64,000 nt of DNA from NCBI RefSeq assembly GCF_004745575.1, contig NZ_RPEM01000006.1, positions 216,471 through 280,470 of the forward strand, written 5' to 3'. How positions within the stretch are numbered: the stretch's first letter is position 1; every line of letters begins with the position of its first letter. A program made the position numbers and the translations under genes. Shown piece by piece: positions 1-64,000 of the stretch. The stretch comes from Pseudotabrizicola sediminis (GTDB lineage: Bacteria > Pseudomonadota > Alphaproteobacteria > Rhodobacterales > Rhodobacteraceae). The notes beneath the pieces were generated by a model. It was not told where the DNA came from. It was given only the letters and a program-made list of their open reading frames with translations, and ran no database searches.

Positions 1-389
1 AGATACAGCAGCGTCAGATAGCCGGCTTGGGCAAACATCAGCGTCACGATCATGAAACTGACCCCCGCCGTGCGCAGCGCCAGCACCCCGACCGCACCTG
101 CCATCACCCCGCCGGCCAGCAGCCCCGCGATCAGGGCAGGTACCGACACCCACTCCAGATGCCAGACCGGCAGGCCCATGCCATACATCCCGGCGGCAAA
201 GAACAGCGCGTGGCCCAGCGACAGCAGGCCCGTGTAGCCAAAGGCAATGTTGTAACCCATGGCGAACACCGCCAGCACCATGATCCGCGCCAGATTGGTT
301 GCGTGATAGGGGGGCAGCAGGAACTGCGCCGCAAACACCGCCGCCAGCACCAGCAGATGAAGCCCCCAGACCTTCGCCCCATCCGTCAT
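1..389 (-). CDS. livM: Branched-chain-type ABC transporter permease LivM (partial, N-terminal part)
   Basis: This is the first 129 or so residues of a second inner-membrane permease of a LivHM-type ABC importer; the gene runs off the window edge. The start is the ATG at 389-387, which overlaps the livH stop in an ATGA arrangement, so the two are translationally coupled. The protein begins MTDGAKVWGLHLLVLAAVF and shows hydrophobic segments and the YTGLLSLGHALFFAAGMY region typical of LivM proteins. Such permeases pair with LivH and two ATPases to import branched-chain amino acids, amides or other small polar substrates. Here the neighbouring catabolic genes suggest a heterocycle or amide rather than leucine; that substrate is inference. 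Confidence 0.9.
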   Translation of the reverse strand, partial: MTDGAKVWGLHLLVLAAVFAAQFLLPPYHATNLARIMVLAVFAMGYNIAFGYTGLLSLGHALFFAAGMYGMGLPVWHLEWVSVPALIAGLLAGGVMAGAVGVLALRTAGVSFMIVTLMFAQAGYLTLLY

Positions 390-1264
390 GCTTTGGCACC
401 GAACAGGCCCTGCGGGCGGAACACCAGCACCAGTGCCACCAGCAGGGTGGCGATGATCTTGGCCAGCGTGGGCGAAAAGAACATGCTGATGATCCCATCT
501 GACAGGCCGATCACCAGTGCCGCCACCAGCGTGCCCCGGATGGACCCAAGCCCGCCGATGATCACCACGATGAATGACAGCAAGAGCGGATCATGCCCCA
601 TCAGGTAATGCGCCTGCTGGATCGGCACGATCAGCACCGCCGCCGCCGCCGCCAGCGCCCCGCCAAGCGCAAATGTGCCGGCATAGACCCTGTCGACGTT
701 GATTCCGAACGCCTGCGCCGTGTCGCGGTCCACCTGAGTGGCGCGCATCACCAGCCCGGCCTTGCTGCGGGTCATGAACAGCCAGACCGCCGCCAGAATG
801 ACTACCGCCGCCACCACCACGAACAGCTTGTAGCCGGAATAACCGAACCATGGCAGCTGAATGCGCCATTCGAAGGGGGCCACCACCGGGCGCGCATCGG
901 GGCCGTAAAACGTCAGCGCCGCCTGTTGCAGCATGTACAGCAGCCCGATTGTGGCAACGATGGTGGCCTCCGGGTCATAGTTCAGCCGTTTCAGCACCAG
1001 TGTATCGGTCAGCGCGGCGATCAGTGCCACGATCAGCGGGGCGATGATCAATGCCGCCAGCCAGACAAGCGCAGGCGGAAACGGCAGGTAATAGGTCACA
1101 AACCACGCAATCACGGCGCCCAGCATGTAAAACTCGCCATGCGCCACGTTGACCACGCGCATCACGCCGAACACCAGCGACAGGCCCACCGCCGTCAGCG
1201 CCAGCACGGCCGCCATCACGGTGCCCTCCAGCACGGCCAGAAGCAGGAACGGCCCAAAGCTCAC
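386..1264 (-). CDS. livH: Branched-chain-type ABC transporter permease LivH
   Basis: This 292-residue integral membrane protein matches LivH permeases in length and in its RVVNVAHGEFYMLGA segment near residues 36-50 and its IGGLGSIRGTLVAALVIG segment near the C terminus. It forms the membrane channel with LivM and takes ligand from the binding protein encoded just upstream. The start is a GTG at 1264 with a G-rich ribosome site (GGGGG) about nine bases before it. It follows the binding-protein gene by about 70 bases and overlaps livM by four. Substrate specificity cannot be read from the permease. Confidence 0.9.
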   Translation of the reverse strand: MSFGPFLLLAVLEGTVMAAVLALTAVGLSLVFGVMRVVNVAHGEFYMLGAVIAWFVTYYLPFPPALVWLAALIIAPLIVALIAALTDTLVLKRLNYDPEATIVATIGLLYMLQQAALTFYGPDARPVVAPFEWRIQLPWFGYSGYKLFVVVAAVVILAAVWLFMTRSKAGLVMRATQVDRDTAQAFGINVDRVYAGTFALGGALAAAAAVLIVPIQQAHYLMGHDPLLLSFIVVIIGGLGSIRGTLVAALVIGLSDGIISMFFSPTLAKIIATLLVALVLVFRPQGLFGAKA

Positions 1265-1332
1265 TGCGGCACGCCCCCTTTGGAGGGGACGGCCTGCGTG
1301 TTCAGTTCCGGCATGTCAGGCAATGGCCGCAC

Positions 1333-2613
1333 TCAGAAGCTCTGCGTCGTGTAGTCAACAGCGTCGGCGTACATGCTGTCTTCGATGCTGGTGGTGTGCA
1401 CCTTTACCAGCTTGCCACCTTCGACCTTGCTGATGAACTGATGGCCAAACACCTGATGGGTCTTGCCGTTGAACACCTTGTCGCCCTGCACATGCGCAAG
1501 GCTTTCCGGCATATCGGTCATCGCCTCGACCGCCTCGACGAACTTCTGCCGGTCAGCGGTGCCCTGATACCGCGACGCCTCCATCCCGGCCTTGATGATG
1601 TGCAGCGTTTCCCAGACAGAAAACATATGCGCATAGGTAGACACATCCTTGGCATCCGACACCGACGCGCCGTTGGCATCAACGCCCACGGCGGCGCGAT
1701 AGGCGATTTCATGCTCCGACGCATCGGCCTGTTGCGCCCGGCAATGGCCTTCCCAGAAATGCGTGCCCTCCAGAAACTCCAGACCCGGCGAGGCGATATC
1801 GACCGCCTCCAGCGAGTCGATGAAGCCAAAGATCTGTGGCTTGGCCCCGGTGCCATAGAACTCGCCCAGTTCCTTCACAAAGGTCAGAACCGCCGGGCCG
1901 ACCATGACGTGATACAAAACCTCGGTCTCGCGCGGGATCTGCGGCAGATAGCGGGTAAAACTGGTCTCGGTCGGCGGGACGGCGATCTGGGCAATCACCT
2001 CACCGCCGCCTGCCTCCACCGCTGCGGTAAAGAAATCGCGGTGATCGTGGCCAAAGGCATAGTCGGGGAACACCATGGTGACCTTTTTGCCAAGGTTGGC
2101 CAGAACCCAAGGGGCCATCGAGCTGACCTGTGCCCGCACGTCCGTGATGCCGGGTTGCATGGTCCAGCGGTTCAGCATGCCGCCCGCTACGTGGAAGCCT
2201 TCGGAACAGACAAGGTACGGCACCTTTAGCTCGCCGGCGCGGGGGGCCGATCCGATGACCACATGCGAAAACAGCGGCCCAAAGATCAGGTCGCAATTGT
2301 GCTGGCTGGTCAGCTTTTCCACCACCTCGGCCCCGCGCTTGGGGTCGGTGCCATCATCTTCAAACACGATCTCGACCGGGCGGCCATTGATGCCGCCTGC
2401 GTCGTTCACCACCTTCAGCGCGGCCTGCGCCGTGCGTTCGTACCAGCGGCCATAGGCAGCGCCGATGCCGGTGCGGTGCAGCTGAAACCCCAGCTTGACG
2501 GGTGCGGCCTGCGCCCAGACCGGGGCGGCAAAGCCAGCCGCCAGCAGCCCGGCACCCGCGCCCTTCAGCACAGCGCGCCGCGATGGTGCCACCCCGATGA
2601 GTTTTTGTGTCAT
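1333..2613 (-). CDS. ABC transporter substrate-binding protein (Leu/Ile/Val/amide type, Tat signal)
   Basis: This is a periplasmic type I binding protein of the LivJ/amide-urea family, about 426 residues. The N terminus carries a twin-arginine signal (SRRAVLKGAGAGLLAAG) and an AxA-type cleavage region (PVWAQA). The mature part starts with PVKLGFQLHRTGIGAAYG and contains DAGGINGRPVEIVFEDDG, the usual ligand-binding N-lobe features. I chose the ATG at 2613 because GGAG lies nine bases upstream; an in-frame GTG 15 bases earlier is less well placed. It precedes livH and livM on the same strand and follows the catabolic genes, so it is probably the uptake component for the compound they degrade. 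The ligand is unknown. Confidence 0.87.
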   Translation of the reverse strand: MTQKLIGVAPSRRAVLKGAGAGLLAAGFAAPVWAQAAPVKLGFQLHRTGIGAAYGRWYERTAQAALKVVNDAGGINGRPVEIVFEDDGTDPKRGAEVVEKLTSQHNCDLIFGPLFSHVVIGSAPRAGELKVPYLVCSEGFHVAGGMLNRWTMQPGITDVRAQVSSMAPWVLANLGKKVTMVFPDYAFGHDHRDFFTAAVEAGGGEVIAQIAVPPTETSFTRYLPQIPRETEVLYHVMVGPAVLTFVKELGEFYGTGAKPQIFGFIDSLEAVDIASPGLEFLEGTHFWEGHCRAQQADASEHEIAYRAAVGVDANGASVSDAKDVSTYAHMFSVWETLHIIKAGMEASRYQGTADRQKFVEAVEAMTDMPESLAHVQGDKVFNGKTHQVFGHQFISKVEGGKLVKVHTTSIEDSMYADAVDYTTQSF

Positions 2614-2685
2614 GTCAAACATCTCCACTGTTGCGGGGCACCTCTGCGGGCACCTCTGGGTTCAACCTTTTGCCGGGACGCCGCA

Positions 2686-2726
2686 TTTGTCCACGATTTT
2701 TTCAGCCCGTCCGTGCGGTGGACAAA
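2686..2726. repeat. Inverted repeat spanning the stop codon of the membrane-protein gene
   Basis: TTTGTCCAC at 2686-2694 is the exact reverse complement of GTGGACAAA at 2718-2726. The arms flank the stop codon of the upstream membrane-protein gene (2702-2704) and sit about 73 bases before the binding-protein start. No U-run follows the stem on the minus strand, so it is more likely an intercistronic RNA structure than a strong terminator. Function is inference. Confidence 0.5.
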
Positions 2727-4048
2727 AGCCACAGGCCCAACACGGTGTATCCAACCATCAGCGCGGTCATTGGCAGATGTGCCAGTGCCCGCATATTCCC
2801 CACCAGACGAAGCGACAGAAGTACCGCCAGCAGATGCGCACCCAGAATGGCGGCAAACTGCGCGGCATAAATCATCGGCATGATGGTCTGATCGGTCAGA
2901 AAGCCGAATGACACATAAAACGGCGGCAGGCCCAGATAAGCATCACCGCGAAACCACGGATCGTTCAGCGCGGCCAGCGTATACTGGCCTGCGGTCAGCA
3001 GGGTCACCAGATAATGCGCGGCGTGATAGCCCGCCGCGATGGCGAGGAAGGACAGCATCACCGGCCCGGTCGCAAAGCGCGCGCCTCCAATCATCTGACC
3101 CAGCCGGATCACCGCCCAGAGCGCCGCAATGGTGATCATCCAGACCCCCAGCAGCCCCAGCGTGTTGACCCCCATCACCGACGACCGCCCCGTCGGCTCC
3201 AACGGGTTTTCCCCGATCACGGCATGCCACCAGAAGGTTTCCATCAGCCCGTCAAACGTCAGCGCCGACAGGGCCAGCGTAATAAAGGCCATTGCAGAAA
3301 TAGAAAGCGGGGCCATCCGCAGCACCTGCGCCCCCGGCCAGCCGCGCATCAGCCGGGCGCGAGTTCCGTCAAGCTCCAGCCAGAAGGGTGCCACCTTGGC
3401 CAGATACCCCATCAGCACGGTCAGAAACTCGCCCTGTTGCAACCAGTCTTCGCCTTCGGCCACCGCCAGAACAAAGATCACCAGCCAGTAGGTCAATGCC
3501 ACGCAGGCCAGCACATAGGGATCGTCCGGGGCCATGGACACCAGCTGGAACCATGCAAAGCCGCCGTAGCCCGCGACGGCGGGCCAATGCCCCAGCCGTG
3601 ACAGCCCGACCGATCCGGTCCGGCCCAGCAGCGTGCGCGCAACGCGCACCGGCGCGGTCCAGGGGTTGAGGGGGCGCCACAGATTGCCCAGCAGCATCGA
3701 CCCCAGCGGCACCGCGATCCAGACCCCGGTCCAGAACACCAGCGTCATCAGGTTATGCATCGGGTCGCGCGCGCCGAACAGGCCGACCAGAACCAGCCCC
3801 AGAAAGCACAGGAACGACAGGTAGGACGATACCGACACCGGCACCCAGATCCGTCGGTCCAGCACCGGCACGGCCTGCAACCGGGGCAGGTGCCCGGCCA
3901 TAGCGCCCATCAGCGCTGTCACGGCCACGGTCACTGCTGCCCCGGCAATATAGTGCCCGGTCGGCAGGGTCAGGATCACCGAAGGCGGCAGGGCGCAGGC
4001 AAATGCCGCGCCGGGCAGGAGCATCAGGGCCCCCGCAATCGCCCTCAT
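2702..4048 (-). CDS. Uncharacterised multi-spanning membrane protein
   Basis: This is a 448-residue, very hydrophobic protein with a signal-like N terminus (MRAIAGALMLLPGAAFA) and roughly ten to twelve predicted membrane segments. Visible marks are GNLWRPLNPWTA near residue 120, a YHAAHYLVTLLTAGQ segment with two histidines near residue 345, and paired aromatic residues in loops. I do not recognise a characterised family with certainty. The LNPW motif and topology recall membrane proteins that databases sometimes label fenitrothion hydrolase, but I would not transfer that function. Its start overlaps the DUF1185 gene by four bases, so it is co-translated with the hydroxylase/reductase set and lies just before the ABC importer genes. 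Confidence 0.8.
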   Translation of the reverse strand: MRAIAGALMLLPGAAFACALPPSVILTLPTGHYIAGAAVTVAVTALMGAMAGHLPRLQAVPVLDRRIWVPVSVSSYLSFLCFLGLVLVGLFGARDPMHNLMTLVFWTGVWIAVPLGSMLLGNLWRPLNPWTAPVRVARTLLGRTGSVGLSRLGHWPAVAGYGGFAWFQLVSMAPDDPYVLACVALTYWLVIFVLAVAEGEDWLQQGEFLTVLMGYLAKVAPFWLELDGTRARLMRGWPGAQVLRMAPLSISAMAFITLALSALTFDGLMETFWWHAVIGENPLEPTGRSSVMGVNTLGLLGVWMITIAALWAVIRLGQMIGGARFATGPVMLSFLAIAAGYHAAHYLVTLLTAGQYTLAALNDPWFRGDAYLGLPPFYVSFGFLTDQTIMPMIYAAQFAAILGAHLLAVLLSLRLVGNMRALAHLPMTALMVGYTVLGLWLLSTARTG

Positions 4049-4641
4049 CTGAGCCCGTCCTCGCCCTTGACCTGATCCATTTCCAGCCCGCCCATCCGGG
4101 AATGAATGCGCCCGCCCCGCGCCATGGCAAGGGCAAACAGCACCTCACCGGCGCGCGGTCCATCCTCGCAGGTCACCGTGATCACATCAAAACGCGACCG
4201 CACATAGGCGGCGTTCAGATGGCCCAGCGGGATATCCAGCGTGCTGCCCATGCCGCCCACCTTCATGGCCGAGGGCACAATCGCCCGGCATTCCCCCAGC
4301 CGTTCCCGCATGCCGTAGCCCCCTGCCACATGCCAGATCGCGCCATGCTCGCTCTCCCCCGCTTCGCCCACGATGGCCCCTTTGCCATAGGCGTCGATCC
4401 GGTCACGCCCGCCCATTGCGGCGACCAGCCGGTCGGTGAGCAGCAGCGCAAGCGGCTTCAATGCATCCATCGCCGGAAGCAGATCTTCCTGATAGCGCCC
4501 GGCAAAAGGGTTGGCGCAGATGGCATAGACCGCGCCGCGCAAGGGGGGTGTTTCGGCAAGGGGGCCGCCTTCGTGAAGGATTTCTTCGATCTGAATGGTG
4601 ATCTTGCGGATGGCAAAGTCAGACGGGAGTGAGTCAGACAA
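4045..4641 (-). CDS. DUF1185 / 'amino acid synthesis' family protein
   Basis: This 198-residue protein fits Pfam AA_synth (DUF1185) over its whole length: an N-terminal RKITIQIEEILHEGG stretch, CANPFAGRYQEDL near residue 43, AYGKGAIVGEAGESEHGA in the middle and MARGGRIHSRMGGL near the end. The family is structurally known but has no established reaction; the name 'amino acid synthesis' is historical. It overlaps the UPF0280 gene upstream by eight bases and the membrane protein downstream by four, so it belongs tightly to the catabolic operon. A role in processing the ring-cleavage product is possible but is inference only. Confidence 0.85.
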   Translation of the reverse strand: MSDSLPSDFAIRKITIQIEEILHEGGPLAETPPLRGAVYAICANPFAGRYQEDLLPAMDALKPLALLLTDRLVAAMGGRDRIDAYGKGAIVGEAGESEHGAIWHVAGGYGMRERLGECRAIVPSAMKVGGMGSTLDIPLGHLNAAYVRSRFDVITVTCEDGPRAGEVLFALAMARGGRIHSRMGGLEMDQVKGEDGLR

Positions 4642-5470
4642 GGGCAGGCTCCTTCAGGGCAATCGGGCCAAGTGTGCGCATTTCAGCGTGCAGGAAAAGG
4701 GCGGCGGCTTCAATACGCCCGTGGGTGCGGAGCGTCTGTGCCATAGCCTCACCTGCGGCCAGGGCGCGGGTGATGTCATCGCCGGTCAGTCCGGTCACCC
4801 CCACCGTCACCTGCCGCGTGCCAAGATCACTGTCGGCCTGCATGTCCACTGCCGGGCGGCGGCTGATGCCCGGGTGGCCGGGCAAGTCCAGCGCATTGGC
4901 GATCATGGTGGCCGCCGCATCGGCCATGGCCGCTGTCCGTCCTAGCACAGTGACGGAATCGGCAATCCCCAAAGACCAGCTGCGCCCGCGCCAACCCGAG
5001 GTGGCGATGCCGCGCACCGCATCTTCCGCGCGCACGGTGATGCGGTCAGGAAAACCGGGCTGTGCGGCAATTGCACAGGTCAGGCTCTCCCCCGGCATCA
5101 GATGCAGCGCAATGTCACCGCCGTTGTTCACATAGGCGCGCGTCACGCCCGGCACCGACAGCGCGGCCAGAACCGCATCGGCTACCGCCCCCGCCACCGC
5201 CGCCATCGGCGTGATGAAGCGGGGCGCAAACGCGGCAGTGGCCTGTGCCATCACCCGCCCGATGGCACCAGTCGGCTGCCCGCCTTCGCTGCGCAAGACA
5301 GGCAGCTCCGCCGCGAGTTCTGCCAGAACAGAGCCGAATCTTTCGGCTGCACGCCTTTCCCCTGCGGCCACAGCACTTGCATCACCCCAAGCCTGCGCAA
5401 TGATGTCGATTGGCCCATGGTGCAGATGCATGCGCCCGTCAGGCAGGCGCGCAATCATCGCTCCGGTCAT
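4634..5470 (-). CDS. UPF0280 family protein (ApbE-like fold)
   Basis: This 278-residue protein matches the UPF0280/COG2122 family, which is distantly related to ApbE flavin transferases. Visible features are DIIAQAWGD near the start, PTGAIGRVMAQATAAFAPRFITPMAAV in the middle third (split by family-conserved glycines), the YVNNGGDIALHL strand and ATSGWRGRSWSLGIADSVTVLG. The last two resemble the ApbE NxGGD and 'TSG' regions. The biochemical role is unestablished. It overlaps the 6-hydroxynicotinate-reductase-like gene by four bases (ATGA), which makes a maturation role for that flavo/Fe-S enzyme an attractive hypothesis rather than a known fact. Confidence 0.85.
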   Translation of the reverse strand: MTGAMIARLPDGRMHLHHGPIDIIAQAWGDASAVAAGERRAAERFGSVLAELAAELPVLRSEGGQPTGAIGRVMAQATAAFAPRFITPMAAVAGAVADAVLAALSVPGVTRAYVNNGGDIALHLMPGESLTCAIAAQPGFPDRITVRAEDAVRGIATSGWRGRSWSLGIADSVTVLGRTAAMADAAATMIANALDLPGHPGISRRPAVDMQADSDLGTRQVTVGVTGLTGDDITRALAAGEAMAQTLRTHGRIEAAALFLHAEMRTLGPIALKEPALV

Positions 5471-6909
5471 GACAGCGCCTTTGGCGGCGGCATCAGATGG
5501 GCGCGCGTCTGATACTCGCCCCCCTCCGCCCGGGCCGCCTCCAGATCACGGATGGCAGGTTCATGACCCCCCATCGCCAGATACTCCGCCCGCGGCAGGG
5601 TGAATTCCAGCGGGGCCACCAGCGCCGGGGTGGGCACATAGCCAAAGGCCCCGGCGGGCAGGCATGTCACGTCCACCATGAAGGTGATGCCGCCGCCCGG
5701 CCAGACATAACAGTCGGCCCCGCCACTGGTCAGCCGGGTTTGCCCGGCCTGCACCGACCGGGTCAGCCGCACCGGGTTTTGCGTGACCCCAGCACGGAGC
5801 GAACCGCCCGCGCCGCCCATGAACAACACGGTACACAGCGAAGGCTCGCAATTTTCATCAATCAACCCGACTGTCGCCCGCAGGGCGTCAGGCAGGGGCT
5901 GTTTTTGCGGTGTCAGAGCCTCATCCAGCACATAATAGGCAAACTCCTCGCCGGTGGTGGACACCATCAGAAGCGTCAGCCCCGGCCTTGCACCTTTCCG
6001 CGCCTCCCATGGCCCGAGAATCTCCAGCGGATCGGACAGTTGGGTGCCGCCCCAGCCCAGCCCCGGTTCCGACACCCGGAAATAGCGGCCCGGTGTCGAG
6101 CGATGGCCCTTGATCCGGATGCCGGTGGGCTGCCAGCCCAGAACCTTGCCCGCCTGATGTTCGCTGACCACGCCGGTGATGTGGTCGTCGACCACCACCA
6201 CCTCATCCACCAGCCCGACCCATTGGCTGGCAAACATGCCGATGGTCGCCGACCCGCACCCCACCCGCATCCGTCGTTCCGGCGTGCCATCGACGATGGG
6301 TGGCTTGCCCGCCTGTACCGTCACGGCAGAGCCGCCGTCGATGGTCAGATCCACCGCGGCCCCGTTGCACAGCGCCAGAAGGGCAGCGCAGGTGACACGG
6401 CCTTCGGACTTGCTGCCGCCGGTCAGGTGGTGCACACCGCCAAGGCTGAGCATCTGGCTGCCGTATTCGGTGGTGGTGACATGCCCCACCGGCTCGCCCT
6501 GCGCGCGGACGATGGCCCCTTCGGCGCCCAGATGCCGGTCGGTGTCGATCTTCACCTTGACCCCACAATAGGAAAAGATCGCCTCGGTCACGACAGTCAC
6601 CATATCGGCCCCGGCGATGGTGGAGGAGACGATAAACGGTGCAGGTTTGTAATCGGGATAGGTGGTGCCCGAACCGATGCCGGTGACAAAAGTATCATCC
6701 GGAAACGGATTGCCATCCCAGTCCCGCGAGGCGAAGGGCACGACGCGGCCCCCTTCAGCAACGGTGCGTGACAAAAGGACCACCGGATCGGTGCGCAGGA
6801 TGCGGCCATCGACATTGGCATAGCGGTCACAGGCCCCGGTCTGGCCCGGAGCGATGTAGCACATCACCGGGCAGGCATCGCATCGGATCTTTTCAGCTTG
6901 CGCAGTCAT
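5467..6909 (-). CDS. 6-hydroxynicotinate reductase-like iron-sulfur protein
   Basis: This 480-residue protein begins with four closely spaced cysteines (C10, C13, C17, C27 in KIRCDACPVMCYIAPGQTG and GACDRY), a typical 4Fe-4S ligand set. Length and N terminus agree with proteins annotated as 6-hydroxynicotinate reductase, the ferredoxin-dependent ring reductase of the Eubacterium barkeri nicotinate pathway. The remainder is a long soluble domain with glycine-rich strands such as MRVGCGSATIGMFASQW and YVWPGGGITFMVD. It is followed by UPF0280 (four-base overlap) and preceded by the molybdenum hydroxylase. Hydroxylation of a ring next to nitrogen followed by reduction is the implied chemistry. 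The actual substrate here is not determined by the sequence. Confidence 0.72.
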   Translation of the reverse strand: MTAQAEKIRCDACPVMCYIAPGQTGACDRYANVDGRILRTDPVVLLSRTVAEGGRVVPFASRDWDGNPFPDDTFVTGIGSGTTYPDYKPAPFIVSSTIAGADMVTVVTEAIFSYCGVKVKIDTDRHLGAEGAIVRAQGEPVGHVTTTEYGSQMLSLGGVHHLTGGSKSEGRVTCAALLALCNGAAVDLTIDGGSAVTVQAGKPPIVDGTPERRMRVGCGSATIGMFASQWVGLVDEVVVVDDHITGVVSEHQAGKVLGWQPTGIRIKGHRSTPGRYFRVSEPGLGWGGTQLSDPLEILGPWEARKGARPGLTLLMVSTTGEEFAYYVLDEALTPQKQPLPDALRATVGLIDENCEPSLCTVLFMGGAGGSLRAGVTQNPVRLTRSVQAGQTRLTSGGADCYVWPGGGITFMVDVTCLPAGAFGYVPTPALVAPLEFTLPRAEYLAMGGHEPAIRDLEAARAEGGEYQTRAHLMPPPKALS

Positions 6910-6936
6910 GCGGTGACCCTTTGGGCTGGGTGGGGA

Positions 6937-6982
6937 CCGGGGGCCAGCCCCCGGACTCCCGGGATATTCTCGGACTGAGAAT
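6937..6982. repeat. Extragenic double palindrome in the hydroxylase/reductase gap
   Basis: The 88-base gap between the hydroxylase and reductase genes contains CCGGGGGC at 6937-6944 mirrored by GCCCCCGG at 6947-6954, then ATTCTC at 6966-6971 mirrored by GAGAAT at 6977-6982, joined by a CCCGGGATAT stretch. From memory, very similar GC-rich palindromes followed by CCGGGATATT are scattered through intergenic regions of Rhodobacteraceae. It may be a dispersed extragenic palindrome or an RNA-processing hairpin. Confidence 0.5.
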
Positions 6983-6997
6983 GGGCAGAAAGCTGTG

Positions 6998-9652
6998 TCA
7001 TGTCAGGGCTGCCAGCAGGCGGTGGGGCAGGACCGGCACCTGCGTCAGGCTGGCCCCGGTGGCGTGGCGGATGGCGTTCAGGATGGCGGGGGCGGTGGGG
7101 ATCAGCACATGTTCGCCAAGCCCTTTAGCCCCGTAGGGGCCTTCGGGATCGGGCACCTCGATCAACAGGCTTTCAATGGGGGGCACGTCGCCGATAGTGG
7201 GGATCAGGTAGTCGTGCAGGTTTTCGGTGCGGCCGGGCAGGTATTCCTCCATCAGGGCGAGGCCGATGCCTTGCGCTATGCCGCCTTCGATCTGGCCGGT
7301 GGCAAGCTGTGGGTTGATGGCGCGGCCCACATCATGCGCGGCGGTGATCTTCAGCAGGCGCAGGGTGCCGAGGGCGGGGTCCACCTCCAGTTCCACCATC
7401 TGCGCGCCGTAGCCATAGAGCGCGTAGGGCGTGCCCTGACCGCGTTCATCCAAAGCGGAGGTTGGCGGATCATAGGTTTCCTCTGCCGTCAGGGTATAGC
7501 CGTGGGTGTCGCGGGGCAGGGTGGCAAGGTCGATCCGGCGCCTGGTGGCCCCTTCGGTGATGGTCAGCCCGGCACCCTCCAGCGCCAGTTGCGCGCCATC
7601 CCCCGCGTTGGCCAGGCGCAGGATCTGCGACCGCAGCGCCTCTGCCGCGGCCTTGGCGGCGCGTCCAGAGACAAAAGTCTGCCGGCTGGCCGAGGTTTTG
7701 CCGGCATCGGGGGTCAGTGCGGTATCGGGGCCGATCAGGGTGAAATGGTCCAGGGGCAGGCCAAGCGCCTGCGCGGCGATCTGTGCGATCACGGTGTTCG
7801 ACCCCTGGCCGATATCGGTCGCCCCCTGATGTAGCATCACGCGGCCCCCTGGTGACAGCCCGATGCGGATGGTGGACGGGTTGGGCAGCGAGGTGTTGCC
7901 GCAGCCGTACCAGCACGCGGCCACCCCGACGCCTCGGCCAGGATTGGTCTCTGACATGGCTCTTTTCCAATGCGGGCGCAGGGCGGTCAGGCAGGCTTCG
8001 ATCCCCGCGGCCTGCACCACTTGCCCGGTTGCGGTGGCGTCTCCATCGCGCAGCGCGTTCAGAATGCGGAACTCAAGCCGGTCCAGCCCGGCCTTGTCGG
8101 CCAGCTGGTCAAACAGCGTTTCCTGCCACAGGGCAGCCTGCGGCACGCCAAAGCCGCGAAAGGCGCCTGACACCGGGCCATGAGTGTGGATGGCGCGGGC
8201 CTTTGCCTGCACATGCGGGGTCAGGTACGGCCCGGTGACATGCACCGGCACCCGGTTGGCGACGGTCGGCCCCCAGCTGGCGTAGGCCCCGGTGTTGAAC
8301 CGTCCCTCGAATTGCATCCCGGTCAGCCGCCCGGCTGCATCGCATCCGATGCTGCCATCCATCTCTGCCGGGTGGCGTTTGGTGGTCGAGGCCATGCTGT
8401 CACGCCGGGAATAGACCATCCGGCAGGGCCGCCCGGTTTTCAGGGTGACCAGACCGATCAGCGGTTGCAGGCTGATGTCCAGTTTTGAGCCGAAGCCACC
8501 GCCCACTGCCGACGGGATGATGCGTACCCGTTCGCAAGGCAGGCCCAGCACCAAGGCTGTGTCGTCGCGGTCCATCACCGGGGCCTGCGTGCAGGCGCGG
8601 ATCACCAGCGTGTCGCCGTCCATCCAGGCCGCACCCGCCTCGGGTTCGATATAGGCGTGTTCGATATAGCCGGTCTGCATGGTGCCGGTGACGACATGGG
8701 CCGATTGTGCGAGGGCAGCTTTCGCATCGCCCCGGATCACACGGCCCTCGATCAGCTGATTGTCGGCGCGGTCTGCATGAACCAGCGCCGCGCCCCGCGC
8801 TTCGGCCTCTGCCGGGGAGTTCAGGGCCTGCAACGGTTCCCATTTAATTGGAAAACCTGTCAGATCAGGCTCTGTTCCGGCTTCAAAGGCCACCAGTGCC
8901 ACGCATTCGCCCCGAAACCGGGCCGGGCTTTGTGCAATTGCGGGCTGGTCGGCGAAGGCGGGGATGACGCCAAAGGCGTTGCGGCCCGGGATATCGGCGG
9001 CGGTGAAGATGCCGGCCACGCCGGGGCGGCGGGCAAAGCCCGCGAGGTCACCGAAGCGAAACCCGGCATGCGGGTGAGGAGATCGCAACGCGACCACGGT
9101 CAGGGCGCCTTCGGGCCAATGATCCGCGCCGAAACTGTCGCCGCGCACCTTGGCCTGACCGTCCAGCCGGGTGACAGATGCGCCGACGCCAGCCGCCAGT
9201 TCAGGCTCGACCGTGCCCGTATCGCACACAGCCGCGATGATCTTGCGATAGCCGGTGCAGCGGCACAGCACGCCGCCCAACGCATCCTGCACCTGTGCTT
9301 CGGTCGGCGCGGGCACGCGGCGGCGCAGGTCGACCGCCGCCATCAGCATTCCCGGTGTGCAGATGCCGCACTGCGCCGCACCATGGCGCAGAAAGGCGTC
9401 GCGCAACTGTTCCAGATCGTCCGCATCCGACTCGACGGTTTCGACCCGCGCGCCCGAGGCCCGCGCCGCTGGCACCATGCAGGCACAGACCTGTGCGCCG
9501 TTCAGCAAAACTGTGCAGGCCCCGCAGTCCCCGGCATCACAGCCAACCTTGGTGCCCATTGCGCCCAGATGTTCGCGCAGCACCTCGGTCAGGCGCGCGG
9601 TCGGTGCGGCCTCGGTCGTGACCGGTTTGCCGTTCAGGATGAAGCCGATCAT
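6998..9652 (-). CDS. Molybdenum hydroxylase (xanthine dehydrogenase family), fused 2Fe-2S and Mo-cofactor subunits
   Basis: This 884-residue protein joins two normally separate subunits. Residues 1-140 form the 2Fe-2S part: a plant-type cluster (C38, C43, C46, C58) and a second cluster (C95, C98, C130, C132, in CGICTPG and LCRCTGY). From about residue 160 onward is the molybdopterin-binding part, ending with AKGLGE, whose glutamate (E847) corresponds to the catalytic base of the family. Such enzymes hydroxylate carbons adjacent to ring nitrogen using water. It overlaps the FAD subunit gene by four bases, so a two-polypeptide enzyme is expected. Nicotinate, pyrimidine or purine-like substrates are possible; the sequence does not settle which. 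Confidence 0.9.
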   Translation of the reverse strand: MIGFILNGKPVTTEAAPTARLTEVLREHLGAMGTKVGCDAGDCGACTVLLNGAQVCACMVPAARASGARVETVESDADDLEQLRDAFLRHGAAQCGICTPGMLMAAVDLRRRVPAPTEAQVQDALGGVLCRCTGYRKIIAAVCDTGTVEPELAAGVGASVTRLDGQAKVRGDSFGADHWPEGALTVVALRSPHPHAGFRFGDLAGFARRPGVAGIFTAADIPGRNAFGVIPAFADQPAIAQSPARFRGECVALVAFEAGTEPDLTGFPIKWEPLQALNSPAEAEARGAALVHADRADNQLIEGRVIRGDAKAALAQSAHVVTGTMQTGYIEHAYIEPEAGAAWMDGDTLVIRACTQAPVMDRDDTALVLGLPCERVRIIPSAVGGGFGSKLDISLQPLIGLVTLKTGRPCRMVYSRRDSMASTTKRHPAEMDGSIGCDAAGRLTGMQFEGRFNTGAYASWGPTVANRVPVHVTGPYLTPHVQAKARAIHTHGPVSGAFRGFGVPQAALWQETLFDQLADKAGLDRLEFRILNALRDGDATATGQVVQAAGIEACLTALRPHWKRAMSETNPGRGVGVAACWYGCGNTSLPNPSTIRIGLSPGGRVMLHQGATDIGQGSNTVIAQIAAQALGLPLDHFTLIGPDTALTPDAGKTSASRQTFVSGRAAKAAAEALRSQILRLANAGDGAQLALEGAGLTITEGATRRRIDLATLPRDTHGYTLTAEETYDPPTSALDERGQGTPYALYGYGAQMVELEVDPALGTLRLLKITAAHDVGRAINPQLATGQIEGGIAQGIGLALMEEYLPGRTENLHDYLIPTIGDVPPIESLLIEVPDPEGPYGAKGLGEHVLIPTAPAILNAIRHATGASLTQVPVLPHRLLAALT

Positions 9653-10476
9653 GCCGAGGCCTCTGCTACGGCGCGGCGCACCAGTTCGGCCGCGGCAGCC
9701 ATGCGATACCCGGCAGTGGCGCGCACGTCATCTATCGGCGACAAGGCGGCGGCAACATCTGCCGCGCGCACTCCGGCAGCGGCCCCGGCCACGGGCACGC
9801 CGATGAGCGCCGCTTCTACCGCCGGCAATCGTTGCGCCACGCCAGAGCAGGCCCCCACCGCAATCGCTGCCCCGGTGATTTGGCCTTCTGCCACCTGAAC
9901 CCGCGCTGCCACCATGGCAATCGAGATCACCAGATAGGCCCGCGCGCCCAGCTTTACAAAGCTGGACCGCCCCTGCAGTGCCGCTTCCGGCACGATCACG
10001 GCAGTCAGCACCTCATCGCCTGCGCGCAGGGTCTGGCGTGGTCCGGTCAGGAACTGTGCCAGCGGCATTTGCCGCAGGCCGGAAGGCCCCGCGAGCTCCA
10101 CCACCGCATCAAGTGCCAACAGCGGCGGCACCCCGTCTGCGGCGGGAGAGGCGTTGCACAGGTTGCCACCGATGGTGCCCGCGTTCTGCACCTGCCGCCC
10201 GCCCACCTGCCGCGCCGCCTGTTTCAGGCAGCGCAGGGCTGGGGGCAGGTCTGCTTCAGCAATCGCGGTCCATGTGGTGCACGAACCAATACGCAACCCA
10301 GTGCCACCGGTGATGCCAGAAAGCGCGGGAATGGCGGTCAGGTCCAGCACGTTGCCGTCAATCTGCACCCCGGCTGCCGGGTAAAGATCGGTGCCGCCTG
10401 CCAAAATCCGGCGCTGGCCTTGCGCCAGCAGGCCAATCGCCTCGTTCAGTGTCTGTGGCCGCGCATAGCCGCGCAT
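9649..10476 (-). CDS. Molybdenum hydroxylase FAD-binding subunit
   Basis: This 275-residue protein is the medium, FAD-binding subunit of a xanthine dehydrogenase/CO dehydrogenase-type enzyme. It has both flavin-contact motifs of the family: LAGGTDLYP at residues 25-33 and NAGTIGGNLCNASPAADG around residues 98-114. It passes electrons from the 2Fe-2S centres of its partner, encoded immediately downstream with a four-base overlap, to NAD or another acceptor. It is the first gene of the minus-strand catabolic set; the 154-base gap to the divergent flavoprotein gene must hold both promoters, but I could not single one out. Confidence 0.9.
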   Translation of the reverse strand: MRGYARPQTLNEAIGLLAQGQRRILAGGTDLYPAAGVQIDGNVLDLTAIPALSGITGGTGLRIGSCTTWTAIAEADLPPALRCLKQAARQVGGRQVQNAGTIGGNLCNASPAADGVPPLLALDAVVELAGPSGLRQMPLAQFLTGPRQTLRAGDEVLTAVIVPEAALQGRSSFVKLGARAYLVISIAMVAARVQVAEGQITGAAIAVGACSGVAQRLPAVEAALIGVPVAGAAAGVRAADVAAALSPIDDVRATAGYRMAAAAELVRRAVAEASA

Positions 10477-10630
10477 GTTTCCCCCCGTGTCGGTTAGGGG
10501 CAGAGTGCGATTGCCCGGCCTGCGCTGTCAACGCCGGTTGGGCGGCAGGAACAGACATTCAGCGGTCGCTTTCCTGCCAGCACGCTTTGCGCTGCAAACC
10601 TAGGCTGTCCGAAAACAACGAAGGTGCCAG

Positions 10631-12664
10631 ATGTCGAATGATCCGCTGCTGCAACCTTACCGGCTGAAGCATCTGACGCTGCGCAACCGGATCATGACCA
10701 CCAGCCATGAACCGGCCTATCCCGAAGATGGCATGCCGAAAGACCGCTACCGGCTGTATCATCTGGAGCGGGCAAAGGCCGGTGTGGCGCTGACCATGAC
10801 CGCCGGATCGGCGGCAGTTTCCAAGGACAGCCCGCCGGTGTTCAACAACATCCTGGCCTACAAGGATGAGGTGGTGCCTTGGCTTAAGCGGCTGACCGAT
10901 GATTGCCACGAGGCCGGGGCGGCGGTGATGATCCAGCTGACCCACCTTGGCCGCCGCACGCGCTGGGACAAGGGCGATTGGCTGCCGGTGGTGGGGGCGG
11001 GGCCGTCACGCGAACCGGCGCACCGGGCCTTTCCCAAGGTGGTCGAAGACTGGGACATCGACCGTATCGTCACCGATTACGCCGATGCGGCAGAGCGGAT
11101 GCAGGCGGCCGGTCTCGATGGGGTAGAGTTTGAATGCTACGGCCATCTGATGGACCAGTTCATGTCGCCCTTCACCAATGCACTGACCGCACCCTATGGC
11201 GGCAGTCTGGAAAACCGGGCGCGGTTCGCGATGGAGGTGCTGGCCGCCTGTCGCAAGCGGGTGGGGGAGCACTTCCTGCTGGGCGTGCGCTACACGGCGG
11301 ATGAGGCGGAGCCGGGCGGGATTGATGCCGATGACGGCATTGCCATCGGCAAGATGTTCCGCGATTCCGGGTTGGTCGACTTCCTCAATATCATCAAGGG
11401 GCGCATTCATACCGACCCGGCGATGACCGATGTGATCCCGATTCAAGGCATGAAATCGGCTCCGCATCTGGATTTTGCCGGTCGTGTGCGGGCCGAGGTT
11501 GGCTTGCCCACCTTTCACGCTGCGCGCATCCCAGATGTGGCAACGGCACGCTATGCCGTGCAGTCGGGGCAGCTGGACATGGTCGGCATGACCCGGGCGC
11601 ATATGGCCGACCCGCATATTGTGCGCAAGATCGTAGAGGGGCGTGAAGAGGATATCCGCCCCTGTGTCGGGGCAACATATTGCCTTGACCGGATCTATCA
11701 GGGCGGCATGGCGCTGTGCATTCACAACCCCGCCACCGGGCGGGAAGAGACCATGCCGCATGAGGTGTCGCCCGCGCCAGTGGCAAAACATGTGGTCGTT
11801 GTTGGCGCAGGCCCTGCGGGGCTGGAGGCGGCACGGGTGGCGGCGGAGCGTGGTCACCGGGTGACGGTGCTGGAGGCGGCGGATCAGCCCGGCGGTCAGG
11901 TCCGGCTGACGGCACAGACCAAACGCCGGGCCGAGATGATCGGGATCATCGACTGGCGCATGGCGCAATGCGCGGCGCGTGGGGTGGCGTTCCATTTCAA
12001 CACCTATGCCGAGGCAGCGGATGTAATGGCGCTGGTGCCCGATGTGGTGATCATCGCCACGGGTGGCATGCCCGAGGCGGGGGTGCTTGGCTTTGGCAAC
12101 GAGCTGACGGTTTCTGCCTGGGATATCCTTTCGGGTGACGTGAAACCCGGCACCAATGTGCTGCTTTATGACGATGCGGGCGACCATACCGCCCTGCAGG
12201 CCGCGCAGCGTCTGGCCGAGTCCGGTGCCACGGTCGAGGTGATGACCCCCGACCGCAGCTTTGCGCCCGAGGTGATGGGCATGAACCTTGTGCCCTATAT
12301 GCGGGCGCTGCAGGACAAGCCGGTGACCTTTACCGTCACCTACCGCCTGCGCGGGGTGCAGCGCGATGGCAACCAGCTGCGCGCGGTGATCGGGTCGGAT
12401 TACATGGATGTGACCAAAGAGCGGAGCTTTGATCAGATCGTGGTCAACCACGGCACCCAGCCGCTGGCCGATCTGTATTTTGATCTGAAGCCGCGGTCAC
12501 AAAACCTTGGTGCAGTGGATCATGAGGCGATGATTGCAGGCCACCCCCAGCCCATTGGTGATGGCCCTGCAGGCTTTGTCCTGTACCGAATCGGGGACGC
12601 CGTAGCGTCGCGCAACACCCATGCCGCGATCTATGATGCACTGCGACTGACCAAGGATCTTTGA
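10631..12664 (+). CDS. Old Yellow Enzyme-type Fe-S flavoprotein (N-methylproline demethylase / dienoyl-CoA reductase-like)
   Basis: This 677-residue enzyme has an N-terminal FMN TIM barrel (residues 1 to about 340), an Fe-S linker, and a C-terminal FAD/NAD domain beginning at VVVVGAGPAGLEAA near residue 388. This is the trimethylamine dehydrogenase/2,4-dienoyl-CoA reductase architecture. The linker reads CVGATYCLDRIYQGGMALC, giving C345, C351 and C363; the middle Cys of the usual CxxCxxC triplet is alanine. Its opening residues resemble proteins annotated as N-methylproline (stachydrine) demethylases, so oxidative N-demethylation is a fair guess. AAGG lies six bases before the ATG. It diverges from the hydroxylase operon and is followed by a TetR efflux operon. 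Confidence 0.82.
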   Translation: MSNDPLLQPYRLKHLTLRNRIMTTSHEPAYPEDGMPKDRYRLYHLERAKAGVALTMTAGSAAVSKDSPPVFNNILAYKDEVVPWLKRLTDDCHEAGAAVMIQLTHLGRRTRWDKGDWLPVVGAGPSREPAHRAFPKVVEDWDIDRIVTDYADAAERMQAAGLDGVEFECYGHLMDQFMSPFTNALTAPYGGSLENRARFAMEVLAACRKRVGEHFLLGVRYTADEAEPGGIDADDGIAIGKMFRDSGLVDFLNIIKGRIHTDPAMTDVIPIQGMKSAPHLDFAGRVRAEVGLPTFHAARIPDVATARYAVQSGQLDMVGMTRAHMADPHIVRKIVEGREEDIRPCVGATYCLDRIYQGGMALCIHNPATGREETMPHEVSPAPVAKHVVVVGAGPAGLEAARVAAERGHRVTVLEAADQPGGQVRLTAQTKRRAEMIGIIDWRMAQCAARGVAFHFNTYAEAADVMALVPDVVIIATGGMPEAGVLGFGNELTVSAWDILSGDVKPGTNVLLYDDAGDHTALQAAQRLAESGATVEVMTPDRSFAPEVMGMNLVPYMRALQDKPVTFTVTYRLRGVQRDGNQLRAVIGSDYMDVTKERSFDQIVVNHGTQPLADLYFDLKPRSQNLGAVDHEAMIAGHPQPIGDGPAGFVLYRIGDAVASRNTHAAIYDALRLTKDL

Positions 12665-12763
12665 CCGGTCGCTTCATTTACCATCAATATGCGGCTTGCA
12701 GGGGGGCATTTTCGTCAACTGCGCTCTGCCCACTTGACCTTTGCGGGAACTTGCCTCACCTAT

Positions 12764-12779
12764 GAATGAACGTTCATTC
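12764..12779. promoter_or_regulatory. Perfect 16-bp palindrome, probable TetR operator
   Basis: GAATGAACGTTCATTC is an exact palindrome ending 11 bases before the start of the TetR-family gene. TetR repressors commonly bind such sites over their own promoters, and a TTGACC (-35-like) element lies at 12734-12739. The position implies autorepression and control of the downstream RND pump. Binding itself is inference. Confidence 0.72.
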
Positions 12780-12790
12780 TCTGGCATTTC

Positions 12791-13408
12791 ATGACGATTG
12801 CATCCGACACGCCGCTCGCCGACCAACGCTCGGCAGAGATATTGGAAAGTGCCCGCCGCGCCTTTGCGGAAAAGGGCTTTGACGGCGCATCCATGCAGGA
12901 TATCGCCCGCAAGTCGGGGATGAGTGTCGGAAACTTCTACCGGTATTTCCCTTCCAAGGCTGCAATTGTCGAAGCGCTGATCGCCTTTGACATGGCCGAG
13001 ATGGAGCAGGATTTTGCCGCGATCCTGATCAACCCCGACCCGTTGCAGGCCCTGCGCGAAACCATCGAACGCAAGATTACCGAAGCGGAATGTCACGGTG
13101 ATGGCCAGATCTGGGCCGAAATCACCGCGGCAGCCCTGCGCAAACCCGAAATCGGCGAGATCGCCTATCGGATGGAACTTGGGATCGTCGCGCATCTGAT
13201 CACGATTTTTTCCCATGCAGCCGGGGTGAACGTTGCCGAAGCGCAGGCCCGCTGGACCGCCCATGCCCATTTGCTGGTGATGATGGTCAAGGCTTGCGCG
13301 ATGCAACGCCCCGAAAATCCCACGACGGCTGATCTGACGCGGCTGGTGCTGCGTAACATCAACCGCACGCTTGATGACATTGCCACATCTGCTGCCTTGA
13401 AAGGCTGA
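12791..13408 (+). CDS. TetR/AcrR family transcriptional repressor
   Basis: This 205-residue regulator has an N-terminal TetR helix-turn-helix: RSAEILESARRAFAEKGFDG followed by SMQDIARKSGMSVGNFYRYF, roughly residues 14-55. The C-terminal ligand pocket is family-variable. It is the first gene of an operon with the RND adaptor (four bases later) and RND pump, the usual local repressor arrangement. A perfect palindrome sits directly upstream. The inducer is unknown; drugs, bile-like or aromatic compounds are typical for such regulators. Confidence 0.9.
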   Translation: MTIASDTPLADQRSAEILESARRAFAEKGFDGASMQDIARKSGMSVGNFYRYFPSKAAIVEALIAFDMAEMEQDFAAILINPDPLQALRETIERKITEAECHGDGQIWAEITAAALRKPEIGEIAYRMELGIVAHLITIFSHAAGVNVAEAQARWTAHAHLLVMMVKACAMQRPENPTTADLTRLVLRNINRTLDDIATSAALKG

Positions 13409-13412
13409 CCCG

Positions 13413-14588
13413 ATGCGCCCGCTTCTTTATGTGCTTCCCGTTTTCATGCTCCTTACACCCGCTGCCCCGGCGCTGGCCCAGACTGCCGCCGCTGCGTCTG
13501 ACATTGCTACAGCACAGGTTGCGCCCGCCATCACTGTGTCGCCCGTCGCCAAACGGGTTTTGCGCGACCGCGTGATCGCATCCGGTCTGGTTTCGGCGAT
13601 CGAGAATGTGCAGGTCGCCCCGCTGATCGAAGGTCAGCCGATCGAGGCGCTGCTGGTCGATGTCGGCGATGTGGTTGAGGCGGGGCAGGTTCTGGCCGTG
13701 CTGTCGAAAACCACGCTGGAGCTGCAGAAAAGCCAGTTCAATGCCTCGCTCGCCTCGGCCCGTGCCACCGTGGCGCAGGCCGAAGCCCAGATGCTGGAGG
13801 CGCGCAGCACGGCGGATGAGGCGCAGCGGGTGACTGAACGCACCGCCGCCTTGCGCCAGCAGGGCACTGCGTCGCAGGCCGCAGCGGATACCGCCCAGTC
13901 CAACGCCATCTCGGCCACGGCGCGGGTTACGGTCGCCGTTCAGTCGCTGGAGGCCGCCCGGGCCCAGATTGCGCTGGTCGAAGCGCAGATGGCCAATATC
14001 GACCTGCAACTTGGCCGGACAGAGGTAAAGGCCCCTGTCGCCGGGGAAATCACCGCCCGCAACGCCCGTGTCGGGTCCATTGCGTCGGCGGCGGGCAAGC
14101 CGATGTTCACCATCATCCGTGACAATGCGCTGGAAGTGATCGCTGATGTGGCCGAAGCCGATGTGATGCGGCTTGCGCCCGGTCAGACCGCAAACCTGCT
14201 GCTGGTCGGGGCCAGCACCCCGCTGAAAGGTACTCTGCGGCTGGTGGAACCGACCATCGGCGTGCAATCCCGGCTTGGGCGCGCAAGAATTGCGGTGGAA
14301 GACGAAAGCGGCGTGCGGGCCGGAATGTATGCCGAGGCGGAAATTCTGGTGGCCGAGCATGACGTGATCGCGGTTCCCGTCACAGCAGTCGGGTCGGGCC
14401 CCGATGGTGCGACTGTGATGAAGGTCACCGGTGAAACGGTGCAGCAGGTGGCGGTGCAGACCGGTATCCGCGAGGGCGGCTGGGTCGAAATCCTGTCCGG
14501 TTTGGCGGACGGGGATGTGGTGGTGACCAAGGCCGGTGCCTTTGTCCGCGATGGCGACCGGATCAATCCGGTTCCGGCAACGAACTGA
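13413..14588 (+). CDS. RND efflux periplasmic adaptor (membrane fusion protein)
   Basis: This 391-residue adaptor has a cleavable signal (MRPLLYVLPVFMLLTPAAPALA), a barrel-sandwich/lipoyl region around VQVAPLIEGQPIEALLVDVGDVV, an alpha-helical hairpin rich in Ala/Gln/Glu (about residues 100-195) and a second lipoyl half with GRTEVKAPVAGEI. It bridges the inner-membrane pump to an outer-membrane channel. AAAGG lies eight bases before the ATG. No TolC-like gene is present in the window, so the channel is presumably encoded elsewhere. Confidence 0.92.
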   Translation: MRPLLYVLPVFMLLTPAAPALAQTAAAASDIATAQVAPAITVSPVAKRVLRDRVIASGLVSAIENVQVAPLIEGQPIEALLVDVGDVVEAGQVLAVLSKTTLELQKSQFNASLASARATVAQAEAQMLEARSTADEAQRVTERTAALRQQGTASQAAADTAQSNAISATARVTVAVQSLEAARAQIALVEAQMANIDLQLGRTEVKAPVAGEITARNARVGSIASAAGKPMFTIIRDNALEVIADVAEADVMRLAPGQTANLLLVGASTPLKGTLRLVEPTIGVQSRLGRARIAVEDESGVRAGMYAEAEILVAEHDVIAVPVTAVGSGPDGATVMKVTGETVQQVAVQTGIREGGWVEILSGLADGDVVVTKAGAFVRDGDRINPVPATN

Positions 14589-14600
14589 CGGGGGCACGCC

Positions 14601-17600
14601 ATGAACTTTTCTTCCTGGTCCATCAAGAACCCCATCGCGCCGATCCTTGCGTTTTTCATGCTGATGGTGCTGGGCTGGAACAGCTTTAATACCCTGCCGA
14701 TCACCCGCTTTCCCAATATCGATGTGCCGTTGGTCGGCATCACCGTGGTGCAGCCCGGCGCCGCCCCGGCCGAGATGGAAAGTCAGGTCACCAAGGAAAT
14801 CGAAGATGCCGTTGCAGGCATCAATGGGGTGAAGAACGTCACCTCTACCGTGAATGACGGCGTCTCGACCACCGTGGTCGAATACCGGATGGAGGTGCCG
14901 ACCGAAAAGGCGGTGCAGGACACCAAGGACGCCATCGACCAGATCCGCGGCGACCTACCCGCCACGATCGAGGCCCCGATTGTGAGCCGGATCGACGTGG
15001 AAGGTCAGGCGATCATGACCTTTGCCGTCACGGCACCCGACATGACGCTGGAAGAGGTGTCGTGGTTCGTGGACGACACCGTGACGCGCGGCCTTCAGGG
15101 CCGCCCCGGCATTGGCCGCGTCTCGCGCTTTGGCGGGGCCGACCGTGAAATCCGGGTGGAGCTTGATCCGGTGCGGCTGGACAGCTTTGGCATCAGTGCG
15201 GCGGCGGTGAACCAGCAGGTACGGGCCACCAATGCCAACCTTGGCTCTGGCAGGTCCGAACTCGGCGCGGGCGAGCAGGCGATCCGCACGCTGGGCGATG
15301 CCGGAACTGTGGAGCGTCTGGCCGAAACCACCATCGCCTTGCCGTCGGGCCGCAAGGTGAGGCTGAGCGATCTGGGTGAGGTGATCGACAGCTACGAAGA
15401 GCTGCGCAGCTTCTCCAGCCTGAACGGCGAGCGCGTGGTCAGTTTTGCGGTCTACCGCGCCAGCGGCGCGTCTGAGGTATCGGTGGCCGAAACCGTGAAT
15501 GCGCAGTTGGACGTGATCCGCGCGGCGAACCCGGAAGTGGGGATCGAACTGGTCGATGAAACTGTGTTTTACACCTACGGCAACTATGAAGCCGCGCTGC
15601 ACACCTTGATCGAGGGGGCGATCCTGGCGGTTCTGGTGGTGCTGGCCTTCCTGAAAAACTGGCGCGCCACGCTGATTGCCGCCGTGGCTCTGCCGCTTTC
15701 CGCCGTGCCGACTTTTTTCATCATGGACCTTTTGGGCTTTTCGCTCAATCTGGTGTCCTTTTTGGCGCTGACACTGGCCACAGGCATCCTTGTTGATGAT
15801 GCGATCGTCGAGATTGAAAACATCGCGCGCCACATACGCATGGGCAAAACCCCGTTCCGCGCCGCGATAGAAGCTGCGGATGAAATCGGTCTGGCCGTGA
15901 TCGCCACCACCTTCACCATCGTCGCCGTGTTTGTGCCGGTGTCGTTCATGCCCGGCATTCCCGGCCAGTATTTCCGGCAATTCGGGATGACGGTGGCCAT
16001 CGCCGTGCTGTTCTCGCTGATCGTTGCCCGCCTGATCACCCCGATGATGGCCGCCTACCTGATGCGCGACAAGGACGGCCATGAGGACAGCCACAATGAT
16101 GGTTGGGTCATGACCGGCTATCTGCGGCTGATCCGCACATCGTTGCGGTTTCGCTATGTCACCTTGCTGTCAGCCATCGGGGTGCTGGCGGTATCGATTT
16201 ATTACATGGTTCAGATCCCCGGCTCTTTCCTTCCGCCGGAAGACGTAAGCCGCATTGCCGTTTCTGTCGAACTGCCCCCCGGCACCACGCTGGCAGAGAC
16301 CGAGGTCACGACCAAGGCAATCTATACCGCCATCGAGGATGTGGGTTGGATCGACAATGTCTTCATCCTTGGCGGATCGTCACCCACTGGCGATCTGGAT
16401 GTCCGGCGGGCCTCTGTCACCATTCTGCTGACACGACTGGATCACTCCCTGCTGCTGAAACTGTCGCAGATCGGGCGGTCTATCCCGGTGATCGGCGGTC
16501 TTGTGCCCGAGGTGGAGAACACCGGCCGCACTGTCCCGCAGAATGTGATCGAGGAAGAAGTGTTCCGGCGCCTGGCATCAGTGCCCGACATGCGTGCCTT
16601 CAAGCTGAACGACCGTGGCCAGCGCGACATATCCTTTTCGATCCTGTCGTCGAACGAGGCGGACCTGACCCTTGCCGTCAGCCGTCTGGAAGCCGCGCTG
16701 TCCGGCGACCCGCTGCTGGCCAACGTCGCGACCGAAGGCGCGCTGCCCCGGCCTGAAATCCAGATCACCCCGCGCATGGATGAGGCTGCACGTCTGGGCA
16801 TCACAACGGCGCAGATTGCCGAAGTGGTGCGGGTGGCGACCATCGGTGACGTTGATGCAGCCCTTGCCAAGCTGTCGATCGACAACCGGCTGGTGCCGGT
16901 CCGGGTGCGTCTGAACAACGCCGCGCGCGAAGATCTGGCCCGCATTTCGGCGCTGAAACTGACCACATCCACAGGTGGCACCGTGCCGCTTGCCGCCGTG
17001 GCCGATGTGGCGATTGCCGAAGGCCCATCGACGGTGAACCGCTTCAACCGGGAACGTCGCGCCACCATCGGCGCAAACCTTCCGGTCGGCGTGGCGCTGG
17101 GCTCCGCAACCGCGCGATTCAACGAACTGGTCGCAACCGTCGATCTGCCCCCCGGCGTCCGGGTGCAAGAGGCGGGCGATGCCGAGGTGCAGAATGAAAT
17201 GGTGGCCAGCTTTGGCAATGCCATGCTGCTGGGCCTGATGCTGGTACTGACCGTGCTGATCTTGCTGTTCAAATCGGTGATCCAGCCCTTTACCATCTTG
17301 TTTTCGCTGCCCTTGGCCATCGGGGGTGTTGCGGGCGCGCTGATCCTGACCAGCTCTGCCGTGTCGATGCCGGTGCTGATCGGCATTCTGATGCTGATGG
17401 GGATCGTGACCAAAAACGCCATCCTGCTGATCGACTTCGCCATCGAGATGCGCGCGCAGGGGATGGAGCGGTTCGCCGCGGTGATGGAGGCGGGGCACAA
17501 ACGGGCGCGTCCCATCGTCATGACCTCGATCGCCATGTCGGCGGGCATGCTGCCGTCGGCGCTGGGCGTGGGCGAGGGCGGATCGTTCCGCGCGCCGATG

Positions 17601-17873
17601 GCAACGGCGGTGATCGGCGGCATCATCGTCTCGACAGTGCTGTCGCTGGTTGTGGTTCCGGCATTTTACCTGATCATGGATGACCTGAGCCGTCTGCTGG
17701 CCCGGTTTTTCAGCCGCTTTGTCGGGCCCAAGGAAGCCGACCCCGAGGCCCCGCCGGCCGAGGTTCTGGCCGAACGCATCGCGCTGCTGAATGCCGAACA
17801 GCGCGTGTTGCGTGACCGGCTGGATGCGCTTGCCGCGCCACGCCCGGCCCCACCCCTCGCGGCGGCGGAGTGA
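14601..17873 (+). CDS. RND family multidrug efflux transporter permease
   Basis: This 1090-residue inner-membrane pump has the AcrB/MexB plan: an N-terminal helix (NPIAPILAFFMLMVLGW), two large periplasmic loops, and twelve membrane segments in two halves. The TM4 region includes LATGILVDDAIVEIENIARH, with the Asp pair used in proton transfer, and TM10-11 reads GIVTKNAILLIDFAIEM. It starts 12 bases after the adaptor gene. A C-terminal cytoplasmic tail of about 55 residues (Pro/Ala-rich, with a short helix) extends beyond the usual end. The substrate range cannot be predicted. Confidence 0.93.
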   Translation: MNFSSWSIKNPIAPILAFFMLMVLGWNSFNTLPITRFPNIDVPLVGITVVQPGAAPAEMESQVTKEIEDAVAGINGVKNVTSTVNDGVSTTVVEYRMEVPTEKAVQDTKDAIDQIRGDLPATIEAPIVSRIDVEGQAIMTFAVTAPDMTLEEVSWFVDDTVTRGLQGRPGIGRVSRFGGADREIRVELDPVRLDSFGISAAAVNQQVRATNANLGSGRSELGAGEQAIRTLGDAGTVERLAETTIALPSGRKVRLSDLGEVIDSYEELRSFSSLNGERVVSFAVYRASGASEVSVAETVNAQLDVIRAANPEVGIELVDETVFYTYGNYEAALHTLIEGAILAVLVVLAFLKNWRATLIAAVALPLSAVPTFFIMDLLGFSLNLVSFLALTLATGILVDDAIVEIENIARHIRMGKTPFRAAIEAADEIGLAVIATTFTIVAVFVPVSFMPGIPGQYFRQFGMTVAIAVLFSLIVARLITPMMAAYLMRDKDGHEDSHNDGWVMTGYLRLIRTSLRFRYVTLLSAIGVLAVSIYYMVQIPGSFLPPEDVSRIAVSVELPPGTTLAETEVTTKAIYTAIEDVGWIDNVFILGGSSPTGDLDVRRASVTILLTRLDHSLLLKLSQIGRSIPVIGGLVPEVENTGRTVPQNVIEEEVFRRLASVPDMRAFKLNDRGQRDISFSILSSNEADLTLAVSRLEAALSGDPLLANVATEGALPRPEIQITPRMDEAARLGITTAQIAEVVRVATIGDVDAALAKLSIDNRLVPVRVRLNNAAREDLARISALKLTTSTGGTVPLAAVADVAIAEGPSTVNRFNRERRATIGANLPVGVALGSATARFNELVATVDLPPGVRVQEAGDAEVQNEMVASFGNAMLLGLMLVLTVLILLFKSVIQPFTILFSLPLAIGGVAGALILTSSAVSMPVLIGILMLMGIVTKNAILLIDFAIEMRAQGMERFAAVMEAGHKRARPIVMTSIAMSAGMLPSALGVGEGGSFRAPMATAVIGGIIVSTVLSLVVVPAFYLIMDDLSRLLARFFSRFVGPKEADPEAPPAEVLAERIALLNAEQRVLRDRLDALAAPRPAPPLAAAE

Positions 17874-17997
17874 TCTGCGCCGAACGGCGACGACGCGAAT
17901 GGATCATGCTTGTTCGCAGCCGGTCATTCGGGTGTAAGCGCGGCTGACTATCATCTGCCGCATATCCTGCGCCTCACCCCTTGTGAAAGACCGCCCC

Positions 17998-18882
17998 ATG
18001 ACCAGCTTTGCGCTTCGCGTCCAATGCCCCTCGACCCGTGGGATCGTCGCGGCCATTTCGACCTTTCTGGCCGATCAGTCCTGCAACATCACCGACAGCG
18101 CGCAATTTGACGACACCGGCACCGGCAATTTCTTCATGCGGATCAGCTTCCGTTCGGAAGGCGGCAAAGCGCTGGAGGGCCTGCGCAGCGGTTTTGAGCC
18201 GATTGCCAAAGAGTTCGGAATGCAGGCTGAATTCTTTGATGAGAAGGTCAAGCGCCGGGTGATCATCATGGTCAGCCGCTTTGGCCATTGCTTGAATGAT
18301 CTGCTGTACCGGTCACGCATTGGCGCGCTGCCGGTGGAAATTGCCGCCGTGATCTCGAACCACATGGATTACCAGAAGGTCGTGGTCAATCAGGACATTC
18401 CTTACTACTGCATCAAGGTCACTCCGAAAAACAAGGCGCAGGCCGAGGCCGAGCAGATGCGCATTGTCGAAGACACCGGGGCCGAGCTGATTGTGCTGGC
18501 GCGCTATATGCAGGTGTTGTCGGATGAGATGTGCCGCAAGATGTCGGGCCGGATCATCAACATCCACCATTCCTTCTTGCCCAGTTTCAAAGGGGCCAAC
18601 CCTTATAAACAGGCGTTCGAAAAAGGTGTGAAGCTGATCGGGGCCACCTCGCATTACGTGACCGGCGATCTGGACGAAGGCCCGATCATCGAACAGGACA
18701 TCATCCGCGTGACCCATGCGCAGTCGAACGAGGATTACGTGTCTTTGGGCCGCGACGTGGAAAGCCAGGTGCTGTCGCGCGCGATCCATGCCCATGTGCA
18801 TGGCCGGGTGTTCATCAATGGCAGCAAGACTGTGGTTTTCCCCGCCTCGCCCGGATCGTATGCGTCGGAACGGATGGGCTGA
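17998..18882 (+). CDS. purU: Formyltetrahydrofolate deformylase
   Basis: This 294-residue enzyme hydrolyses 10-formyl-THF to THF and formate, balancing one-carbon pools. Residues 1-80 form an ACT domain (FALRVQCPSTRGIVAAISTF) and the remainder a formyltransferase-fold domain with NIHHSFLPSFKGANPYKQA and TSHYVTGDLDEGPIIEQD, which carry the catalytic His and Asp. I chose the ATG at 17998; a GTG five codons earlier is in frame. In Rhodobacteraceae purU often accompanies demethylation pathways that load THF with formyl groups, which suits the demethylase-like genes on either side, although it is not in an operon with them. Confidence 0.93.
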   Translation: MTSFALRVQCPSTRGIVAAISTFLADQSCNITDSAQFDDTGTGNFFMRISFRSEGGKALEGLRSGFEPIAKEFGMQAEFFDEKVKRRVIIMVSRFGHCLNDLLYRSRIGALPVEIAAVISNHMDYQKVVVNQDIPYYCIKVTPKNKAQAEAEQMRIVEDTGAELIVLARYMQVLSDEMCRKMSGRIINIHHSFLPSFKGANPYKQAFEKGVKLIGATSHYVTGDLDEGPIIEQDIIRVTHAQSNEDYVSLGRDVESQVLSRAIHAHVHGRVFINGSKTVVFPASPGSYASERMG

Positions 18883-18885
18883 TCG

Positions 18886-20193
18886 TCAGCTTTCGCGAAA
18901 CGCATGGGCGAAATAGTCGGAAAAGGGTTTGAGCAGATAGGCAAAGGGCGTCCGCGCCCCGGTTTGCAGAAAGGCCTCCACCGGCATGCCCGGCAACAGG
19001 GTTTGACCCAGCCGCGCCGCCTCATCCGGTGGGATCAAGATTTCGGCGCGGTAATGCGGCAGGTTGGTTGTCGGGTCGGTCAGGACATCGGCTGAAACGA
19101 TGGTCACAACGCCGGTCAGTTCTGGCGTGGTGCGGGCTGAAAATGCCGGAAACATCAGTTTGACCGGCTGACCGGTGTACACCTCATCAATATGGATCGG
19201 TGCGATCCGGGCGGCGATCAGCAGCGCGCCGTCCTGCGGGATGATATGGGCCACCGGGTCTGCCGGGCGCAGCACGGCGCGCGGGGTTGTGATCTGCAGG
19301 CCCAGCACAGTGCCCGACACCGGCGCTCGGATGTCCAGCTGCGCCACCTGTTCCGACAGGGCGCGCTGCCTCTGGATCAGCTCCAGCTCGGTCGTACCGA
19401 TGTCGCGCAGCTGCATGTTCGCGTCTTCGCGCCGCTGCGACGACAGGCCCAGGATTTCCAGTTCGATCTCTGTGATCCGTCCCTCAGCCTGTGTGCGTGT
19501 TGCGGCCAGCTCTCCGGCCTGACCAGCCAGCCGCGCCGCCTCGCGCTGCAGCGCAAGCACGCGCGGGGCCTGCGCCAGCCCCTTGGCCAGTAGCGCTTGC
19601 TGATCGACAAGTTCCTGTCCGATCAGGTCAAGCTGATCGGACAGCGCCCGCGCCTGAGCTGCGAGTCCTGCAATCTGAGACACTGTTTGTGCCTTGCGCT
19701 TGTTCAGCCGGTTGATGGTGCCGACCAGCGTTTCCTGCCGGGCGGCAAACAACCGCCTTTGGCCTTCGATCTGGTCTGCTGCATCCGGGCTGTCAGCGGC
19801 GCGTTGCAGCAAGGCCTTTGGGATGACCAGCTGGGCAGCATCATCCCGCTCTGCCTCCAGCCTTGCGCGCCGGGCCTGCACCTCTGACAATTGCCCTTCA
19901 GTGATTGCCAGTTCCGATCGGACCAGCCTCCCGTCCAGCCGCAGCAGAATATCGCCTGCCACCACATTCGCACCCTCGCTGACCAGAATTTCCGCGACAA
20001 CGCCGCCGTCAGGGTGCTGAACAACCTGCCGGTTCAGTTCCACCTCCACCCGGCCGGGGGCGACGATGGCACCGGCAATAGATGCTGTCACCGACCACAG
20101 GCCGACGCCGCCGATCAAGACCAGCAGGGTCAAGGTGCCAAGCCACAGGGGGCCCTTTGCCCCAAGGCCATGGGGCATATCAGGCGCGGTCAT
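18886..20193 (-). CDS. Type I secretion periplasmic adaptor, HlyD family
   Basis: This 435-residue protein has a short cytoplasmic N terminus, one membrane anchor (LTLLVLIGGVGLWSVTASIA), a lipoyl half (NRQVVQHPDGGVVAEILV), a long coiled-coil hairpin (about residues 95-290) and a C-terminal beta domain containing DIRAPVSGTVLGLQ. These are features of the PrtE/AprE branch of HlyD adaptors, which couple an ABC exporter to a TolC-like channel. It overlaps the ABC gene upstream by four bases. No obvious RTX-type substrate with GGxGxD repeats is encoded nearby. Confidence 0.9.
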   Translation of the reverse strand: MTAPDMPHGLGAKGPLWLGTLTLLVLIGGVGLWSVTASIAGAIVAPGRVEVELNRQVVQHPDGGVVAEILVSEGANVVAGDILLRLDGRLVRSELAITEGQLSEVQARRARLEAERDDAAQLVIPKALLQRAADSPDAADQIEGQRRLFAARQETLVGTINRLNKRKAQTVSQIAGLAAQARALSDQLDLIGQELVDQQALLAKGLAQAPRVLALQREAARLAGQAGELAATRTQAEGRITEIELEILGLSSQRREDANMQLRDIGTTELELIQRQRALSEQVAQLDIRAPVSGTVLGLQITTPRAVLRPADPVAHIIPQDGALLIAARIAPIHIDEVYTGQPVKLMFPAFSARTTPELTGVVTIVSADVLTDPTTNLPHYRAEILIPPDEAARLGQTLLPGMPVEAFLQTGARTPFAYLLKPFSDYFAHAFRES

Positions 20194-21953
20194 GACATAC
20201 CCGCCTGCCCAACCCCGCGCAGCAGGTCTGTGTGGTTCCTTACCATTCCGCGCAGCACATCCTCGCGGCGGCCAAAGGCCCTGCGCTGGCCGTCTTCCAG
20301 CATCAGCAAGAGGTCACATTCCTGAATGGCGGCGGGGCGATGGGCGATGACAATCACGCCGCCCCCCGACGCCTTCATCTGGCGGATCGCCGCGTTCAGC
20401 GCCACCGACCCATCATTGTCGAGGTTGGAGTTGGGTTCATCCAGAACCAGCAGCACCGGGTCGCCATACAGCGCCCGCGCCAGCCCGATCCGCTGAATCT
20501 GCCCGCCCGACATCGGCCCGCCGAGGGAGGAAAGCGGCGTGTCATAGCCCTTGGGAAGCTGCAGAATCATGTCATGCGCCGCCGCCGCCTTGGCGGCCGC
20601 CACCACCTTTGCGGCATCAGGCTGCGGGTCCAGCCGTGCGATGTTTTCGGCTACGGTGGCATCGAACAGCGATACCGCCTGGGGCAGATAGCCGAAGACA
20701 CGGCCCAGAATATCCGGATCATACTGGGTGAGGTCTGCCCCATCCAGCCTGATCTGGCCCGCCAGTGGCTGCACCGCGCCGACGATGGCCCGCCCCAGCG
20801 TGGATTTGCCCGCCCCCGAAGGACCGATAATGCCCAGCGCCTGCCCCGGTTCCAGCCGGAAGCTGATGTCGCGCAGAACCGGTGCCGGGGTGCCGGGCAG
20901 GATCAAGGACAGTCCCTTCACCTCCAGCAAGGCGCGGGGTCGGGGCAGGGCGGTGCGGTCTGCTTCGGGCGGCTGCGCGGACAGCAGGCGCAGCAGCCGC
21001 GCCCGCCCGTCCCGCGCGCGGGTCAAAACCGCCCAATGCCCAACCGCCTGCTCGATCGGGGCCAGTGCGCGGCCCATGATGATCGACGCCGCGATCATCG
21101 CCCCCGCGCTCAGCTGATCTTGCAGCACCAGCCATGCCCCAAGGCCAAGGATTGCCGACTGCAGCATCATGCGCAGCGTGCGGGTCGCGCTGCTGAACCT
21201 GCCGGCCAGATCGGCACTTTGCATGACGCTGGTCAGCGCCGTGCCGCGCGCCGCAGCCCAGCGTTGAAAGGCTGGCTGCACCATGCCCAAGGCGCGCAGC
21301 ACTTCGGCATCCGCCTTCAGCCGGTCCGCAACCTGCTCTGCCACGGTCGTGGATGCCGTCGCGCGCAGCACCGGACCCTTGCCCGAGATCTGATTCCACA
21401 CCGCCAACAGCACAAGAATCGCCCCACCGCCCAGCGCAAGCCAGCCCAGCAGGGGGTGAAATATAAAGATTGCTGCCAGGAACAGCGGCGTCCAGGGCAG
21501 ATCCATCACCGCCGAGGAAAGCGGCGAGGTCCAGAACCGCTGCATCGCCTCCAGATCGCGCTGGGCAGACACGGCCAGCGGGTCCTCAGCTGCCGCACCG
21601 GCCCGTGCCAGCGCTGCGGTGAACACCCTGCGGTCCAGCCGGGCTTGCAGCCGCATGCCGACCCGCGCCAACAAGCGCGCGCGCGCATGGTCCAGCAGCC
21701 CCATCGCCAGAAACAGGAACAGCGCCAGAAGGGAAAGCGCCACCAGCGTCGCCTCTGACCGACTGCCCAGTACGCGGTCATAGACCTGCAGCATATACAG
21801 AGGCCCGGTCAGCATCAGCAGGTTGACGAACACGCTGAACACCACTGCCGCGATCAGCAGCCCCCGCGTCTCTCTCGCCGCCCGGGCGAATTCTGATCGG
21901 GCAGCGTCAAGCTGACCGGCGAACGGCTCGGCGCTGACGGGCGCAAATTTCAT
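20190..21953 (-). CDS. Type I secretion ABC transporter permease/ATPase (PrtD-like)
   Basis: This is about 587 residues: an N-terminal six-helix membrane domain and a C-terminal nucleotide-binding domain with Walker A (GPSGAGKSTLG), signature (MSGGQIQRIGLARAL) and Walker B (LLVLDEPNSNLD). It energises export of an unfolded protein substrate straight out of the cell. The ATG at 21953 is preferred over the GTG three codons earlier because AGGA lies ten bases upstream of it. It is followed with a four-base overlap by its HlyD-type partner. Confidence 0.9.
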   Translation of the reverse strand: MKFAPVSAEPFAGQLDAARSEFARAARETRGLLIAAVVFSVFVNLLMLTGPLYMLQVYDRVLGSRSEATLVALSLLALFLFLAMGLLDHARARLLARVGMRLQARLDRRVFTAALARAGAAAEDPLAVSAQRDLEAMQRFWTSPLSSAVMDLPWTPLFLAAIFIFHPLLGWLALGGGAILVLLAVWNQISGKGPVLRATASTTVAEQVADRLKADAEVLRALGMVQPAFQRWAAARGTALTSVMQSADLAGRFSSATRTLRMMLQSAILGLGAWLVLQDQLSAGAMIAASIIMGRALAPIEQAVGHWAVLTRARDGRARLLRLLSAQPPEADRTALPRPRALLEVKGLSLILPGTPAPVLRDISFRLEPGQALGIIGPSGAGKSTLGRAIVGAVQPLAGQIRLDGADLTQYDPDILGRVFGYLPQAVSLFDATVAENIARLDPQPDAAKVVAAAKAAAAHDMILQLPKGYDTPLSSLGGPMSGGQIQRIGLARALYGDPVLLVLDEPNSNLDNDGSVALNAAIRQMKASGGGVIVIAHRPAAIQECDLLLMLEDGQRRAFGRREDVLRGMVRNHTDLLRGVGQAGMS

Positions 21954-21992
21954 GTCGTGCACGTCCTGTGTGAACTGGTCGAGGCTTTCGCC

Positions 21993-22017
21993 GCTGCCGT
22001 GATGCTGTCACGGCAGC
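21993..22017 (-). terminator. Hairpin between ubiG and the secretion operon
   Basis: GCTGCCGTGA at 21993-22002 pairs perfectly with TCACGGCAGC at 22008-22017 around a five-base loop, in the 108-base gap downstream of ubiG. It is a good terminator stem, but no T-run follows on the minus strand, so termination would be weak or Rho-assisted. Confidence 0.5.
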
Positions 22018-22061
22018 TATGAAGATCAGCCTAACGCCAGCGGCCCCCAGAACCGCCCGAA

Positions 22062-22802
22062 TTACCGTTTCACGCTGGAGGTCACGTAGTTCACGCTCAG
22101 ATCACGTGATGACAGGCTCCACGACCATGACACCGGATTGAATACCATCCCCTTGCGATCCACCGGGTCCAGCCCCGCCTTGCGGATCAGATCACACAAT
22201 TCATCCGGCGTGATGAACTTGTTCCAGTCATGCGTGCCCTTGGGCAGCCAGCGCATCACATGCTCGGCCCCGATGATGGCCATCAGGAAGGATTTCGCGT
22301 TGCGGTTCAGGGTGGAACAAACCATCAGCCCGCCGGGCACCAGCAATTGCTGACAGGCGGTCAGATAGGCCAACGGGTCCGATACATGTTCGACCACTTC
22401 CATGTTCAGCACCACGTCAAACTGCTCGCCCGATGCCGCCATCGCCTCGGCCGTGGTGTGACGATAGTCGATGGTCAGCCCCGATTGCGCGGCGTGCAGC
22501 TGCGCCACCGGAATGTTGCGGGGTGCGGCATCGGCCCCCACCACTTCGGCCCCCAGCCGGGCCATCGGTTCGGCAAGCAACCCGCCACCGCAGCCGATAT
22601 CCAGCAGGCGCAAGCCCTTGAACGGCAAAGGCTTTGTCAGATCACGGTCAAACTCCGCAGCGATCTGACTGGTGATGTAATCCAGTCGGCACGGGTTGAG
22701 CATGTGCAACGGCTTGAACTTTCCATTCGGGTCCCACCATTCGGCGGCCATCGCCTCGAACTTCGCCACCTCTGCCGGATCGACGGTTGTTTGACTTTCC
22801 AT
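22062..22802 (-). CDS. ubiG: Bifunctional 2-polyprenyl-6-hydroxyphenol methylase/3-demethylubiquinol 3-O-methyltransferase
   Basis: This 246-residue SAM-dependent methyltransferase carries out both O-methylations of ubiquinone synthesis. It shows the UbiG opening ([19 protein letters not shown]), [14 protein letters not shown], the SAM motif [19 protein letters not shown] and [11 protein letters not shown]. The start is ATG 22802, with AGGG seven bases upstream; a GTG directly before it is in frame. It is divergent from the prolyl aminopeptidase gene across a 57-base gap. Confidence 0.95.
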
Positions 22803-22825
22803 CACATTTCCCTTCCGAATGCCCT

Positions 22826-22854
22826 TTGGACGCAGGACGCTTACGCGGTATATA
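22826..22854 (+). promoter_or_regulatory. Sigma70-like promoter of the prolyl aminopeptidase gene
   Basis: TTGGAC at 22826-22831 and TATATA at 22849-22854 are separated by exactly 17 bases. The expected transcription start, six to eight bases after the -10 box, falls on or beside the ATG codons at 22860 and 22863, so the message may be leaderless. Confidence 0.62.
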
Positions 22855-22859
22855 GAGCG

Positions 22860-23831
22860 ATGATGGATCAGAGATCAGGCCAAAAGCGCGCAGTCGAATA
22901 TCTTTACCCGCCGGTTGACCCGTTCGACCAGCGGATGATCGACATGGGCGATGGCCACAAGATCTATGTCGAACAATGCGGGCGTGCGGATGGCATCCCG
23001 GTTCTGGTGCTGCATGGCGGGCCGGGGGGCGGGTGTTCGCCTGCGATGCGGCGCTATTTCGACCCTGATGTTTACCGGGTTGTGCTGTTTGATCAGCGCG
23101 GCTGCGGCCGGTCGCGCCCGCATGCCAGCGTGTCTGACAACACCACCTGGCATCTGGTGCGCGATATCGAGACGATCCGCAAGGCACTGGGCATCAACGC
23201 CTTCATCCTGTTCGGGGGCAGCTGGGGCGCGACGCTGGCGCTGATCTATGCCATCAGCCACCCGGACCGCGCCCTGCATTTGGTGCTGCGTGGCGTGTTC
23301 CTGATGACGCGATCAGAACTCGACTGGTTCTATGGCGGCGGCGCAGGCGCGTTTTTCCCGGAACTCTGGGCGCGATTCGTCGCGCCAATTCCCCCGGATG
23401 AACGCGGCAACCTGATCGCCGCCTATCATCGCCGCCTGTTTTCGGGCAATCTGATGGAAGAAACCCGCTTTGGCCGCGTCTGGGCCAATTGGGAAAACGC
23501 GCTTGCCTCGGTGCACCATGACGGGCCGGTCGGCGAAAGCCCCGGCGAATATGCGCGGGCCTTTTCGCGGCTGGAAAACCACTATTTCCACGCCCGGGGG
23601 TTTCTGGAGGAAGACGGCTGGATCCTGCGCGAAAAGCACCGGATCAGGCATCTGCCCGCCCATATCATTCAAGGCCGCTATGACATGATCTGCCCGCCCA
23701 CGTCCGCCTGGAAACTGGCTGAAGGCTGGGATTCCTGCCATCTGAACATGATCCCGCTTGCCGGTCACGCGCTGTCTGAACCCGGCATTTCTGCCGGGCT
23801 GGTCCGCGTGATGGACAGCCTGCGCCCCTGA
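22860..23831 (+). CDS. pip: Prolyl aminopeptidase (alpha/beta hydrolase, peptidase S33)
   Basis: This 323-residue cytoplasmic peptidase removes N-terminal proline. It begins near [20 protein letters not shown] and contains [10 protein letters not shown] (oxyanion region), DQRGCGRS, the nucleophile elbow [10 protein letters not shown], and C-terminal [13 protein letters not shown] (acid) and AGHALSEP (His), completing the Ser-Asp-His triad. Two adjacent ATGs (22860, 22863) are possible starts; a promoter placed immediately upstream leaves almost no leader. The last base of its stop codon is the first base of the LysR start, so both are likely co-transcribed. Confidence 0.93.
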
Positions 23832-24808
23832 TGCGCGATGAGGGCAAGACAGCGACGGAACTGACCCTTCGCGGCTTGCGGGTCTTTGTCGCGCTGGAAG
23901 AGGCGGGGTCGGTCATTGGGGCCGCCACCCGCATCGGCGGCTCGCCTTCCGGGGTCAGCCAGCACATTACCGCGCTGGAGGCGGCGGTCGGTGCCCGGCT
24001 GTTCGACCGCAAGGCCAAGCCGGTCACGCTCACCCCGGCGGGGCAGGTACTGCGCCGCCACGCCCACAAGCTGCTGGCGGCCTTGTCCGAGGCGCAGGCC
24101 GATCTGGCCGAGATCAGCCTGGCCAGCCTGCCACAGCTGAACCTGGCGATCATCGACGATCTGGATGCCTCGCTGACGCCGGTGCTGGTGTCTGCCCTGC
24201 AATCGCGGCTGTCTCGCTGTTTTGTGCACGCCTTTTCGGGCCGGTCCGACCATGTGATCGACCGGCTGATGGCGCGTGAGGCGGATATTGGCGTGTCCGC
24301 CATGGTGCCGCCTGACACATCGGCCTTTCGCGTGCTGCCGATTCTGCGCGAACCGTTTGTGCTGGTGGCCAGCAAAGGGTCGGTGCGCGGCGATGTGCGC
24401 GCCGCGCTGGACCGTCTGCCCTTCGTGCAATATTCCGAAAGCCTGCCGCTCGGCCAGCGCATCGCCCGCCATCTGGCCCGGGTGAGGATAAACCCCGAAC
24501 GCCGTTTCGCGCTGGAGGCGACCCGCTCGGTTCTGGCGATGGTGGCGCAGACCGGCGGCTGGACCATCACCACGCCGCTGAACCTGATGGATGCCGAACG
24601 CTTCCTGCCGGACCTAGAGGTGATGCCGCTGCCCTTTGCCGGGGATGTGCGCCGGGTGCATCTGATTGCGCGGGTCGATGAACTGGGTCATCTGCCGGAC
24701 GAGCTGGCCCGCGACTGCCGTGCGCTGATCCGCAGTCGCCTGGTGCCGCGTTTTGACGCGATTGCGCCTTCCTTGGCTGGGGCGATTGAGGTGGCAGAAG
24801 AAGACTAA
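23831..24808 (+). CDS. LysR family transcriptional regulator
   Basis: This 325-residue regulator has an N-terminal winged helix (LRGLRVFVALEEAGSVIGAA followed by SGVSQHITALEAAVGARLFD, residues 13-60) and a periplasmic-binding-like effector domain. It overlaps the pip stop codon by one base and converges with the racemase/CuyA/HpsN-like genes, four bases apart. Control of that convergent set, rather than of pip, is plausible but not shown by the sequence. Confidence 0.9.
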   Translation: MRDEGKTATELTLRGLRVFVALEEAGSVIGAATRIGGSPSGVSQHITALEAAVGARLFDRKAKPVTLTPAGQVLRRHAHKLLAALSEAQADLAEISLASLPQLNLAIIDDLDASLTPVLVSALQSRLSRCFVHAFSGRSDHVIDRLMAREADIGVSAMVPPDTSAFRVLPILREPFVLVASKGSVRGDVRAALDRLPFVQYSESLPLGQRIARHLARVRINPERRFALEATRSVLAMVAQTGGWTITTPLNLMDAERFLPDLEVMPLPFAGDVRRVHLIARVDELGHLPDELARDCRALIRSRLVPRFDAIAPSLAGAIEVAEED

Positions 24809-24812
24809 GGCT

Positions 24813-25475
24813 CTAACCTTGCGAAAACCCCACAATTTTCGCTACCAAACAGTCAAGACTGTCGGTGAATGGTGCGGCAATGGAGCGGGTCAGCAGCGAC
24901 AGTTCGGTGCAGGCGACCAACAGGTGATCACTTTGGTCGGCCATCTGCTCCGCCAACCTTGCCATCTCGGCCATCGCCCCCGGCCCGGTGTCGCCCGCCT
25001 TGACCTGCCGGATCAAGGCCAGAACCGGGGCATCATCCTGTGGCCAGACAGGGTCTATGCCAGCAGATTTGAATACTTCCTGGAATGCGCCCGTCATCCG
25101 CACGGCCGGTGAGGCCAGCATTCCGACCCGTCCGGGCGGCAGCACGGCCACGGTCGCGGTGCGCATGTCCAGAAACTGCAGGGGCGTCGCGGCCATGATC
25201 TGCGGCGCATAGGCATGGGCGGTGTTGCAGGGCATGGCCAGTCCTTGCGCGCCCGCCGCCTGCAAGTCGCGCGCCATGGCCGCCAGCACCGGGCCGGGGT
25301 CTTCGCCCACCCCGTCGATCAGCCGCGCGATGCGGCTGGGCACGGCGGGGTTCTGGTGCACGATCAGCGGAATGTGGCCGGCATCATCGCGCGCAGGCAC
25401 GGCCCGCAGCAGTCTCTGCATCAGCAGAATCGTCGCCTCTGGCCCCATGCCACCAAGGATGCCGACGGTTTTCAT
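24813..25475 (-). CDS. Aspartate/glutamate racemase family protein
   Basis: This 220-residue protein has the two catalytic cysteines of the pyridoxal-independent Asp/Glu racemase fold: PCNTAHAY (first half) and VACTELSLL (second half), plus the N-terminal [11 protein letters not shown] typical of the aspartate racemase group. It overlaps the upstream PLP-lyase gene by four bases. Given that neighbour, the amino acid racemised may be cysteate, cysteine or aspartate; this is inference from context. Confidence 0.85.
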
Positions 25476-26473
25476 GCGTGGGGCAGCACATGGGTATAGC
25501 CGGTCAACCCGATGGCCCCGCCGGTGTGCAGAAACACCACCCGCTCGCCCTTTTTGAAATGTCCCCGACGGATCAGATCAATTAGCCCCGCCGCCCCTTT
25601 GCCGGAATAGACCGGGTCCAGCAGGATCGCTTCCTGCCGGGCAAAGAGGTCGATGGCTTCCAGCGTGCTGTCGGCAGGGATGCCATAGCCTTGGCCGATG
25701 TAATCGCAATTGGCCACCACATCTTTGCGGCTGACCACGCCTTGGGTGCCCAGCTTTTCCTCGACCGCCTGCGCCAGGCGGAAGACATTCGCCTCCTGCA
25801 CTTCCTGTGGCGCGCGCACCCCGATGCCCAGCAGCGGCAGCTGCGCGTTCAGCGCTTTCAGCCCCACAATCAACCCCGCGTGGGTGCCCGCCGATCCGGT
25901 GGCGGTGACCATGTGGTCAAAGCTGATGCCACGGTCCACCATCTGCGCCAGCAGTTCCAGCGCGCAATTGACATAGCCCAAGGCACCCGTCGCATTCGAC
26001 CCGCCACCCGGAATGGCATAGGGCCTGCGCCCCTTGGCCCGAAACGTTTCTGTCACGGCCAAAAGCTCGGCATTCATGTCCAGCCCCGGCCCGCGATGTT
26101 CGATGGTGGCACCATGCAGCACATCGAGAAGCACGTTGCCGTTCAGCCGGTAGTTCGGCTCGTTATAACCGGTGCGGTCTTCCAGAATGATATGGCAATC
26201 CAGCCCCAGTTTTGCCGCTGCCGCCGCCGTCTGGCGCGCGTGGTTCGATTGCGTGGCCCCTTGGGTCAGCACCATATCGGCCCCCTGATCCATCGCCTCG
26301 GCCATCAGGTATTCCAGCTTGCGGGTCTTGTTGCCGCCGGTGGACAGGCCGGTGCAGTCGTCGCGTTTGATCCACAACTCCGGCCCGCCCAGCAGAGCAG
26401 TCAGGCGTGGCATGGGTTCCAGCGGGGTCGGCAGATGGGCAAGGCGGATGCGGGGAAAGCGGGAGAGGTGCAT
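25472..26473 (-). CDS. cuyA: PLP-dependent L-cysteate sulfo-lyase / D-cysteine desulfhydrase family
   Basis: This 333-residue fold-type II PLP enzyme has the cofactor lysine in [14 protein letters not shown] (near residue 50) and the Ser/Asn pocket [17 protein letters not shown]. The [15 protein letters not shown] loop binds the phosphate. The close family members are L-cysteate sulfo-lyase (CuyA: cysteate to pyruvate, sulfite and ammonium) and D-cysteine desulfhydrase; sequence alone separates these poorly. The HpsN-like dehydrogenase directly upstream favours the sulfonate role. The ATG at 26473 is preferred over longer in-frame extensions because family proteins start MHLSRFPR. Confidence 0.78.
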
Positions 26474-26528
26474 GATGAGTCTCTTTCTGATGGATGACCG
26501 GCGCTCTACCCGCCAAAATGAAAGCGAT

Positions 26529-27815
26529 CTAAAGCTGCGCTGCAAGCTTTTGCAGCCGCAGGTCGGCGGTGCGGGCGTGGCCCTCCATCCCCTCAAAGCG
26601 GCTGATGTTGGCGGTGACCGTGGCAAGGCGCGGCAACGCCTCGGCGGTCACGCGCTGCCAGGTGACGGTTTTCAGGAACTTGTGGACCGACAAGCCGCCA
26701 GTGTAGCGCGCCGCGCCCGAGGTGGGCAGCACATGGTTGGTGCCCGCCGCCTTGTCGCCAAAGGCCACGGTCGACTCTTCACCCAGAAACAGCGAGCCAT
26801 AGGCAGTCAGCCGCGCCTTCCACCAATCGAGATCGGCGGCCTGCACGTGCAGGTGTTCGGGCGCGATGCGGTCGGCATGCTGCGCCATGGCCTCGCGGTT
26901 GTCGCACAGGATGATCTCTCCCAGACTGTGCCACGCCGCCTCGGCCGCCGCGCGGTTGGGCTGCGGCAGTTCGGCCGCGCAGAGCGGGGCAAGCCGGGCC
27001 ACCTCGCGCGCCAGCGGCTCAGAATCGGTCACCAGCCAGACCGGCGAGTTTGCGCCATGCTCTGCCTGCCCGATCAGATCCCAGGCCACCGTCAGCGGAT
27101 CGGCGGTGGCATCGGCAACGACCAGCGAGTCGGTGGGCCCCGCCACCATGTCGATGCCGACGCGGCCGTAAAGCAGGCGCTTGGCCTCGGCCACATACTG
27201 GTTGCCGGGGCCGACGAGAATGTCGGCGCGGGGCAGGCCGAACAGGCCAAAGGCCATGGCGGCAATGCCTTGGATACCCCCCAGCGCCAGAATCCGGTCG
27301 GCCCCGCAGTGGTGCAGCGTGTAAAGAATGGCATCGGGAATGCCCGCAACGGCCCCGGCGCGCGGCGGCGAGACGGCGGCAATATGCGGCACGCCCGCGA
27401 CCCGCGCCGTGGTCACTGTCATCATCGCGCTGGCGATATGGCTGTAGCGCCCCCCCGGCACATAGCAGCCCGCCGCCTGCACCGGAATCAGCCGCTGCCC
27501 GGCCGTCAGGCCGGGGCGCAGTTCGACTTCGGTTTCGGTAATGCTGTCGCGCTGGGCCTGCGCGAAGCGGGCAATGTTTTCATGTGCATAGGCGATATCG
27601 TCCTTCAGCGCTTGCGGCACGCGGGCGCAGGCATCGCTGATGGCCTGTTCGGACATTGCGATATCGCCGTCATAGCCGTCGAGATCCCGCGCCATCCGCC
27701 GCGCCGCGGCCTCGCCCCCAACCTCCAGATCGGCCAGCATGGCACTGACAGTGGCGGACAGAGCAGCCACCTGCGCCCCCTCTGCTGTGCCGGTCTTGAA
27801 ATACGTTCCCGTCAT
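26529..27815 (-). CDS. hpsN: HisD-family dehydrogenase, sulfopropanediol 3-dehydrogenase (HpsN)-like
   Basis: This 428-residue NAD-dependent dehydrogenase is of the histidinol dehydrogenase fold. It has GCYVPGGRY and [15 protein letters not shown] for NAD binding, and [22 protein letters not shown] and SVHKFLK for Zn and substrate. It lies outside any his cluster and has the N terminus ([10 protein letters not shown]) of HpsN-type paralogues, which oxidise 2,3-dihydroxypropane-1-sulfonate to sulfolactate. The downstream cuyA-like and racemase genes on the same strand support a C3-sulfonate role. True histidinol dehydrogenase is less likely but not excluded. Confidence 0.72.
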
Positions 27816-28059
27816 GCCAACCCCTGATCTTTGACGTGACTGTCAGGCCCTCTGCCCCTTGATGACAACGCCCAATTCCCGGCTTCAAGGAAATGGAGCG
27901 TGGCGTTCCACTGCGTGAAACCCGCCCATTTGTCAGTTTCGCTATACATCGGGGGGATTTTGCGCTATTGGCCACGGTGTCGGCCCGAGGATTCCGGGGG
28001 CGCGTCGGGCGAGGAGGCCCGCGGCCAAAAGGGAAAGAAGGCGCCGCACAGGGCTTCAC

Positions 28060-28085
28060 GGATGCAATGGCATCCTCCTTTTTGG
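28060..28085 (+). promoter_or_regulatory. Terminator-like hairpin in the leader of the RNA helicase gene
   Basis: GGATGC at 28060-28065 pairs with GCATCC at 28070-28075 around AATG and is followed by TCCTTTTTGG. It lies only 11 bases before the helicase start codon, inside a 280-base gap otherwise without a gene. It could attenuate transcription or mask the ribosome site at low or high temperature; both are inference. Confidence 0.5.
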
Positions 28086-28095
28086 AATAAACTGA

Positions 28096-30384
28096 ATGAT
28101 CGATATGAACTTGGCCGCACCCTTGGTGCAGGCTTTGGAAGCCAAGGGCTATGAAGCCCTTACGGCAGTGCAGATGGCTGTTCTGGCCGATGGTGTCGAA
28201 GGCCGTGACCTGCTGGTTTCGGCACAGACCGGGTCGGGCAAGACTGTGGCCTTTGGTCTGGCGATCGCGCCGGAAATTCTCGCAGGGTCTGACCGTCTGC
28301 TCTATGCCGACAAGCCGATCGCGCTGGTCGTGGCACCGACGCGCGAATTGGCCCTGCAGGTCAAGCGCGAGCTGGACTGGCTGTATGGCGTGGCAGGCGC
28401 ACAGATTGCGTCCTGCGTCGGTGGGATGGATTACCGCACCGAAAAGCGTGTGCTGGATCGTGGCGTGCATATCGTTGTCGGCACGCCGGGCCGTCTGCGC
28501 GACCATATCGAGCGTGGGTCGCTGGATCTGTCGTTCTGCCGCGCCACCGTGCTGGATGAAGCCGACGAAATGCTGGATCTGGGCTTTGCCGAGGATCTGG
28601 AATTCATTCTGGGTGCCGCGCCGCAAGATCGCCGCACGCTGATGTTTTCGGCCACCGTGCCGAAAGAGATTGAAACGCTGGCCCGCACGTTCCAGCGCGA
28701 TGCCATGCGGATCATCGCCAAGGGCGAAACCAAGCAGCACGCCGATATCGAATATCGCGCGATGTCGGTCGCCTCGCGTGACCGTGAGCATGCGATTTTC
28801 AACACGCTGCGCTATTACGATGCGCCGACTGCCATCGTGTTCTGCAAGACGCGGATGAACGTGACCCACCTGATGTCTCGCATGACAAATCGTGGATTTC
28901 AGGCTGTGGCCCTGTCGGGGGAGTTGAGCCAGCAGGAACGTACCCATGCGCTGCAATCGTTGCGCGATGGCCGGGCCCGGGTCTGTATTGCCACCGATGT
29001 GGCCGCGCGGGGCATCGACCTTCCGGGTCTGGAACTGGTGATCCATGCGGATCTGCCGTCGAATTCCGATACCTTGCTGCACCGCTCTGGCCGGACCGGT
29101 CGTGCGGGAAGCAAAGGCGTTTCGGCGCTGATCGTGCCGCCGGCCGAGGCAAAAAAGGCCCAGCGCTTGCTGGCCGGTGCCAAGGTCGTGGCGCAATGGG
29201 TCAAGGCCCCCAGCGCCGAAGAAGTACAGGCCCGCGATGACCAGCGCATTCTGGAACATCCCGCGCTGACCGAGGCCGTGGGCGACGAAGCGGCCATGGT
29301 TTCGACCCTGATCGAGCGTTTTGGTGCCGAACAGACCGCCGCTGCCTTTATCCGCCTGTGGCGCGAAGGCCGGTCTGCCCCGGAAGTGCTGTCCGACAGC
29401 CTGCCGCCGCCGCCAGCCTCCGCCCCTCGGGAACGCAGCGAGTTTGGCCCTTCGGTCTGGTTCACCCTGACCGTCGGCCATTCCGGCCGGGCCGAGGCGC
29501 GCTGGATTCTGCCAAAGATCTGTGACGGCGCAGGCATCTCCAAGGACGGGATCGGCGCGATCCGGGTCAAGGAAGACGTGACCTACGTGCAGATCGCCGA
29601 GCCACTGGCAGGCCGCTTTGGCCCATTGCTGGAGCTGGAGCCTGGCCTGACCATGTCGCGGATGGAAGGCGAGCCGAGCCTTGACCGGCCCGAACGCGCC
29701 CCGCGTGAAGATCGCCCGGCCTACAAGCCAAAAGCACCACGTGTGGTCGAGGATGACGCCATCATCGCCGCCCCCGCACCGGCGCGCAAACCCTACGCCA
29801 AGCGCGACGATGCCGAGCGCAAGCCTTATGCGCCGCGTGAGGACAAACCCTATGCGCCGCGCGCAGCCGCAGAGCGCACCCCCTATGCCAAGCGAGATGA
29901 CGCTGAGCGCAAGCCCTATGCCCCGCGTGATGGCGCAGAGCGCAAGCCTTACGCCAAACGCGAGGACAGCGACCGCAAACCCTATGCCCCGCGCGACGGT
30001 GCCGAGCGCAAGCCCTATGCAAAGCGTGAAGATGGCCCCGCCGGTGGCGCAAAGTTCAAATCGGCAGGCTTCAAGTCCTTTGGCGGCAGTGAGGGCAAAC
30101 CGGCCCGTGCTGCAGGGTTCAAAAGCCATGCGGCGGAAGGCACCGGCTATAAGCCAAAGGCCGAAGGCGACCGGGCTGAAAAGCGCACCTATGCGCCCAA
30201 AGGCGATGACGCACGGCCCTATGCCAAGCGCGACGGCAAACCGGCTGGCAAACCTGCCGGGTTCAAAGCGGGCGGCGATGCCAAAAAGCCCTTTGCCCGC
30301 AAGTCCGACGCGCCGGCCCGTCCGCGCGCCGATGCCAAGGACACGTCCAAGCGTTTTGTCCCGCCGAAAGGTGCCAAGCGCTGA
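28096..30384 (+). CDS. DEAD-box RNA helicase with DbpA-type RNA-binding domain and basic repeat tail
   Basis: This 762-residue ATP-dependent RNA helicase shows motifs in order: SAQTGSGKTVAFGL (Walker A), APTRELALQ, TPGRL, VLDEADEML, FSATVPKEI, then domain 2 with ATDVAARGIDLPG and HRSGRTGRAG. Residues about 445-525 form a DbpA-like RNA-binding domain (VWFTLTVGHSGRAEARWILP). The last 230 residues are a Lys/Arg/Pro-rich tail with eleven-residue repeats. Such proteins act in ribosome assembly or cold-adapted mRNA turnover. It stands alone, ends at a strong bidirectional terminator and has a long hairpin-bearing leader. Confidence 0.92.
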   Translation: MIDMNLAAPLVQALEAKGYEALTAVQMAVLADGVEGRDLLVSAQTGSGKTVAFGLAIAPEILAGSDRLLYADKPIALVVAPTRELALQVKRELDWLYGVAGAQIASCVGGMDYRTEKRVLDRGVHIVVGTPGRLRDHIERGSLDLSFCRATVLDEADEMLDLGFAEDLEFILGAAPQDRRTLMFSATVPKEIETLARTFQRDAMRIIAKGETKQHADIEYRAMSVASRDREHAIFNTLRYYDAPTAIVFCKTRMNVTHLMSRMTNRGFQAVALSGELSQQERTHALQSLRDGRARVCIATDVAARGIDLPGLELVIHADLPSNSDTLLHRSGRTGRAGSKGVSALIVPPAEAKKAQRLLAGAKVVAQWVKAPSAEEVQARDDQRILEHPALTEAVGDEAAMVSTLIERFGAEQTAAAFIRLWREGRSAPEVLSDSLPPPPASAPRERSEFGPSVWFTLTVGHSGRAEARWILPKICDGAGISKDGIGAIRVKEDVTYVQIAEPLAGRFGPLLELEPGLTMSRMEGEPSLDRPERAPREDRPAYKPKAPRVVEDDAIIAAPAPARKPYAKRDDAERKPYAPREDKPYAPRAAAERTPYAKRDDAERKPYAPRDGAERKPYAKREDSDRKPYAPRDGAERKPYAKREDGPAGGAKFKSAGFKSFGGSEGKPARAAGFKSHAAEGTGYKPKAEGDRAEKRTYAPKGDDARPYAKRDGKPAGKPAGFKAGGDAKKPFARKSDAPARPRADAKDTSKRFVPPKGAKR
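29788..30035 (+). repeat. 33-base tandem repeats encoding KPYAxRxxAER units
   Basis: Within the helicase tail, about eight units of the pattern K-P-Y-A-(K/P)-R-(D/E)-(D/G)-(A/S)-(E/D)-R occur back to back, alternating KPYAKR and KPYAPR; two units are shortened to eight residues. The nucleotide repeats are diverged at third positions, so they look old and selected rather than freshly amplified. The tail is likely disordered and RNA-binding. Confidence 0.75.
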
Positions 30385-30406
30385 TCTTGTAAGCCAATGA
30401 GACGAC

Positions 30407-30437
30407 AAAAGGGGAAAGCTGCGGCTTTCCCCTTTTT
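30407..30437. terminator. Bidirectional Rho-independent terminator
   Basis: A 13-bp stem, AAAAGGGGAAAGC (30407-30419) with its complement at 30424-30436, closes a TGCG loop and is followed by T residues on the plus strand and, by symmetry, on the minus strand. It separates the convergent helicase and cysQ genes. Confidence 0.88.
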
Positions 30438-30439
30438 CG

Positions 30440-31210
30440 TTACAGCCGCGCCATTATCGCGCTGTGCAGCGTCGGGTTGGTGGCGATCACCCCCGCCGTC
30501 ATCGCGCCCGGCGCGTTGAACCGCAATGCCGCCCCGGTCCGGTCCGTCACCCGCGCCCCCGCGCAGTCGCAGATCAGGCTGCCCGCCGCGATGTCCCATT
30601 CCCAGGTGTCGCGGAAGGTGATCATCCCGTCATAGCGCCCCTCGGCAGCCAGACACAGCCGGTAGGCAAGCGAGGTGCGGAAGCTGCGTTTCAGATCCGG
30701 CACGCCACCCGGCCAATGCGACGGCTCCATGTTGGCCTTGGTCGCCAGCAGGTTTGACCCCACCAGATCTGCCCGCACGCCCGCCCTGATCTCAACACCA
30801 TTGCACCGCGCCGGACCGCCGATTTCGCCCGTATAGAGCCTGTTTTTCGCAGGCATCATCACCGCCCCGGCCACCACCCGCCCGGCTTCGGCCACAGCCA
30901 GCGACACGGCAAAGTTATCCTCCCCCGCCACAAAGGCGCGCGTGCCGTCAATCGGGTCCAGAATGAACACGCGCTCGGCCGACAGACGATCCGCCGAGTC
31001 CGGCGTTTCCTCGGACAGCCAGCCATAATCGGGGCGCGCCACCAGAAGCGTTGATTTCAGCATGTCATTGACGGCCAGATCCGCTTCGGTCACCGGGCCA
31101 TGATCGCCGCCCTTGTCCCAGACCAGCGGGTTCTGCCGCCAGAACCGCATGGCAATGTCACCCGCCGCGCGGGCAGCATCAGCCAGCAGCGCAAGATCAC
31201 GCCCCGGCAA
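30440..31210 (-). CDS. cysQ: 3'(2'),5'-bisphosphate nucleotidase / inositol monophosphatase family (CysQ)
   Basis: This 256-residue metal-dependent phosphatase has GPVTEADLAVN (metal site 1), LSEETPDSADR, LDPIDGTRAFVAG (the DPIDGT signature) and WEWDIAAGSLI (the second Asp). The family includes CysQ, which removes 3'-phosphoadenosine 5'-phosphate made during sulfate assimilation, and inositol monophosphatases; CysQ is the better fit by length and the GTRAF form. It overlaps pmbA upstream by 14 bases. Confidence 0.85.
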   Translation of the reverse strand: MPGRDLALLADAARAAGDIAMRFWRQNPLVWDKGGDHGPVTEADLAVNDMLKSTLLVARPDYGWLSEETPDSADRLSAERVFILDPIDGTRAFVAGEDNFAVSLAVAEAGRVVAGAVMMPAKNRLYTGEIGGPARCNGVEIRAGVRADLVGSNLLATKANMEPSHWPGGVPDLKRSFRTSLAYRLCLAAEGRYDGMITFRDTWEWDIAAGSLICDCAGARVTDRTGAALRFNAPGAMTAGVIATNPTLHSAIMARL

Positions 31211-32537
31211 GGGTCATCCCGTCGATCAACAGCGATGGCACCCGGGTCGACAGATGGGCGCGGGCGTCATTGGCCGGAATGATCCGCATCAGCATGTCGC
31301 GCAGATTGCCGGCAATGGTGCATTCGTTCACCGGATATTGGATCACCCCGTTTTCCACCCAGAAGCCTGCCGCCCCGCGGGAATAATCGCCTGTGGTCGG
31401 GCTTATGGTAGACCCGATCATCGAGGTGACCAGCAATCCGGTGCCCATCTGCGCGATCAGATCATCGCGGCTGACATTCCCCGGCGTCAGATCGATATTG
31501 CTGGTTGCAGGTGAGGGCGGCGAAGAAGCGCCGCGCGCCGCATTGGCGGTCGATGGCATGCCCAGCTTGCGCCCGGTCGCCAGATCCAGCGTCCAGCCCA
31601 TCAGCTCGCCGTTTTCCACAATCACCCGCCGCTGTGTCGGCAGACCTTCGCCGTCAAACGGGCGGCTGGCACCGATCCGCACCCGGTGCGGATCTTCAAC
31701 CACCGACAGATGTGCTGGCAGCACCTGCTGGCCCAAGGCATCGCGCAACCACGACGCCCCGCGCGCAATCGCAGCACCGTTGGTGGCCGACAGCAGATGC
31801 CCGATAAGGCTCGATGCCACCCGTTCATCAAACAGCACCGGCCAGGTGCCGGTCTTTGGCCGTATTGCGCCAGCGCGCTGCAAGGCGCGTTCGCTGGCCA
31901 GGTGGCCGATACCTTCCGCGCCCGGCATATCGCTTGCGTAAATGCGCCCCTCGGCGGCCCAGTCCCGCTCCATCGCGGTGCCTTCCCCGGTGAAAGCGAC
32001 AGCCGACAAAGAATGAGACGTGCGGCCATAGCCGCCCGAAAACCCGTTCGACGTCGCCAGATGCATGGCCCGGCGGCCATAGCTGGCAGACGCCTCTACC
32101 TGCGTGATCCCGGCCCGGTCCATTGCCGCAGCTTCAACCGCCCGCGCCGCCGCTTCCAGCTCGGTTGCGCCCGGTTCCGGTGCCGGATCGGCCAGTTCCA
32201 ATGCAGCAAGATCCCAGCCTTGCGCGATCTGGTCTGTGTCTGCAAGGCCGACATACGGGTCGACCGGGGCTTCGCGCGCCATCGCCACGGCGCGTTCTGC
32301 CAGTGCCGCAATCGTCGCGTCTGAGATGTCCGATGCGGACACACAGGCCTGCCGCCCGCCGATAATAACCCGCAGCCCGATTTCCACCCCTTCGGACCGT
32401 TCCGCCTGTTCCAGCTTTCCCGCGCGGATGTCGATCGACAGCGAGGTGCCATCCATGGCAAGCGCATCGGCCTGATCCGCACCGGCGCGCCGGGCGGCAG
32501 ACAAAAGGGCATCGGTCAGGCGCGAAAGATCGGTCAT
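31197..32537 (-). CDS. pmbA: TldD/PmbA family metalloprotease-type protein (PmbA/TldE)
   Basis: This 446-residue protein fits the non-metal PmbA/TldE partner of the TldD/TldE protease, which trims peptides such as microcins and some modified peptides. It has an N-terminal domain with AERSEGVEIGLRVIIGGRQA, central ASYGRRAMHLATSNGFSG and a C-terminal GDYSRGAAGFWVENGVIQYP stretch typical of the family. It lacks the HExxxH motif found in TldD, as expected for the E subunit. It is followed by cysQ with a 14-base overlap. Confidence 0.9.
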   Translation of the reverse strand: MTDLSRLTDALLSAARRAGADQADALAMDGTSLSIDIRAGKLEQAERSEGVEIGLRVIIGGRQACVSASDISDATIAALAERAVAMAREAPVDPYVGLADTDQIAQGWDLAALELADPAPEPGATELEAAARAVEAAAMDRAGITQVEASASYGRRAMHLATSNGFSGGYGRTSHSLSAVAFTGEGTAMERDWAAEGRIYASDMPGAEGIGHLASERALQRAGAIRPKTGTWPVLFDERVASSLIGHLLSATNGAAIARGASWLRDALGQQVLPAHLSVVEDPHRVRIGASRPFDGEGLPTQRRVIVENGELMGWTLDLATGRKLGMPSTANAARGASSPPSPATSNIDLTPGNVSRDDLIAQMGTGLLVTSMIGSTISPTTGDYSRGAAGFWVENGVIQYPVNECTIAGNLRDMLMRIIPANDARAHLSTRVPSLLIDGMTLAGA

Positions 32538-32643
32538 GGCGGTTTCCTTGGACTGTGCTCTGGCCGAGGTAGTCCGTCAGGGCCAGTCCTGCAAGTCATG
32601 ACAAACCCCGCGTCCCAAACGGGGGCTGTTGTCAGGGCATCCT

Positions 32644-34140
32644 TTATTTCAGACGCTGCCCGTTGGCATAGAACCCCTTGTCCCGGAACTCCAGCGTAGA
32701 GGTCAGCACATCCGGCCCGTCGCCCGGTTTCGCCAGCATTGCAATCATCATGCGCGCGCCCATGGCCTGACCCTGCGGCACCACGCCCATGGTCACCAGC
32801 CTGTCCAGCAGCCCGTTGCCGCCCCGGATCAACAGGTCAAACGTGCCGGTCGGCGCGGGGACCCCGTCAAAGCTGGTCAGATCGCTGTTGTCAAAGGTCA
32901 GCCCGCCGGTTCCGGTCAGTTCTGCCCCGGCGAATTTTACGGTCAGGTCGGTCACATCCAGCGCGTGAAGCTCTCCCGGCGCACGGTCGCCCAAAGCCGC
33001 CATCGCCGTTTCGTCCATCAGGTCCGAAGTCAGGCGGACCTTGCCCTTGGTGTCAAGAATCACGGTCGCAGGATCGCGCGGCAGCGCCACCGTCGGGTCG
33101 ACCATCGCCCAGATCTCGTCCGATACGGTCAGATCAACAATCCGGGTCAGAAAGGTGAAATCGGTCGGCATTTCTGATGCCAGCAGGGGCATGAGAAAAT
33201 CAAAGGAAGCTTCGGCGAAAGTCAGCTTCAGTTCGGGGAACGGGATATCGGCCCCCGACACCACCATAGAAACGCCGGTGCCGCCTGCACCATAGCGCAG
33301 GGCCTCTTGCCCCATCAGGGCGCGGAAGTGCCCGGTTTCATTGCTGGCACCAACTTTGGTGGCCCGGCCCTTATCAAAGGCAGCAAGGGTGAAGTCACCC
33401 CGCCCATAGCTGAAATCGATATCCGCGCTGAACCCGTCGCGCAGAGCCTGCGCCATGTTTTCCACGGCATCTATGCCAAGGAAACTGCCCGCCGACCCCA
33501 GCTTCAAAGCCGCCAGTGACCCGACTGCTGTCGCGCCATTGGTTGCGTCACCGGCCGCAATCGTGAAGGTCATGCTGTCAATCGCAAGCGCACTGTCCAG
33601 CGCGCTCAGCTCTGCCCCGGCGTCCATGGCATAGCTGCCGCTCAGGCCGGTCAGGGTCGCGTCGACATCTGCCAAAGGCACGGCATCCTCGCGGATCTGC
33701 ATGTCTACGGTGACCGAGGGCGCGGTATAGGCATAGTCTGTCCGCGCAGCATTGCCGCCTGCTGTCAGGGTCAGCCCCGGCTGGGCAATAGTGATGGCAA
33801 TGTCATGGGTGTTGCCCTCTTCGCCTGGCATGCTCATGTCAATGCTGTAGGTATCGGTCATGGTCACTTCGACCGTGCCGTCACCCAGATCGCGGAACCG
33901 CACTTCTTCAATCCGGCCGTCGATCGTGGCCCCATCCTGCGCCATGCTGGTCTTCATCCCGCTGACCACCAGCGTATCGCCCGCGCGCCCCACCTGTTCG
34001 GCGCTGACCGTCTGGCCGTAGGACTTGCCCAGACTCTGCCAGCTTTGCCAGACCTCTTCCGGAGTCACCTGCGCGGTAAGCGGTGAGGCCATAAAAACCC
34101 CCAGAATGGCAAAGGACGCTGCCCCTGTCGCGTGTCGCAT
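32644..34140 (-). CDS. DUF2125 domain-containing exported protein
   Basis: This 498-residue protein has a signal peptide (ATGAASFAILGVFMASPLTAQ) and a long beta-rich region with repeated DxT/FxGxxL strands, matching DUF2125 proteins common in Rhodobacterales. The domain is probably periplasmic or membrane-associated; its role is unknown. I chose the ATG at 34140, which has GAGG six bases upstream and directly precedes the signal peptide. It diverges from the SDR/crotonase pair. Confidence 0.83.
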   Translation of the reverse strand: MRHATGAASFAILGVFMASPLTAQVTPEEVWQSWQSLGKSYGQTVSAEQVGRAGDTLVVSGMKTSMAQDGATIDGRIEEVRFRDLGDGTVEVTMTDTYSIDMSMPGEEGNTHDIAITIAQPGLTLTAGGNAARTDYAYTAPSVTVDMQIREDAVPLADVDATLTGLSGSYAMDAGAELSALDSALAIDSMTFTIAAGDATNGATAVGSLAALKLGSAGSFLGIDAVENMAQALRDGFSADIDFSYGRGDFTLAAFDKGRATKVGASNETGHFRALMGQEALRYGAGGTGVSMVVSGADIPFPELKLTFAEASFDFLMPLLASEMPTDFTFLTRIVDLTVSDEIWAMVDPTVALPRDPATVILDTKGKVRLTSDLMDETAMAALGDRAPGELHALDVTDLTVKFAGAELTGTGGLTFDNSDLTSFDGVPAPTGTFDLLIRGGNGLLDRLVTMGVVPQGQAMGARMMIAMLAKPGDGPDVLTSTLEFRDKGFYANGQRLK

Positions 34141-34267
34141 GATGCACCTCGTGAGAATTTCTTTTGTATTAACCGTTATCCTCCCCCCGCTATACAGGCG
34201 GGTCAAGGCTTTCCGAAGGCGGCCCTCTGCTGCTAACTGCCCTTGTCAGACCAAAACGGAGCGGACC

Positions 34268-35014
34268 ATGACCGACAAGACCGTCATCATCACCGGGGCC
34301 AGTCGCGGAATCGGCGCCGCTGCTGCCCGCACATTTGCAGCCGCCGGGTGGCGCGTGGCGCTGCTGGCCCGCTCCGGCAGCGAGATATCAGCGCTGGCCG
34401 ACCAGATCGGTGCCGCCGCCATGGCGCTGCCTTGCGATGTGGCCGACCCGGTTGCCATGCAGACCGCCGTGCAGACCGTGCAGATCCGCTGGGGTCAACT
34501 GGACGCGCTGATCAACAATGCGGGCATGATCGACCCTATTTCGCGGCTGGAAGACGCGGATGCAGGCAGTTGGGGCAGGTCCATCGACATCAACCTCAAG
34601 GGTGTTTTCAACGGCATGCGCGCGGCAATACCGGTGATGAAAGCCGCAGGCGGCGGCACGATCATTACCGTCAGTTCGGGGGCTGCCAGTAACCCTTATG
34701 AAGGGTGGAGCGCCTATTGTGCCGCCAAGGCCGGGGCCGCCATGCTGACCCGCGCCGCCCATCTGGAAGAAGGCAGCAACGGATTGCGCATCATGGGTCT
34801 GTCACCGGGAACGGTCGCCACCGACATGCAGATCAAAATAAAAGCCAGTGGAATCAATCCTGTATCCGCACTTGACCCGGCGGTGCATGTGCCGCCGGAG
34901 TGGCCTGCAAAATGCCTGCTGTGGATGTGCGGCTCGGGCGGTGACGCCTGGCTTGGCGAAGAAGTGAAACTGCGCGACGATTCAATTCGCCGCGCTATCG
35001 GAGTGTTAGAATGA
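34268..35014 (+). CDS. Short-chain dehydrogenase/reductase
   Basis: This 248-residue NAD(P)-dependent oxidoreductase has the classical SDR marks: TGASRGIG at residues 9-16, NNAG near residue 85, a catalytic Ser in ITVSSGAAS, and YCAAK (Tyr and Lys). The substrate is unknown. Its end overlaps the crotonase start by four bases, so the two probably act together on a hydroxyacyl or ketone substrate. Confidence 0.9.
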   Translation: MTDKTVIITGASRGIGAAAARTFAAAGWRVALLARSGSEISALADQIGAAAMALPCDVADPVAMQTAVQTVQIRWGQLDALINNAGMIDPISRLEDADAGSWGRSIDINLKGVFNGMRAAIPVMKAAGGGTIITVSSGAASNPYEGWSAYCAAKAGAAMLTRAAHLEEGSNGLRIMGLSPGTVATDMQIKIKASGINPVSALDPAVHVPPEWPAKCLLWMCGSGGDAWLGEEVKLRDDSIRRAIGVLE

Positions 35015-35631
35015 TCAATGTCGAACTTGATGGCCGGCTGCTGACCCTGACGCTGAACCGTCCGGACAAGGCCAATTCCCTGACCCGCCTTATGCTGGAG
35101 GAACTGGATGCCGCCCTTGCGCATGCCGAATTGAAGGGCGTGCGCGCGGTCATCCTGACCGGGGCGGGCAATGTGTTTTCGGCTGGGGCCGATCTTGACG
35201 ATGCCCGCGCCGGGCTGGCCGTCGATCCGGTCTGGGAACGGCTGTCGGCGCGGGTGGCCGGGCTGCCCTGTCTGACCATCGCCGCGCTGAATGGCACGCT
35301 GGCAGGCGGGGCGATGGGGATGGTGCTGGCCTGTGATGTGCGCCTGTCTGTCGCCTCGGCCAAATTCTTCTATCCGGTGATGAAGCTCGGCTTTCTGCCG
35401 CAACCGACAGATCCGCGGCGCATGTCTGCGCTGATCGGCCCGGCCCGCACCAAGATGATCCTGATGGGCGGGGCCCGCATAGAGGCGGCCGAAGCGCTGG
35501 ACTGGGGGCTGATTGATCGCATCACCACGCCAGAGGCGCTGATAGCTGAGGCGCAGGCCGTGGCGCAGGATGCCATGGCCGCAAGTGCAGACCATGTGGC
35601 CGCGATCAAACGGCTGGTGCCGCTGACCTAG
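35011..35631 (+). CDS. Enoyl-CoA hydratase/isomerase family protein (short)
   Basis: This 206-residue crotonase-fold protein has the oxyanion-hole segments GAGNVFSAGADL and NGTLAGGAMGMVLACD. It is about 50 residues shorter than typical hydratases and ends soon after the core, missing much of the C-terminal helical part. The position that usually carries a catalytic Glu (PEvKLG pattern) reads PVMKLGF, so ordinary hydratase activity is doubtful. It is coupled to the SDR gene and converges with the LacI regulator. Confidence 0.85.
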   Translation: MINVELDGRLLTLTLNRPDKANSLTRLMLEELDAALAHAELKGVRAVILTGAGNVFSAGADLDDARAGLAVDPVWERLSARVAGLPCLTIAALNGTLAGGAMGMVLACDVRLSVASAKFFYPVMKLGFLPQPTDPRRMSALIGPARTKMILMGGARIEAAEALDWGLIDRITTPEALIAEAQAVAQDAMAASADHVAAIKRLVPLT

Positions 35632-36662
35632 ACCTTCCGGATGGTATCGCCCGGCTGCAGGGTCGGCGAAAGCTCGATGATCTCTCCGCCGACAATACCG
35701 TCGGGCCGCTTGCCCGCGATGATCTCGGCGGCCAGCCGTCCGATATCCAGACGGCAAGCGTCCATCGTTGCCAGCCGCCTTGGCAGACCGTCCAGCAGCT
35801 CCACCCCGTTGAACCCGGCCAAGCCCACGCGCCCCGGCACATCAATGCCCTGCGCAAGACAGTACAACAATCCGCCGGCACCGATCATATCGTTGGAGTA
35901 ATACAGGAAATCCACGTCCGGGCTGCGCTTCAGGACCGCTTCTGTCATCTCGCGGCCTTTCAGCAGGGCAGACCCGCCCGAATAGAATTCCCGGTCGGCA
36001 AGCGCCAGCCCCTCGCGGGCCAGCGCCTCTTCAAATCCGGCCAGCCGCTTCTTGGCGCGGTGGTCGTTCGGCATTTGCGTGCCCAGAAAGGCAATGCGCC
36101 GGTAGCCCGCAGCCACAATCGCCTCGGCCATCTGCCGCCCGGCCCGGCGGTGGGAAATCCCCACGGCGGAATCGACCGGGGTGCCGTCAATATCCATAAT
36201 CTCGACCACCGGCACACCCGCCTGCGCCAGCATGGCCTGACTGGCCTCGCTATGTTCCAACCCCGCCAGGATCAGCCCGGACGGCCGCCAGCTGAGCATT
36301 TCATAGATGACCGACTCTTCCCGCTCCGGCAGGTAATTGGTCACGCCCACCACCGGCTGCAACCCGGTGTCTTCCAGCACATCGGAAATGCCAGTCATCA
36401 CCTCGGGGAACACCATATTCGACAGCGACGGGATGATGACGCCCACCAGATTGACCCGCTGGCTGGCCAGGGCGCCTGCGATCTTGTTGGGCACGTAGCC
36501 CAGCCGCCGTGCCGCCTCCAGCACCCGCTCGCGCGTGGTGTCTGACACATCGCCCCGATTGCGCAACACGCGGCTGACAGTCATTTCACTGACGCCCGAT
36601 GCCTCAGAGACATCGCGCAAGGTCAGGGTGCGGCGGAAATCGGGAACAACGGGCTTTGTCAA
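35628..36662 (-). CDS. LacI family transcriptional repressor
   Basis: This 344-residue repressor has a LacI helix-turn-helix (LTLRDVSEASGVSEMTVSRV, residues 13-32), the hinge helix VPNKIAGALAS, and a periplasmic-binding-like core beginning VNLVGVIIPSLSN. The start is a TTG with AAGG eight bases upstream; the next Met lies inside the HTH, so a shorter form would not bind DNA. It resembles the gluconate-repressor branch. The natural targets are not obvious, since the adjacent SDR/crotonase pair is convergent. Confidence 0.88.
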   Translation of the reverse strand: MTKPVVPDFRRTLTLRDVSEASGVSEMTVSRVLRNRGDVSDTTRERVLEAARRLGYVPNKIAGALASQRVNLVGVIIPSLSNMVFPEVMTGISDVLEDTGLQPVVGVTNYLPEREESVIYEMLSWRPSGLILAGLEHSEASQAMLAQAGVPVVEIMDIDGTPVDSAVGISHRRAGRQMAEAIVAAGYRRIAFLGTQMPNDHRAKKRLAGFEEALAREGLALADREFYSGGSALLKGREMTEAVLKRSPDVDFLYYSNDMIGAGGLLYCLAQGIDVPGRVGLAGFNGVELLDGLPRRLATMDACRLDIGRLAAEIIAGKRPDGIVGGEIIELSPTLQPGDTIRKV

Positions 36663-36693
36663 TGGAACGGCCTTCTGCGGCGGAGTCTTTTCT

Positions 36694-36753
36694 TGTTAGC
36701 GCCAAATACGTCCCTTGTCCAAGGCCGTTTCATCTGTTATGTTACCGCTAACA
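36694..36753. promoter_or_regulatory. Putative LacI-family operator sites
   Basis: TGTTACCGCTAACA at 36740-36753 has TGTTA/TAACA arms around a CCGC centre, close to gluconate-repressor-type operators. A half-similar TGTTAGCGCCAAAT lies at 36694-36707. Both are upstream of the LacI gene, 32-91 bases before its TTG start, consistent with autoregulation. Confidence 0.55.
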
Positions 36754-36821
36754 GCCAGATCAACCGGCTGACAAAATCCTTCGCGTCCTGCAAGCTCTCA
36801 GCCCGGACGCGACGGACCCTG

Positions 36822-36854
36822 AGGGGGAGTGGTGGGCCAAAACTCACTCCCCCT
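36822..36854. repeat. Ten-bp inverted repeat upstream of the tRNA gene
   Basis: AGGGGGAGTG at 36822-36831 is exactly complementary to CACTCCCCCT at 36845-36854, with a 13-base loop and a short TTT after it on the plus strand. It could end plus-strand transcripts before the tRNA; no gene for it to terminate is visible, so its role is open. Confidence 0.45.
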
Positions 36855-36892
36855 TTACCTCCCTGCGATCCCCCCCCCCTCAAAGTCCGCGC

Positions 36893-36921
36893 TTGAAACC
36901 AGATGCATTTTTCCGCATGAA
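36893..36921 (+). promoter_or_regulatory. Candidate promoter of the tRNA gene
   Basis: TTGAAA at 36893-36898 and CATGAA at 36916-36921 have 17-base spacing and end ten bases before the tRNA. The -35 match is good, the -10 match weak. Confidence 0.4.
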
Positions 36922-36931
36922 GGTGGCGCGT

Positions 36932-37008
36932 GGTCCCGTGGCTCAACTGGATAGAGCAGCCCCCTCCTAAGGGGCAGGTTACAGGTTCAAGTCCTGTCGG
37001 GATCACCA
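36932..37008 (+). tRNA. tRNA-Arg(CCT)
   Basis: The 77-base sequence folds as a tRNA: acceptor GGTCCCG pairs with CGGGATC (one G-U), the anticodon stem GCCCC/GGGGC encloses the loop CTCCTAA with anticodon CCT, the T arm reads ACAGGTTCAAGTCCTGT, and the end is an encoded CCA. It reads AGG codons for arginine. It stands alone between the LacI region and the convergent DMGDH-like gene; no integrated element is seen beside it. Confidence 0.96.
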
Positions 37009-37016
37009 GAATGTCA

Positions 37017-39449
37017 TCATGCGCGGATGCGCAATCCGTCGGGGTCGTGGGGTGGGCATCGGGTCAGTTCTGCCTGAATCGTGTCACCTGCGACCATCAA
37101 GGCATAGTGTCCTGCCGAAAGCCAATCCTCTGACACGCCGCAGTCATGCCGGACATAGCCGTAGCCGATGCTTTTCCCCACCGTATACCCATACCCGCCC
37201 GAGGTCAGATATCCCACCGGCAGCCCGTCTCGCAGAATGGTTTCGCGCCCGACCAGCACGGCGGCAGGATCGGCCACGGTAAATCCAAGCAGGCGCTTTT
37301 TGAGCGGCTGCCCGGCAACTGCCTCCAGCGCTGCGCGACCCCGGAATGCCGTATTCCCTTTCATCTTGACCGCCCAGCCCAGCCCAGCCTCGAACGGGGT
37401 GTCGTTGGGGGTGATATCGGATGACCAGGCGCGATAGCCTTTTTCCAGCCGAAGCGATTCCAGCGCGCGGTAGCCGACGGGGCGCAAATCACGGTCTGCA
37501 GCCATCAGGGCGTCGAACACCGCCCCGGTCTGCGTCAGCGGTACGTGCAATTCCCACCCCAGCTCGCCCACATATGTTACCCGCAACGCCCGCACCGGCG
37601 CGCCAGCGATGGTGATCTCGCGCGCATGGCCGAAGGGAAATGCGGAGTTGCTCACATCATCTGCGGTGACCCGCGCCAGAATGTCCCGCGCGCGCGGCCC
37701 CATCAGGGACAGCGTGCCCCGGTCTTCGGTCACGTCGCGGAACACCACACCGTGCTTTGGCAGCTGGTCGGCGATCCAGCCGAAATCATGGGTGCGAAAA
37801 CCGGTGCCGGTGACGATGTAGAACAAGTCCTCGTCCATGCGCGCCACGGTCAGATCCGCCTCGATCCCGCCACGCGAATTGAGCAGCTGAGTATAGGTCA
37901 ACCGCCCCGCATCGCGGGCCACCCGGTTGGCACAGATCGCCTCCAGCGCCTCGGCAGCTTTGGGGCCGGACAGCTCGTATTTGGCAAAGCTGGACTGGTC
38001 GAACAGCCCGGCATGGCTGCGCACATGGGCATGTTCTTCACCTACCGGGCCGAACCAGTTCTGGCGGCCCATGGCGTAGACATCGCGCGGCTCCATGCCT
38101 TCGGGGGCGAACCAGTTCGGGCGTTCCCACCCCAGTTTCGACCCGAACACGGCGCGATGTGACTTCAGGCGGTCATAGAGTGGTGACACGATCAGCGGGC
38201 GGCCTGAGGTGTATTCCTCATGCGGGAAGGCCACTGTGTAGTGCTTGCCATAGGCTTCCAGCGTGCGCGTTGCCACCCAGTCGCGGTCGCGGTGCATGGC
38301 CGAAAAGCGCCGGATATCCACGGCCCACAGGTCCAGCGGTGCCTCGCCCCGCATCACCCATTCGGCCAGCACCCAGCCCGCGCCGCCCCCCGAGGCAATG
38401 CCAAAAGCGTTGAACCCGGCACCGACGAACATGTTCGGGCATTCGGGTGCCGCGCCAAGGATGAAATTGCCATCCGGTGTAAAGCTTTCTGCCCCGTTGA
38501 TCATCTGCTTGACGCCCGTGGTTTCCAGCGCCGGAATGCGGGCCATCGCCTGTTCCAGATGCTGGCTGAAATGATCGAAATCATCGTCAAACAGCCGGAA
38601 CTCCCAATTTGGCGGTATGTCCCCGGTGACCCAGCCCTGCGGATTGTCCTCATAGCCGCCCATCACCAGCCCGCCGACCTCTTCCTTGAAATAGGTGCGG
38701 CGGTCGGGGTCACGCAGCGTGGGGGCGTCGGGCGACAGCCCGTCAATCGCTTCCGTGATGATGTACTGGTGCTTGACCGGGTGCAGCGGCACCGTCACCC
38801 CCGCCATCGCCCCGATCTGGCGCGCCCACATGCCGCCGCAGTTTACGACCGTGTCGCAGGCGATCCGCCCCTGATCGGTTTCCACATGGGTGATGCGGGG
38901 GCCGTCCATCGTAAATCCGGTCACCGTCACGCCCTCAGCCATACGTGCGCCATACATGCGCGCGCCCTTCGCCAGACTTTGGGTAATGTCCGAAGGGCTG
39001 GCCTGACCGTCGGTCGGCAGCCAGCTGGCCCCGATCAGGTCGGACGTGTCCATCAGCGGCCACATCCGCTTGACCTCTTCGGGCGAAATCAGGTGCATTT
39101 CCATCCCGAAGCTGCCCGCGGTCGTGGCAAGGCGGCGGTATTCGGTCCATCGGTCGGCGGTGGTGGCAAGGCGCAGGCAGCCTGTCATCTTCCACCCGGT
39201 ATCCAACCCGGTTTCCGCCGCCAGCCCCTTGTACAGATCCACCGAGTATTTCAGCACCTTGGTGATGCTGGCCGAAGAGCGCAACTGCCCCACCAGCCCC
39301 GCGGCATGCCATGTGCTGCCGCTGGTGATCTTGCCCTGTTCCAGCAGCAATACATCGGCCTTGTGATCGCGCGCCAGATGATAAGCGGTGGAACAGCCGA
39401 TGATGCCGCCGCCTATGACGATGATCTGGGCCTGGGCTGGAAGGGTCAT
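37017..39449 (-). CDS. FAD-dependent oxidoreductase with GcvT domain (dimethylglycine/sarcosine dehydrogenase-like)
   Basis: This 810-residue two-domain enzyme has an N-terminal DAO-type FAD domain (IIVIGGGIIGCSTAYHLA at the start) followed by the SGSTWHAAGLVG flavin-contact motif. From about residue 430 there is a GcvT/THF-binding domain (WFGPVGEEHAHVRSHAGLFD, then LNSRGGIEADLTV). The family oxidatively demethylates dimethylglycine, sarcosine or related N-methyl compounds and passes the methylene group to THF. The start is ATG 39449, directly before the FAD motif. It is the last gene of a minus-strand set with a betaine-type ABC transporter and a kinase-like gene, which fits import and breakdown of a methylated amine. 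Confidence 0.88.
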   Translation of the reverse strand: MTLPAQAQIIVIGGGIIGCSTAYHLARDHKADVLLLEQGKITSGSTWHAAGLVGQLRSSASITKVLKYSVDLYKGLAAETGLDTGWKMTGCLRLATTADRWTEYRRLATTAGSFGMEMHLISPEEVKRMWPLMDTSDLIGASWLPTDGQASPSDITQSLAKGARMYGARMAEGVTVTGFTMDGPRITHVETDQGRIACDTVVNCGGMWARQIGAMAGVTVPLHPVKHQYIITEAIDGLSPDAPTLRDPDRRTYFKEEVGGLVMGGYEDNPQGWVTGDIPPNWEFRLFDDDFDHFSQHLEQAMARIPALETTGVKQMINGAESFTPDGNFILGAAPECPNMFVGAGFNAFGIASGGGAGWVLAEWVMRGEAPLDLWAVDIRRFSAMHRDRDWVATRTLEAYGKHYTVAFPHEEYTSGRPLIVSPLYDRLKSHRAVFGSKLGWERPNWFAPEGMEPRDVYAMGRQNWFGPVGEEHAHVRSHAGLFDQSSFAKYELSGPKAAEALEAICANRVARDAGRLTYTQLLNSRGGIEADLTVARMDEDLFYIVTGTGFRTHDFGWIADQLPKHGVVFRDVTEDRGTLSLMGPRARDILARVTADDVSNSAFPFGHAREITIAGAPVRALRVTYVGELGWELHVPLTQTGAVFDALMAADRDLRPVGYRALESLRLEKGYRAWSSDITPNDTPFEAGLGWAVKMKGNTAFRGRAALEAVAGQPLKKRLLGFTVADPAAVLVGRETILRDGLPVGYLTSGGYGYTVGKSIGYGYVRHDCGVSEDWLSAGHYALMVAGDTIQAELTRCPPHDPDGLRIRA

Positions 39450-39450
39450 G

Positions 39451-40332
39451 TCAAAGCGTCCCGTGTGTTTGGGTGAACTGGTCCAGCACCGCCTCAAGGC
39501 GGATCAGATTGTCGCGCGCATAATCGCGGTAGTCTGCGCCGGGGGCAGCGAGGTGAATGTCAGAGACCATTGCCCACATCGCCTCTCGCAGCAGGCTGGC
39601 GCATTGCATCGCATCAAAGGCGCGCTGAAAGGCGGCGTCGGGGGCATGGCCAAGGTAGGACTGCAACAGGGCTGCGGTTTCGTCAGATGTCATCCCCGCA
39701 TTGGAAGACACCCCGGCAAGATCGAACATCGCCGTGCCGAACCCCGCGTATTCATAGTCGATCAGCCACAGCCGGCGACCGTCATCAAGGATATTGGCGG
39801 GCAGCAGATCATGGTGGCCGAAGATGATGGGCAGCGGGATCTGCACGGCCTCCAGCCTCTCGGACAGCGCCAGAAATCGTGGCAGGTCAGGCGAAAACGG
39901 ACTGTCGCTTGCCTTGATGGTGCAGGCGTAGTCACGGATTACGTGGAACGGCCAGAAGATATAGGGCGTGCCCTGGATGTGCCGCGCCATGCCATTGTGA
40001 AACCGGCGCAGAAGCGCGCCAACCCGGTCAGGGGCGGCACGCACATCTTCGGCCCCCCATGTCCGCGACGGGACGAATTGCACCACGCTGACACCGGGGG
40101 CCGCATATTCCACCGCCGGGCCAAAGCCTGCGGCATGGGCGGCGCGCGCGGTTGCCACCTCGCGCGCGCGGTCCACGTGGTGAAACGGAAAGTCGCGGCC
40201 AAAGCGGGCGACATGCTTGCCCGCCGCGTCGGTCACCAACCAGCTTTCGTTCGACAGTCCACCCTCCAGCGGCACCGCCGAGGGCGTGCCGGTCCAGCAG
40301 GGCAACGTCAGGATGTGCGCCGGTGTCGTCAT
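39451..40332 (-). CDS. Choline/aminoglycoside kinase-fold phosphotransferase
   Basis: This 293-residue protein has the APH/choline kinase active site: GHHDLLPANILDD (catalytic Asp and metal Asn near residue 185) and LIDYEYAGFG (the DxE metal motif). The N-terminal GGLSNESWLV resembles the nucleotide loop. It lies between the ABC permease (four-base overlap) and the DMGDH-like gene, pointing to phosphorylation of choline, ethanolamine or a related amino alcohol; the exact substrate is not known. Confidence 0.85.
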   Translation of the reverse strand: MTTPAHILTLPCWTGTPSAVPLEGGLSNESWLVTDAAGKHVARFGRDFPFHHVDRAREVATARAAHAAGFGPAVEYAAPGVSVVQFVPSRTWGAEDVRAAPDRVGALLRRFHNGMARHIQGTPYIFWPFHVIRDYACTIKASDSPFSPDLPRFLALSERLEAVQIPLPIIFGHHDLLPANILDDGRRLWLIDYEYAGFGTAMFDLAGVSSNAGMTSDETAALLQSYLGHAPDAAFQRAFDAMQCASLLREAMWAMVSDIHLAAPGADYRDYARDNLIRLEAVLDQFTQTHGTL

Positions 40333-42326
40333 GCCGCACCCTCCAGCCCCAGCTGGGCGCGGGCGCGGCGGGCAGCGGCAGACAGCAGGCGATCAGCGAT
40401 GATGGCGATAAAGGCAATCGCCAGCCCCGCCACCAGACCATTGCCGGGGTTGGCCTTGGTCAGCGCGATATAGACATCCTGCCCCAGATCGCGGGTGCCA
40501 ACCAAGGCTGTGATGACCAGCATCGACAGTGCGAACATGATGGTCTGGTTCAGACCCAGCAAAATCTCGGGCAGCGCCAGCCGCAGGCGGATGCGGGTCA
40601 GGATCTGCCAGGGCGTGCAGCCCATGGCCCGCCCCGCCTCGATCAGCCGCGGGTCCACCGATTGCAGGCCCAGCACGGTGTAGCGGATGGCGGGCGCGAT
40701 GGCATAGGCCACCACCGCGATCATCGCAGTGAAGTCGCCGACACGGAACAGCATGACGATGGGCATCAGGTAGACAAAGCTGGGCAGGGTCTGCGCCGTG
40801 TCGATCACGGCGCGGGTCACCGTCCACAGCCTTTCGCGCATCGCCACGGCGATGCCGATGGGCACGCCGATGGCCATGGCGATCAGGGTGGAAATGCCGC
40901 ACAGATAGACCGTGATCATCGCCTTTTCCCATTGCCCGGTCGCGGCGATCAGAAAGGACAGGCCGGATGTCAGCAGCGCCAGCCGTCCCCCGCCCAACCG
41001 CCAGCCCGCCACCCCCAGCAGCAGAACCACCGCCAGCCATGGCAGGCCCAGCATGAACCGCTTCACCGGCACCAGCAGCCAGACAAGGAAGAAGGTCTTC
41101 ACCGCCTCCAGCGTGTCGAAAAAGGTGATGTTGATCCACTGGACGGCCGCCGCCCAGAACGGGCTGGTCGAAAGCCGGGCCGCGTCAGGATAGGTCTGCA
41201 CCGCCGGAATCAGCAGACCGATGATGAAGGTTGTCACGACCAGCACAGCAGCGGCAGTCACATAGGGATGCCGCCGGATCAAGGGCCCCTTCCGCCCCGG
41301 AACGGCACCGCGATGCGCCACGGCCTGACTCAACCGGTCCAGCGCAATGGCCAATGCCACAATCGCCAGCCCCGCCTCCAGCCCCGCGCCGAAATCCAGC
41401 CGGCGCAGGGCGTTGAGCACATCAAACCCAAGCCCCCCCGCGCCGATCATCGAGGCGATGATCACCATGTTCAGCGACAGCATGATCACCTGATTGACCC
41501 CCACCATCAGCGCCTCGCGCGCCGAGGGGATCAGTACCCGCCACAGCGTCTGGCGCTTGGTGCAGCCCACCATCCGGGCCAGATCATGCGCTTCCTCGGG
41601 CACCCGCGACAGAGCCAGCGTGGTGATCCGCGTCATTGGCGGGGTGGCATAGATCAGCGTGGCGATCACCGCCGCCGTGGGGCCAAAACCGAACAAAATC
41701 AGGATCGGCACCAGATAGGCGAAGACCGGCATGGTCTGCATCAGATCGAGCAGCGGTCGCAAGGCGCGTTCAAACCACGGATGCCGCCACGCCAGAGTGC
41801 CGAACAGCAGCCCACCGGCCACGCCCAGCGGCACCGCCACCAGGATCGAGGCGAGCGTCACCATCGCACTGCGCCACTGGCCAAACACCGCGATAAACGC
41901 AAAGCACGCTGCCATCAGCAGGGCCAGGCGCAAGCCCCCCGCCCAATGCCCCAGCGCCGCCATCATGCCGATGACGGCCACCCACGAGATGGGCGGTACA
42001 TGCTGGACCATCACCCCGCCGGTCTGCTCCTGCACCCCGTTGGCCAGCAGCCCAAGCGCCAGCTGATAGGGTTTGTCCACCAAGGCGGCGACGGCGCGGG
42101 TGACATCGGAAAACGCCACCGGACCAAGGCTGGCATCTTTCACCAGCCAGGTTATCGCGGCTCCGATCCAACGCGCGGCAGGGATCTGCCACGTCGTCGG
42201 ATAGTCAAACGCCATCGGCAGCAGTGTCTGCCCCCACAGCCAAAGCGCCAGTGCCAGCGCCAAGGCCATACCCCAGATCAGCCGCCCATCCCCCGGGCGC
42301 ATGGCGGGAAAGGGCAGGGCGGTCAT
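40329..42326 (-). CDS. Glycine betaine/proline-type ABC permease, internally duplicated
   Basis: This 665-residue membrane protein contains two copies of the ProW permease domain. Each half carries its own EAA-type coupling loop: EEAHDLARMVGCTKRQTLW near residue 255 and EAGRAMGCTPWQILTRIRL near residue 590, each followed by a conserved VNQVIM/LNQTIM helix. Ordinary ProW proteins have one copy and homodimerise, so this form probably builds the whole channel from one chain. It overlaps the ATPase gene by four bases and is served by the binding protein next door. Confidence 0.88.
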   Translation of the reverse strand: MTALPFPAMRPGDGRLIWGMALALALALWLWGQTLLPMAFDYPTTWQIPAARWIGAAITWLVKDASLGPVAFSDVTRAVAALVDKPYQLALGLLANGVQEQTGGVMVQHVPPISWVAVIGMMAALGHWAGGLRLALLMAACFAFIAVFGQWRSAMVTLASILVAVPLGVAGGLLFGTLAWRHPWFERALRPLLDLMQTMPVFAYLVPILILFGFGPTAAVIATLIYATPPMTRITTLALSRVPEEAHDLARMVGCTKRQTLWRVLIPSAREALMVGVNQVIMLSLNMVIIASMIGAGGLGFDVLNALRRLDFGAGLEAGLAIVALAIALDRLSQAVAHRGAVPGRKGPLIRRHPYVTAAAVLVVTTFIIGLLIPAVQTYPDAARLSTSPFWAAAVQWINITFFDTLEAVKTFFLVWLLVPVKRFMLGLPWLAVVLLLGVAGWRLGGGRLALLTSGLSFLIAATGQWEKAMITVYLCGISTLIAMAIGVPIGIAVAMRERLWTVTRAVIDTAQTLPSFVYLMPIVMLFRVGDFTAMIAVVAYAIAPAIRYTVLGLQSVDPRLIEAGRAMGCTPWQILTRIRLRLALPEILLGLNQTIMFALSMLVITALVGTRDLGQDVYIALTKANPGNGLVAGLAIAFIAIIADRLLSAAARRARAQLGLEGAA

Positions 42327-43339
42327 GCCTCACCCCCCAGCAGCAGACGGATCACATCGTCGCGCGCGACAGTGCCGATGGCGCCACCATCTTCGGTTAC
42401 ACCGACATGAGCCGCACCTGACAGGAACGACGGCCCGGCCTCTGCCACCGTGGCACGGGCTGGCAGGCAAGGCATCCCCTCTGGCACTGGGCCGGGGGTC
42501 ACCAGTGACGCCAGCCGCACGACTTTTGCCTTTGGCACCGCGCGGGTGAATTCGCGCACGTAGTCGGTGGCCGGGTTCAGAACCAGATCTTGGGGCGTGC
42601 CAACTTGCACCACCGCACCATCCTTCATGATGGCGATGCGGTCGGCGAGCCGGATCGCCTCGTCAAAATCATGCGTGATGAACACAATCGTCTTGTGCAG
42701 CCGCGACTGCAGCCGCATGAACTCGCCCTGCAGCTCCCGCCGGATCAGCGGGTCCAGTGCCGAAAACGGCTCGTCCAGAAACCACAGCTCCGGTTCTGCC
42801 GCCAGCGACCGCGCAATGCCGACGCGCTGTTGCTGCCCGCCGGACAACTGGCGGGGATAGGCGTGTTCGCGCCCCGACAGGCCGACCAGCGTGATCATCT
42901 CCTCCGCCCGGGCCTCGCGTGCGGGGCGGGGCATGCCCTGGACCTCCAGCGGAAAGGCCACGTTGTCCAGCACCGTCATATGCGGAAGCAGCGCAAAATG
43001 CTGGAACACCATGCCCATCCGGTGTCGGCGGATCTGCGTCATCTCGGCATCCGAGGCGGTCAGCAGGTTCTGGCCGTTGAACAGGATTTCGCCCGCCGTG
43101 GGTTCGATCAGCCGCGAAAGGCAGCGCACCAGTGTCGATTTGCCAGACCCGGACAGGCCCATGATCACAAAAATCTCGCCCCGCCGCACCGTCAGATCGA
43201 CCGCGCGCACAGCGGGCACCAGCCCGAGTGCGGCCAGCCGGCCAGCGTCCTGGCCCGCCGCGGCAAGGTGCTCGGCGGCGCGCGCCCCGAACACCTTCCA
43301 GACATTGCGGCAGATCAGGGTATCGGGTCCGGGCGTCAT
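42323..43339 (-). CDS. Glycine betaine/proline-type ABC transporter ATP-binding protein
   Basis: This 338-residue ATPase has Walker A (GLSGSGKSTLVRCLSR), signature (LSGGQQQRVGIARSL) and Walker B (LWFLDEPFSALDP). The N terminus includes the ProV-type extension before the core, and the last 80 residues are a shortened, CBS-like tail. It powers the duplicated permease encoded immediately downstream (four-base overlap). Confidence 0.9.
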   Translation of the reverse strand: MTPGPDTLICRNVWKVFGARAAEHLAAAGQDAGRLAALGLVPAVRAVDLTVRRGEIFVIMGLSGSGKSTLVRCLSRLIEPTAGEILFNGQNLLTASDAEMTQIRRHRMGMVFQHFALLPHMTVLDNVAFPLEVQGMPRPAREARAEEMITLVGLSGREHAYPRQLSGGQQQRVGIARSLAAEPELWFLDEPFSALDPLIRRELQGEFMRLQSRLHKTIVFITHDFDEAIRLADRIAIMKDGAVVQVGTPQDLVLNPATDYVREFTRAVPKAKVVRLASLVTPGPVPEGMPCLPARATVAEAGPSFLSGAAHVGVTEDGGAIGTVARDDVIRLLLGGEA

Positions 43340-43348
43340 GGCGCTTGA

Positions 43349-44284
43349 TTACTGGGCGACCCACCCGCTCCATGTCGGCTCATTGGCGGCAATCCACTCG
43401 GCGACCACAGCCTCGACCGTTTTGCCGTTCAGATCGACCTCGGTGATCATCGCGCCCATCTGGTCATTATCGATGCTAAAGGCGGAAATCGCCTTGTGCG
43501 CGCCGGGCCATTTGTCTTTGACGCCGGACCACCCGACTTTCCAGATATCGCCAAATGGCTTGCCGCAATCATAAGCGGCATCAGGGTTTCCGCCCCAGGC
43601 GGGATCGGTGTAGCAGGCGGCGTCATAGGTCGGAAATTCTACCCATTCGCCTTCATACTTGGCCGGGGCCCAGTGCGGCGCATAAATCCACAACAACACT
43701 GGGGCCTGGCGCTGATAGGCCGACTCCAGTTCGGCAAACAGCGCGGCATCTGTGCCCGCGTGGATCACCTCGAACGGCAGCTCCAGCGCCTCGATCCGCT
43801 CTTCGTCAAAGCCGCCCCAGGTGACCGGGCCACCCAGATACCGCCCGTTCGGCGCGGTTTCCGGGGTTGAAAACGCCTCGGCGCAGGCGGGGTCTTTCAG
43901 CGCTTCCCAGTTCGGCAGGCCAGGGCAGGCCTCTTTCATATAGATCGGATACCACCATTCCTCTTTCGCCTGCATGCCGGTGGGACCCAGTACCTCGACC
44001 CCGCCAGTCGCTACGGCGGCATCCATCGCCTCGCGCCCTGTGGTTTCCCAGATCTCCATCGCAACATGCAGATCACCGGTTTCCAGCCCGGCAAACTGGG
44101 CCAGATAATCGGCCTGCACATATTCGACATTGTAGCCGCCCTTGCGCAGAACTTCGCCCATCAGCTGGGTGGTGATCAGCTGGCCGGTCCAGTCGTGCAG
44201 GGTCAGTTTGATCGGGTCGGTTGAATCCTGTGCCAAGGCGGTGGTGGCGCAGAGCATGGCGGCAAGGCTGAGGGTCAGGCGCAT
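43349..44284 (-). CDS. Glycine betaine/proline-type ABC substrate-binding protein
   Basis: This 311-residue periplasmic protein has a signal peptide (LTLSLAAMLCATTALAQ) and an OpuAC/ProX-like domain rich in tryptophans (KLTLHDWTGQLI, EIWETTGRE, LWIYAPHWAPAKY, YEGEWVEFP) that can form an aromatic cage for quaternary ammonium groups. It is the first gene of the ABC-kinase-DMGDH set and is divergent from the DeoR regulator. Betaine, choline or a relative is the probable ligand. Confidence 0.88.
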   Translation of the reverse strand: MRLTLSLAAMLCATTALAQDSTDPIKLTLHDWTGQLITTQLMGEVLRKGGYNVEYVQADYLAQFAGLETGDLHVAMEIWETTGREAMDAAVATGGVEVLGPTGMQAKEEWWYPIYMKEACPGLPNWEALKDPACAEAFSTPETAPNGRYLGGPVTWGGFDEERIEALELPFEVIHAGTDAALFAELESAYQRQAPVLLWIYAPHWAPAKYEGEWVEFPTYDAACYTDPAWGGNPDAAYDCGKPFGDIWKVGWSGVKDKWPGAHKAISAFSIDNDQMGAMITEVDLNGKTVEAVVAEWIAANEPTWSGWVAQ

Positions 44285-44477
44285 CGGTCACTCCCTGTTG
44301 TGGAACGGGGCCGCATGGGCGGCCTGTGGGTGGGTTCCGGGCGCTTGGGGCGTGAAAGCAGGCCTGCGCCTTCTGATAAGGTGATTAGCGCGCGTCACGC
44401 AGGCAGCTGTCAACGAAAAATTGGGAAATCTGTGGGTATCGTGACCGCATGTTTGTAAACTGGTGGCAAAGCGGGCA

Positions 44478-44494
44478 GGATATTCGGTATATCC
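44478..44494. promoter_or_regulatory. Putative DeoR-family operator
   Basis: GGATAT-TCGGT-ATATCC is an inverted repeat ending 26 bases before the DeoR start, within the 236-base divergent gap to the ABC operon. Position and symmetry suit a regulator site controlling either direction. Confidence 0.5.
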
Positions 44495-44520
44495 ACACGC
44501 CAACCACAGGACGCCGCCCC

Positions 44521-45294
44521 ATGCTGACACCACGACACAGCGCGATTCTCAAGCTGTTGGAAGGTCAAGGGCCACAGTCTGTCACCGTGCTTGCCGATCT
44601 GTTGGAGGTGTCGGGCGAAACCTTGCGCCGCGACGTGCGGGCGCTGGCCGATGCCGGGGCGGTGGTGCGGGTGCATGGCGCGGTCGGGCTGGCGGGTCAG
44701 ATGGGCGAAGCGCCGTTTCACCGCCGCATGCGTGAAAATGCTGGGGCAAAGCAGGCCATCGCCCGCGCCATGGCCTTGCAGATCGCCGATGGCGACTCGC
44801 TGATGCTGGACACCGGCACCACGACCAGTTTTCTTGCGCGCGAATTGTCTGGCCACCGGCGGCTGACCGTGGTGACCAATTCGTCAGACATCGCCCGCAC
44901 GTTGGCCACCAGTAACGGCAACCGGGTTTTCATGGCGGGGGGGGAATTGCGCGGCGATTCCGGCGCGGCGCTGGGGGCCTCGGCGCTGGCCTTCATCCGG
45001 GCCTTCGCGGTACAGCACGCCATCATCTCGGCCGGGGCGGTCGATGCAAGCGGGGTGATGGACTTTGACCTGCAAGAGGCGGAATTTGCCCGCGCCGTTC
45101 TGGCCTGTGGCACGCGGCGGGTGGTGGTGACCGATGCCAGCAAGTTCGGACGGTGCGGATTTATCCGGGTGACCGGTTTCGACGCGGTGGATGAAATCAT
45201 CACCAATGTCGCTCCGCCTGACGATGTGGCAGCAGCCCTGTCGATGGCGGGCACGCGGGTGCTGCTAGCCGCGGCGCAGGACAACGGCCAGTGA
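44521..45294 (+). CDS. DeoR family transcriptional regulator
   Basis: This 257-residue regulator has the DeoR N-terminal helix-turn-helix (TVLADLLEVSGETLRRDVRA) and a phosphosugar-sensor domain (MLDTGTTTSFLARELSGH; VVVTDASKFGRCGF). The start is ATG 44521 rather than an in-frame ATG 24 codons upstream, because family members start near MLTPRHSAIL and AGGA lies nine bases before. It diverges from the betaine-type ABC operon and is the obvious candidate to control it, perhaps sensing a phosphorylated product of the kinase-like enzymes (inference). Confidence 0.88.
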   Translation: MLTPRHSAILKLLEGQGPQSVTVLADLLEVSGETLRRDVRALADAGAVVRVHGAVGLAGQMGEAPFHRRMRENAGAKQAIARAMALQIADGDSLMLDTGTTTSFLARELSGHRRLTVVTNSSDIARTLATSNGNRVFMAGGELRGDSGAALGASALAFIRAFAVQHAIISAGAVDASGVMDFDLQEAEFARAVLACGTRRVVVTDASKFGRCGFIRVTGFDAVDEIITNVAPPDDVAAALSMAGTRVLLAAAQDNGQ

Positions 45295-45888
45295 CGGGAT
45301 GGTCCCGGTCTCGCCGGGCATCGAGACATAGGGGGCCGTGGCTTCTACCACTGCCACGCCTGCCATCGTGGTCAATATCGTAGAGAAGCCAGCATCCCAA
45401 AGCGAGGTTTTCACCGTCAGCACCATCGGCCCGCCTGCCCTTGTGATACGGATCAGTTCAGGCAAAGCCTCGGCCCCGACATGGCCGGTGGTAAAGACAC
45501 CGGTGGAAATCACGGCTGCGAAGGCCCCATCGGCAAACGGTAACGGCTGGCCAAGGGCCAGCTGATGCAGACGCGCATAGCTTCCCTTGCTGCGCGCCAC
45601 TGCCAGCATGCCTGCCGACAGATCCAACCCTTCAACAGGCGCAAAGCCAAGGATGCCCAGCCAATCGCCCAGCAGACCGGTGCCGCAGCCCGCATCCAGC
45701 ACGGGCCCTGTCCCGCGCGGCGCATGGCGCGCCAGCAAAGCGCAGCCAATCGACGGGTGCCGATACCCCGCAGCCGCCATTTCAGCATCATAGCTGGCGG
45801 CCCAGGCATCATAGGCGGCGGCCACCTGCTCGGGGGCTTGCGCGTCATAGACTTTGCCGAGGTGGCCATCGTGGTGACCGATGCTCAT
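45265..45888 (-). CDS. Class I SAM-dependent methyltransferase
   Basis: This 207-residue protein has a Rossmann methyltransferase core: VLDAGCGTGLLGDWLGILG (motif I), VEGLDLSAGMLAVAR (motif II) and ALPELIRITRAGGPMVLTV (post-II/III). The ATG at 45888 has GGAG eight bases upstream. Its 3' end overlaps the convergent DeoR gene by 30 bases. Small-molecule methylation near betaine genes hints at amine methylation, but the substrate is unknown. Confidence 0.85.
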   Translation of the reverse strand: MSIGHHDGHLGKVYDAQAPEQVAAAYDAWAASYDAEMAAAGYRHPSIGCALLARHAPRGTGPVLDAGCGTGLLGDWLGILGFAPVEGLDLSAGMLAVARSKGSYARLHQLALGQPLPFADGAFAAVISTGVFTTGHVGAEALPELIRITRAGGPMVLTVKTSLWDAGFSTILTTMAGVAVVEATAPYVSMPGETGTIPSLAVVLRRG

Positions 45889-45957
45889 GGTGGACACTCC
45901 TGTGTTCTGGCGGCTAGCTTGGTTCAAGGTGCTGGGCAAGGCAACGGGGGAACAGGC

Positions 45958-46857
45958 ATGCAGGATGATATCGCCGGGTTGATCGCGGGCATTCCGGCCC
46001 TTGCCGGATGGAACGATCCGGCGCAGCGGCTGGGCGGCCTGACCAACCGGGTGTACCGGCTGGGTGATGCGATCCTGCGGGTGCCGGGCGAAGGCACCGC
46101 CGGCTACATCGATCGCGACGCCGAGGCTGTTGCGGCAGTGGCTGCAGCGCAGGCCGGGGTCAGTCCGGCCGTGCTGTACAACGACCCGGCCAGTGGCATC
46201 ATGGTCACCCGATATGTCGCCGGAACAGTGACCATGACGCCGCACGCCTTCCGCAATCGCCCCGGTGCCCCTGCCCGTGCCGCACTGGCCTTGCGCCACC
46301 TGCATCAGTCGGGGCAGGTCTTCGCCACACGGTTCGATCTGTTCGCCATGATCGACGATTACCTAAGCTTGCTGTCGGACAAGGCTGTGGCGCTGCCGGA
46401 TGGCTATCACGCCGTGCTAGAGGAGGCAGAGGCGGTGCGCGCAGCACTGGCCCGCAACCCTGCCCCGGTGGTGCCGTGCCATTGCGACCCCTTGTGCGAA
46501 AATTTTCTCGATACCGGTTCACGCATGTGGATCGTCGATTGGGAATATTCGGGCATGAATGATCCGATGTGGGATCTGGGCGATCTGTCGGTAGAGGCGG
46601 AATTCAACCAAGGTCAGGATGACGCCATGTTGGACGCCTATTTTGATGGCCCCGCCCCGGACCACGACCGCGCGCGGATGGTGATTCACAAGGCGATGTG
46701 TGATCTGCTTTGGACCCTGTGGGGTCTGATCCAAGTGGCCAACGCCAATCCGGCAGATGATTTTCATGCCTATGCCAACACGCGCTTTGCCCGCTGTCGC
46801 AGGCTGATGGCCTCTGCCGTCTTTGGCCACCATCTGGCGGTGCTGCAGGGCAAGTAA
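45958..46857 (+). CDS. Choline kinase-like phosphotransferase
   Basis: This 299-residue kinase-fold protein has GGLTNRVYRLGDAILRVPG (nucleotide loop), PCHCDPLCENFLDT (catalytic Asp/Asn) and WIVDWEYSGMNDPMWDLGDL (metal DxE), the pattern of choline/thiamine kinases. It is unrelated in detail to the kinase-like gene at 39451-40332, so the region has two such enzymes. It is divergent from the methyltransferase and convergent with the BCCT gene. Confidence 0.87.
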   Translation: MQDDIAGLIAGIPALAGWNDPAQRLGGLTNRVYRLGDAILRVPGEGTAGYIDRDAEAVAAVAAAQAGVSPAVLYNDPASGIMVTRYVAGTVTMTPHAFRNRPGAPARAALALRHLHQSGQVFATRFDLFAMIDDYLSLLSDKAVALPDGYHAVLEEAEAVRAALARNPAPVVPCHCDPLCENFLDTGSRMWIVDWEYSGMNDPMWDLGDLSVEAEFNQGQDDAMLDAYFDGPAPDHDRARMVIHKAMCDLLWTLWGLIQVANANPADDFHAYANTRFARCRRLMASAVFGHHLAVLQGK

Positions 46858-46858
46858 C

Positions 46859-46880
46859 GGGCAGCCCCGCGGGGCTGCCC
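46859..46880. terminator. Perfect palindrome between convergent genes, probable terminator
   Basis: GGGCAGCCCC pairs with GGGGCTGCCC around a two-base centre, immediately after the kinase stop codon and seven bases from the BCCT stop. There is no T-run, so it may act as a weak or Rho-assisted bidirectional terminator. Confidence 0.6.
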
Positions 46881-46886
46881 GATCTC

Positions 46887-48554
46887 TTAGCGCGGTTCGT
46901 TCATCAATCCGCGCACGATGGAATAGCAGGCAGCCAGCAGAACCAGCGTGAACGGAAGCCCGGTCGAGACCGCCATTGCCTGCAAGGCTGCCAGACCACC
47001 GCCCAGCAAGAGCGCAATCGCCACCAGCCCTTCAAACGTGGCCCAGAACACCCGCTGCACCACCGGCGCATTGGTCTTGCCCCCGGCGGCAATGGTGTCG
47101 ATCACCAAAGACCCGGAGTCGGACGAGGTGACGAAGAACACCACCACAAGGACGATTCCGATCAGCGAACTGATCCCCGCCAGCGGCAACTGGCTCAACA
47201 TCTCGAACAGCTGCAGTTCCAGTGCGGCTTCTTGCACGCCGGTAAAACCGTCGTTGACCACCTGCGAAATGGCGCTGCCGCCCATCGCCGTCATCCACAG
47301 GACCGAGAACAGACTTGGAACGATCAGCACCGCGATCAGAAACTCACGCACCGTCCGCCCACGCGAGACCCGGGCGATGAACATGCCGACAAAGGGTGAC
47401 CAGCTGATCCACCACGCCCAGTAAAATGCGGTCCAGCCCGCGGCAAAGTTGGTGTCTTCGCGGCCAAAGGGGTTGGCCAGAGCCGGCAGATACTCACCAT
47501 ACGCAACCAGGTTGCTGAAAAAGCCCGTGAAGATACTGGCGGTCGGGCCAAGCGCCACGACAAAGATCAGCAGCGCAATGGCAAGGAACATGTTGACCTG
47601 TGACAGAACCTTGACCCCGCCTTCCAGCCCGCGAACGATCGAGATGATCGCCAGCAGGGTGATGAAGATGATCAGGATGATCAGACGGGAATCCGCCTGC
47701 CCAAAGCCGAACAGGTAGTCCAACCCCGCTGCTGCCTGCTGCGCACCGATGCCAAGCGAGGTGGCAAGCCCGAAGATCGTGGCGAAGATCGCCATGATAT
47801 CAATGATATGCCCGGGCCAGCCCCAGATCCGCTCGCCAAAGATCGGGTAAAAGGTGGACCGCAGGGTCAACGGCAGCCCCTTGTTGTAGGAAAACAGCGC
47901 CAAAGCCAGCGCCACAACGGCATAAATCGCCCAAGGGTGCAGGCCCCAGTGAAAGATCGTAGCCGCCATGCCCAGACGCGCGGCCTCTGCCGGGTCGCCA
48001 GCTGCGCCCCCCAGCGGCGCCCAGTCGGTGCGCGCGCCGGTGTCATCCAGCGTCACGCCCCCCAGCGCTGCCGTGTAATGCGACAAAGGCTCTGACACGC
48101 CATAAAACATCAGGCCAATGCCCATGCCCGCGGCAAACAGCATCGAAAACCATCCGACATAGCCGTAATCGGGCGTGGCGTCCGGGCCACCAAGGCGGAT
48201 TTTGCCAAGCGGCGAGACGATGAGGAACAGGCACAGCAGAACAAAGATGTTGCCCGCGATCAGGAAGAACCAGCCCATATTCCCGGTCAGCCAGTCACGC
48301 ATGCCGGTGAACACCGGTTCTACCTGGTTCTGGAATGCCAGTGTCAGGATGGTGAAGGCCACGATGCCAAGCGCCGATATGCTGAACACCTTCTGGTGAA
48401 AATCGAACTGCAGCATGTAGCTTGGCGCCACATTGTCCTGCCCGATGGAATAGTCGGTGACGATGATCTCGGTCTCGCCCTCGGGTTCAGGGATTGCTTC
48501 GATGTCGCTAATGGGTTCGTCGTCGCGCTGTGGCGCGTTCGGGGTGTCGGTCAT
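46887..48554 (-). CDS. BCCT family betaine/choline/carnitine transporter
   Basis: This 555-residue, twelve-helix secondary transporter imports quaternary ammonium compounds with sodium or protons. The family marks FAAGMGIGLMFYGVSEPLSHY, LHPWAIYAVVALALALFSYN and FYWAWWISWSPFVGMFIARV are present, the last with the tryptophans of the binding site. A charged cytoplasmic N terminus of about 50 residues precedes the first helix. With the nearby betaine-type ABC system, the cell has two uptake routes for similar compounds. Confidence 0.92.
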   Translation of the reverse strand: MTDTPNAPQRDDEPISDIEAIPEPEGETEIIVTDYSIGQDNVAPSYMLQFDFHQKVFSISALGIVAFTILTLAFQNQVEPVFTGMRDWLTGNMGWFFLIAGNIFVLLCLFLIVSPLGKIRLGGPDATPDYGYVGWFSMLFAAGMGIGLMFYGVSEPLSHYTAALGGVTLDDTGARTDWAPLGGAAGDPAEAARLGMAATIFHWGLHPWAIYAVVALALALFSYNKGLPLTLRSTFYPIFGERIWGWPGHIIDIMAIFATIFGLATSLGIGAQQAAAGLDYLFGFGQADSRLIILIIFITLLAIISIVRGLEGGVKVLSQVNMFLAIALLIFVVALGPTASIFTGFFSNLVAYGEYLPALANPFGREDTNFAAGWTAFYWAWWISWSPFVGMFIARVSRGRTVREFLIAVLIVPSLFSVLWMTAMGGSAISQVVNDGFTGVQEAALELQLFEMLSQLPLAGISSLIGIVLVVVFFVTSSDSGSLVIDTIAAGGKTNAPVVQRVFWATFEGLVAIALLLGGGLAALQAMAVSTGLPFTLVLLAACYSIVRGLMNEPR

Positions 48555-48957
48555 GATGTCCCTCTAATGGTTTCAGACCCGGCGCGGTTTACGCTGGTTT
48601 TACCCGTCAGCAGCTGACGGCGGGTCCTCCCGGATGGAGCGGCCTGCGACCACAGGCCAAGTTCGGACGCGCAGTTGTGTCAGCGTTCCTGCTGACAACG
48701 CGCCCATGCGAAGTTCGTGCCACCCAAAGGGCGGCGCACGGGCGGTTTTCGCTGATTTGGACAAAAAGTTCAACCGGTGGATGGAACAAGTGTGCACTGT
48801 CTGCCCTGTGCGGGCACCCAAACGGCGACCGTCAGCCCGTTTTCTGCCTACGCGTGATGACCGAAACATGGGGCTGATATTGACGTCAGCGAGGCACGCC
48901 TTTCTCAAAAGCGGAGCCGCGGGCCCTTCGCCACGCGGCTCTGTCTGTGATGTGATG
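48555..48957. other. Gene-free interval with two hairpin elements
   Basis: I see no convincing gene in these 403 bases; the short frames present lack ribosome sites and family features. CCGTCAGC at 48604-48611 is mirrored by GCTGACGG at 48613-48620, and an imperfect hairpin occupies 48669-48703 (GTTGT..CAGC / GCTGACAAC). The interval must include the BCCT promoter on the minus strand. It could hold a decayed gene or small RNA. Confidence 0.4.
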
Positions 48958-49641
48958 TTATCGAGCGGAAACGGCCGTCGCTTCGGGGCCAGTCACAAAG
49001 CGGCCGAAATAACCCTGCGCGCGCAGGACCGCCGCGCCGAACAAAAGAAATGCGATCTGCACGCCGAGATGGCCCGACAATATCCAGACATAATCACCGG
49101 GGGCGGCATGGGCACCAAAGTGTTCGCCCATTCCATGCGTGACCCGCAGGGTCAGGATGCCCAGCGCCGTCATCAGCCGCACGATGATCGTGAGGGACGG
49201 GACACCTTCGGCATTGGTGCCACGCTGCGCCATCGACGCCAGTCCCAGAACGAAAGCGACGTTAAGTGTCATGGCGATGGCCAGAGGCAGTGTCGTCAGC
49301 TGGCTTTCGCCGTTTGTGGTGCGCAGCTTCTGGTAAGCTGGCGACTTGCGGAAACTGGCCATCTGGCCAAGGTTCCAGATCAGCAATGTGACATTCACGA
49401 AGGCCAGCCCCGCGATCGCGACCATGGCGACTGCCATCGTGGTCTGCAGCAGCGGATCACCTGTGGCCCAGGCGCGGGCAAGATCTTCGAGCACCGGCAC
49501 CTGTTGCCCGGAATGCGGCACCTACATGTAAAGCCACAGAAAGAACGACACCGCCAAACCTCCGGCTCCGACCGAAGACAGAAAGTACTGGGGCACCCAG
49601 GTATCTGCGGGTCTGGCAGTTTTGGTTATGGTCGCGTCATT
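48958..49641 (-). pseudogene. Sulfur-island multi-spanning membrane protein gene with an in-frame TAG
   Basis: On the minus strand a frame runs WVPQYFLSSVGAGG-LAVSFFLWLYM, then a TAG stop at 49524-49522, then VPHSGQQVPVLEDLARAW and on for 187 residues to the natural end. The two parts join as one membrane protein of about 225 residues with five or so helices; a single base change (for example TGG to TAG) would create the stop. No good start codon lies in frame before the first part, while an ATG one frame off exists at 49638-49636, so a small indel near the start is also possible. The type is an uncharacterised protein family found beside DUF5368 and sulfide-oxidoreductase genes (I recall the label TsoY, with low certainty). 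Confidence 0.68.
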
Positions 49642-49691
49642 TCATCGGATCAGCACGGTAAACGCGCCCACAAGCCACGGGTGCGGGTGCG

Positions 49692-50045
49692 TCAGACGCG
49701 GATCTTGCGGAAAAACAGCGACTGCACGGTGTAGACAAGAACAGCCGCCCCAACGGCCCCCATCCCGGCCACCCCTAGCAGGACGATCACATCGACCGGT
49801 CCACCGATGTCGCGCAGGTGCGAGTTGGTCATGACCTGAACGAACAGCACTGCCGCGACCGCGCCGAAGGGCATGGAAAGCTGTGCCAGCAGGAATTTGC
49901 GCCACGCGATTGACCGGTCGCGGATCATGACGAAGAGATAGGCCAGGGTGACCACGATGGCCGCAAGGACCATCGCCCAGAACAGACCCCGCCCGAAGAT
50001 CTCCTCGAACACAGCGATCAGGGTTTCGATTGTCAGCTCTTGCAT
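49692..50045 (-). CDS. DUF5368 family membrane protein
   Basis: This 117-residue protein has three hydrophobic segments (LFWAMVLAAIVVTLAYLFVM; MPFGAVAAVLFVQVM; VIVLLGVAGMGAVGAAVLVY) and a basic end (SLFFRKIRV). It fits the small DUF5368 family seen in sulfur-related gene sets. Its frame is intact, unlike both its neighbours. Function is unknown; it starts ten bases after the end of the sulfide-oxidoreductase-like gene. Confidence 0.75.
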   Translation of the reverse strand: MQELTIETLIAVFEEIFGRGLFWAMVLAAIVVTLAYLFVMIRDRSIAWRKFLLAQLSMPFGAVAAVLFVQVMTNSHLRDIGGPVDVIVLLGVAGMGAVGAAVLVYTVQSLFFRKIRV

Positions 50046-50055
50046 GGTGCCCTCC

Positions 50056-51399
50056 TCAGGCCTTGCCGCGCAGCATGGCGTTATAGGTGGCCTTCAATGC
50101 CACCTCCTTCATCAGCCAGCTGATCCACAATTCTTCCAGCGGCGCGATGAGTCCGGGGAAGGACGGGACCAGATTGTTGTGATAGTCGAACTCGATCAGC
50201 ATGGCGCGGCCAACACGCGTGATCATCGGGCAAGAGGTATAGCCGTCATAGACTGCCGTCCCCTCGCGCCCCTCGATGGCGGCTACAAGGTGATCTTCAA
50301 CCACCGGGACCATCCACTTGACGCTGGCCGCCGTCTTGCCCTTGGGCACGCCCGCCACATCGCCCAAGGCAAAGACCTCGGGGTAGCGCAGGTGGCGCAG
50401 GGTTTTCATATCCACCTCGACCCAGCCCTGATCCGTCCACTTGTCGGTCCAGGACAGCCCAGACTGGCGGATCACTCCGGGCGCGCGTTGTGGCGGGATG
50501 GCGTGCAGATAGTCATAGGGCATTTCGACATCGGTCTTGGTTTCCACCTTGGTGGTGGGATCGACCTTGGTTTCCACAAAGGTGGCGCGCCGGGTGCCGG
50601 GGTCGATGGCTTTCAGAACACGTCCGTAAGCGCTGTTGAAGCCGCGGTCTTCGAACAGCATCCGCAGCTTTTCATGCACGATCGGCACGGAAAACAGCGC
50701 CTGCTGCGGGGCGGCATAGTGAATTTCATACTTGCCTGCGCCCACACCCCGGCTGGCAATGTCGTCGATCAGAAAAGTGTGCTTCAGGGGCGCACCGGCG
50801 CATTTCATTTCGGTGGCCGGGCGGGTGAACAGACCCACGCCACCCTCTTAGGTGAATTTCGACGCGGCCTCCCAGGTTTTCGCAGCATAGTGCGGCCCGG
50901 CATACAGCGCGCCAATGCCATTCTGATCCACCATATCCAGAGAGAAGCCCTCGATGGCATCATGATCCAGCACAAGGCCTGGGGCCACGACGAGGAAATC
51001 GTAAGGAATGCTCTGCCCGCCCGTTGTCGCCACTGTTTTGGCAATCGGGTCGATGGCGGCAGCGTGTTCGGCCACCAGCGTGATACCTTGGGGCAACCAA
51101 TCGGTGGTGTTTGAAACGGTGTATCCGGCAGGCTTCAACCCGGCAGCCACCAAGCTGAGCCCCGGTTGGTACAAGTGTTCGGCGCGCGCGTCGACAAGGG
51201 TGATCTTTGCCCCGTCCAGCCGCATCACCAGATGGTTTACAAGCGCGGTACCAGCGGCCCCCGCTCCGATGATGGCGATCCGCGCTTAGGTTGCAAGACG
51301 TGCGGCTTTGGCTGGCACACCAAGTGCGGCGACTGCCACCCCTGCGGCGCCAAGCCCCAGAAGGGCGCGGCGGGACGTTGGAAGACAGGGCATGGTCAT
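50056..51399 (-). pseudogene. Sulfide:quinone oxidoreductase-like flavoprotein gene with two in-frame stops
   Basis: A single minus-strand frame of 447 codons encodes a Tat signal (SRRALLGLGAAGVAVAALG), an FAD-binding GAGAAG loop (ARIAIIGAGAAGTALVNHLV), and the family region TRPATEMKCAGAPLKHTFL and TSCPMITRVGRAML with two conserved cysteines. It is interrupted by TAA at 51288-51286, just before the FAD loop, and TAA at 50850-50848, after EAASKFT. There is no frameshift. The expected start is ATG 51399 with AGGAGG eight bases upstream. The three pieces are each well conserved, so the stops are recent, or read through, or sequencing errors. Confidence 0.8.
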
Positions 51400-51471
51400 G
51401 GGCATCTCCTCCTCGATATCCTGCATTTTAGGCCAACGTTTTGCGGTCGATACTTGATCGGGATCAGCCGC

Positions 51472-51487
51472 ATTCAAAAAGTGGAAT
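51472..51487. promoter_or_regulatory. ATTC-N8-GAAT site upstream of the sulfide-oxidoreductase-like gene
   Basis: CATTC at 51471-51475 and GAATG at 51484-51488 flank eight bases, matching the ATTC-N8-GAAT operator I recall for Rhodobacter SqrR. It sits about 75 bases before the sqr-like start in the gap after the SqrR-like gene. Binding is inference. Confidence 0.55.
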
Positions 51488-51629
51488 GTTTTGTGGTCGC
51501 AGTGCGCGAGGCGTCCGGTGCGACCCCCGCCGCAAACCCCAGGCTTGGTTGCGCGCCAGCCGCTGTGCGCAAGCAAGCATCGGCGGTGCTGCCCGGGATT
51601 GTCAGAGATCGGACGCGACTCTGCCTGCG

Positions 51630-51962
51630 TTAGACATCTGTGGCGCAGTACACGCGATACAGGGTTTCCAGCAGCGCGCGGACTTCAGCACTGGCAAGGC
51701 TGTAATAGATCGTTTGTCCATCGCGGCGGGTAACCACAAGCCGCAACGCCCGCATCTTGCCAAGATGTTGTGACAGAGCGGCTGGGGTCAACTGGACGAT
51801 CACGGCCAGATCGCCTGCCGACTTTTCACCGGCCAAGAGCGAACACAAGACCAGCAACCGTTTGGGGTTGGCCATGGCAGCCAGGGTTTCAGACACTTCT
51901 TCAGCCTTTGTTTCAAGGGCTTTCATATCTTCAAGGCTGATATCGGTTTTCATGATTGACAT
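51630..51962 (-). CDS. ArsR family repressor, SqrR/BigR type (persulfide sensor)
   Basis: This 110-residue winged-helix repressor has an ArsR HTH (TPAALSQHLGKMRALRLVV) and the two cysteines that define sulfide/persulfide sensors of the SqrR/BigR type: C40 in LLVLCSLL and C106 in YRVYCATD near the C terminus. In that family the pair forms a polysulfide bridge and releases DNA. It is divergent from DUF2892 across 53 bases containing a perfect palindrome and sits ahead of the sqr-like gene, so it probably controls both directions. No metal-binding ArsR motif (ELCVCDL) is present. Confidence 0.87.
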   Translation of the reverse strand: MSIMKTDISLEDMKALETKAEEVSETLAAMANPKRLLVLCSLLAGEKSAGDLAVIVQLTPAALSQHLGKMRALRLVVTRRDGQTIYYSLASAEVRALLETLYRVYCATDV

Positions 51963-51968
51963 TTAAGC

Positions 51969-51980
51969 ACTTTCGAAAGT
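51969..51980. promoter_or_regulatory. Perfect palindrome between the SqrR-like gene and DUF2892
   Basis: ACTTTCGAAAGT is an exact 12-bp palindrome, six bases before the repressor start and 35 before DUF2892. It is a candidate operator for the repressor, although it differs from the ATTC-N8-GAAT pattern. Confidence 0.5.
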
Positions 51981-52015
51981 AATAAGCAATATGGCTCGAA
52001 AACAAGGAACACGAA

Positions 52016-52240
52016 ATGACAAACGTTGGACATGTTGATCGATTGCTGCGCCTCATTCTGGGTGCGGTTTTGCTGGCTGCGCCCTTCCTCCCTGTGTTCG
52101 CAGGACTGTTTGCTGCCTGGGGCGCGTGGAAATTTGCCGTGGCTGGCGTGGGCGTTGTGATGATTGGAACCGCCCTGTTCCGGTTCTGCCCTGCTTATAC
52201 AGTGCTTGGCATCAATACCTGCCCGATTACAAAGAAATAA
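52016..52240 (+). CDS. DUF2892 family membrane protein (YgaP-tail-like)
   Basis: This 74-residue protein starts MTNVGHVDRLLRLILG and has two membrane segments, ending with CPAYTVLGINTC, matching the DUF2892 domain found at the end of YgaP and in BigR-type operons. It may dock sulfur-handling enzymes at the membrane; the role is unproven. Confidence 0.87.
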   Translation: MTNVGHVDRLLRLILGAVLLAAPFLPVFAGLFAAWGAWKFAVAGVGVVMIGTALFRFCPAYTVLGINTCPITKK

Positions 52241-52349
52241 ACCCTTCTTTCGGCGCCTGGGCGCTGAAGGTTCGATCTTCTCTGCCGACTGGTCCTGCGC
52301 AGCCAATTGCAGGGCACTTGGTCCCTTTCAAGCCGGAGCTTGCCGTTAG

Positions 52350-52775
52350 ATGATCACTGAATTCACCCCCCTTGCCTCACTGTTTGGCGGCGTCCTGATC
52401 GGCTTTGGTGCCTTGATTTTGATGGTATTCAACGGGCGCATCGCGGGCATGACCGGCATGTTGAACGGTATGCTGGAACCACGAAATCCCGACAGCCCTT
52501 GGCGGCTGGCGTTTCTGGCGGGCGCGATTGTGGCCCCCTTGCTGGCCACTCTGCTTGGCGCTGAATTCGCCTTCGTCTCTCCGACCAATGGGGCGCTGCT
52601 GGCTTTGGGGGGCGTGATCGTGGGGATTGGCGTCACATACGGATCGGGCTGCACCTCGGGACATGGCGTGTGCGGTATGGCGCGCCTGTCACCCCGGTCG
52701 CTGGTGGCAACCCTGACCTTCATGGTCACGACCTTTGCCACCGTTACGCTGATCCGTCATGGTTTTGGAGGGTGA
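52350..52775 (+). CDS. YeeE/YedE family sulfur transporter-like protein
   Basis: This 141-residue, four-helix protein has the YeeE/YedE signature GSGCTSGHGVCGMARLSPRS with conserved cysteines. The family includes thiosulfate importers and related sulfur-compound channels. It is half the length of the E. coli form and is followed (overlapping stop/start region) by a second half-size protein, so the two probably form one transporter. Confidence 0.9.
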   Translation: MITEFTPLASLFGGVLIGFGALILMVFNGRIAGMTGMLNGMLEPRNPDSPWRLAFLAGAIVAPLLATLLGAEFAFVSPTNGALLALGGVIVGIGVTYGSGCTSGHGVCGMARLSPRSLVATLTFMVTTFATVTLIRHGFGG

Positions 52776-52780
52776 TGCAG

Positions 52781-53215
52781 ATGAACCGCATCTTCTCAGC
52801 CCTTGTCGCGGGCATGATCTTTGGACTTGGCATCGCCATCTCGGGGATGGGCAACCCGGCCAAGGTGCTGAATTTCTTTGACCCCCTCGGCACATGGGAC
52901 GCAAGCCTTGCCTTTGTGATGGGTGGGGCATTGGTCACCACCGCGATTGGCTATCGCGTGATCTTTGGCCAGCGCAAAATACCGCTGTTCGACAAGAAAT
53001 TCCACCTGCCGACGGCACGTGTGATTGATGCCAAGCTGATCGGCGGTTCTGCCTTGTTCGGCGTGGGCTGGGGCATTTCCGGTTTTTGCCCCGGGGGTGC
53101 CATTCCGGCCCTCGGCTTTGCGCCGTGGCCGACAGCGCTTTTCCTGATCTCTATGGGGGGGGGCATTCTGATTGCGCGCTGGCTGCAAGCCTTGCCCCGC
53201 CGCCAAACCATCTGA
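52781..53215 (+). CDS. YeeE/YedE family sulfur transporter-like protein, second half
   Basis: This 144-residue, four-helix protein has GMIFGLGIAISGMGNPAKVLNF split across its first helices and GISGFCPGGAIPALG near residue 105, the counterpart motif of the YeeE/YedE family with its cysteine. The ATG at 52781 has GGAGGG eight bases before; an ATG six bases earlier is too close to it. It is coupled to the preceding gene. Confidence 0.9.
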   Translation: MNRIFSALVAGMIFGLGIAISGMGNPAKVLNFFDPLGTWDASLAFVMGGALVTTAIGYRVIFGQRKIPLFDKKFHLPTARVIDAKLIGGSALFGVGWGISGFCPGGAIPALGFAPWPTALFLISMGGGILIARWLQALPRRQTI

Positions 53216-53234
53216 CAGTCCGAAGGAAACATTC

Positions 53235-54137
53235 ATGAAGACCTTTGCCCCGATTCCGCATGCTGTTGATCTTTCAATCAAACCTGAGGTTACGGCCTTC
53301 TTTGACGAACCGACCAACACAGTGACCTATGTCGTGCGCGATCCGGCCGGCACGGCCTGCGCCGTCATCGATTCTGTGATGGACATCGACTATGCCGCAG
53401 GACGCATCTCCTATACCTCGGCCGATGCAGTGATCGACTTCATCCGCGCGCAGGGCCTGACGCTGGAATGGCTGATCGAGACACATGTCCATGCCGACCA
53501 CCTTTCGGGCGCGCCCTACATTCAGGGCAAGCTTGGTGGCAAGATCGGCATCGGTGAGAATATCACCATCGTTCAGGACACGTTTGGCAAGGTCTTCAAT
53601 GAAGGCACCGAGTTTCAGCGCGACGGCTCGCAGTTTGACCGTCTGTTCAAGGATGGTGACACCTATCAGATCGGCGGTATGACGGTGTTTGTACTGCACA
53701 CACCCGGTCACACCCCGGCCTGCATGACGCATGTGGCGGGCGATGCCGCCTTTGTCGGCGACACGTTGTTCATGCCAGATGGCGGATCGGCCCGTGCCGA
53801 TTTCCCCGGCGGGGACGCACGCACGCTGTACCGGTCGATACAGCGGGTGCTGTCGCTGCCCGCGGAAACGCGGCTGTTCATGTGCCATGATTATGGGCCC
53901 AACGGCCGTGAAATCCGTTGGGAAACGACTGTGGCCGAACAGATCGCGCACAATATTCACGTCAGGGATGGCATCACCGAAGATCAGTTCGTCGAGGTCC
54001 GTGAAGCCCGTGACGCCAGCCTTGCCATGCCGAAACTGATTATCCCATCGCTGCAGGTCAACATGCGCGCGGGCGATCTGCCGCCCCCGGATGCAAGCGG
54101 GAAGCGCTTTCTGAAAGTGCCGATCAACGGGCTGTAG
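53235..54137 (+). CDS. Metallo-beta-lactamase fold persulfide dioxygenase-like protein (Blh/ETHE1 type)
   Basis: This 300-residue protein has THVHADHLSGAPY (metal His/Asp), VLHTPGHTPACMTH, GDTLFMPDGGSARADFPGG and FMCHDYGPNGREI, the set found in the ETHE1/Blh group that oxidises glutathione persulfide to sulfite. There is no fused rhodanese domain. In the BigR operons of Agrobacterium and Xylella the same gene types (repressor, DUF2892, YeeE/YedE, Blh) occur together, which supports a sulfide-detoxification role. Confidence 0.87.
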   Translation: MKTFAPIPHAVDLSIKPEVTAFFDEPTNTVTYVVRDPAGTACAVIDSVMDIDYAAGRISYTSADAVIDFIRAQGLTLEWLIETHVHADHLSGAPYIQGKLGGKIGIGENITIVQDTFGKVFNEGTEFQRDGSQFDRLFKDGDTYQIGGMTVFVLHTPGHTPACMTHVAGDAAFVGDTLFMPDGGSARADFPGGDARTLYRSIQRVLSLPAETRLFMCHDYGPNGREIRWETTVAEQIAHNIHVRDGITEDQFVEVREARDASLAMPKLIIPSLQVNMRAGDLPPPDASGKRFLKVPINGL

Positions 54138-54196
54138 GCTTTCGGAACGGCAACGCCGCACCCTGTATTCGCCGCGCGACAAAAAAGGCCAAGCCG

Positions 54197-55963
54197 TTGA
54201 AACGTTTATCTTCCCTGTTTCCGATCCTCGGGTGGGCACCTGCCTATACGAAAGCCGACGCGCAAAGCGATCTGGTCGCGGCGGTGATCGTGACCATCAT
54301 GCTGGTGCCGCAAAGCCTTGCCTATGCCATGCTGGCCGGCCTGCCGCCGCAGGTGGGGCTTTATGCCTCGATCTTGCCCCTGATCGCCTATGCGATCTTT
54401 GGCACCAGCCGGGCGCTCGCGGTCGGGCCGGTGGCCGTGGTGTCCTTGATGACAGCGGCGGCGGTGGGGCAAGTGGCGGCCCCCGGCAGCGCGGAGTATC
54501 TGACGGCAGCCATCACGCTGGCCTTCCTGTCCGGGATTGTCCTGGTGGCAATGTCGGTGCTGCGCCTGGGGTTCTTAGCCAATTTCCTGTCGCATCCGGT
54601 GATTTCGGGTTTCATCACCGCATCGGGACTCCTGATTGCGATCAGCCAGCTGCAGCACATTCTGGGGATCAGGGTGGAAGGTGACAGCCTCTTGCGCATT
54701 CTGGGTGGGATCTACGCGAAGCTTGATGGGCTGAACCCATTTACCCTTGCCATCGGCATGACTGCGACTGCATTCCTGTTCTGGACACGCAAGCAGTTGA
54801 AGCCACTTTTGCTGGCGCGCGGCCTGCCTGCGCGTGCGGCAGATCTGATCGCCAAGTCCGGCCCGGTTGCCGCCATCGTCCTGTCCATCCTTGCGGTTGT
54901 CGGCTTTGGGCTGGTGGACAAGGGTGTAAGAATCGTTGGCGACATCCCCGGCCACCTGCCGCCCTTTGCGGTGCCGTCGTTTGATCTGGGCCTGTGGCAG
55001 GAACTGTTGCTGCCTGCGGTGCTGATCAGCCTTGTCGGTTTTGTGGAATCTGTATCGGTCGCGCAAACCCTGGCCGCGAAACGGCGGCAACGCATCGTGC
55101 CCAATCAGGAACTGACCGCCCTTGGTGCGTCCAACATCGCCTCGGCCTTGTCGGGCGGCTATCCGGTGACGGGTGGGTTTGCCCGGTCCGTGGTGAATTT
55201 CGACGCGGGTGCCGAAACTCCGCTGGCGGGTGCCTTTACCGCGGCAGGTATCTTGGCCGCGACCGTTTTCCTGACCCCCCTGTTCCAGTTCCTGCCACAA
55301 GCCGTGCTGGCCGCCACGATCATTGTGGCCGTCCTGTCGCTGGTGGATATCGCCGCAATCCGGCGCACCTGGGCCTATTCCAAGGCCGATTTCGCCGCGA
55401 TGGCGGTGACCATCCTGACGGTGCTGCTGGTGGGGGTCGAAGCGGGGATTACGGCCGGCGTGTCGCTGTCGCTGGCGCTGTTTCTGTGGCGCACGTCGCG
55501 CCCCCACATCGCCATTGTTGGCCAGGTGCCGGGAACAGAGCATTTTCGCAACATTGACCGCCATGATGTCATCACCGATCCGCGCATCCTGTCGATCCGG
55601 GTCGATGAAAGCCTGTACTTTGCCAATGCCCGCGCCCTTGAAGACGCGATCTATGACCACATTGCCGATCAGCCACTGCTGAGGAACGTGGTTCTGATGT
55701 GCCCGGCTGTGAATGCTATCGACGCAAGCGCGCTGGAGAGCCTTGAAGCCATCGCCCATCGACTTGGCTCTGCCGGGATCGGCTTTCATCTGTCAGAGGT
55801 GAAAGGTCCGGTGACGGACGCGCTGATGCGGTCCGATTTCATGGACCACTTCAAGGGGCGGATCTTCCTGTCGCAATACGAAGCATTCACGACACTGACC
55901 GCCGCGGCACCGAATGGGACCATGACGCCGACCGGTTCCGGGATGCGCGTAGAGACCGCGTAG
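54197..55963 (+). CDS. SulP family anion permease with STAS domain
   Basis: This 588-residue permease has a membrane domain of about 14 segments (VTIMLVPQSLAYAMLAGLPP is the SulP signature near residue 33) and a C-terminal STAS domain (VNAIDASALESLEAIAHRL). The start is TTG at 54197; no ATG precedes the signature in frame. Following the persulfide dioxygenase gene, it likely moves sulfate or sulfite produced by sulfur oxidation, though direction and ion are inference. Confidence 0.9.
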   Translation: MKRLSSLFPILGWAPAYTKADAQSDLVAAVIVTIMLVPQSLAYAMLAGLPPQVGLYASILPLIAYAIFGTSRALAVGPVAVVSLMTAAAVGQVAAPGSAEYLTAAITLAFLSGIVLVAMSVLRLGFLANFLSHPVISGFITASGLLIAISQLQHILGIRVEGDSLLRILGGIYAKLDGLNPFTLAIGMTATAFLFWTRKQLKPLLLARGLPARAADLIAKSGPVAAIVLSILAVVGFGLVDKGVRIVGDIPGHLPPFAVPSFDLGLWQELLLPAVLISLVGFVESVSVAQTLAAKRRQRIVPNQELTALGASNIASALSGGYPVTGGFARSVVNFDAGAETPLAGAFTAAGILAATVFLTPLFQFLPQAVLAATIIVAVLSLVDIAAIRRTWAYSKADFAAMAVTILTVLLVGVEAGITAGVSLSLALFLWRTSRPHIAIVGQVPGTEHFRNIDRHDVITDPRILSIRVDESLYFANARALEDAIYDHIADQPLLRNVVLMCPAVNAIDASALESLEAIAHRLGSAGIGFHLSEVKGPVTDALMRSDFMDHFKGRIFLSQYEAFTTLTAAAPNGTMTPTGSGMRVETA

Positions 55964-56218
55964 AGGGACAAGGGGTTAGCCGCTGGATGCCCGGTCGGGC
56001 GACGCGCGCAAAGTAGTCTGCTATGACAAACAACGTTGCCGCCACCGCGAGGCAATCACTGCAACCGTCGCCTCTGCGCTGTCGACCTTCCCCGACTGTC
56101 ATCTTCTGGCTCGGACGATCAATGAGTCTCGACCTCTGGCCGATCATCGCTTAGGATTCGAGCCGATCGCCCGGATACGGCGGCAGAATTTCAAGGAAAG
56201 ACCACCAAGGAGGTAGGC
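55964..56218. other. Intergenic region before the TAXI-TRAP operon
   Basis: No gene is supported in these 255 bases. The only clear signal is a strong ribosome site (AAGGAGG) eight bases before the TAXI protein start at 56219. Confidence 0.5.
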
Positions 56219-57229
56219 ATGAAAATCATATCCTTCAACGCTCTGGCAGGGGCCGCGCTTGCGGTCGGGCTGATGGCACAAGGCGCGGTGGCGCAGGACA
56301 TGCAGTTCTTCCGCATCGGCACCGGCGGTACGGCAGGCACGTACTATCCCATCGGCGGCCTGATCGCGAACGCCATCTCGAACCCGCCCGGATCGCGCGC
56401 CTGCGATGAGGGCGGATCCTGCGGTGTGCCGGGCCTGATCGCTACGGCAGTCGCCTCCAACGGGTCGGTCGGCAACGTGAATTCGATCAATGGTGGCACG
56501 CTCGAGGCCGGGTTCAGCCAGTCTGACGTTGCATATTGGGCACAAACCGGCACTGGTCTGTTTGAAGGCCAGCCTGCCGTGGAAAAGCTGCGGCTGATCG
56601 CCAACCTGTATCCTGAAAGCATCCATTTGGTGGCCAGCGCCGGGTCCGGCATCACCTCGGTCGCCGATCTGCGCGGCAAGCGCGTGTCGCTGGACGAACC
56701 GGGGTCGGGCACGCTTGTTGACGCCAAGATCATCCTTGAGGCCTTTGGCCTGACCGAGGCCGACATCACCCCGGAATATCTGAAGCCCGATCAGGCATCA
56801 GACCGGATGCGCGATGGCGCGATGGATGCGTTCTTCTTTGTCGGCGGCTACCCCGCTGGCGCGATTGCAGAACTTTCCAGCCAGCATGATGTGGTGATCG
56901 TGCCGATCACCGGGCCGGAAATCGACGCGCTGCGCGCCGAATACAGCTTCTTTGCCAACGACACTTTCCCGGCAGGCACCTACAATGGGCAGGATGCCGA
57001 AGTGGCCACCATTTCGGTGGGCGCGCAGATGGTGACCTCGGCCGATCTGTCCGAAGATCTGGTCTACGGCATCACCAAATCGCTGTTCAACGAGACGACG
57101 CAGCGTCTGTTTGCCAACGGTCATGCCAAGGGCAAGTTCATCACGCTGGAAAATGCGGTTGAGGGGGCGGGCATCCCGTTCCATCCGGGTGCGGAGAAGT
57201 TCTACAAGGAAGTCGGCGCGATCGAGTGA
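56219..57229 (+). CDS. TAXI family TRAP transporter substrate-binding protein
   Basis: This 336-residue periplasmic protein has a signal peptide (ALAGAALAVGLMAQGAVAQ) and the TAXI family opening FRIGTGGTAGTYYPIGG, followed by SLDEPGSGTLVDAKIILEA. An unusual Cys pair (RACDEGGSCGVPG) may form a disulfide. It delivers substrate, often glutamate or another dicarboxylate in this family, to the fused permease downstream. A perfect ribosome site precedes it. Confidence 0.92.
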   Translation: MKIISFNALAGAALAVGLMAQGAVAQDMQFFRIGTGGTAGTYYPIGGLIANAISNPPGSRACDEGGSCGVPGLIATAVASNGSVGNVNSINGGTLEAGFSQSDVAYWAQTGTGLFEGQPAVEKLRLIANLYPESIHLVASAGSGITSVADLRGKRVSLDEPGSGTLVDAKIILEAFGLTEADITPEYLKPDQASDRMRDGAMDAFFFVGGYPAGAIAELSSQHDVVIVPITGPEIDALRAEYSFFANDTFPAGTYNGQDAEVATISVGAQMVTSADLSEDLVYGITKSLFNETTQRLFANGHAKGKFITLENAVEGAGIPFHPGAEKFYKEVGAIE

Positions 57230-57254
57230 TCGGGCTTTTCTGACCTGAAGACGG

Positions 57255-57280
57255 GGACGCGGCCAGCAGTGGCCGCGTCC
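57255..57280 (+). terminator. Intercistronic hairpin in the TAXI-TRAP operon
   Basis: GGACGCGGCC at 57255-57264 pairs with GGCCGCGTCC at 57271-57280 around a six-base loop, with TCTCT after it, between the binding-protein and permease genes. Such stems often reduce expression of the permease relative to the binding protein. Confidence 0.6.
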
Positions 57281-57313
57281 TCTCTATGAAAGACAGATTG
57301 CAAGGACCGTCTG

Positions 57314-59377
57314 ATGAGCAACGACACGCGCGCCCTGACCGAGGCGGAACTGCGGGCAATCGAAGAAGAATTTGATCCCGAGGCGCGGTTCAGAACCATC
57401 ACGCGACCCGTGGCGCTGTTGTCCGGGGTCATTCTGTTCGCGCTGGCGGTATATCATTATTACACTGCCGGTTTCGGCATCCCGCGCGCGACCACGCATC
57501 GCGGCGTGCATATGGGTGTGTCGCTGTTTCTGATTTACCTGAGCTTCTCCGCGTTCTCGTCGGGGCGCACAAAGACCACAGGCTTTGTCATTCTGGGTCT
57601 GCCGGTGCTGGACTGGCTGTTTGCCTTTGCGGCGCTGATCAGCGCCCTTTATGTGCCGTGGATCTACGTTCAGTTGGCCTTCCGCATCGGTAACCCGTTG
57701 CCGATTGATGTGGCGATGGGCACCATCCTGCTGGTGACCTTGTTCGAGGCTGTGCGCCGGTCGATGGGCTGGCCGCTGCCGGTGATAGCGCTTCTGTTCA
57801 TCGGCTACGCCTATTTCGGCCGGTCAATGCCGGGCATTTTCGTGCATCCGGGAGCGGATTGGTCGGGCATCGTCAACCACCTCTATCTGTCCTCCCAAGG
57901 GGTTTACGGCACCGCGCTGGGCGTGATTGCCACCTATGTGTTCCATTTCGTGCTGTTCGGCGTGATGGCGCAGAAAATCGGCCTTGGTCAGCTGTTCATC
58001 AATCTGGCCACCGCGCTGACCGGGCGTTATGCAGGGGGGCCTGCCAAGGTTTCCGTAGTTTCCTCCGCCCTGCTCGGCTCTATCTCTGGGTCGTCCATCG
58101 CCAACACGGTCACCACCGGTGCGCTGACCATCCCCACCATGATCAAGATCGGCTTCAAACGCCATTTCGCGGCGGCGGTCGAGGCGGCGTCGTCCACCGG
58201 TGGGCAGATCACGCCGCCGGTCATGGGGGCGGTGGCTTTCCTCATGGTGGAATACCTTGGCATCCCGCTGCGCACGATCCTGATCGCGGCCATCGTGCCA
58301 GCCTTCATGCATTTCTTCGGCGTTTTGGTGCAGGTGCACCTTGAGGCAAAGCGGCTGGGCATCCGCGGTCTGACCAAGGAAGAACTGCCCAACGCGGCAA
58401 AGGTGCTGCGCGAAGGCTGGCTGGCCATACTGCCGCTGATCCTGCTGGTCTGGATGCTGATGTCGGGCCGCACCCCGTTTCTTGCGGCGTTCTGGGCCAT
58501 CACCGCCTGTATCGCGGTCTATGCGATACAGCGGGTTATGGCATCGGGTGTGACCGAGGGCGCAAAGGAGTTCGTCACCGGTATTTTTGAGGGCTTTGTC
58601 TCCGGGGCCAAAAGCTCACTCTCCGTCACTGCCGCTGCGGCCTTGGTGGGGGTGGTCATCGGGGTTGTCACGCTGACCGGCATCGGTTTCAAGATCGCCT
58701 TCATGCTGACCAGTCTGGCGCAGGGCTGGGCGGTCAGCACGCATGCCTTCCTCGGCTTCCTGCCGTTCGAGCTGTTCGGCATCGAAACGCTGGCGCTTCT
58801 GTTCACCCTGATGATGACCGCCGTGGTCTGCATCCTGATGGGATGTGGCATCCCGACAACGGCCAATTACATCATCATGGTCGCCGTCGCTGCCCCTGTG
58901 CTGGCCATGATGAATGTCGAACCGTTGGTCGCGCATTTCTTCGTGTTCTACTATGGGGTGCTGGCCGATGTGACCCCGCCGGTGGCACTGGCCGCCTATG
59001 CCGCCTCTGGCATCGCCGGGGCCAACGCGTTCAAGGCGGGCAACACCGCCTTCCGCCTGTCGATGGGCAAGGCGCTGGTGCCGTTCATGTTCGTCTTCTC
59101 ACCTTCGCTTCTGCTGGTGACCGAGGGCTTTACATGGAGCGCCTTTGCGCTGGCTTTTACCGGCGCGGTGCTGGGCATTCTGGCGCTGTCCGCCGCGATC
59201 ACCAACTGGCTGATGGCCCCGCTATGGAAGATCGAGCGGGTGCTGCTGCCCATCGCGGCCCTGCTGATGATCGCGCCGGAGTTTGTGTCAACCGCGCTGG
59301 GCGCGGCCATTCTGGGCGTGGTTGCCTTGCGTCAGTGGCTGGGCTTGCGGGCCGGGCCGCCAGTCAAGGCCCTTTAA
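57314..59377 (+). CDS. TRAP transporter fused permease (DctQ and DctM domains)
   Basis: This 687-residue membrane protein joins a small four-helix and a large twelve-helix TRAP domain, as usual with TAXI binding proteins. The large domain carries LGSISGSSIANTVTTGALTIP and VEAASSTGGQITPPVMGAVAF, typical of the sodium-coupled transport core, and a second hairpin MGCGIPTTANYIIMVAVAAP. It follows the TAXI gene by 84 bases and converges with the DHDPS-family gene, overlapping it by four bases. Confidence 0.92.
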   Translation: MSNDTRALTEAELRAIEEEFDPEARFRTITRPVALLSGVILFALAVYHYYTAGFGIPRATTHRGVHMGVSLFLIYLSFSAFSSGRTKTTGFVILGLPVLDWLFAFAALISALYVPWIYVQLAFRIGNPLPIDVAMGTILLVTLFEAVRRSMGWPLPVIALLFIGYAYFGRSMPGIFVHPGADWSGIVNHLYLSSQGVYGTALGVIATYVFHFVLFGVMAQKIGLGQLFINLATALTGRYAGGPAKVSVVSSALLGSISGSSIANTVTTGALTIPTMIKIGFKRHFAAAVEAASSTGGQITPPVMGAVAFLMVEYLGIPLRTILIAAIVPAFMHFFGVLVQVHLEAKRLGIRGLTKEELPNAAKVLREGWLAILPLILLVWMLMSGRTPFLAAFWAITACIAVYAIQRVMASGVTEGAKEFVTGIFEGFVSGAKSSLSVTAAAALVGVVIGVVTLTGIGFKIAFMLTSLAQGWAVSTHAFLGFLPFELFGIETLALLFTLMMTAVVCILMGCGIPTTANYIIMVAVAAPVLAMMNVEPLVAHFFVFYYGVLADVTPPVALAAYAASGIAGANAFKAGNTAFRLSMGKALVPFMFVFSPSLLLVTEGFTWSAFALAFTGAVLGILALSAAITNWLMAPLWKIERVLLPIAALLMIAPEFVSTALGAAILGVVALRQWLGLRAGPPVKAL

Positions 59378-60303
59378 AGGGCCCTGATCCGGTCGCGGAA
59401 CCGGGCGGCCCCCTCAACAATGTGGTCCAGCACCACCTCGACCGCCCAGTGCTTGTCGGCGATGTCATAGGGGATCGTGCGGCTGTGAACGCAGTCGAAC
59501 GTGCCGATGCGGCGGTGATAATGCTTGGCCAGCTTGGGATAGCCCATGCCTTCCGACATGGCCGACAGCACCAGAAACGTGTCCATCTCTGCCGCCAGAT
59601 CCGGGTGGTCGCGGCCATGATCCATCAGCCAGCGGTACAGATCGGGGTGAAAGTTGTTCATCACCCCCGAAAACCCATGCCCGCCCGCCAGAATCGCCGG
59701 CCAGGCAATCGCCGCATTGGCATTGTTGATCGCCAGCGGCGAGCCTGCCACCAGCGTCAGCCGCCGCTTCACATCGTCCAGATCGCAGGTCACGTCCTTG
59801 AGGAAGGCAAAGCGCCCGCTTTGGGCACACCAGCTGACCTCGTCATTGGTCAGCAAGCGGCGATAGGGGGCGGGGCATTCGTAAAGGCCAAGCGCCATGT
59901 CGGATGGCAGGGCAGTCAGCAGATCATCAATCCGCGCGCGGAACACGTCGCTGCCCTCATCCGCTGCCGCCAGCCGGTTGGTCACCAGAACCACCGCATC
60001 CACCCCGGTCTCGGCAATGGTGCGCAGCTCCACCTTCTGATCGTCCATCGCTGCCGAGATATGCCCCGAGGCCACCACCGGCACGCGTCCTGCCACATGC
60101 TTCACCGCGAACCGCGCCAGATCGCGGCGTTCGTCCAGCGTCAGGAACAGCATTTCTGACGACTGGCACACTGCAAACAACCCGTGCGAGCCGTTGTCGA
60201 TGTACCAGTCAATCAGCCGGGCATAGCCATCCCAGTCGATGGTGTTGTCCGGCTTGAACGGCGTAATCACGACCGGGAAAATACCTTGCATCGCATGCGA
60301 CAT
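59374..60303 (-). CDS. Dihydrodipicolinate synthase (DapA) family aldolase/lyase
   Basis: This 309-residue class I aldolase-fold protein has the Schiff-base lysine in FAFLKDVTCD and a catalytic Tyr in LGLYECPAPYRRL. It lies outside any lysine operon and follows a TRAP transporter, so it probably acts on a 2-keto acid or sugar-acid derivative imported by that transporter. The ATG at 60303 is used; an upstream in-frame start would lie inside the preceding gene's 3' region without a ribosome site. Confidence 0.88.
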   Translation of the reverse strand: MSHAMQGIFPVVITPFKPDNTIDWDGYARLIDWYIDNGSHGLFAVCQSSEMLFLTLDERRDLARFAVKHVAGRVPVVASGHISAAMDDQKVELRTIAETGVDAVVLVTNRLAAADEGSDVFRARIDDLLTALPSDMALGLYECPAPYRRLLTNDEVSWCAQSGRFAFLKDVTCDLDDVKRRLTLVAGSPLAINNANAAIAWPAILAGGHGFSGVMNNFHPDLYRWLMDHGRDHPDLAAEMDTFLVLSAMSEGMGYPKLAKHYHRRIGTFDCVHSRTIPYDIADKHWAVEVVLDHIVEGAARFRDRIRAL

Positions 60304-60340
60304 TCGGGAGCGTCCTTGAGTTTTCGGAAAATGAAAGGGG

Positions 60341-61636
60341 TTAGCCAGCATAGCCAAAGGCACGCGGCAGCATCAGGATGATATCGGGTACCAGGATCAT
60401 GACCAGCAGCGCCGCCACCAGCACAGCCAGAAACGGCCAGACCTCCTGGATGATTTCTGCCAGCGGAATCCGGGTGACGGCGTTAATGACGAACAGCAGG
60501 ATGCCATAGGGCGGCGTGATCAGCCCGATCATGCAGTTCACAATGGCAATCACCCCGAAGTGGACCAGATCGATGCCAAGCTCGCGGCAGCTGGGGATGA
60601 ACAGCGGAATGATGACCAGAATGATGGTCGAGGCATCCAGAAAGCAGCCGAGCAGCAGCAGCAGCAAATTGATACACAGCAGGAACACCAGCGGGTGAAT
60701 ATCCAGACCCACAAGCGCCTGCGCGACCACACCGGGAATATTCTCTGACGCCACAATGTAGTTCAGGATCAGCGCCCCGCCGATCACCAGCCCCACCGCC
60801 GCAGATGACCGCGCAGAGTTGACCAGAATCTCGTAGAACGTTTTCAGCGACAGCGACCTGTAGAACACCGCCGCAAGGATCAGCGCGTAAAACGCCGCCA
60901 CTGCAGCAGCTTCGGTCGGCGTGGTGACACCGCCATAGATACCGTAGAGCAGAATGGCGGGCATCAGCAGCGCCGGGCCTGCGTTCAACGTGATACGCGG
61001 GAGATCGCGCAGCGGAACCGGATCGTCCTTGGCAAAGCCGCGCCGGTGCGAGATCCAGGCGTTCATCGCCATGAGAACCCCACCCATAAACAGTCCCGGG
61101 ACGATGCCCCCCAGAAACAGAAACCCGATAGAGGTGTTCGAGACCAGCGCATACAGTACCATCGGGATGGATGGCGGAATGATCGGGCCGATGGTGGCCG
61201 AAGCGGCCGTGATCGCCGCCGCATAGCCGCGCGTGTAGTGACCAGACTTCACCATCATGTCGATGATCAGCTTGCCGATGCCGGCAGCATCCGCCACCGC
61301 AGACCCCGACATACCGGAAAATACCAACGACGCCATCACATTCACATGCCCCAGCCCGCCCCGGAACCGCCCGACGATGGCAATACAGAACTGCAGCAAA
61401 CGGTCCGATACCGTCCCGGCATTCATGATATTGGCGGCTACTATAAACAGCGGCACCGCAAGCAGGATAAAGCTCTGGTACAGCCCGTCCATCAGCACTT
61501 TGCCGCTGATGCCGATGCTTTGCCCTGCCGCCACCAGATAGGCCATCGAGGCCACCAGAATGGCATAGGCGATCGGTGTGCCCATTGCCGCAAGACCCAT
61601 CAGGGTGACAAGGCAGAGAAGAAATTCAAAACTCAT
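60341..61636 (-). CDS. TRAP transporter large permease (DctM)
   Basis: This 431-residue, twelve-helix protein is the transport core of a sodium-driven TRAP importer. Typical segments are SGMSGSAVADAAGIGKLIIDMM and ASATIGPIIPPSIPMVLYALV near residues 110-155 and LITPPYGILLFVINAVTRIP near residue 370. It overlaps the small permease gene by four bases and is followed by the DHDPS-family gene after 37 bases. Confidence 0.93.
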   Translation of the reverse strand: MSFEFLLCLVTLMGLAAMGTPIAYAILVASMAYLVAAGQSIGISGKVLMDGLYQSFILLAVPLFIVAANIMNAGTVSDRLLQFCIAIVGRFRGGLGHVNVMASLVFSGMSGSAVADAAGIGKLIIDMMVKSGHYTRGYAAAITAASATIGPIIPPSIPMVLYALVSNTSIGFLFLGGIVPGLFMGGVLMAMNAWISHRRGFAKDDPVPLRDLPRITLNAGPALLMPAILLYGIYGGVTTPTEAAAVAAFYALILAAVFYRSLSLKTFYEILVNSARSSAAVGLVIGGALILNYIVASENIPGVVAQALVGLDIHPLVFLLCINLLLLLLGCFLDASTIILVIIPLFIPSCRELGIDLVHFGVIAIVNCMIGLITPPYGILLFVINAVTRIPLAEIIQEVWPFLAVLVAALLVMILVPDIILMLPRAFGYAG

Positions 61637-62196
61637 GGTTTGGTCCGCTCCTCACCCGGCAGCACAGGCTCTTCGACGCCATGGCGGAACGCCTGCCAGA
61701 CCAGCCAGAAATAGCGGGCGGCAACGGCCAGCAGAAACACGATGTAGATTACATAGATGTCCCGCATCCGGATCCAGTCGCCGAACAGTTCGCCCAGCGT
61801 GGCAGTTCGTTTCAGCCGCAGAATCATGAAGCGGTCCCAGGTCGGCCACACCGAGGCCAGCAAGGCGATGGCGATGGCAAGCCCGGTGATGATGGCAAAA
61901 GCGCGTCGCACTGGCGGCCGCACGGCCAGATACAGAATGTCAAAAGTAACATGGTCATGCTGCCGCACGATAAAGGCATTGCCCCAGAAGATCAGCCAGA
62001 CCCAGACCGCCAGACAGAATTCCAGTGTCCAGCCATAATTCACTGGCTGCAACCAAGGCATATTGACCGCCACCCAGTCGATCCGCGCCGTGTAGCGCAC
62101 CACGACCTGCAGGATAAAGGTGCCGAACATCGCCGCCATCAGCGCGGCAGCAAACCCCTCGGCCGAGGTGCGCAGCAGGGATTGAAGTCGGGCCAC
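61633..62196 (-). CDS. TRAP transporter small permease (DctQ)
   Basis: This 187-residue protein has four membrane segments and the DctQ pattern ILQVVVRY and LEFCLAVWVWLIFWGNAF followed by RQHDHVTFDIL. The start is a GTG at 62196 with GGAGG six bases upstream; a longer frame begins earlier without a ribosome site. It partners DctM, whose gene overlaps its end. Confidence 0.87.
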   Translation of the reverse strand: MARLQSLLRTSAEGFAAALMAAMFGTFILQVVVRYTARIDWVAVNMPWLQPVNYGWTLEFCLAVWVWLIFWGNAFIVRQHDHVTFDILYLAVRPPVRRAFAIITGLAIAIALLASVWPTWDRFMILRLKRTATLGELFGDWIRMRDIYVIYIVFLLAVAARYFWLVWQAFRHGVEEPVLPGEERTKP

Positions 62197-62248
62197 GGAA
62201 CGCCTCCCGCATATGACAGGCAAGGGATGGAGCAGAGGAAAGACGGGA

Positions 62249-62276
62249 TCGGGGGGGGGCGCAGGCGGCCCCCCGA
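62249..62276 (-). terminator. Intercistronic GC-rich hairpin in the DctPQM operon
   Basis: TCGGGGGG at 62249-62256 is complementary to CCCCCCGA at 62269-62276, between the DctP and DctQ genes. As in the TAXI operon of this window, it may lower permease expression relative to the binding protein. Confidence 0.55.
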
Positions 62277-62294
62277 CCGACGTCTCACGTCAGA

Positions 62295-63311
62295 TCAGTT
62301 GCCAAGGGCGTTGATCTGTTCCAGCACGCCTTCGGGCCAGGATTGCGCGAATTCGGACCCGACATATTGCGCCTGCACATGAGTGCGGAATGCTTCCAGA
62401 TCCGGCTCGTACACTTCAAGCCCCTGTTCTTTCAGGAAGGTGACCAGCTCTTCTTCCTTGACCAGTTGACCTTCGCGGCCAGACGCAGCGGCGTCATCTG
62501 CCGCCTTTTGCAGGGCCGTCTGTTGGTCCGCCGTCATGGTGTCCCAAACCGACTTAGAGAAGGCGATGTAGTTCAGGTCTACCAGATGCGCGGTCAGGCT
62601 GACCTGCTTGGTCACTTCGTAGAACTTGGCGTCCACAACCGTTGGCAGCGGGTTGTCCTGACCGTCAACCGATCCGGTCTGCAGCGCAGTATAGATTTCG
62701 GTAAAGGCCATCGGTGTCGGGTTGGCACCAATGGCGCGCCCCAGGAACTGCCAGGCATCAGATCCCGGCATCCGCAGATTCACACCTGCCAGATCGGCCG
62801 GTGTCATTACCTCTTTTTCCGAACGTGGGAAACGCAGGTTCACATGGCGCTTGCCCAGATACATCACCGACAGCAGCTTCACGCCAAGCTCGTCCTCAAC
62901 CTTTTGCTTGAACGGGGTCATCAGGGCGTCGTTGAAGACAGCGACCTGATGTTCGGCGCTTTGATGCACGTAGCCCGTTGCAAAGATCGAAAACTCGGGG
63001 AAGAAATTTGCCAGTTCCTGAGCAGATGCGATCGACATCTCCAGATCGCCCGAAGAAATTGCTTCCAGCTCGGACCCTTGGGCCACCAGCGACGCGTTGT
63101 AATGCGGCTGATAGGTCGCAAATTCGCTTATCGCCGGGCCAAAGACGGTGGCAAGCGCGACCGACCGCTGGTCCGTCTCAGAGGCCGGGGTCGACATGCG
63201 GATGACCGGCTTGTCTTGGGCCAATGCAGAAAATGGCGAAAGACTCGCGGCGAAAAGTGCCAAAGCCCCGGCGGACGCCAGAAAAGCCCGGCGTGTCAGA
63301 TGGTGTGTCAT
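62295..63311 (-). CDS. TRAP transporter substrate-binding protein (DctP)
   Basis: This 338-residue periplasmic binding protein has a twin-arginine-like signal (TRRAFLASAGALALFAASL) and DctP features: MPGSDAWQFLGRAIGANPTPM with the conserved Arg just before it (VNLRMPG), and FTEIYTALQTGSVDGQDNPL. It is the first gene of the operon and is divergent from the GntR regulator. The ligand is unknown; the downstream aldolase-family gene suggests a carboxylate sugar derivative. Confidence 0.92.
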   Translation of the reverse strand: MTHHLTRRAFLASAGALALFAASLSPFSALAQDKPVIRMSTPASETDQRSVALATVFGPAISEFATYQPHYNASLVAQGSELEAISSGDLEMSIASAQELANFFPEFSIFATGYVHQSAEHQVAVFNDALMTPFKQKVEDELGVKLLSVMYLGKRHVNLRFPRSEKEVMTPADLAGVNLRMPGSDAWQFLGRAIGANPTPMAFTEIYTALQTGSVDGQDNPLPTVVDAKFYEVTKQVSLTAHLVDLNYIAFSKSVWDTMTADQQTALQKAADDAAASGREGQLVKEEELVTFLKEQGLEVYEPDLEAFRTHVQAQYVGSEFAQSWPEGVLEQINALGN

Positions 63312-63428
63312 GCTGTTTACTCCTCCCAGAATATGTCGGTGTCTGCACTATGTTCCGCCTGGCCTTGATGCACCCGGCTTTCCTCCACCCGGTCCGCTGC
63401 CAGAAACATTGCGCTTACCTTTCGTCAA

Positions 63429-63451
63429 CTAACATGTTAGTATCATGTTAG
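63429..63451. promoter_or_regulatory. Putative GntR operator with overlapping palindromes
   Basis: CTAACATGTTAG at 63429-63440 is an exact palindrome, and CATGTTAG recurs at 63444-63451, so CTAACATG and the second CATGTTAG also form an eight-bp inverted repeat with a seven-base spacer. It lies 21 bases before the GntR gene and in the divergent gap to the DctP gene. Confidence 0.68.
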
Positions 63452-63472
63452 CAATAGATCAGTGGGCAAACG

Positions 63473-64000
63473 ATGTCTGAACCGATGGTCACACAGAATT
63501 TGGCGAGGCGGGTTTCGCCCGGTGCCGGGGCGGAGCCGTCCTTGCGGCAGATTGCCTATGACCGGATCGAAGAGCTTCTGAACTGGGGCAAGGTCCGGCC
63601 GGGCCAGATCATCTCGCAGCGCGAGCTGATGGAAATGGCCGATGTCAGCTTAGGGTCGGTGCGCGAAGCCATCCCGAGGTTCGAGGCCGAGGGGCTGTTG
63701 CTGACCCTTCCGCAGCGAGGCTTGATGGTGCCAAGTCTGGATGTGACCTTTATCCGAGAGGCCTATCAGATGCGGCGAATGATCGAACTGGGCGCTGTGC
63801 CGGCCATTCTGGCCCGGCTGGACCGCAGCCTTGTCACCGAATGGATTGACTGGCACCGCGCAGCGCAGGTACGGCTGGGGCAGGATGACGGGAACGATCT
63901 GGAAGACTTTCTGCGCGACTTTCAGCTATACGACTGGGACATGCACGCACAGATGGTCAGCGTGATGGAAAACCGCCTGATGTCGAATGTTTATCGGGTG
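63473..64000 (+). CDS. GntR family transcriptional regulator (partial, cut by window end)
   Basis: The first 176 residues of a GntR/FadR-type regulator are visible: a winged helix with SQRELMEMADVSLGSVREAI followed by PRFEAEGLL (about residues 46-75) and the start of a helical effector domain (FIREAYQMRRMIELGAVPAI). It is divergent from the TRAP/DHDPS-family operon and most likely controls it through the palindromic site upstream. The gene is open at the window edge. Confidence 0.9.
   Translation, partial: MSEPMVTQNLARRVSPGAGAEPSLRQIAYDRIEELLNWGKVRPGQIISQRELMEMADVSLGSVREAIPRFEAEGLLLTLPQRGLMVPSLDVTFIREAYQMRRMIELGAVPAILARLDRSLVTEWIDWHRAAQVRLGQDDGNDLEDFLRDFQLYDWDMHAQMVSVMENRLMSNVYRV

Follow-up and report, generated by a model that had tools for sequence, protein, structure and literature searches.

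The window, a 64,000-nucleotide stretch of the Pseudotabrizicola sediminis genome, carries at its left end (positions 1 to 10,476) most of one operon, in which the genes are real and their order correct. Open-reading frame listings and family searches delimit an operon of 13 genes, with all named genes in the window tightly chained on the minus strand. The original prediction had described seven chained genes; all are present where it placed them, but the count was too low. The first gene of the operon (9649..10476, minus strand) encodes the FAD subunit of an XDH-type molybdenum hydroxylase (FAD_binding_5, 9.7e-40; CO_deh_flav_C) and overlaps by 4 b the next gene (6998..9652, minus strand), which encodes a fused [2Fe-2S] and Mo-cofactor hydroxylase subunit (MoCoBD_1/2, Fer2, Fer2_2). 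There follow, also on the minus strand, a 6-hydroxynicotinate-reductase-like Fe-S protein (Hnr, 5467..6909), the ApbE-superfamily protein UPF0280 (COG2122; 4634..5470; NCBIfam PRK04334.1-2), a protein of the DUF1185/AA_synth family with a chorismate-mutase-like fold (4045..4641; PF06684, 6.2e-64; solved relatives 3byq and 2qtp) and a polytopic membrane protein (2702..4048) with no Pfam or NCBIfam match at E<=1e-3.

The remaining genes in this part of the window encode a Liv-type importer on the minus strand: the periplasmic binding protein (1333..2628; Peripla_BP_6, 2.5e-50), a LivH-type permease (386..1264; BPD_transp_2, 3.9e-37) and the start of a LivM-type permease (1..389), which is an intact 314-aa open-reading frame running across the window border (L003:4916-5860). 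A look at the genes left of position 1 had been proposed, and there (genome C56:210830-216859) lie the rest of LivM and then the ATPases LivG (L002:18738-19463) and LivF (L002:18056-18811), followed by HyuA (L002:16035-18059) and HyuB (L002:14360-16042), these four being named after Fuscovulum ytuae (L062), where genes so annotated follow in the same order.

Conservation of the gene block

Neighbourhoods were compared across 147 Hnr loci and, separately, across 289 alphaproteobacterial genomes, 44 of them Hnr-positive; related sequences are not independent, so all counts overstate significance. The core block of Hnr, UPF0280 and DUF1185 was found again in many genomes, as had been predicted, and is therefore not a chance arrangement. 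UPF0280 comes just after Hnr in 137 of 138 testable loci by profile and in 136 of 138 by tblastn, which served as a cross-check on a loose profile (278 open-reading frames matched in 149 sources); the two counts differ by L174, where the Hnr frame is split. The exception is L108, a short metagenome contig that lacks UPF0280; in L186 a MarR-like match sits between the two genes. The median gap between Hnr and UPF0280 is -4 b, and it is <=10 b in 125 of the 139 loci counted. At genome level, the 44 of 289 genomes that have Hnr are also those that have UPF0280, apart from one further genome with a weak UPF0280 match (G143). UPF0280 is thus the tightest partner of the Hnr-like protein, a pairing that seems new within the literature searched. 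Of the 104 loci flanked by 8 kb on each side, 29 hold a relative of the membrane protein, whose gene usually adjoins that of the binding protein.

Hnr and its partner UPF0280

For the Hnr-like protein, Pfam and NCBIfam searches gave nothing at E<=1e-3, and it is named from the way its relatives are annotated. Among matching plasmid records at 61-84% identity, 17 of 26 are annotated as 6-hydroxynicotinate reductase and nine are labelled 'hypothetical' or have no gene at that place; the protein is 60-81% identical to 16 diverse rows, and one set of relatives comprises the best 80 matches, all >=66% identical. 6-hydroxynicotinate reductase contains Fe-S clusters and a covalent flavin, the latter said to have been found in the Hnr of Eubacterium barkeri by Alhapel et al. 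in 2006. In an alignment of 146 sequences (145 of the 147 loci and the window), residues 10-27 (6829..6882, minus strand) form a C-x2-C-x3-C-x9-C motif, a likely [4Fe-4S] site, whose cysteines C10, C13, C17 and C27 are each conserved at >=98.5%; C115, C218 and C354 are conserved beyond this N-terminal cluster. Residues 242-249 (6163..6186, minus strand) read D-H-I-T-G-V-x-[S/T], with Ser at position 249 in 124 sequences and Thr in 22, and resemble the ApbE flavinylation motif without matching it, the exact form D-x-x-[ST]-G-A-[ST] occurring in 0 of 146. One structure model of Hnr was weak (pLDDT 65.1) and a second fairly confident (83.4). Neither had a Foldseek match in the PDB at E<=0.001, nor any whole-chain match, which is no proof of a new fold; the best similarity of the second model was to the C-terminal barrel of the glycine-cleavage T-protein (Z 4.8 over 64 residues), in agreement with weak GCV_T_C matches in 17 of 17 Hnr members.

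The UPF0280 protein passes the PRK04334.1-2 cut-off (339.6 bits against 290), and COG2122 is a family that we take to be identical to UPF0280. It aligns with five ApbE sequences over their catalytic half (hhalign E 2.9e-7, probability 93), and in 141 sequences (140 of the 147 loci and the window) D184 and T188, which correspond to the metal-binding Asp and Thr of ApbE, are kept in 141 of 141. The FAD-binding motif of ApbE is D-[LF]-GG-x-[AG]-KG; as written it occurs in 0 of 141 UPF0280 proteins, yet in only two of 25 ApbE-family control open-reading frames, so that it does not discriminate and was dropped as an argument against an ApbE-like UPF0280. A His after the TSG motif is catalytic in ApbE according to PMC12052999. 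The position aligned with it is G168 in all 141 UPF0280 proteins, and a His 8-22 residues past TSG was found in eight of 141 as against 16 of 25 ApbE-family open-reading frames, being absent from nine of those 25 controls. A lipobox-like start is seen in only one of 141 proteins, and UPF0280 was also matched in two methanogen controls.

From these homologies and the near-constant pairing, UPF0280 probably matures Hnr, by flavin attachment or by sulfur chemistry, and is probably needed for its assembly. Given the relationship of UPF0280 to ApbE and the retained Asp and Thr of the metal site, flavin attachment is the leading idea. In its most specific form, which we put forward tentatively and regard as rather doubtful in full, UPF0280/COG2122 would be a new type of cytosolic enzyme, dedicated to cofactor installation, that attaches the covalent flavin of Hnr in the manner of ApbE without the catalytic His, at a Ser/Thr site within the invariant DDHITxVx[S/T]EH of a protein whose fold would be largely undescribed. 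If true, the same flavin chemistry would explain why UPF0280 is tied to the DUF39 enzymes of methanogens and Desulfovibrio. Canonical ApbE acting on Hnr was also considered and is weakened by the finding that 18 of 40 Hnr-positive genomes (all 44 except G000, G064, G071 and G226) lack any PF02424 match at E<=1e-4; in the genome of the window the sole PF02424 match has an internal stop, which could be an assembly error.

Under the close rival, sulfur delivery, UPF0280 would serve Hnr in sulfur relay or Fe-S maturation and be no flavin transferase, and we give this a substantial chance that stays short of even. COG2122 is described in PMC5764234 as genetically required, with a DUF39 protein, for homocysteine synthesis in Desulfovibrio; the paper notes that its homology to ApbE seems not to reach the flavin-binding region and that a persulfide role was proposed by others, and PMC12068725 terms MA1715 a sulfur trafficking protein. 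The additional conserved cysteines C115, C218 and C354 of Hnr fit such chemistry as well, besides the N-terminal cluster. As to a possible relationship between Hnr and DUF39/HcyBio, PF01837 has no match in the genome of the window even at E<=10 and no member in 200 Pseudomonadota genomes. Against a sulfur role stand the homology to ApbE over the catalytic half, with its two invariant residues, and the covalent flavin that the E. barkeri enzyme reportedly carries.

Two probably exchangeable ring-openers

Ring-opening genes are exclusive of one another in the loci examined: 54 of 147 carry HyuA/HyuB, 19 an enamidase (assigned by a profile from the L065 protein and its relatives) and none both, with at least six switches on a quick tree of 75 of the 146 Hnr sequences. 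Of the 104 loci flanked by 8 kb on each side, 42 show neither within reach, and neither was found in the stretches examined for 10 of the 44 Hnr-positive genomes. The L065 enamidase aligns with the solved enamidase 2vun over residues 1-385 of 388 (E 1.8e-105). Enamidase relatives at E<=1e-40 are present in 22 of 289 genomes, 18 of them at >=67% identity, and 17 of those 18 belong to the 44 Hnr-positive genomes, the remaining full ortholog being in G082, which has no Hnr; a further 17 Hnr-positive genomes carry HyuA/HyuB in the cluster but lack an enamidase at that threshold. The genome of the window likewise has no enamidase match at E<=1e-40 and has HyuAB in the operon instead.

The Hnr-linked HyuA make up a single tight group, with 54 copies >=55% identical to that of the operon; two more are at 37% and 40%. 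For both subunits the best NCBIfam match is caprolactamase (HyuA 508.2 bits, HyuB 299.9 bits), each missing the equivalog cut-off of 1000 bits by far, so this is a best match and no equivalog. Its linkage to Hnr makes an unsaturated six-membered lactam carboxylate the probable substrate of HyuAB. Because the openers are modular, the HyuAB pair just outside the window probably opens the lactam here, supplying the missing ring-opening step. No report of HyuAB in nicotinate breakdown was found in the literature searched, which covered few subscription journals, and within it the modular ring-opener seems new. It gives a testable gene assignment for ring opening in Hnr carriers that lack enamidase, and an ATP-dependent lactamase replacing a metal-dependent enamidase in one pathway would neatly exemplify how pathways evolve by modules.

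Proposed pathway and substrate

The operon very probably breaks down nicotinate (vitamin B3) by hydroxylating, reducing and then opening the ring. The complete explanation, a nicotinate operon with HyuAB as the ring-opener and UPF0280 maturing Hnr, we consider likely. The Liv-type ABC importer, which gene content and the conserved cluster support as a dedicated one, would take up the acid, nicotinate or a close relative that is converted to 6-hydroxynicotinate. We infer that the XDH-type hydroxylase acts at C6, forming 6-hydroxynicotinate, and that Hnr reduces this to 1,4,5,6-tetrahydro-6-oxonicotinate, a six-membered lactam; the same gene content and cluster favour the predicted order of hydroxylation and ring reduction. 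HyuA and HyuB would open the lactam with ATP, replacing the enamidase of other carriers, and the enamine product would lose ammonia and enter central metabolism. UPF0280 would be the near-constant partner that matures Hnr, and DUF1185, absent from 15 (profile) or 22 (tblastn) of the 131 loci where 2.5 kb was available, would be an optional accessory.

The hydroxylase also varies in type. In the operon of the window its fused subunit scores below the cut-off of each of the 20 listed NCBIfam models, and no relative of the XDH-type enzyme was proven to act on nicotinate in this analysis. In the named relatives L064, L066 and L068 the Hnr-UPF0280-DUF1185 block goes with a hydroxylase that is annotated as NicA/NicB or has that arrangement (for the L066 protein, the C-terminal cytochrome-c matches are weak), and hydroxylase type switches at least four times on the quick tree of 75 Hnr. 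This difference from NicAB leaves an unlikely alternative, in which the substrate is a related N-heterocycle, either another pyridine carboxylate or N-methylnicotinate/trigonelline after demethylation, whose pyridone and lactam would be the substrates of the Hnr-like enzyme and HyuAB. An OYE-family gene (10631-12664) adjoins the operon, with a match in 10 of 80 named genome loci (nine at >=75% identity), and Sagittula stellata (L063) has a Rieske oxygenase gene within the block; either enzyme could strip a substituent. However, Hnr proteins ~60-70% identical to that of the window adjoin NicAB-type hydroxylases and enamidase in other genomes, and this points to a single intermediate common to them. 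That UPF0280 and DUF1185 catalyse their own steps after ring reduction in an undescribed pathway is very improbable, and their proposed role as replacements for missing steps is rejected because both adjoin an enamidase-type gene elsewhere (e.g. L065, L066). In favour of such steps, no proven reaction for either family was found in the literature searched and DUF1185 is present in 39 of 44 Hnr-positive genomes, but UPF0280 accompanies Hnr whatever the ring-opener or hydroxylase, and DUF1185 is absent from five of those 44 and present in 17 of 245 genomes without Hnr.

Comparison with known systems

The proposed nicotinate pathway with HyuAB and a UPF0280-matured Hnr shares the order of hydroxylation, ring reduction by Hnr and ring opening with the anaerobic nicotinate fermentation of E. 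barkeri, which Alhapel et al. are said to have described in 2006. It differs in having no enamidase in the genome at the threshold above, and none of the later fermentation genes was recognised in the operon. The E. barkeri nicotinate hydroxylase is a four-subunit selenium enzyme, an arrangement that the hydroxylase of the operon does not have. Caprolactamase CapAB (NF050156/NF050157), an ATP-dependent enzyme, shares the two-subunit architecture of HyuA/HyuB and is the best family match, whereas HyuA reaches about half and HyuB about a third of the curated cut-off and the pair here is Hnr-linked.

A further close system, because of which the first suggestion of an undescribed pathway is not supported, is the nicotinate cluster that PMC3511419 reports from Azorhizobium, Bradyrhizobium, Rhodopseudomonas and strain SG-6C. 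The cluster holds an Hnr homolog (42% identical to E. barkeri Hnr in SG-6C), genes for steps one to three, a putative ABC importer and two conserved proteins without assigned function, which we infer to be UPF0280 and DUF1185. As in Azorhizobium caulinodans and Bradyrhizobiaceae SG-6C, a Mo hydroxylase adjoins the Hnr homolog in the operon of the window, and an importer and two conserved unknowns accompany it; the hydroxylase here is XDH-type, with an FAD subunit and a fused FeS/Mo subunit, and the third enzyme, enamidase there, was not found here, where HyuAB stands instead. Finally, set beside the ApbE flavin transferase and COG2122 of methanogens and Desulfovibrio, UPF0280 has the catalytic half and metal-site residues of ApbE, whereas it has Gly at the position of the catalytic His and its partner here is Hnr rather than DUF39. 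For a family that extends from methanogens to marine Alphaproteobacteria, this near-perfect pairing makes Hnr the obvious substrate to test.

Operon content

The operon, proposed for nicotinate breakdown by hydroxylation, ring reduction and ring opening, comprises 13 genes and is of an ordinary kind, with two informative twists. Every gene listed in the original prediction was found on the minus strand with concordant family searches, most neighbours in the operon overlapping by a few bases. Gene calls and family searches place the FAD subunit of the Mo hydroxylase at 9649-10476, the fused [2Fe-2S]/Mo subunit at 6998-9652, UPF0280 at 4634-5470, DUF1185 at 4045-4641, and the binding protein and a permease of the ABC importer at 1333-2628 and 386-1264; the 6-hydroxynicotinate-reductase-like protein (Hnr) was located by gene calls at 5467-6909. 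A membrane protein at 2702-4048 that matches neither Pfam nor NCBIfam at E<=1e-3 is a recurrent neighbour of the importer's binding-protein gene in relatives. The window spans G000:C56:216471-280470, and to its left the operon runs on with a second permease (an intact ORF spanning the border), two ATPases, HyuA and HyuB; the ATPases anticipated there are thus present, and the hydrolase is of hydantoinase/oxoprolinase type, not the anticipated amidohydrolase. SIS- and NagA-like genes, assigned by eye, follow beyond HyuB on the opposite strand, and Fuscovulum ytuae has an identical gene order in its annotation. A TetR regulator with HlyD-type and RND efflux genes (by eye) at 12791-17873 (+) is apparently a separate unit.

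A constant Hnr-UPF0280 core

Hnr was present in 44 of 289 alphaproteobacterial genomes, and UPF0280 (NF003322) in those 44 plus one weak match (G143, 4.6e-7), which ties UPF0280 to Hnr. DUF1185 occurred in 56 genomes, 39 of the 44 with Hnr and 17 of the 245 others, and is therefore frequent yet neither necessary nor specific to Hnr. Among plasmid records, 26 matched Hnr (E<=1e-5), 27 UPF0280 and 387 DUF1185 (both E<=1e-3). Of 14 control genomes, two methanogens also matched UPF0280, with scores under its cut-off. Excerpts of PMC2954203 describe DUF1185 as a chorismate-mutase-like fold with branched-chain-type ABC genes as neighbours and without assigned reaction.

We collected 147 Hnr loci (80 named genome loci, the best 80 among the matches listed, 7 annotated plasmid loci and 60 stretches of further genomes), including a few near-duplicates such as L109 and L182, two loci with identical Hnr. 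Of the 138 loci with 1,100 bases or more available, 137 by profile and 136 by tblastn had UPF0280 directly downstream of Hnr in the same orientation, L174 being lost from the latter owing to a split Hnr frame; the gap had a median of -4 bases and was <=10 bases in 125/139. L186 has a MarR-like match separating Hnr from UPF0280. Of the 104 loci that offered 8 kb on each flank, 103 had UPF0280 adjacent to Hnr and 97 a Mo hydroxylase; tblastn placed DUF1185 in 90, while 77 held an ABC importer, 22 a ferredoxin reductase and 10 NicB. Two loci from SAR116 cluster genomes (L101, L147) have, alongside Hnr-UPF0280, a second set of FAD/Mo hydroxylase genes plus importer, and no DUF1185 was found nearby.

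Exchange of probable ring-opening enzymes and of hydroxylases

HyuA/HyuB occurred in 54 of the 147 loci, an enamidase in 19 and both in none, an absence of overlap with a chance of 8e-5 under independence, which ignores kinship; among the 104 with 8 kb on each flank the counts were 44, 18 and 0, with 42 having neither. The enamidase of locus L065 matches the solved enamidase 2vun across residues 1-385 of 388. Enamidase matches at E<=1e-40 were present in 22/289 genomes, 18 of them at >=67% identity (17 with Hnr, one, G082, without); a further 17 Hnr genomes hold cluster HyuA/HyuB without such an enamidase, one of which (G104) has a 39% relative, and neither opener was found in the stretches fetched for the remaining 10 of 44, several of these lying on short contigs. 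Hnr-linked HyuA forms one close set (54 copies, >=55% identity), the two other copies in fetched stretches standing at 37% and 40% and those elsewhere in the window's genome at 34% and 36%; caprolactamase is the top NCBIfam match for both HyuA and HyuB, well under its cut-off. Most simply, two unrelated enzymes would share one job, opening the six-membered lactam from Hnr, and the window's operon would use the ATP-dependent one, HyuA/HyuB.

NicA/NicB-type hydroxylases are the alternative partner of the same Hnr in some loci. A tree built quickly from 75 Hnr sequences shows at least six opener changes and at least four changes of hydroxylase type (XDH-type or NicAB). These hydroxylases presumably act on nicotinate, an assignment drawn from annotation and from what is known of Pseudomonas NicAB; cytochrome-c matches were weak in the single such protein scanned. 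Exchange of hydroxylase and opener around a constant core points to one shared intermediate and argues for 6-hydroxynicotinate as common to Hnr loci.

It is possible that the true substrate is instead a substituted relative. An OYE-family flavoprotein gene at 10631-12664 (+), divergent from the operon, adjoins the FAD-subunit gene also in relatives, for example L069-L071, L073, L075, L077, L078, L083 and L126, often with a MarR match between, and could supply an extra step or a demethylase. In Sagittula stellata an annotated aromatic ring-hydroxylating dioxygenase subunit alpha (L063:16541-17611) lies inside the Hnr block and perhaps serves a substituted substrate such as N-methylnicotinate.

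UPF0280 as a partner of Hnr

UPF0280, which we equate with COG2122, matched the flavin transferase ApbE under the family cut-off in Pfam (2.1e-4), with homology across the catalytic half, and at E 2.9e-7 in profile-profile comparison with five ApbE sequences. N115, G118, D119, S158, D184 and T188 are each kept in 141/141 UPF0280 sequences, and the position aligned to the ApbE catalytic His is Gly in all 141, a His occurring in the corresponding region of 16/25 ApbE-family control ORFs; the FAD motif was found in 0/141 but in only 2/25 controls, and hence does not discriminate. In excerpts of PMC5764234, COG2122 is a distant ApbE relative, apparently not across the flavin-binding region, which Desulfovibrio homocysteine synthesis needs with DUF39, others having proposed a persulfide role; MA1715 is termed a sulfur trafficking protein (PMC12068725). 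An ApbE target requires D-x-x-[S/T]-G-A-[S/T] according to a review whose main text, as excerpted, mentions neither UPF0280 nor nicotinate (PMC12052999).

That motif was found in 0/146 Hnr sequences. Canonical ApbE matches were absent in 18/40 Hnr genomes, and the sole one in the window's genome (G000:C14:21951-22526) has an in-frame TGA and partial profile coverage. Hnr carries an invariant D-D-H-I-T-x-V/I-x-[S/T]-E-H (146/146; final residue Ser in 124, Thr in 22), as a flavin site a lead only because other Ser/Thr-only columns exist, and seven Cys (10, 13, 17, 27, 115, 218, 354) conserved at >=98.5% (n=146). A structure model of fair confidence (pLDDT 83.4, pTM 0.77) gave no whole-chain PDB match at E<=0.001 and hints at a small barrel resembling the C-terminal domain of glycine-cleavage T-protein. 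UPF0280 likely matures Hnr, by either flavin or sulfur chemistry, and this functional tie to 6-hydroxynicotinate reductase is the most interesting consequence.

Comparison with known nicotinate routes

Alhapel (2006) is said to detail the E. barkeri enzymes, including covalent flavin on Hnr, and Kitts (1992) reportedly the Azorhizobium route. Partial reduction of 6-hydroxynicotinate gives 1,4,5,6-tetrahydro-6-oxonicotinate, which a bifunctional enamidase opens and deaminates in E. barkeri (PMC9304392, in part). Nicotinate clusters with an Hnr homolog (42% identity to E. barkeri Hnr) are described in Azorhizobium caulinodans, Bradyrhizobium japonicum, Rhodopseudomonas palustris and strain SG-6C (PMC3511419, in part), and we infer that the two conserved unknown proteins of those clusters are UPF0280 and DUF1185.
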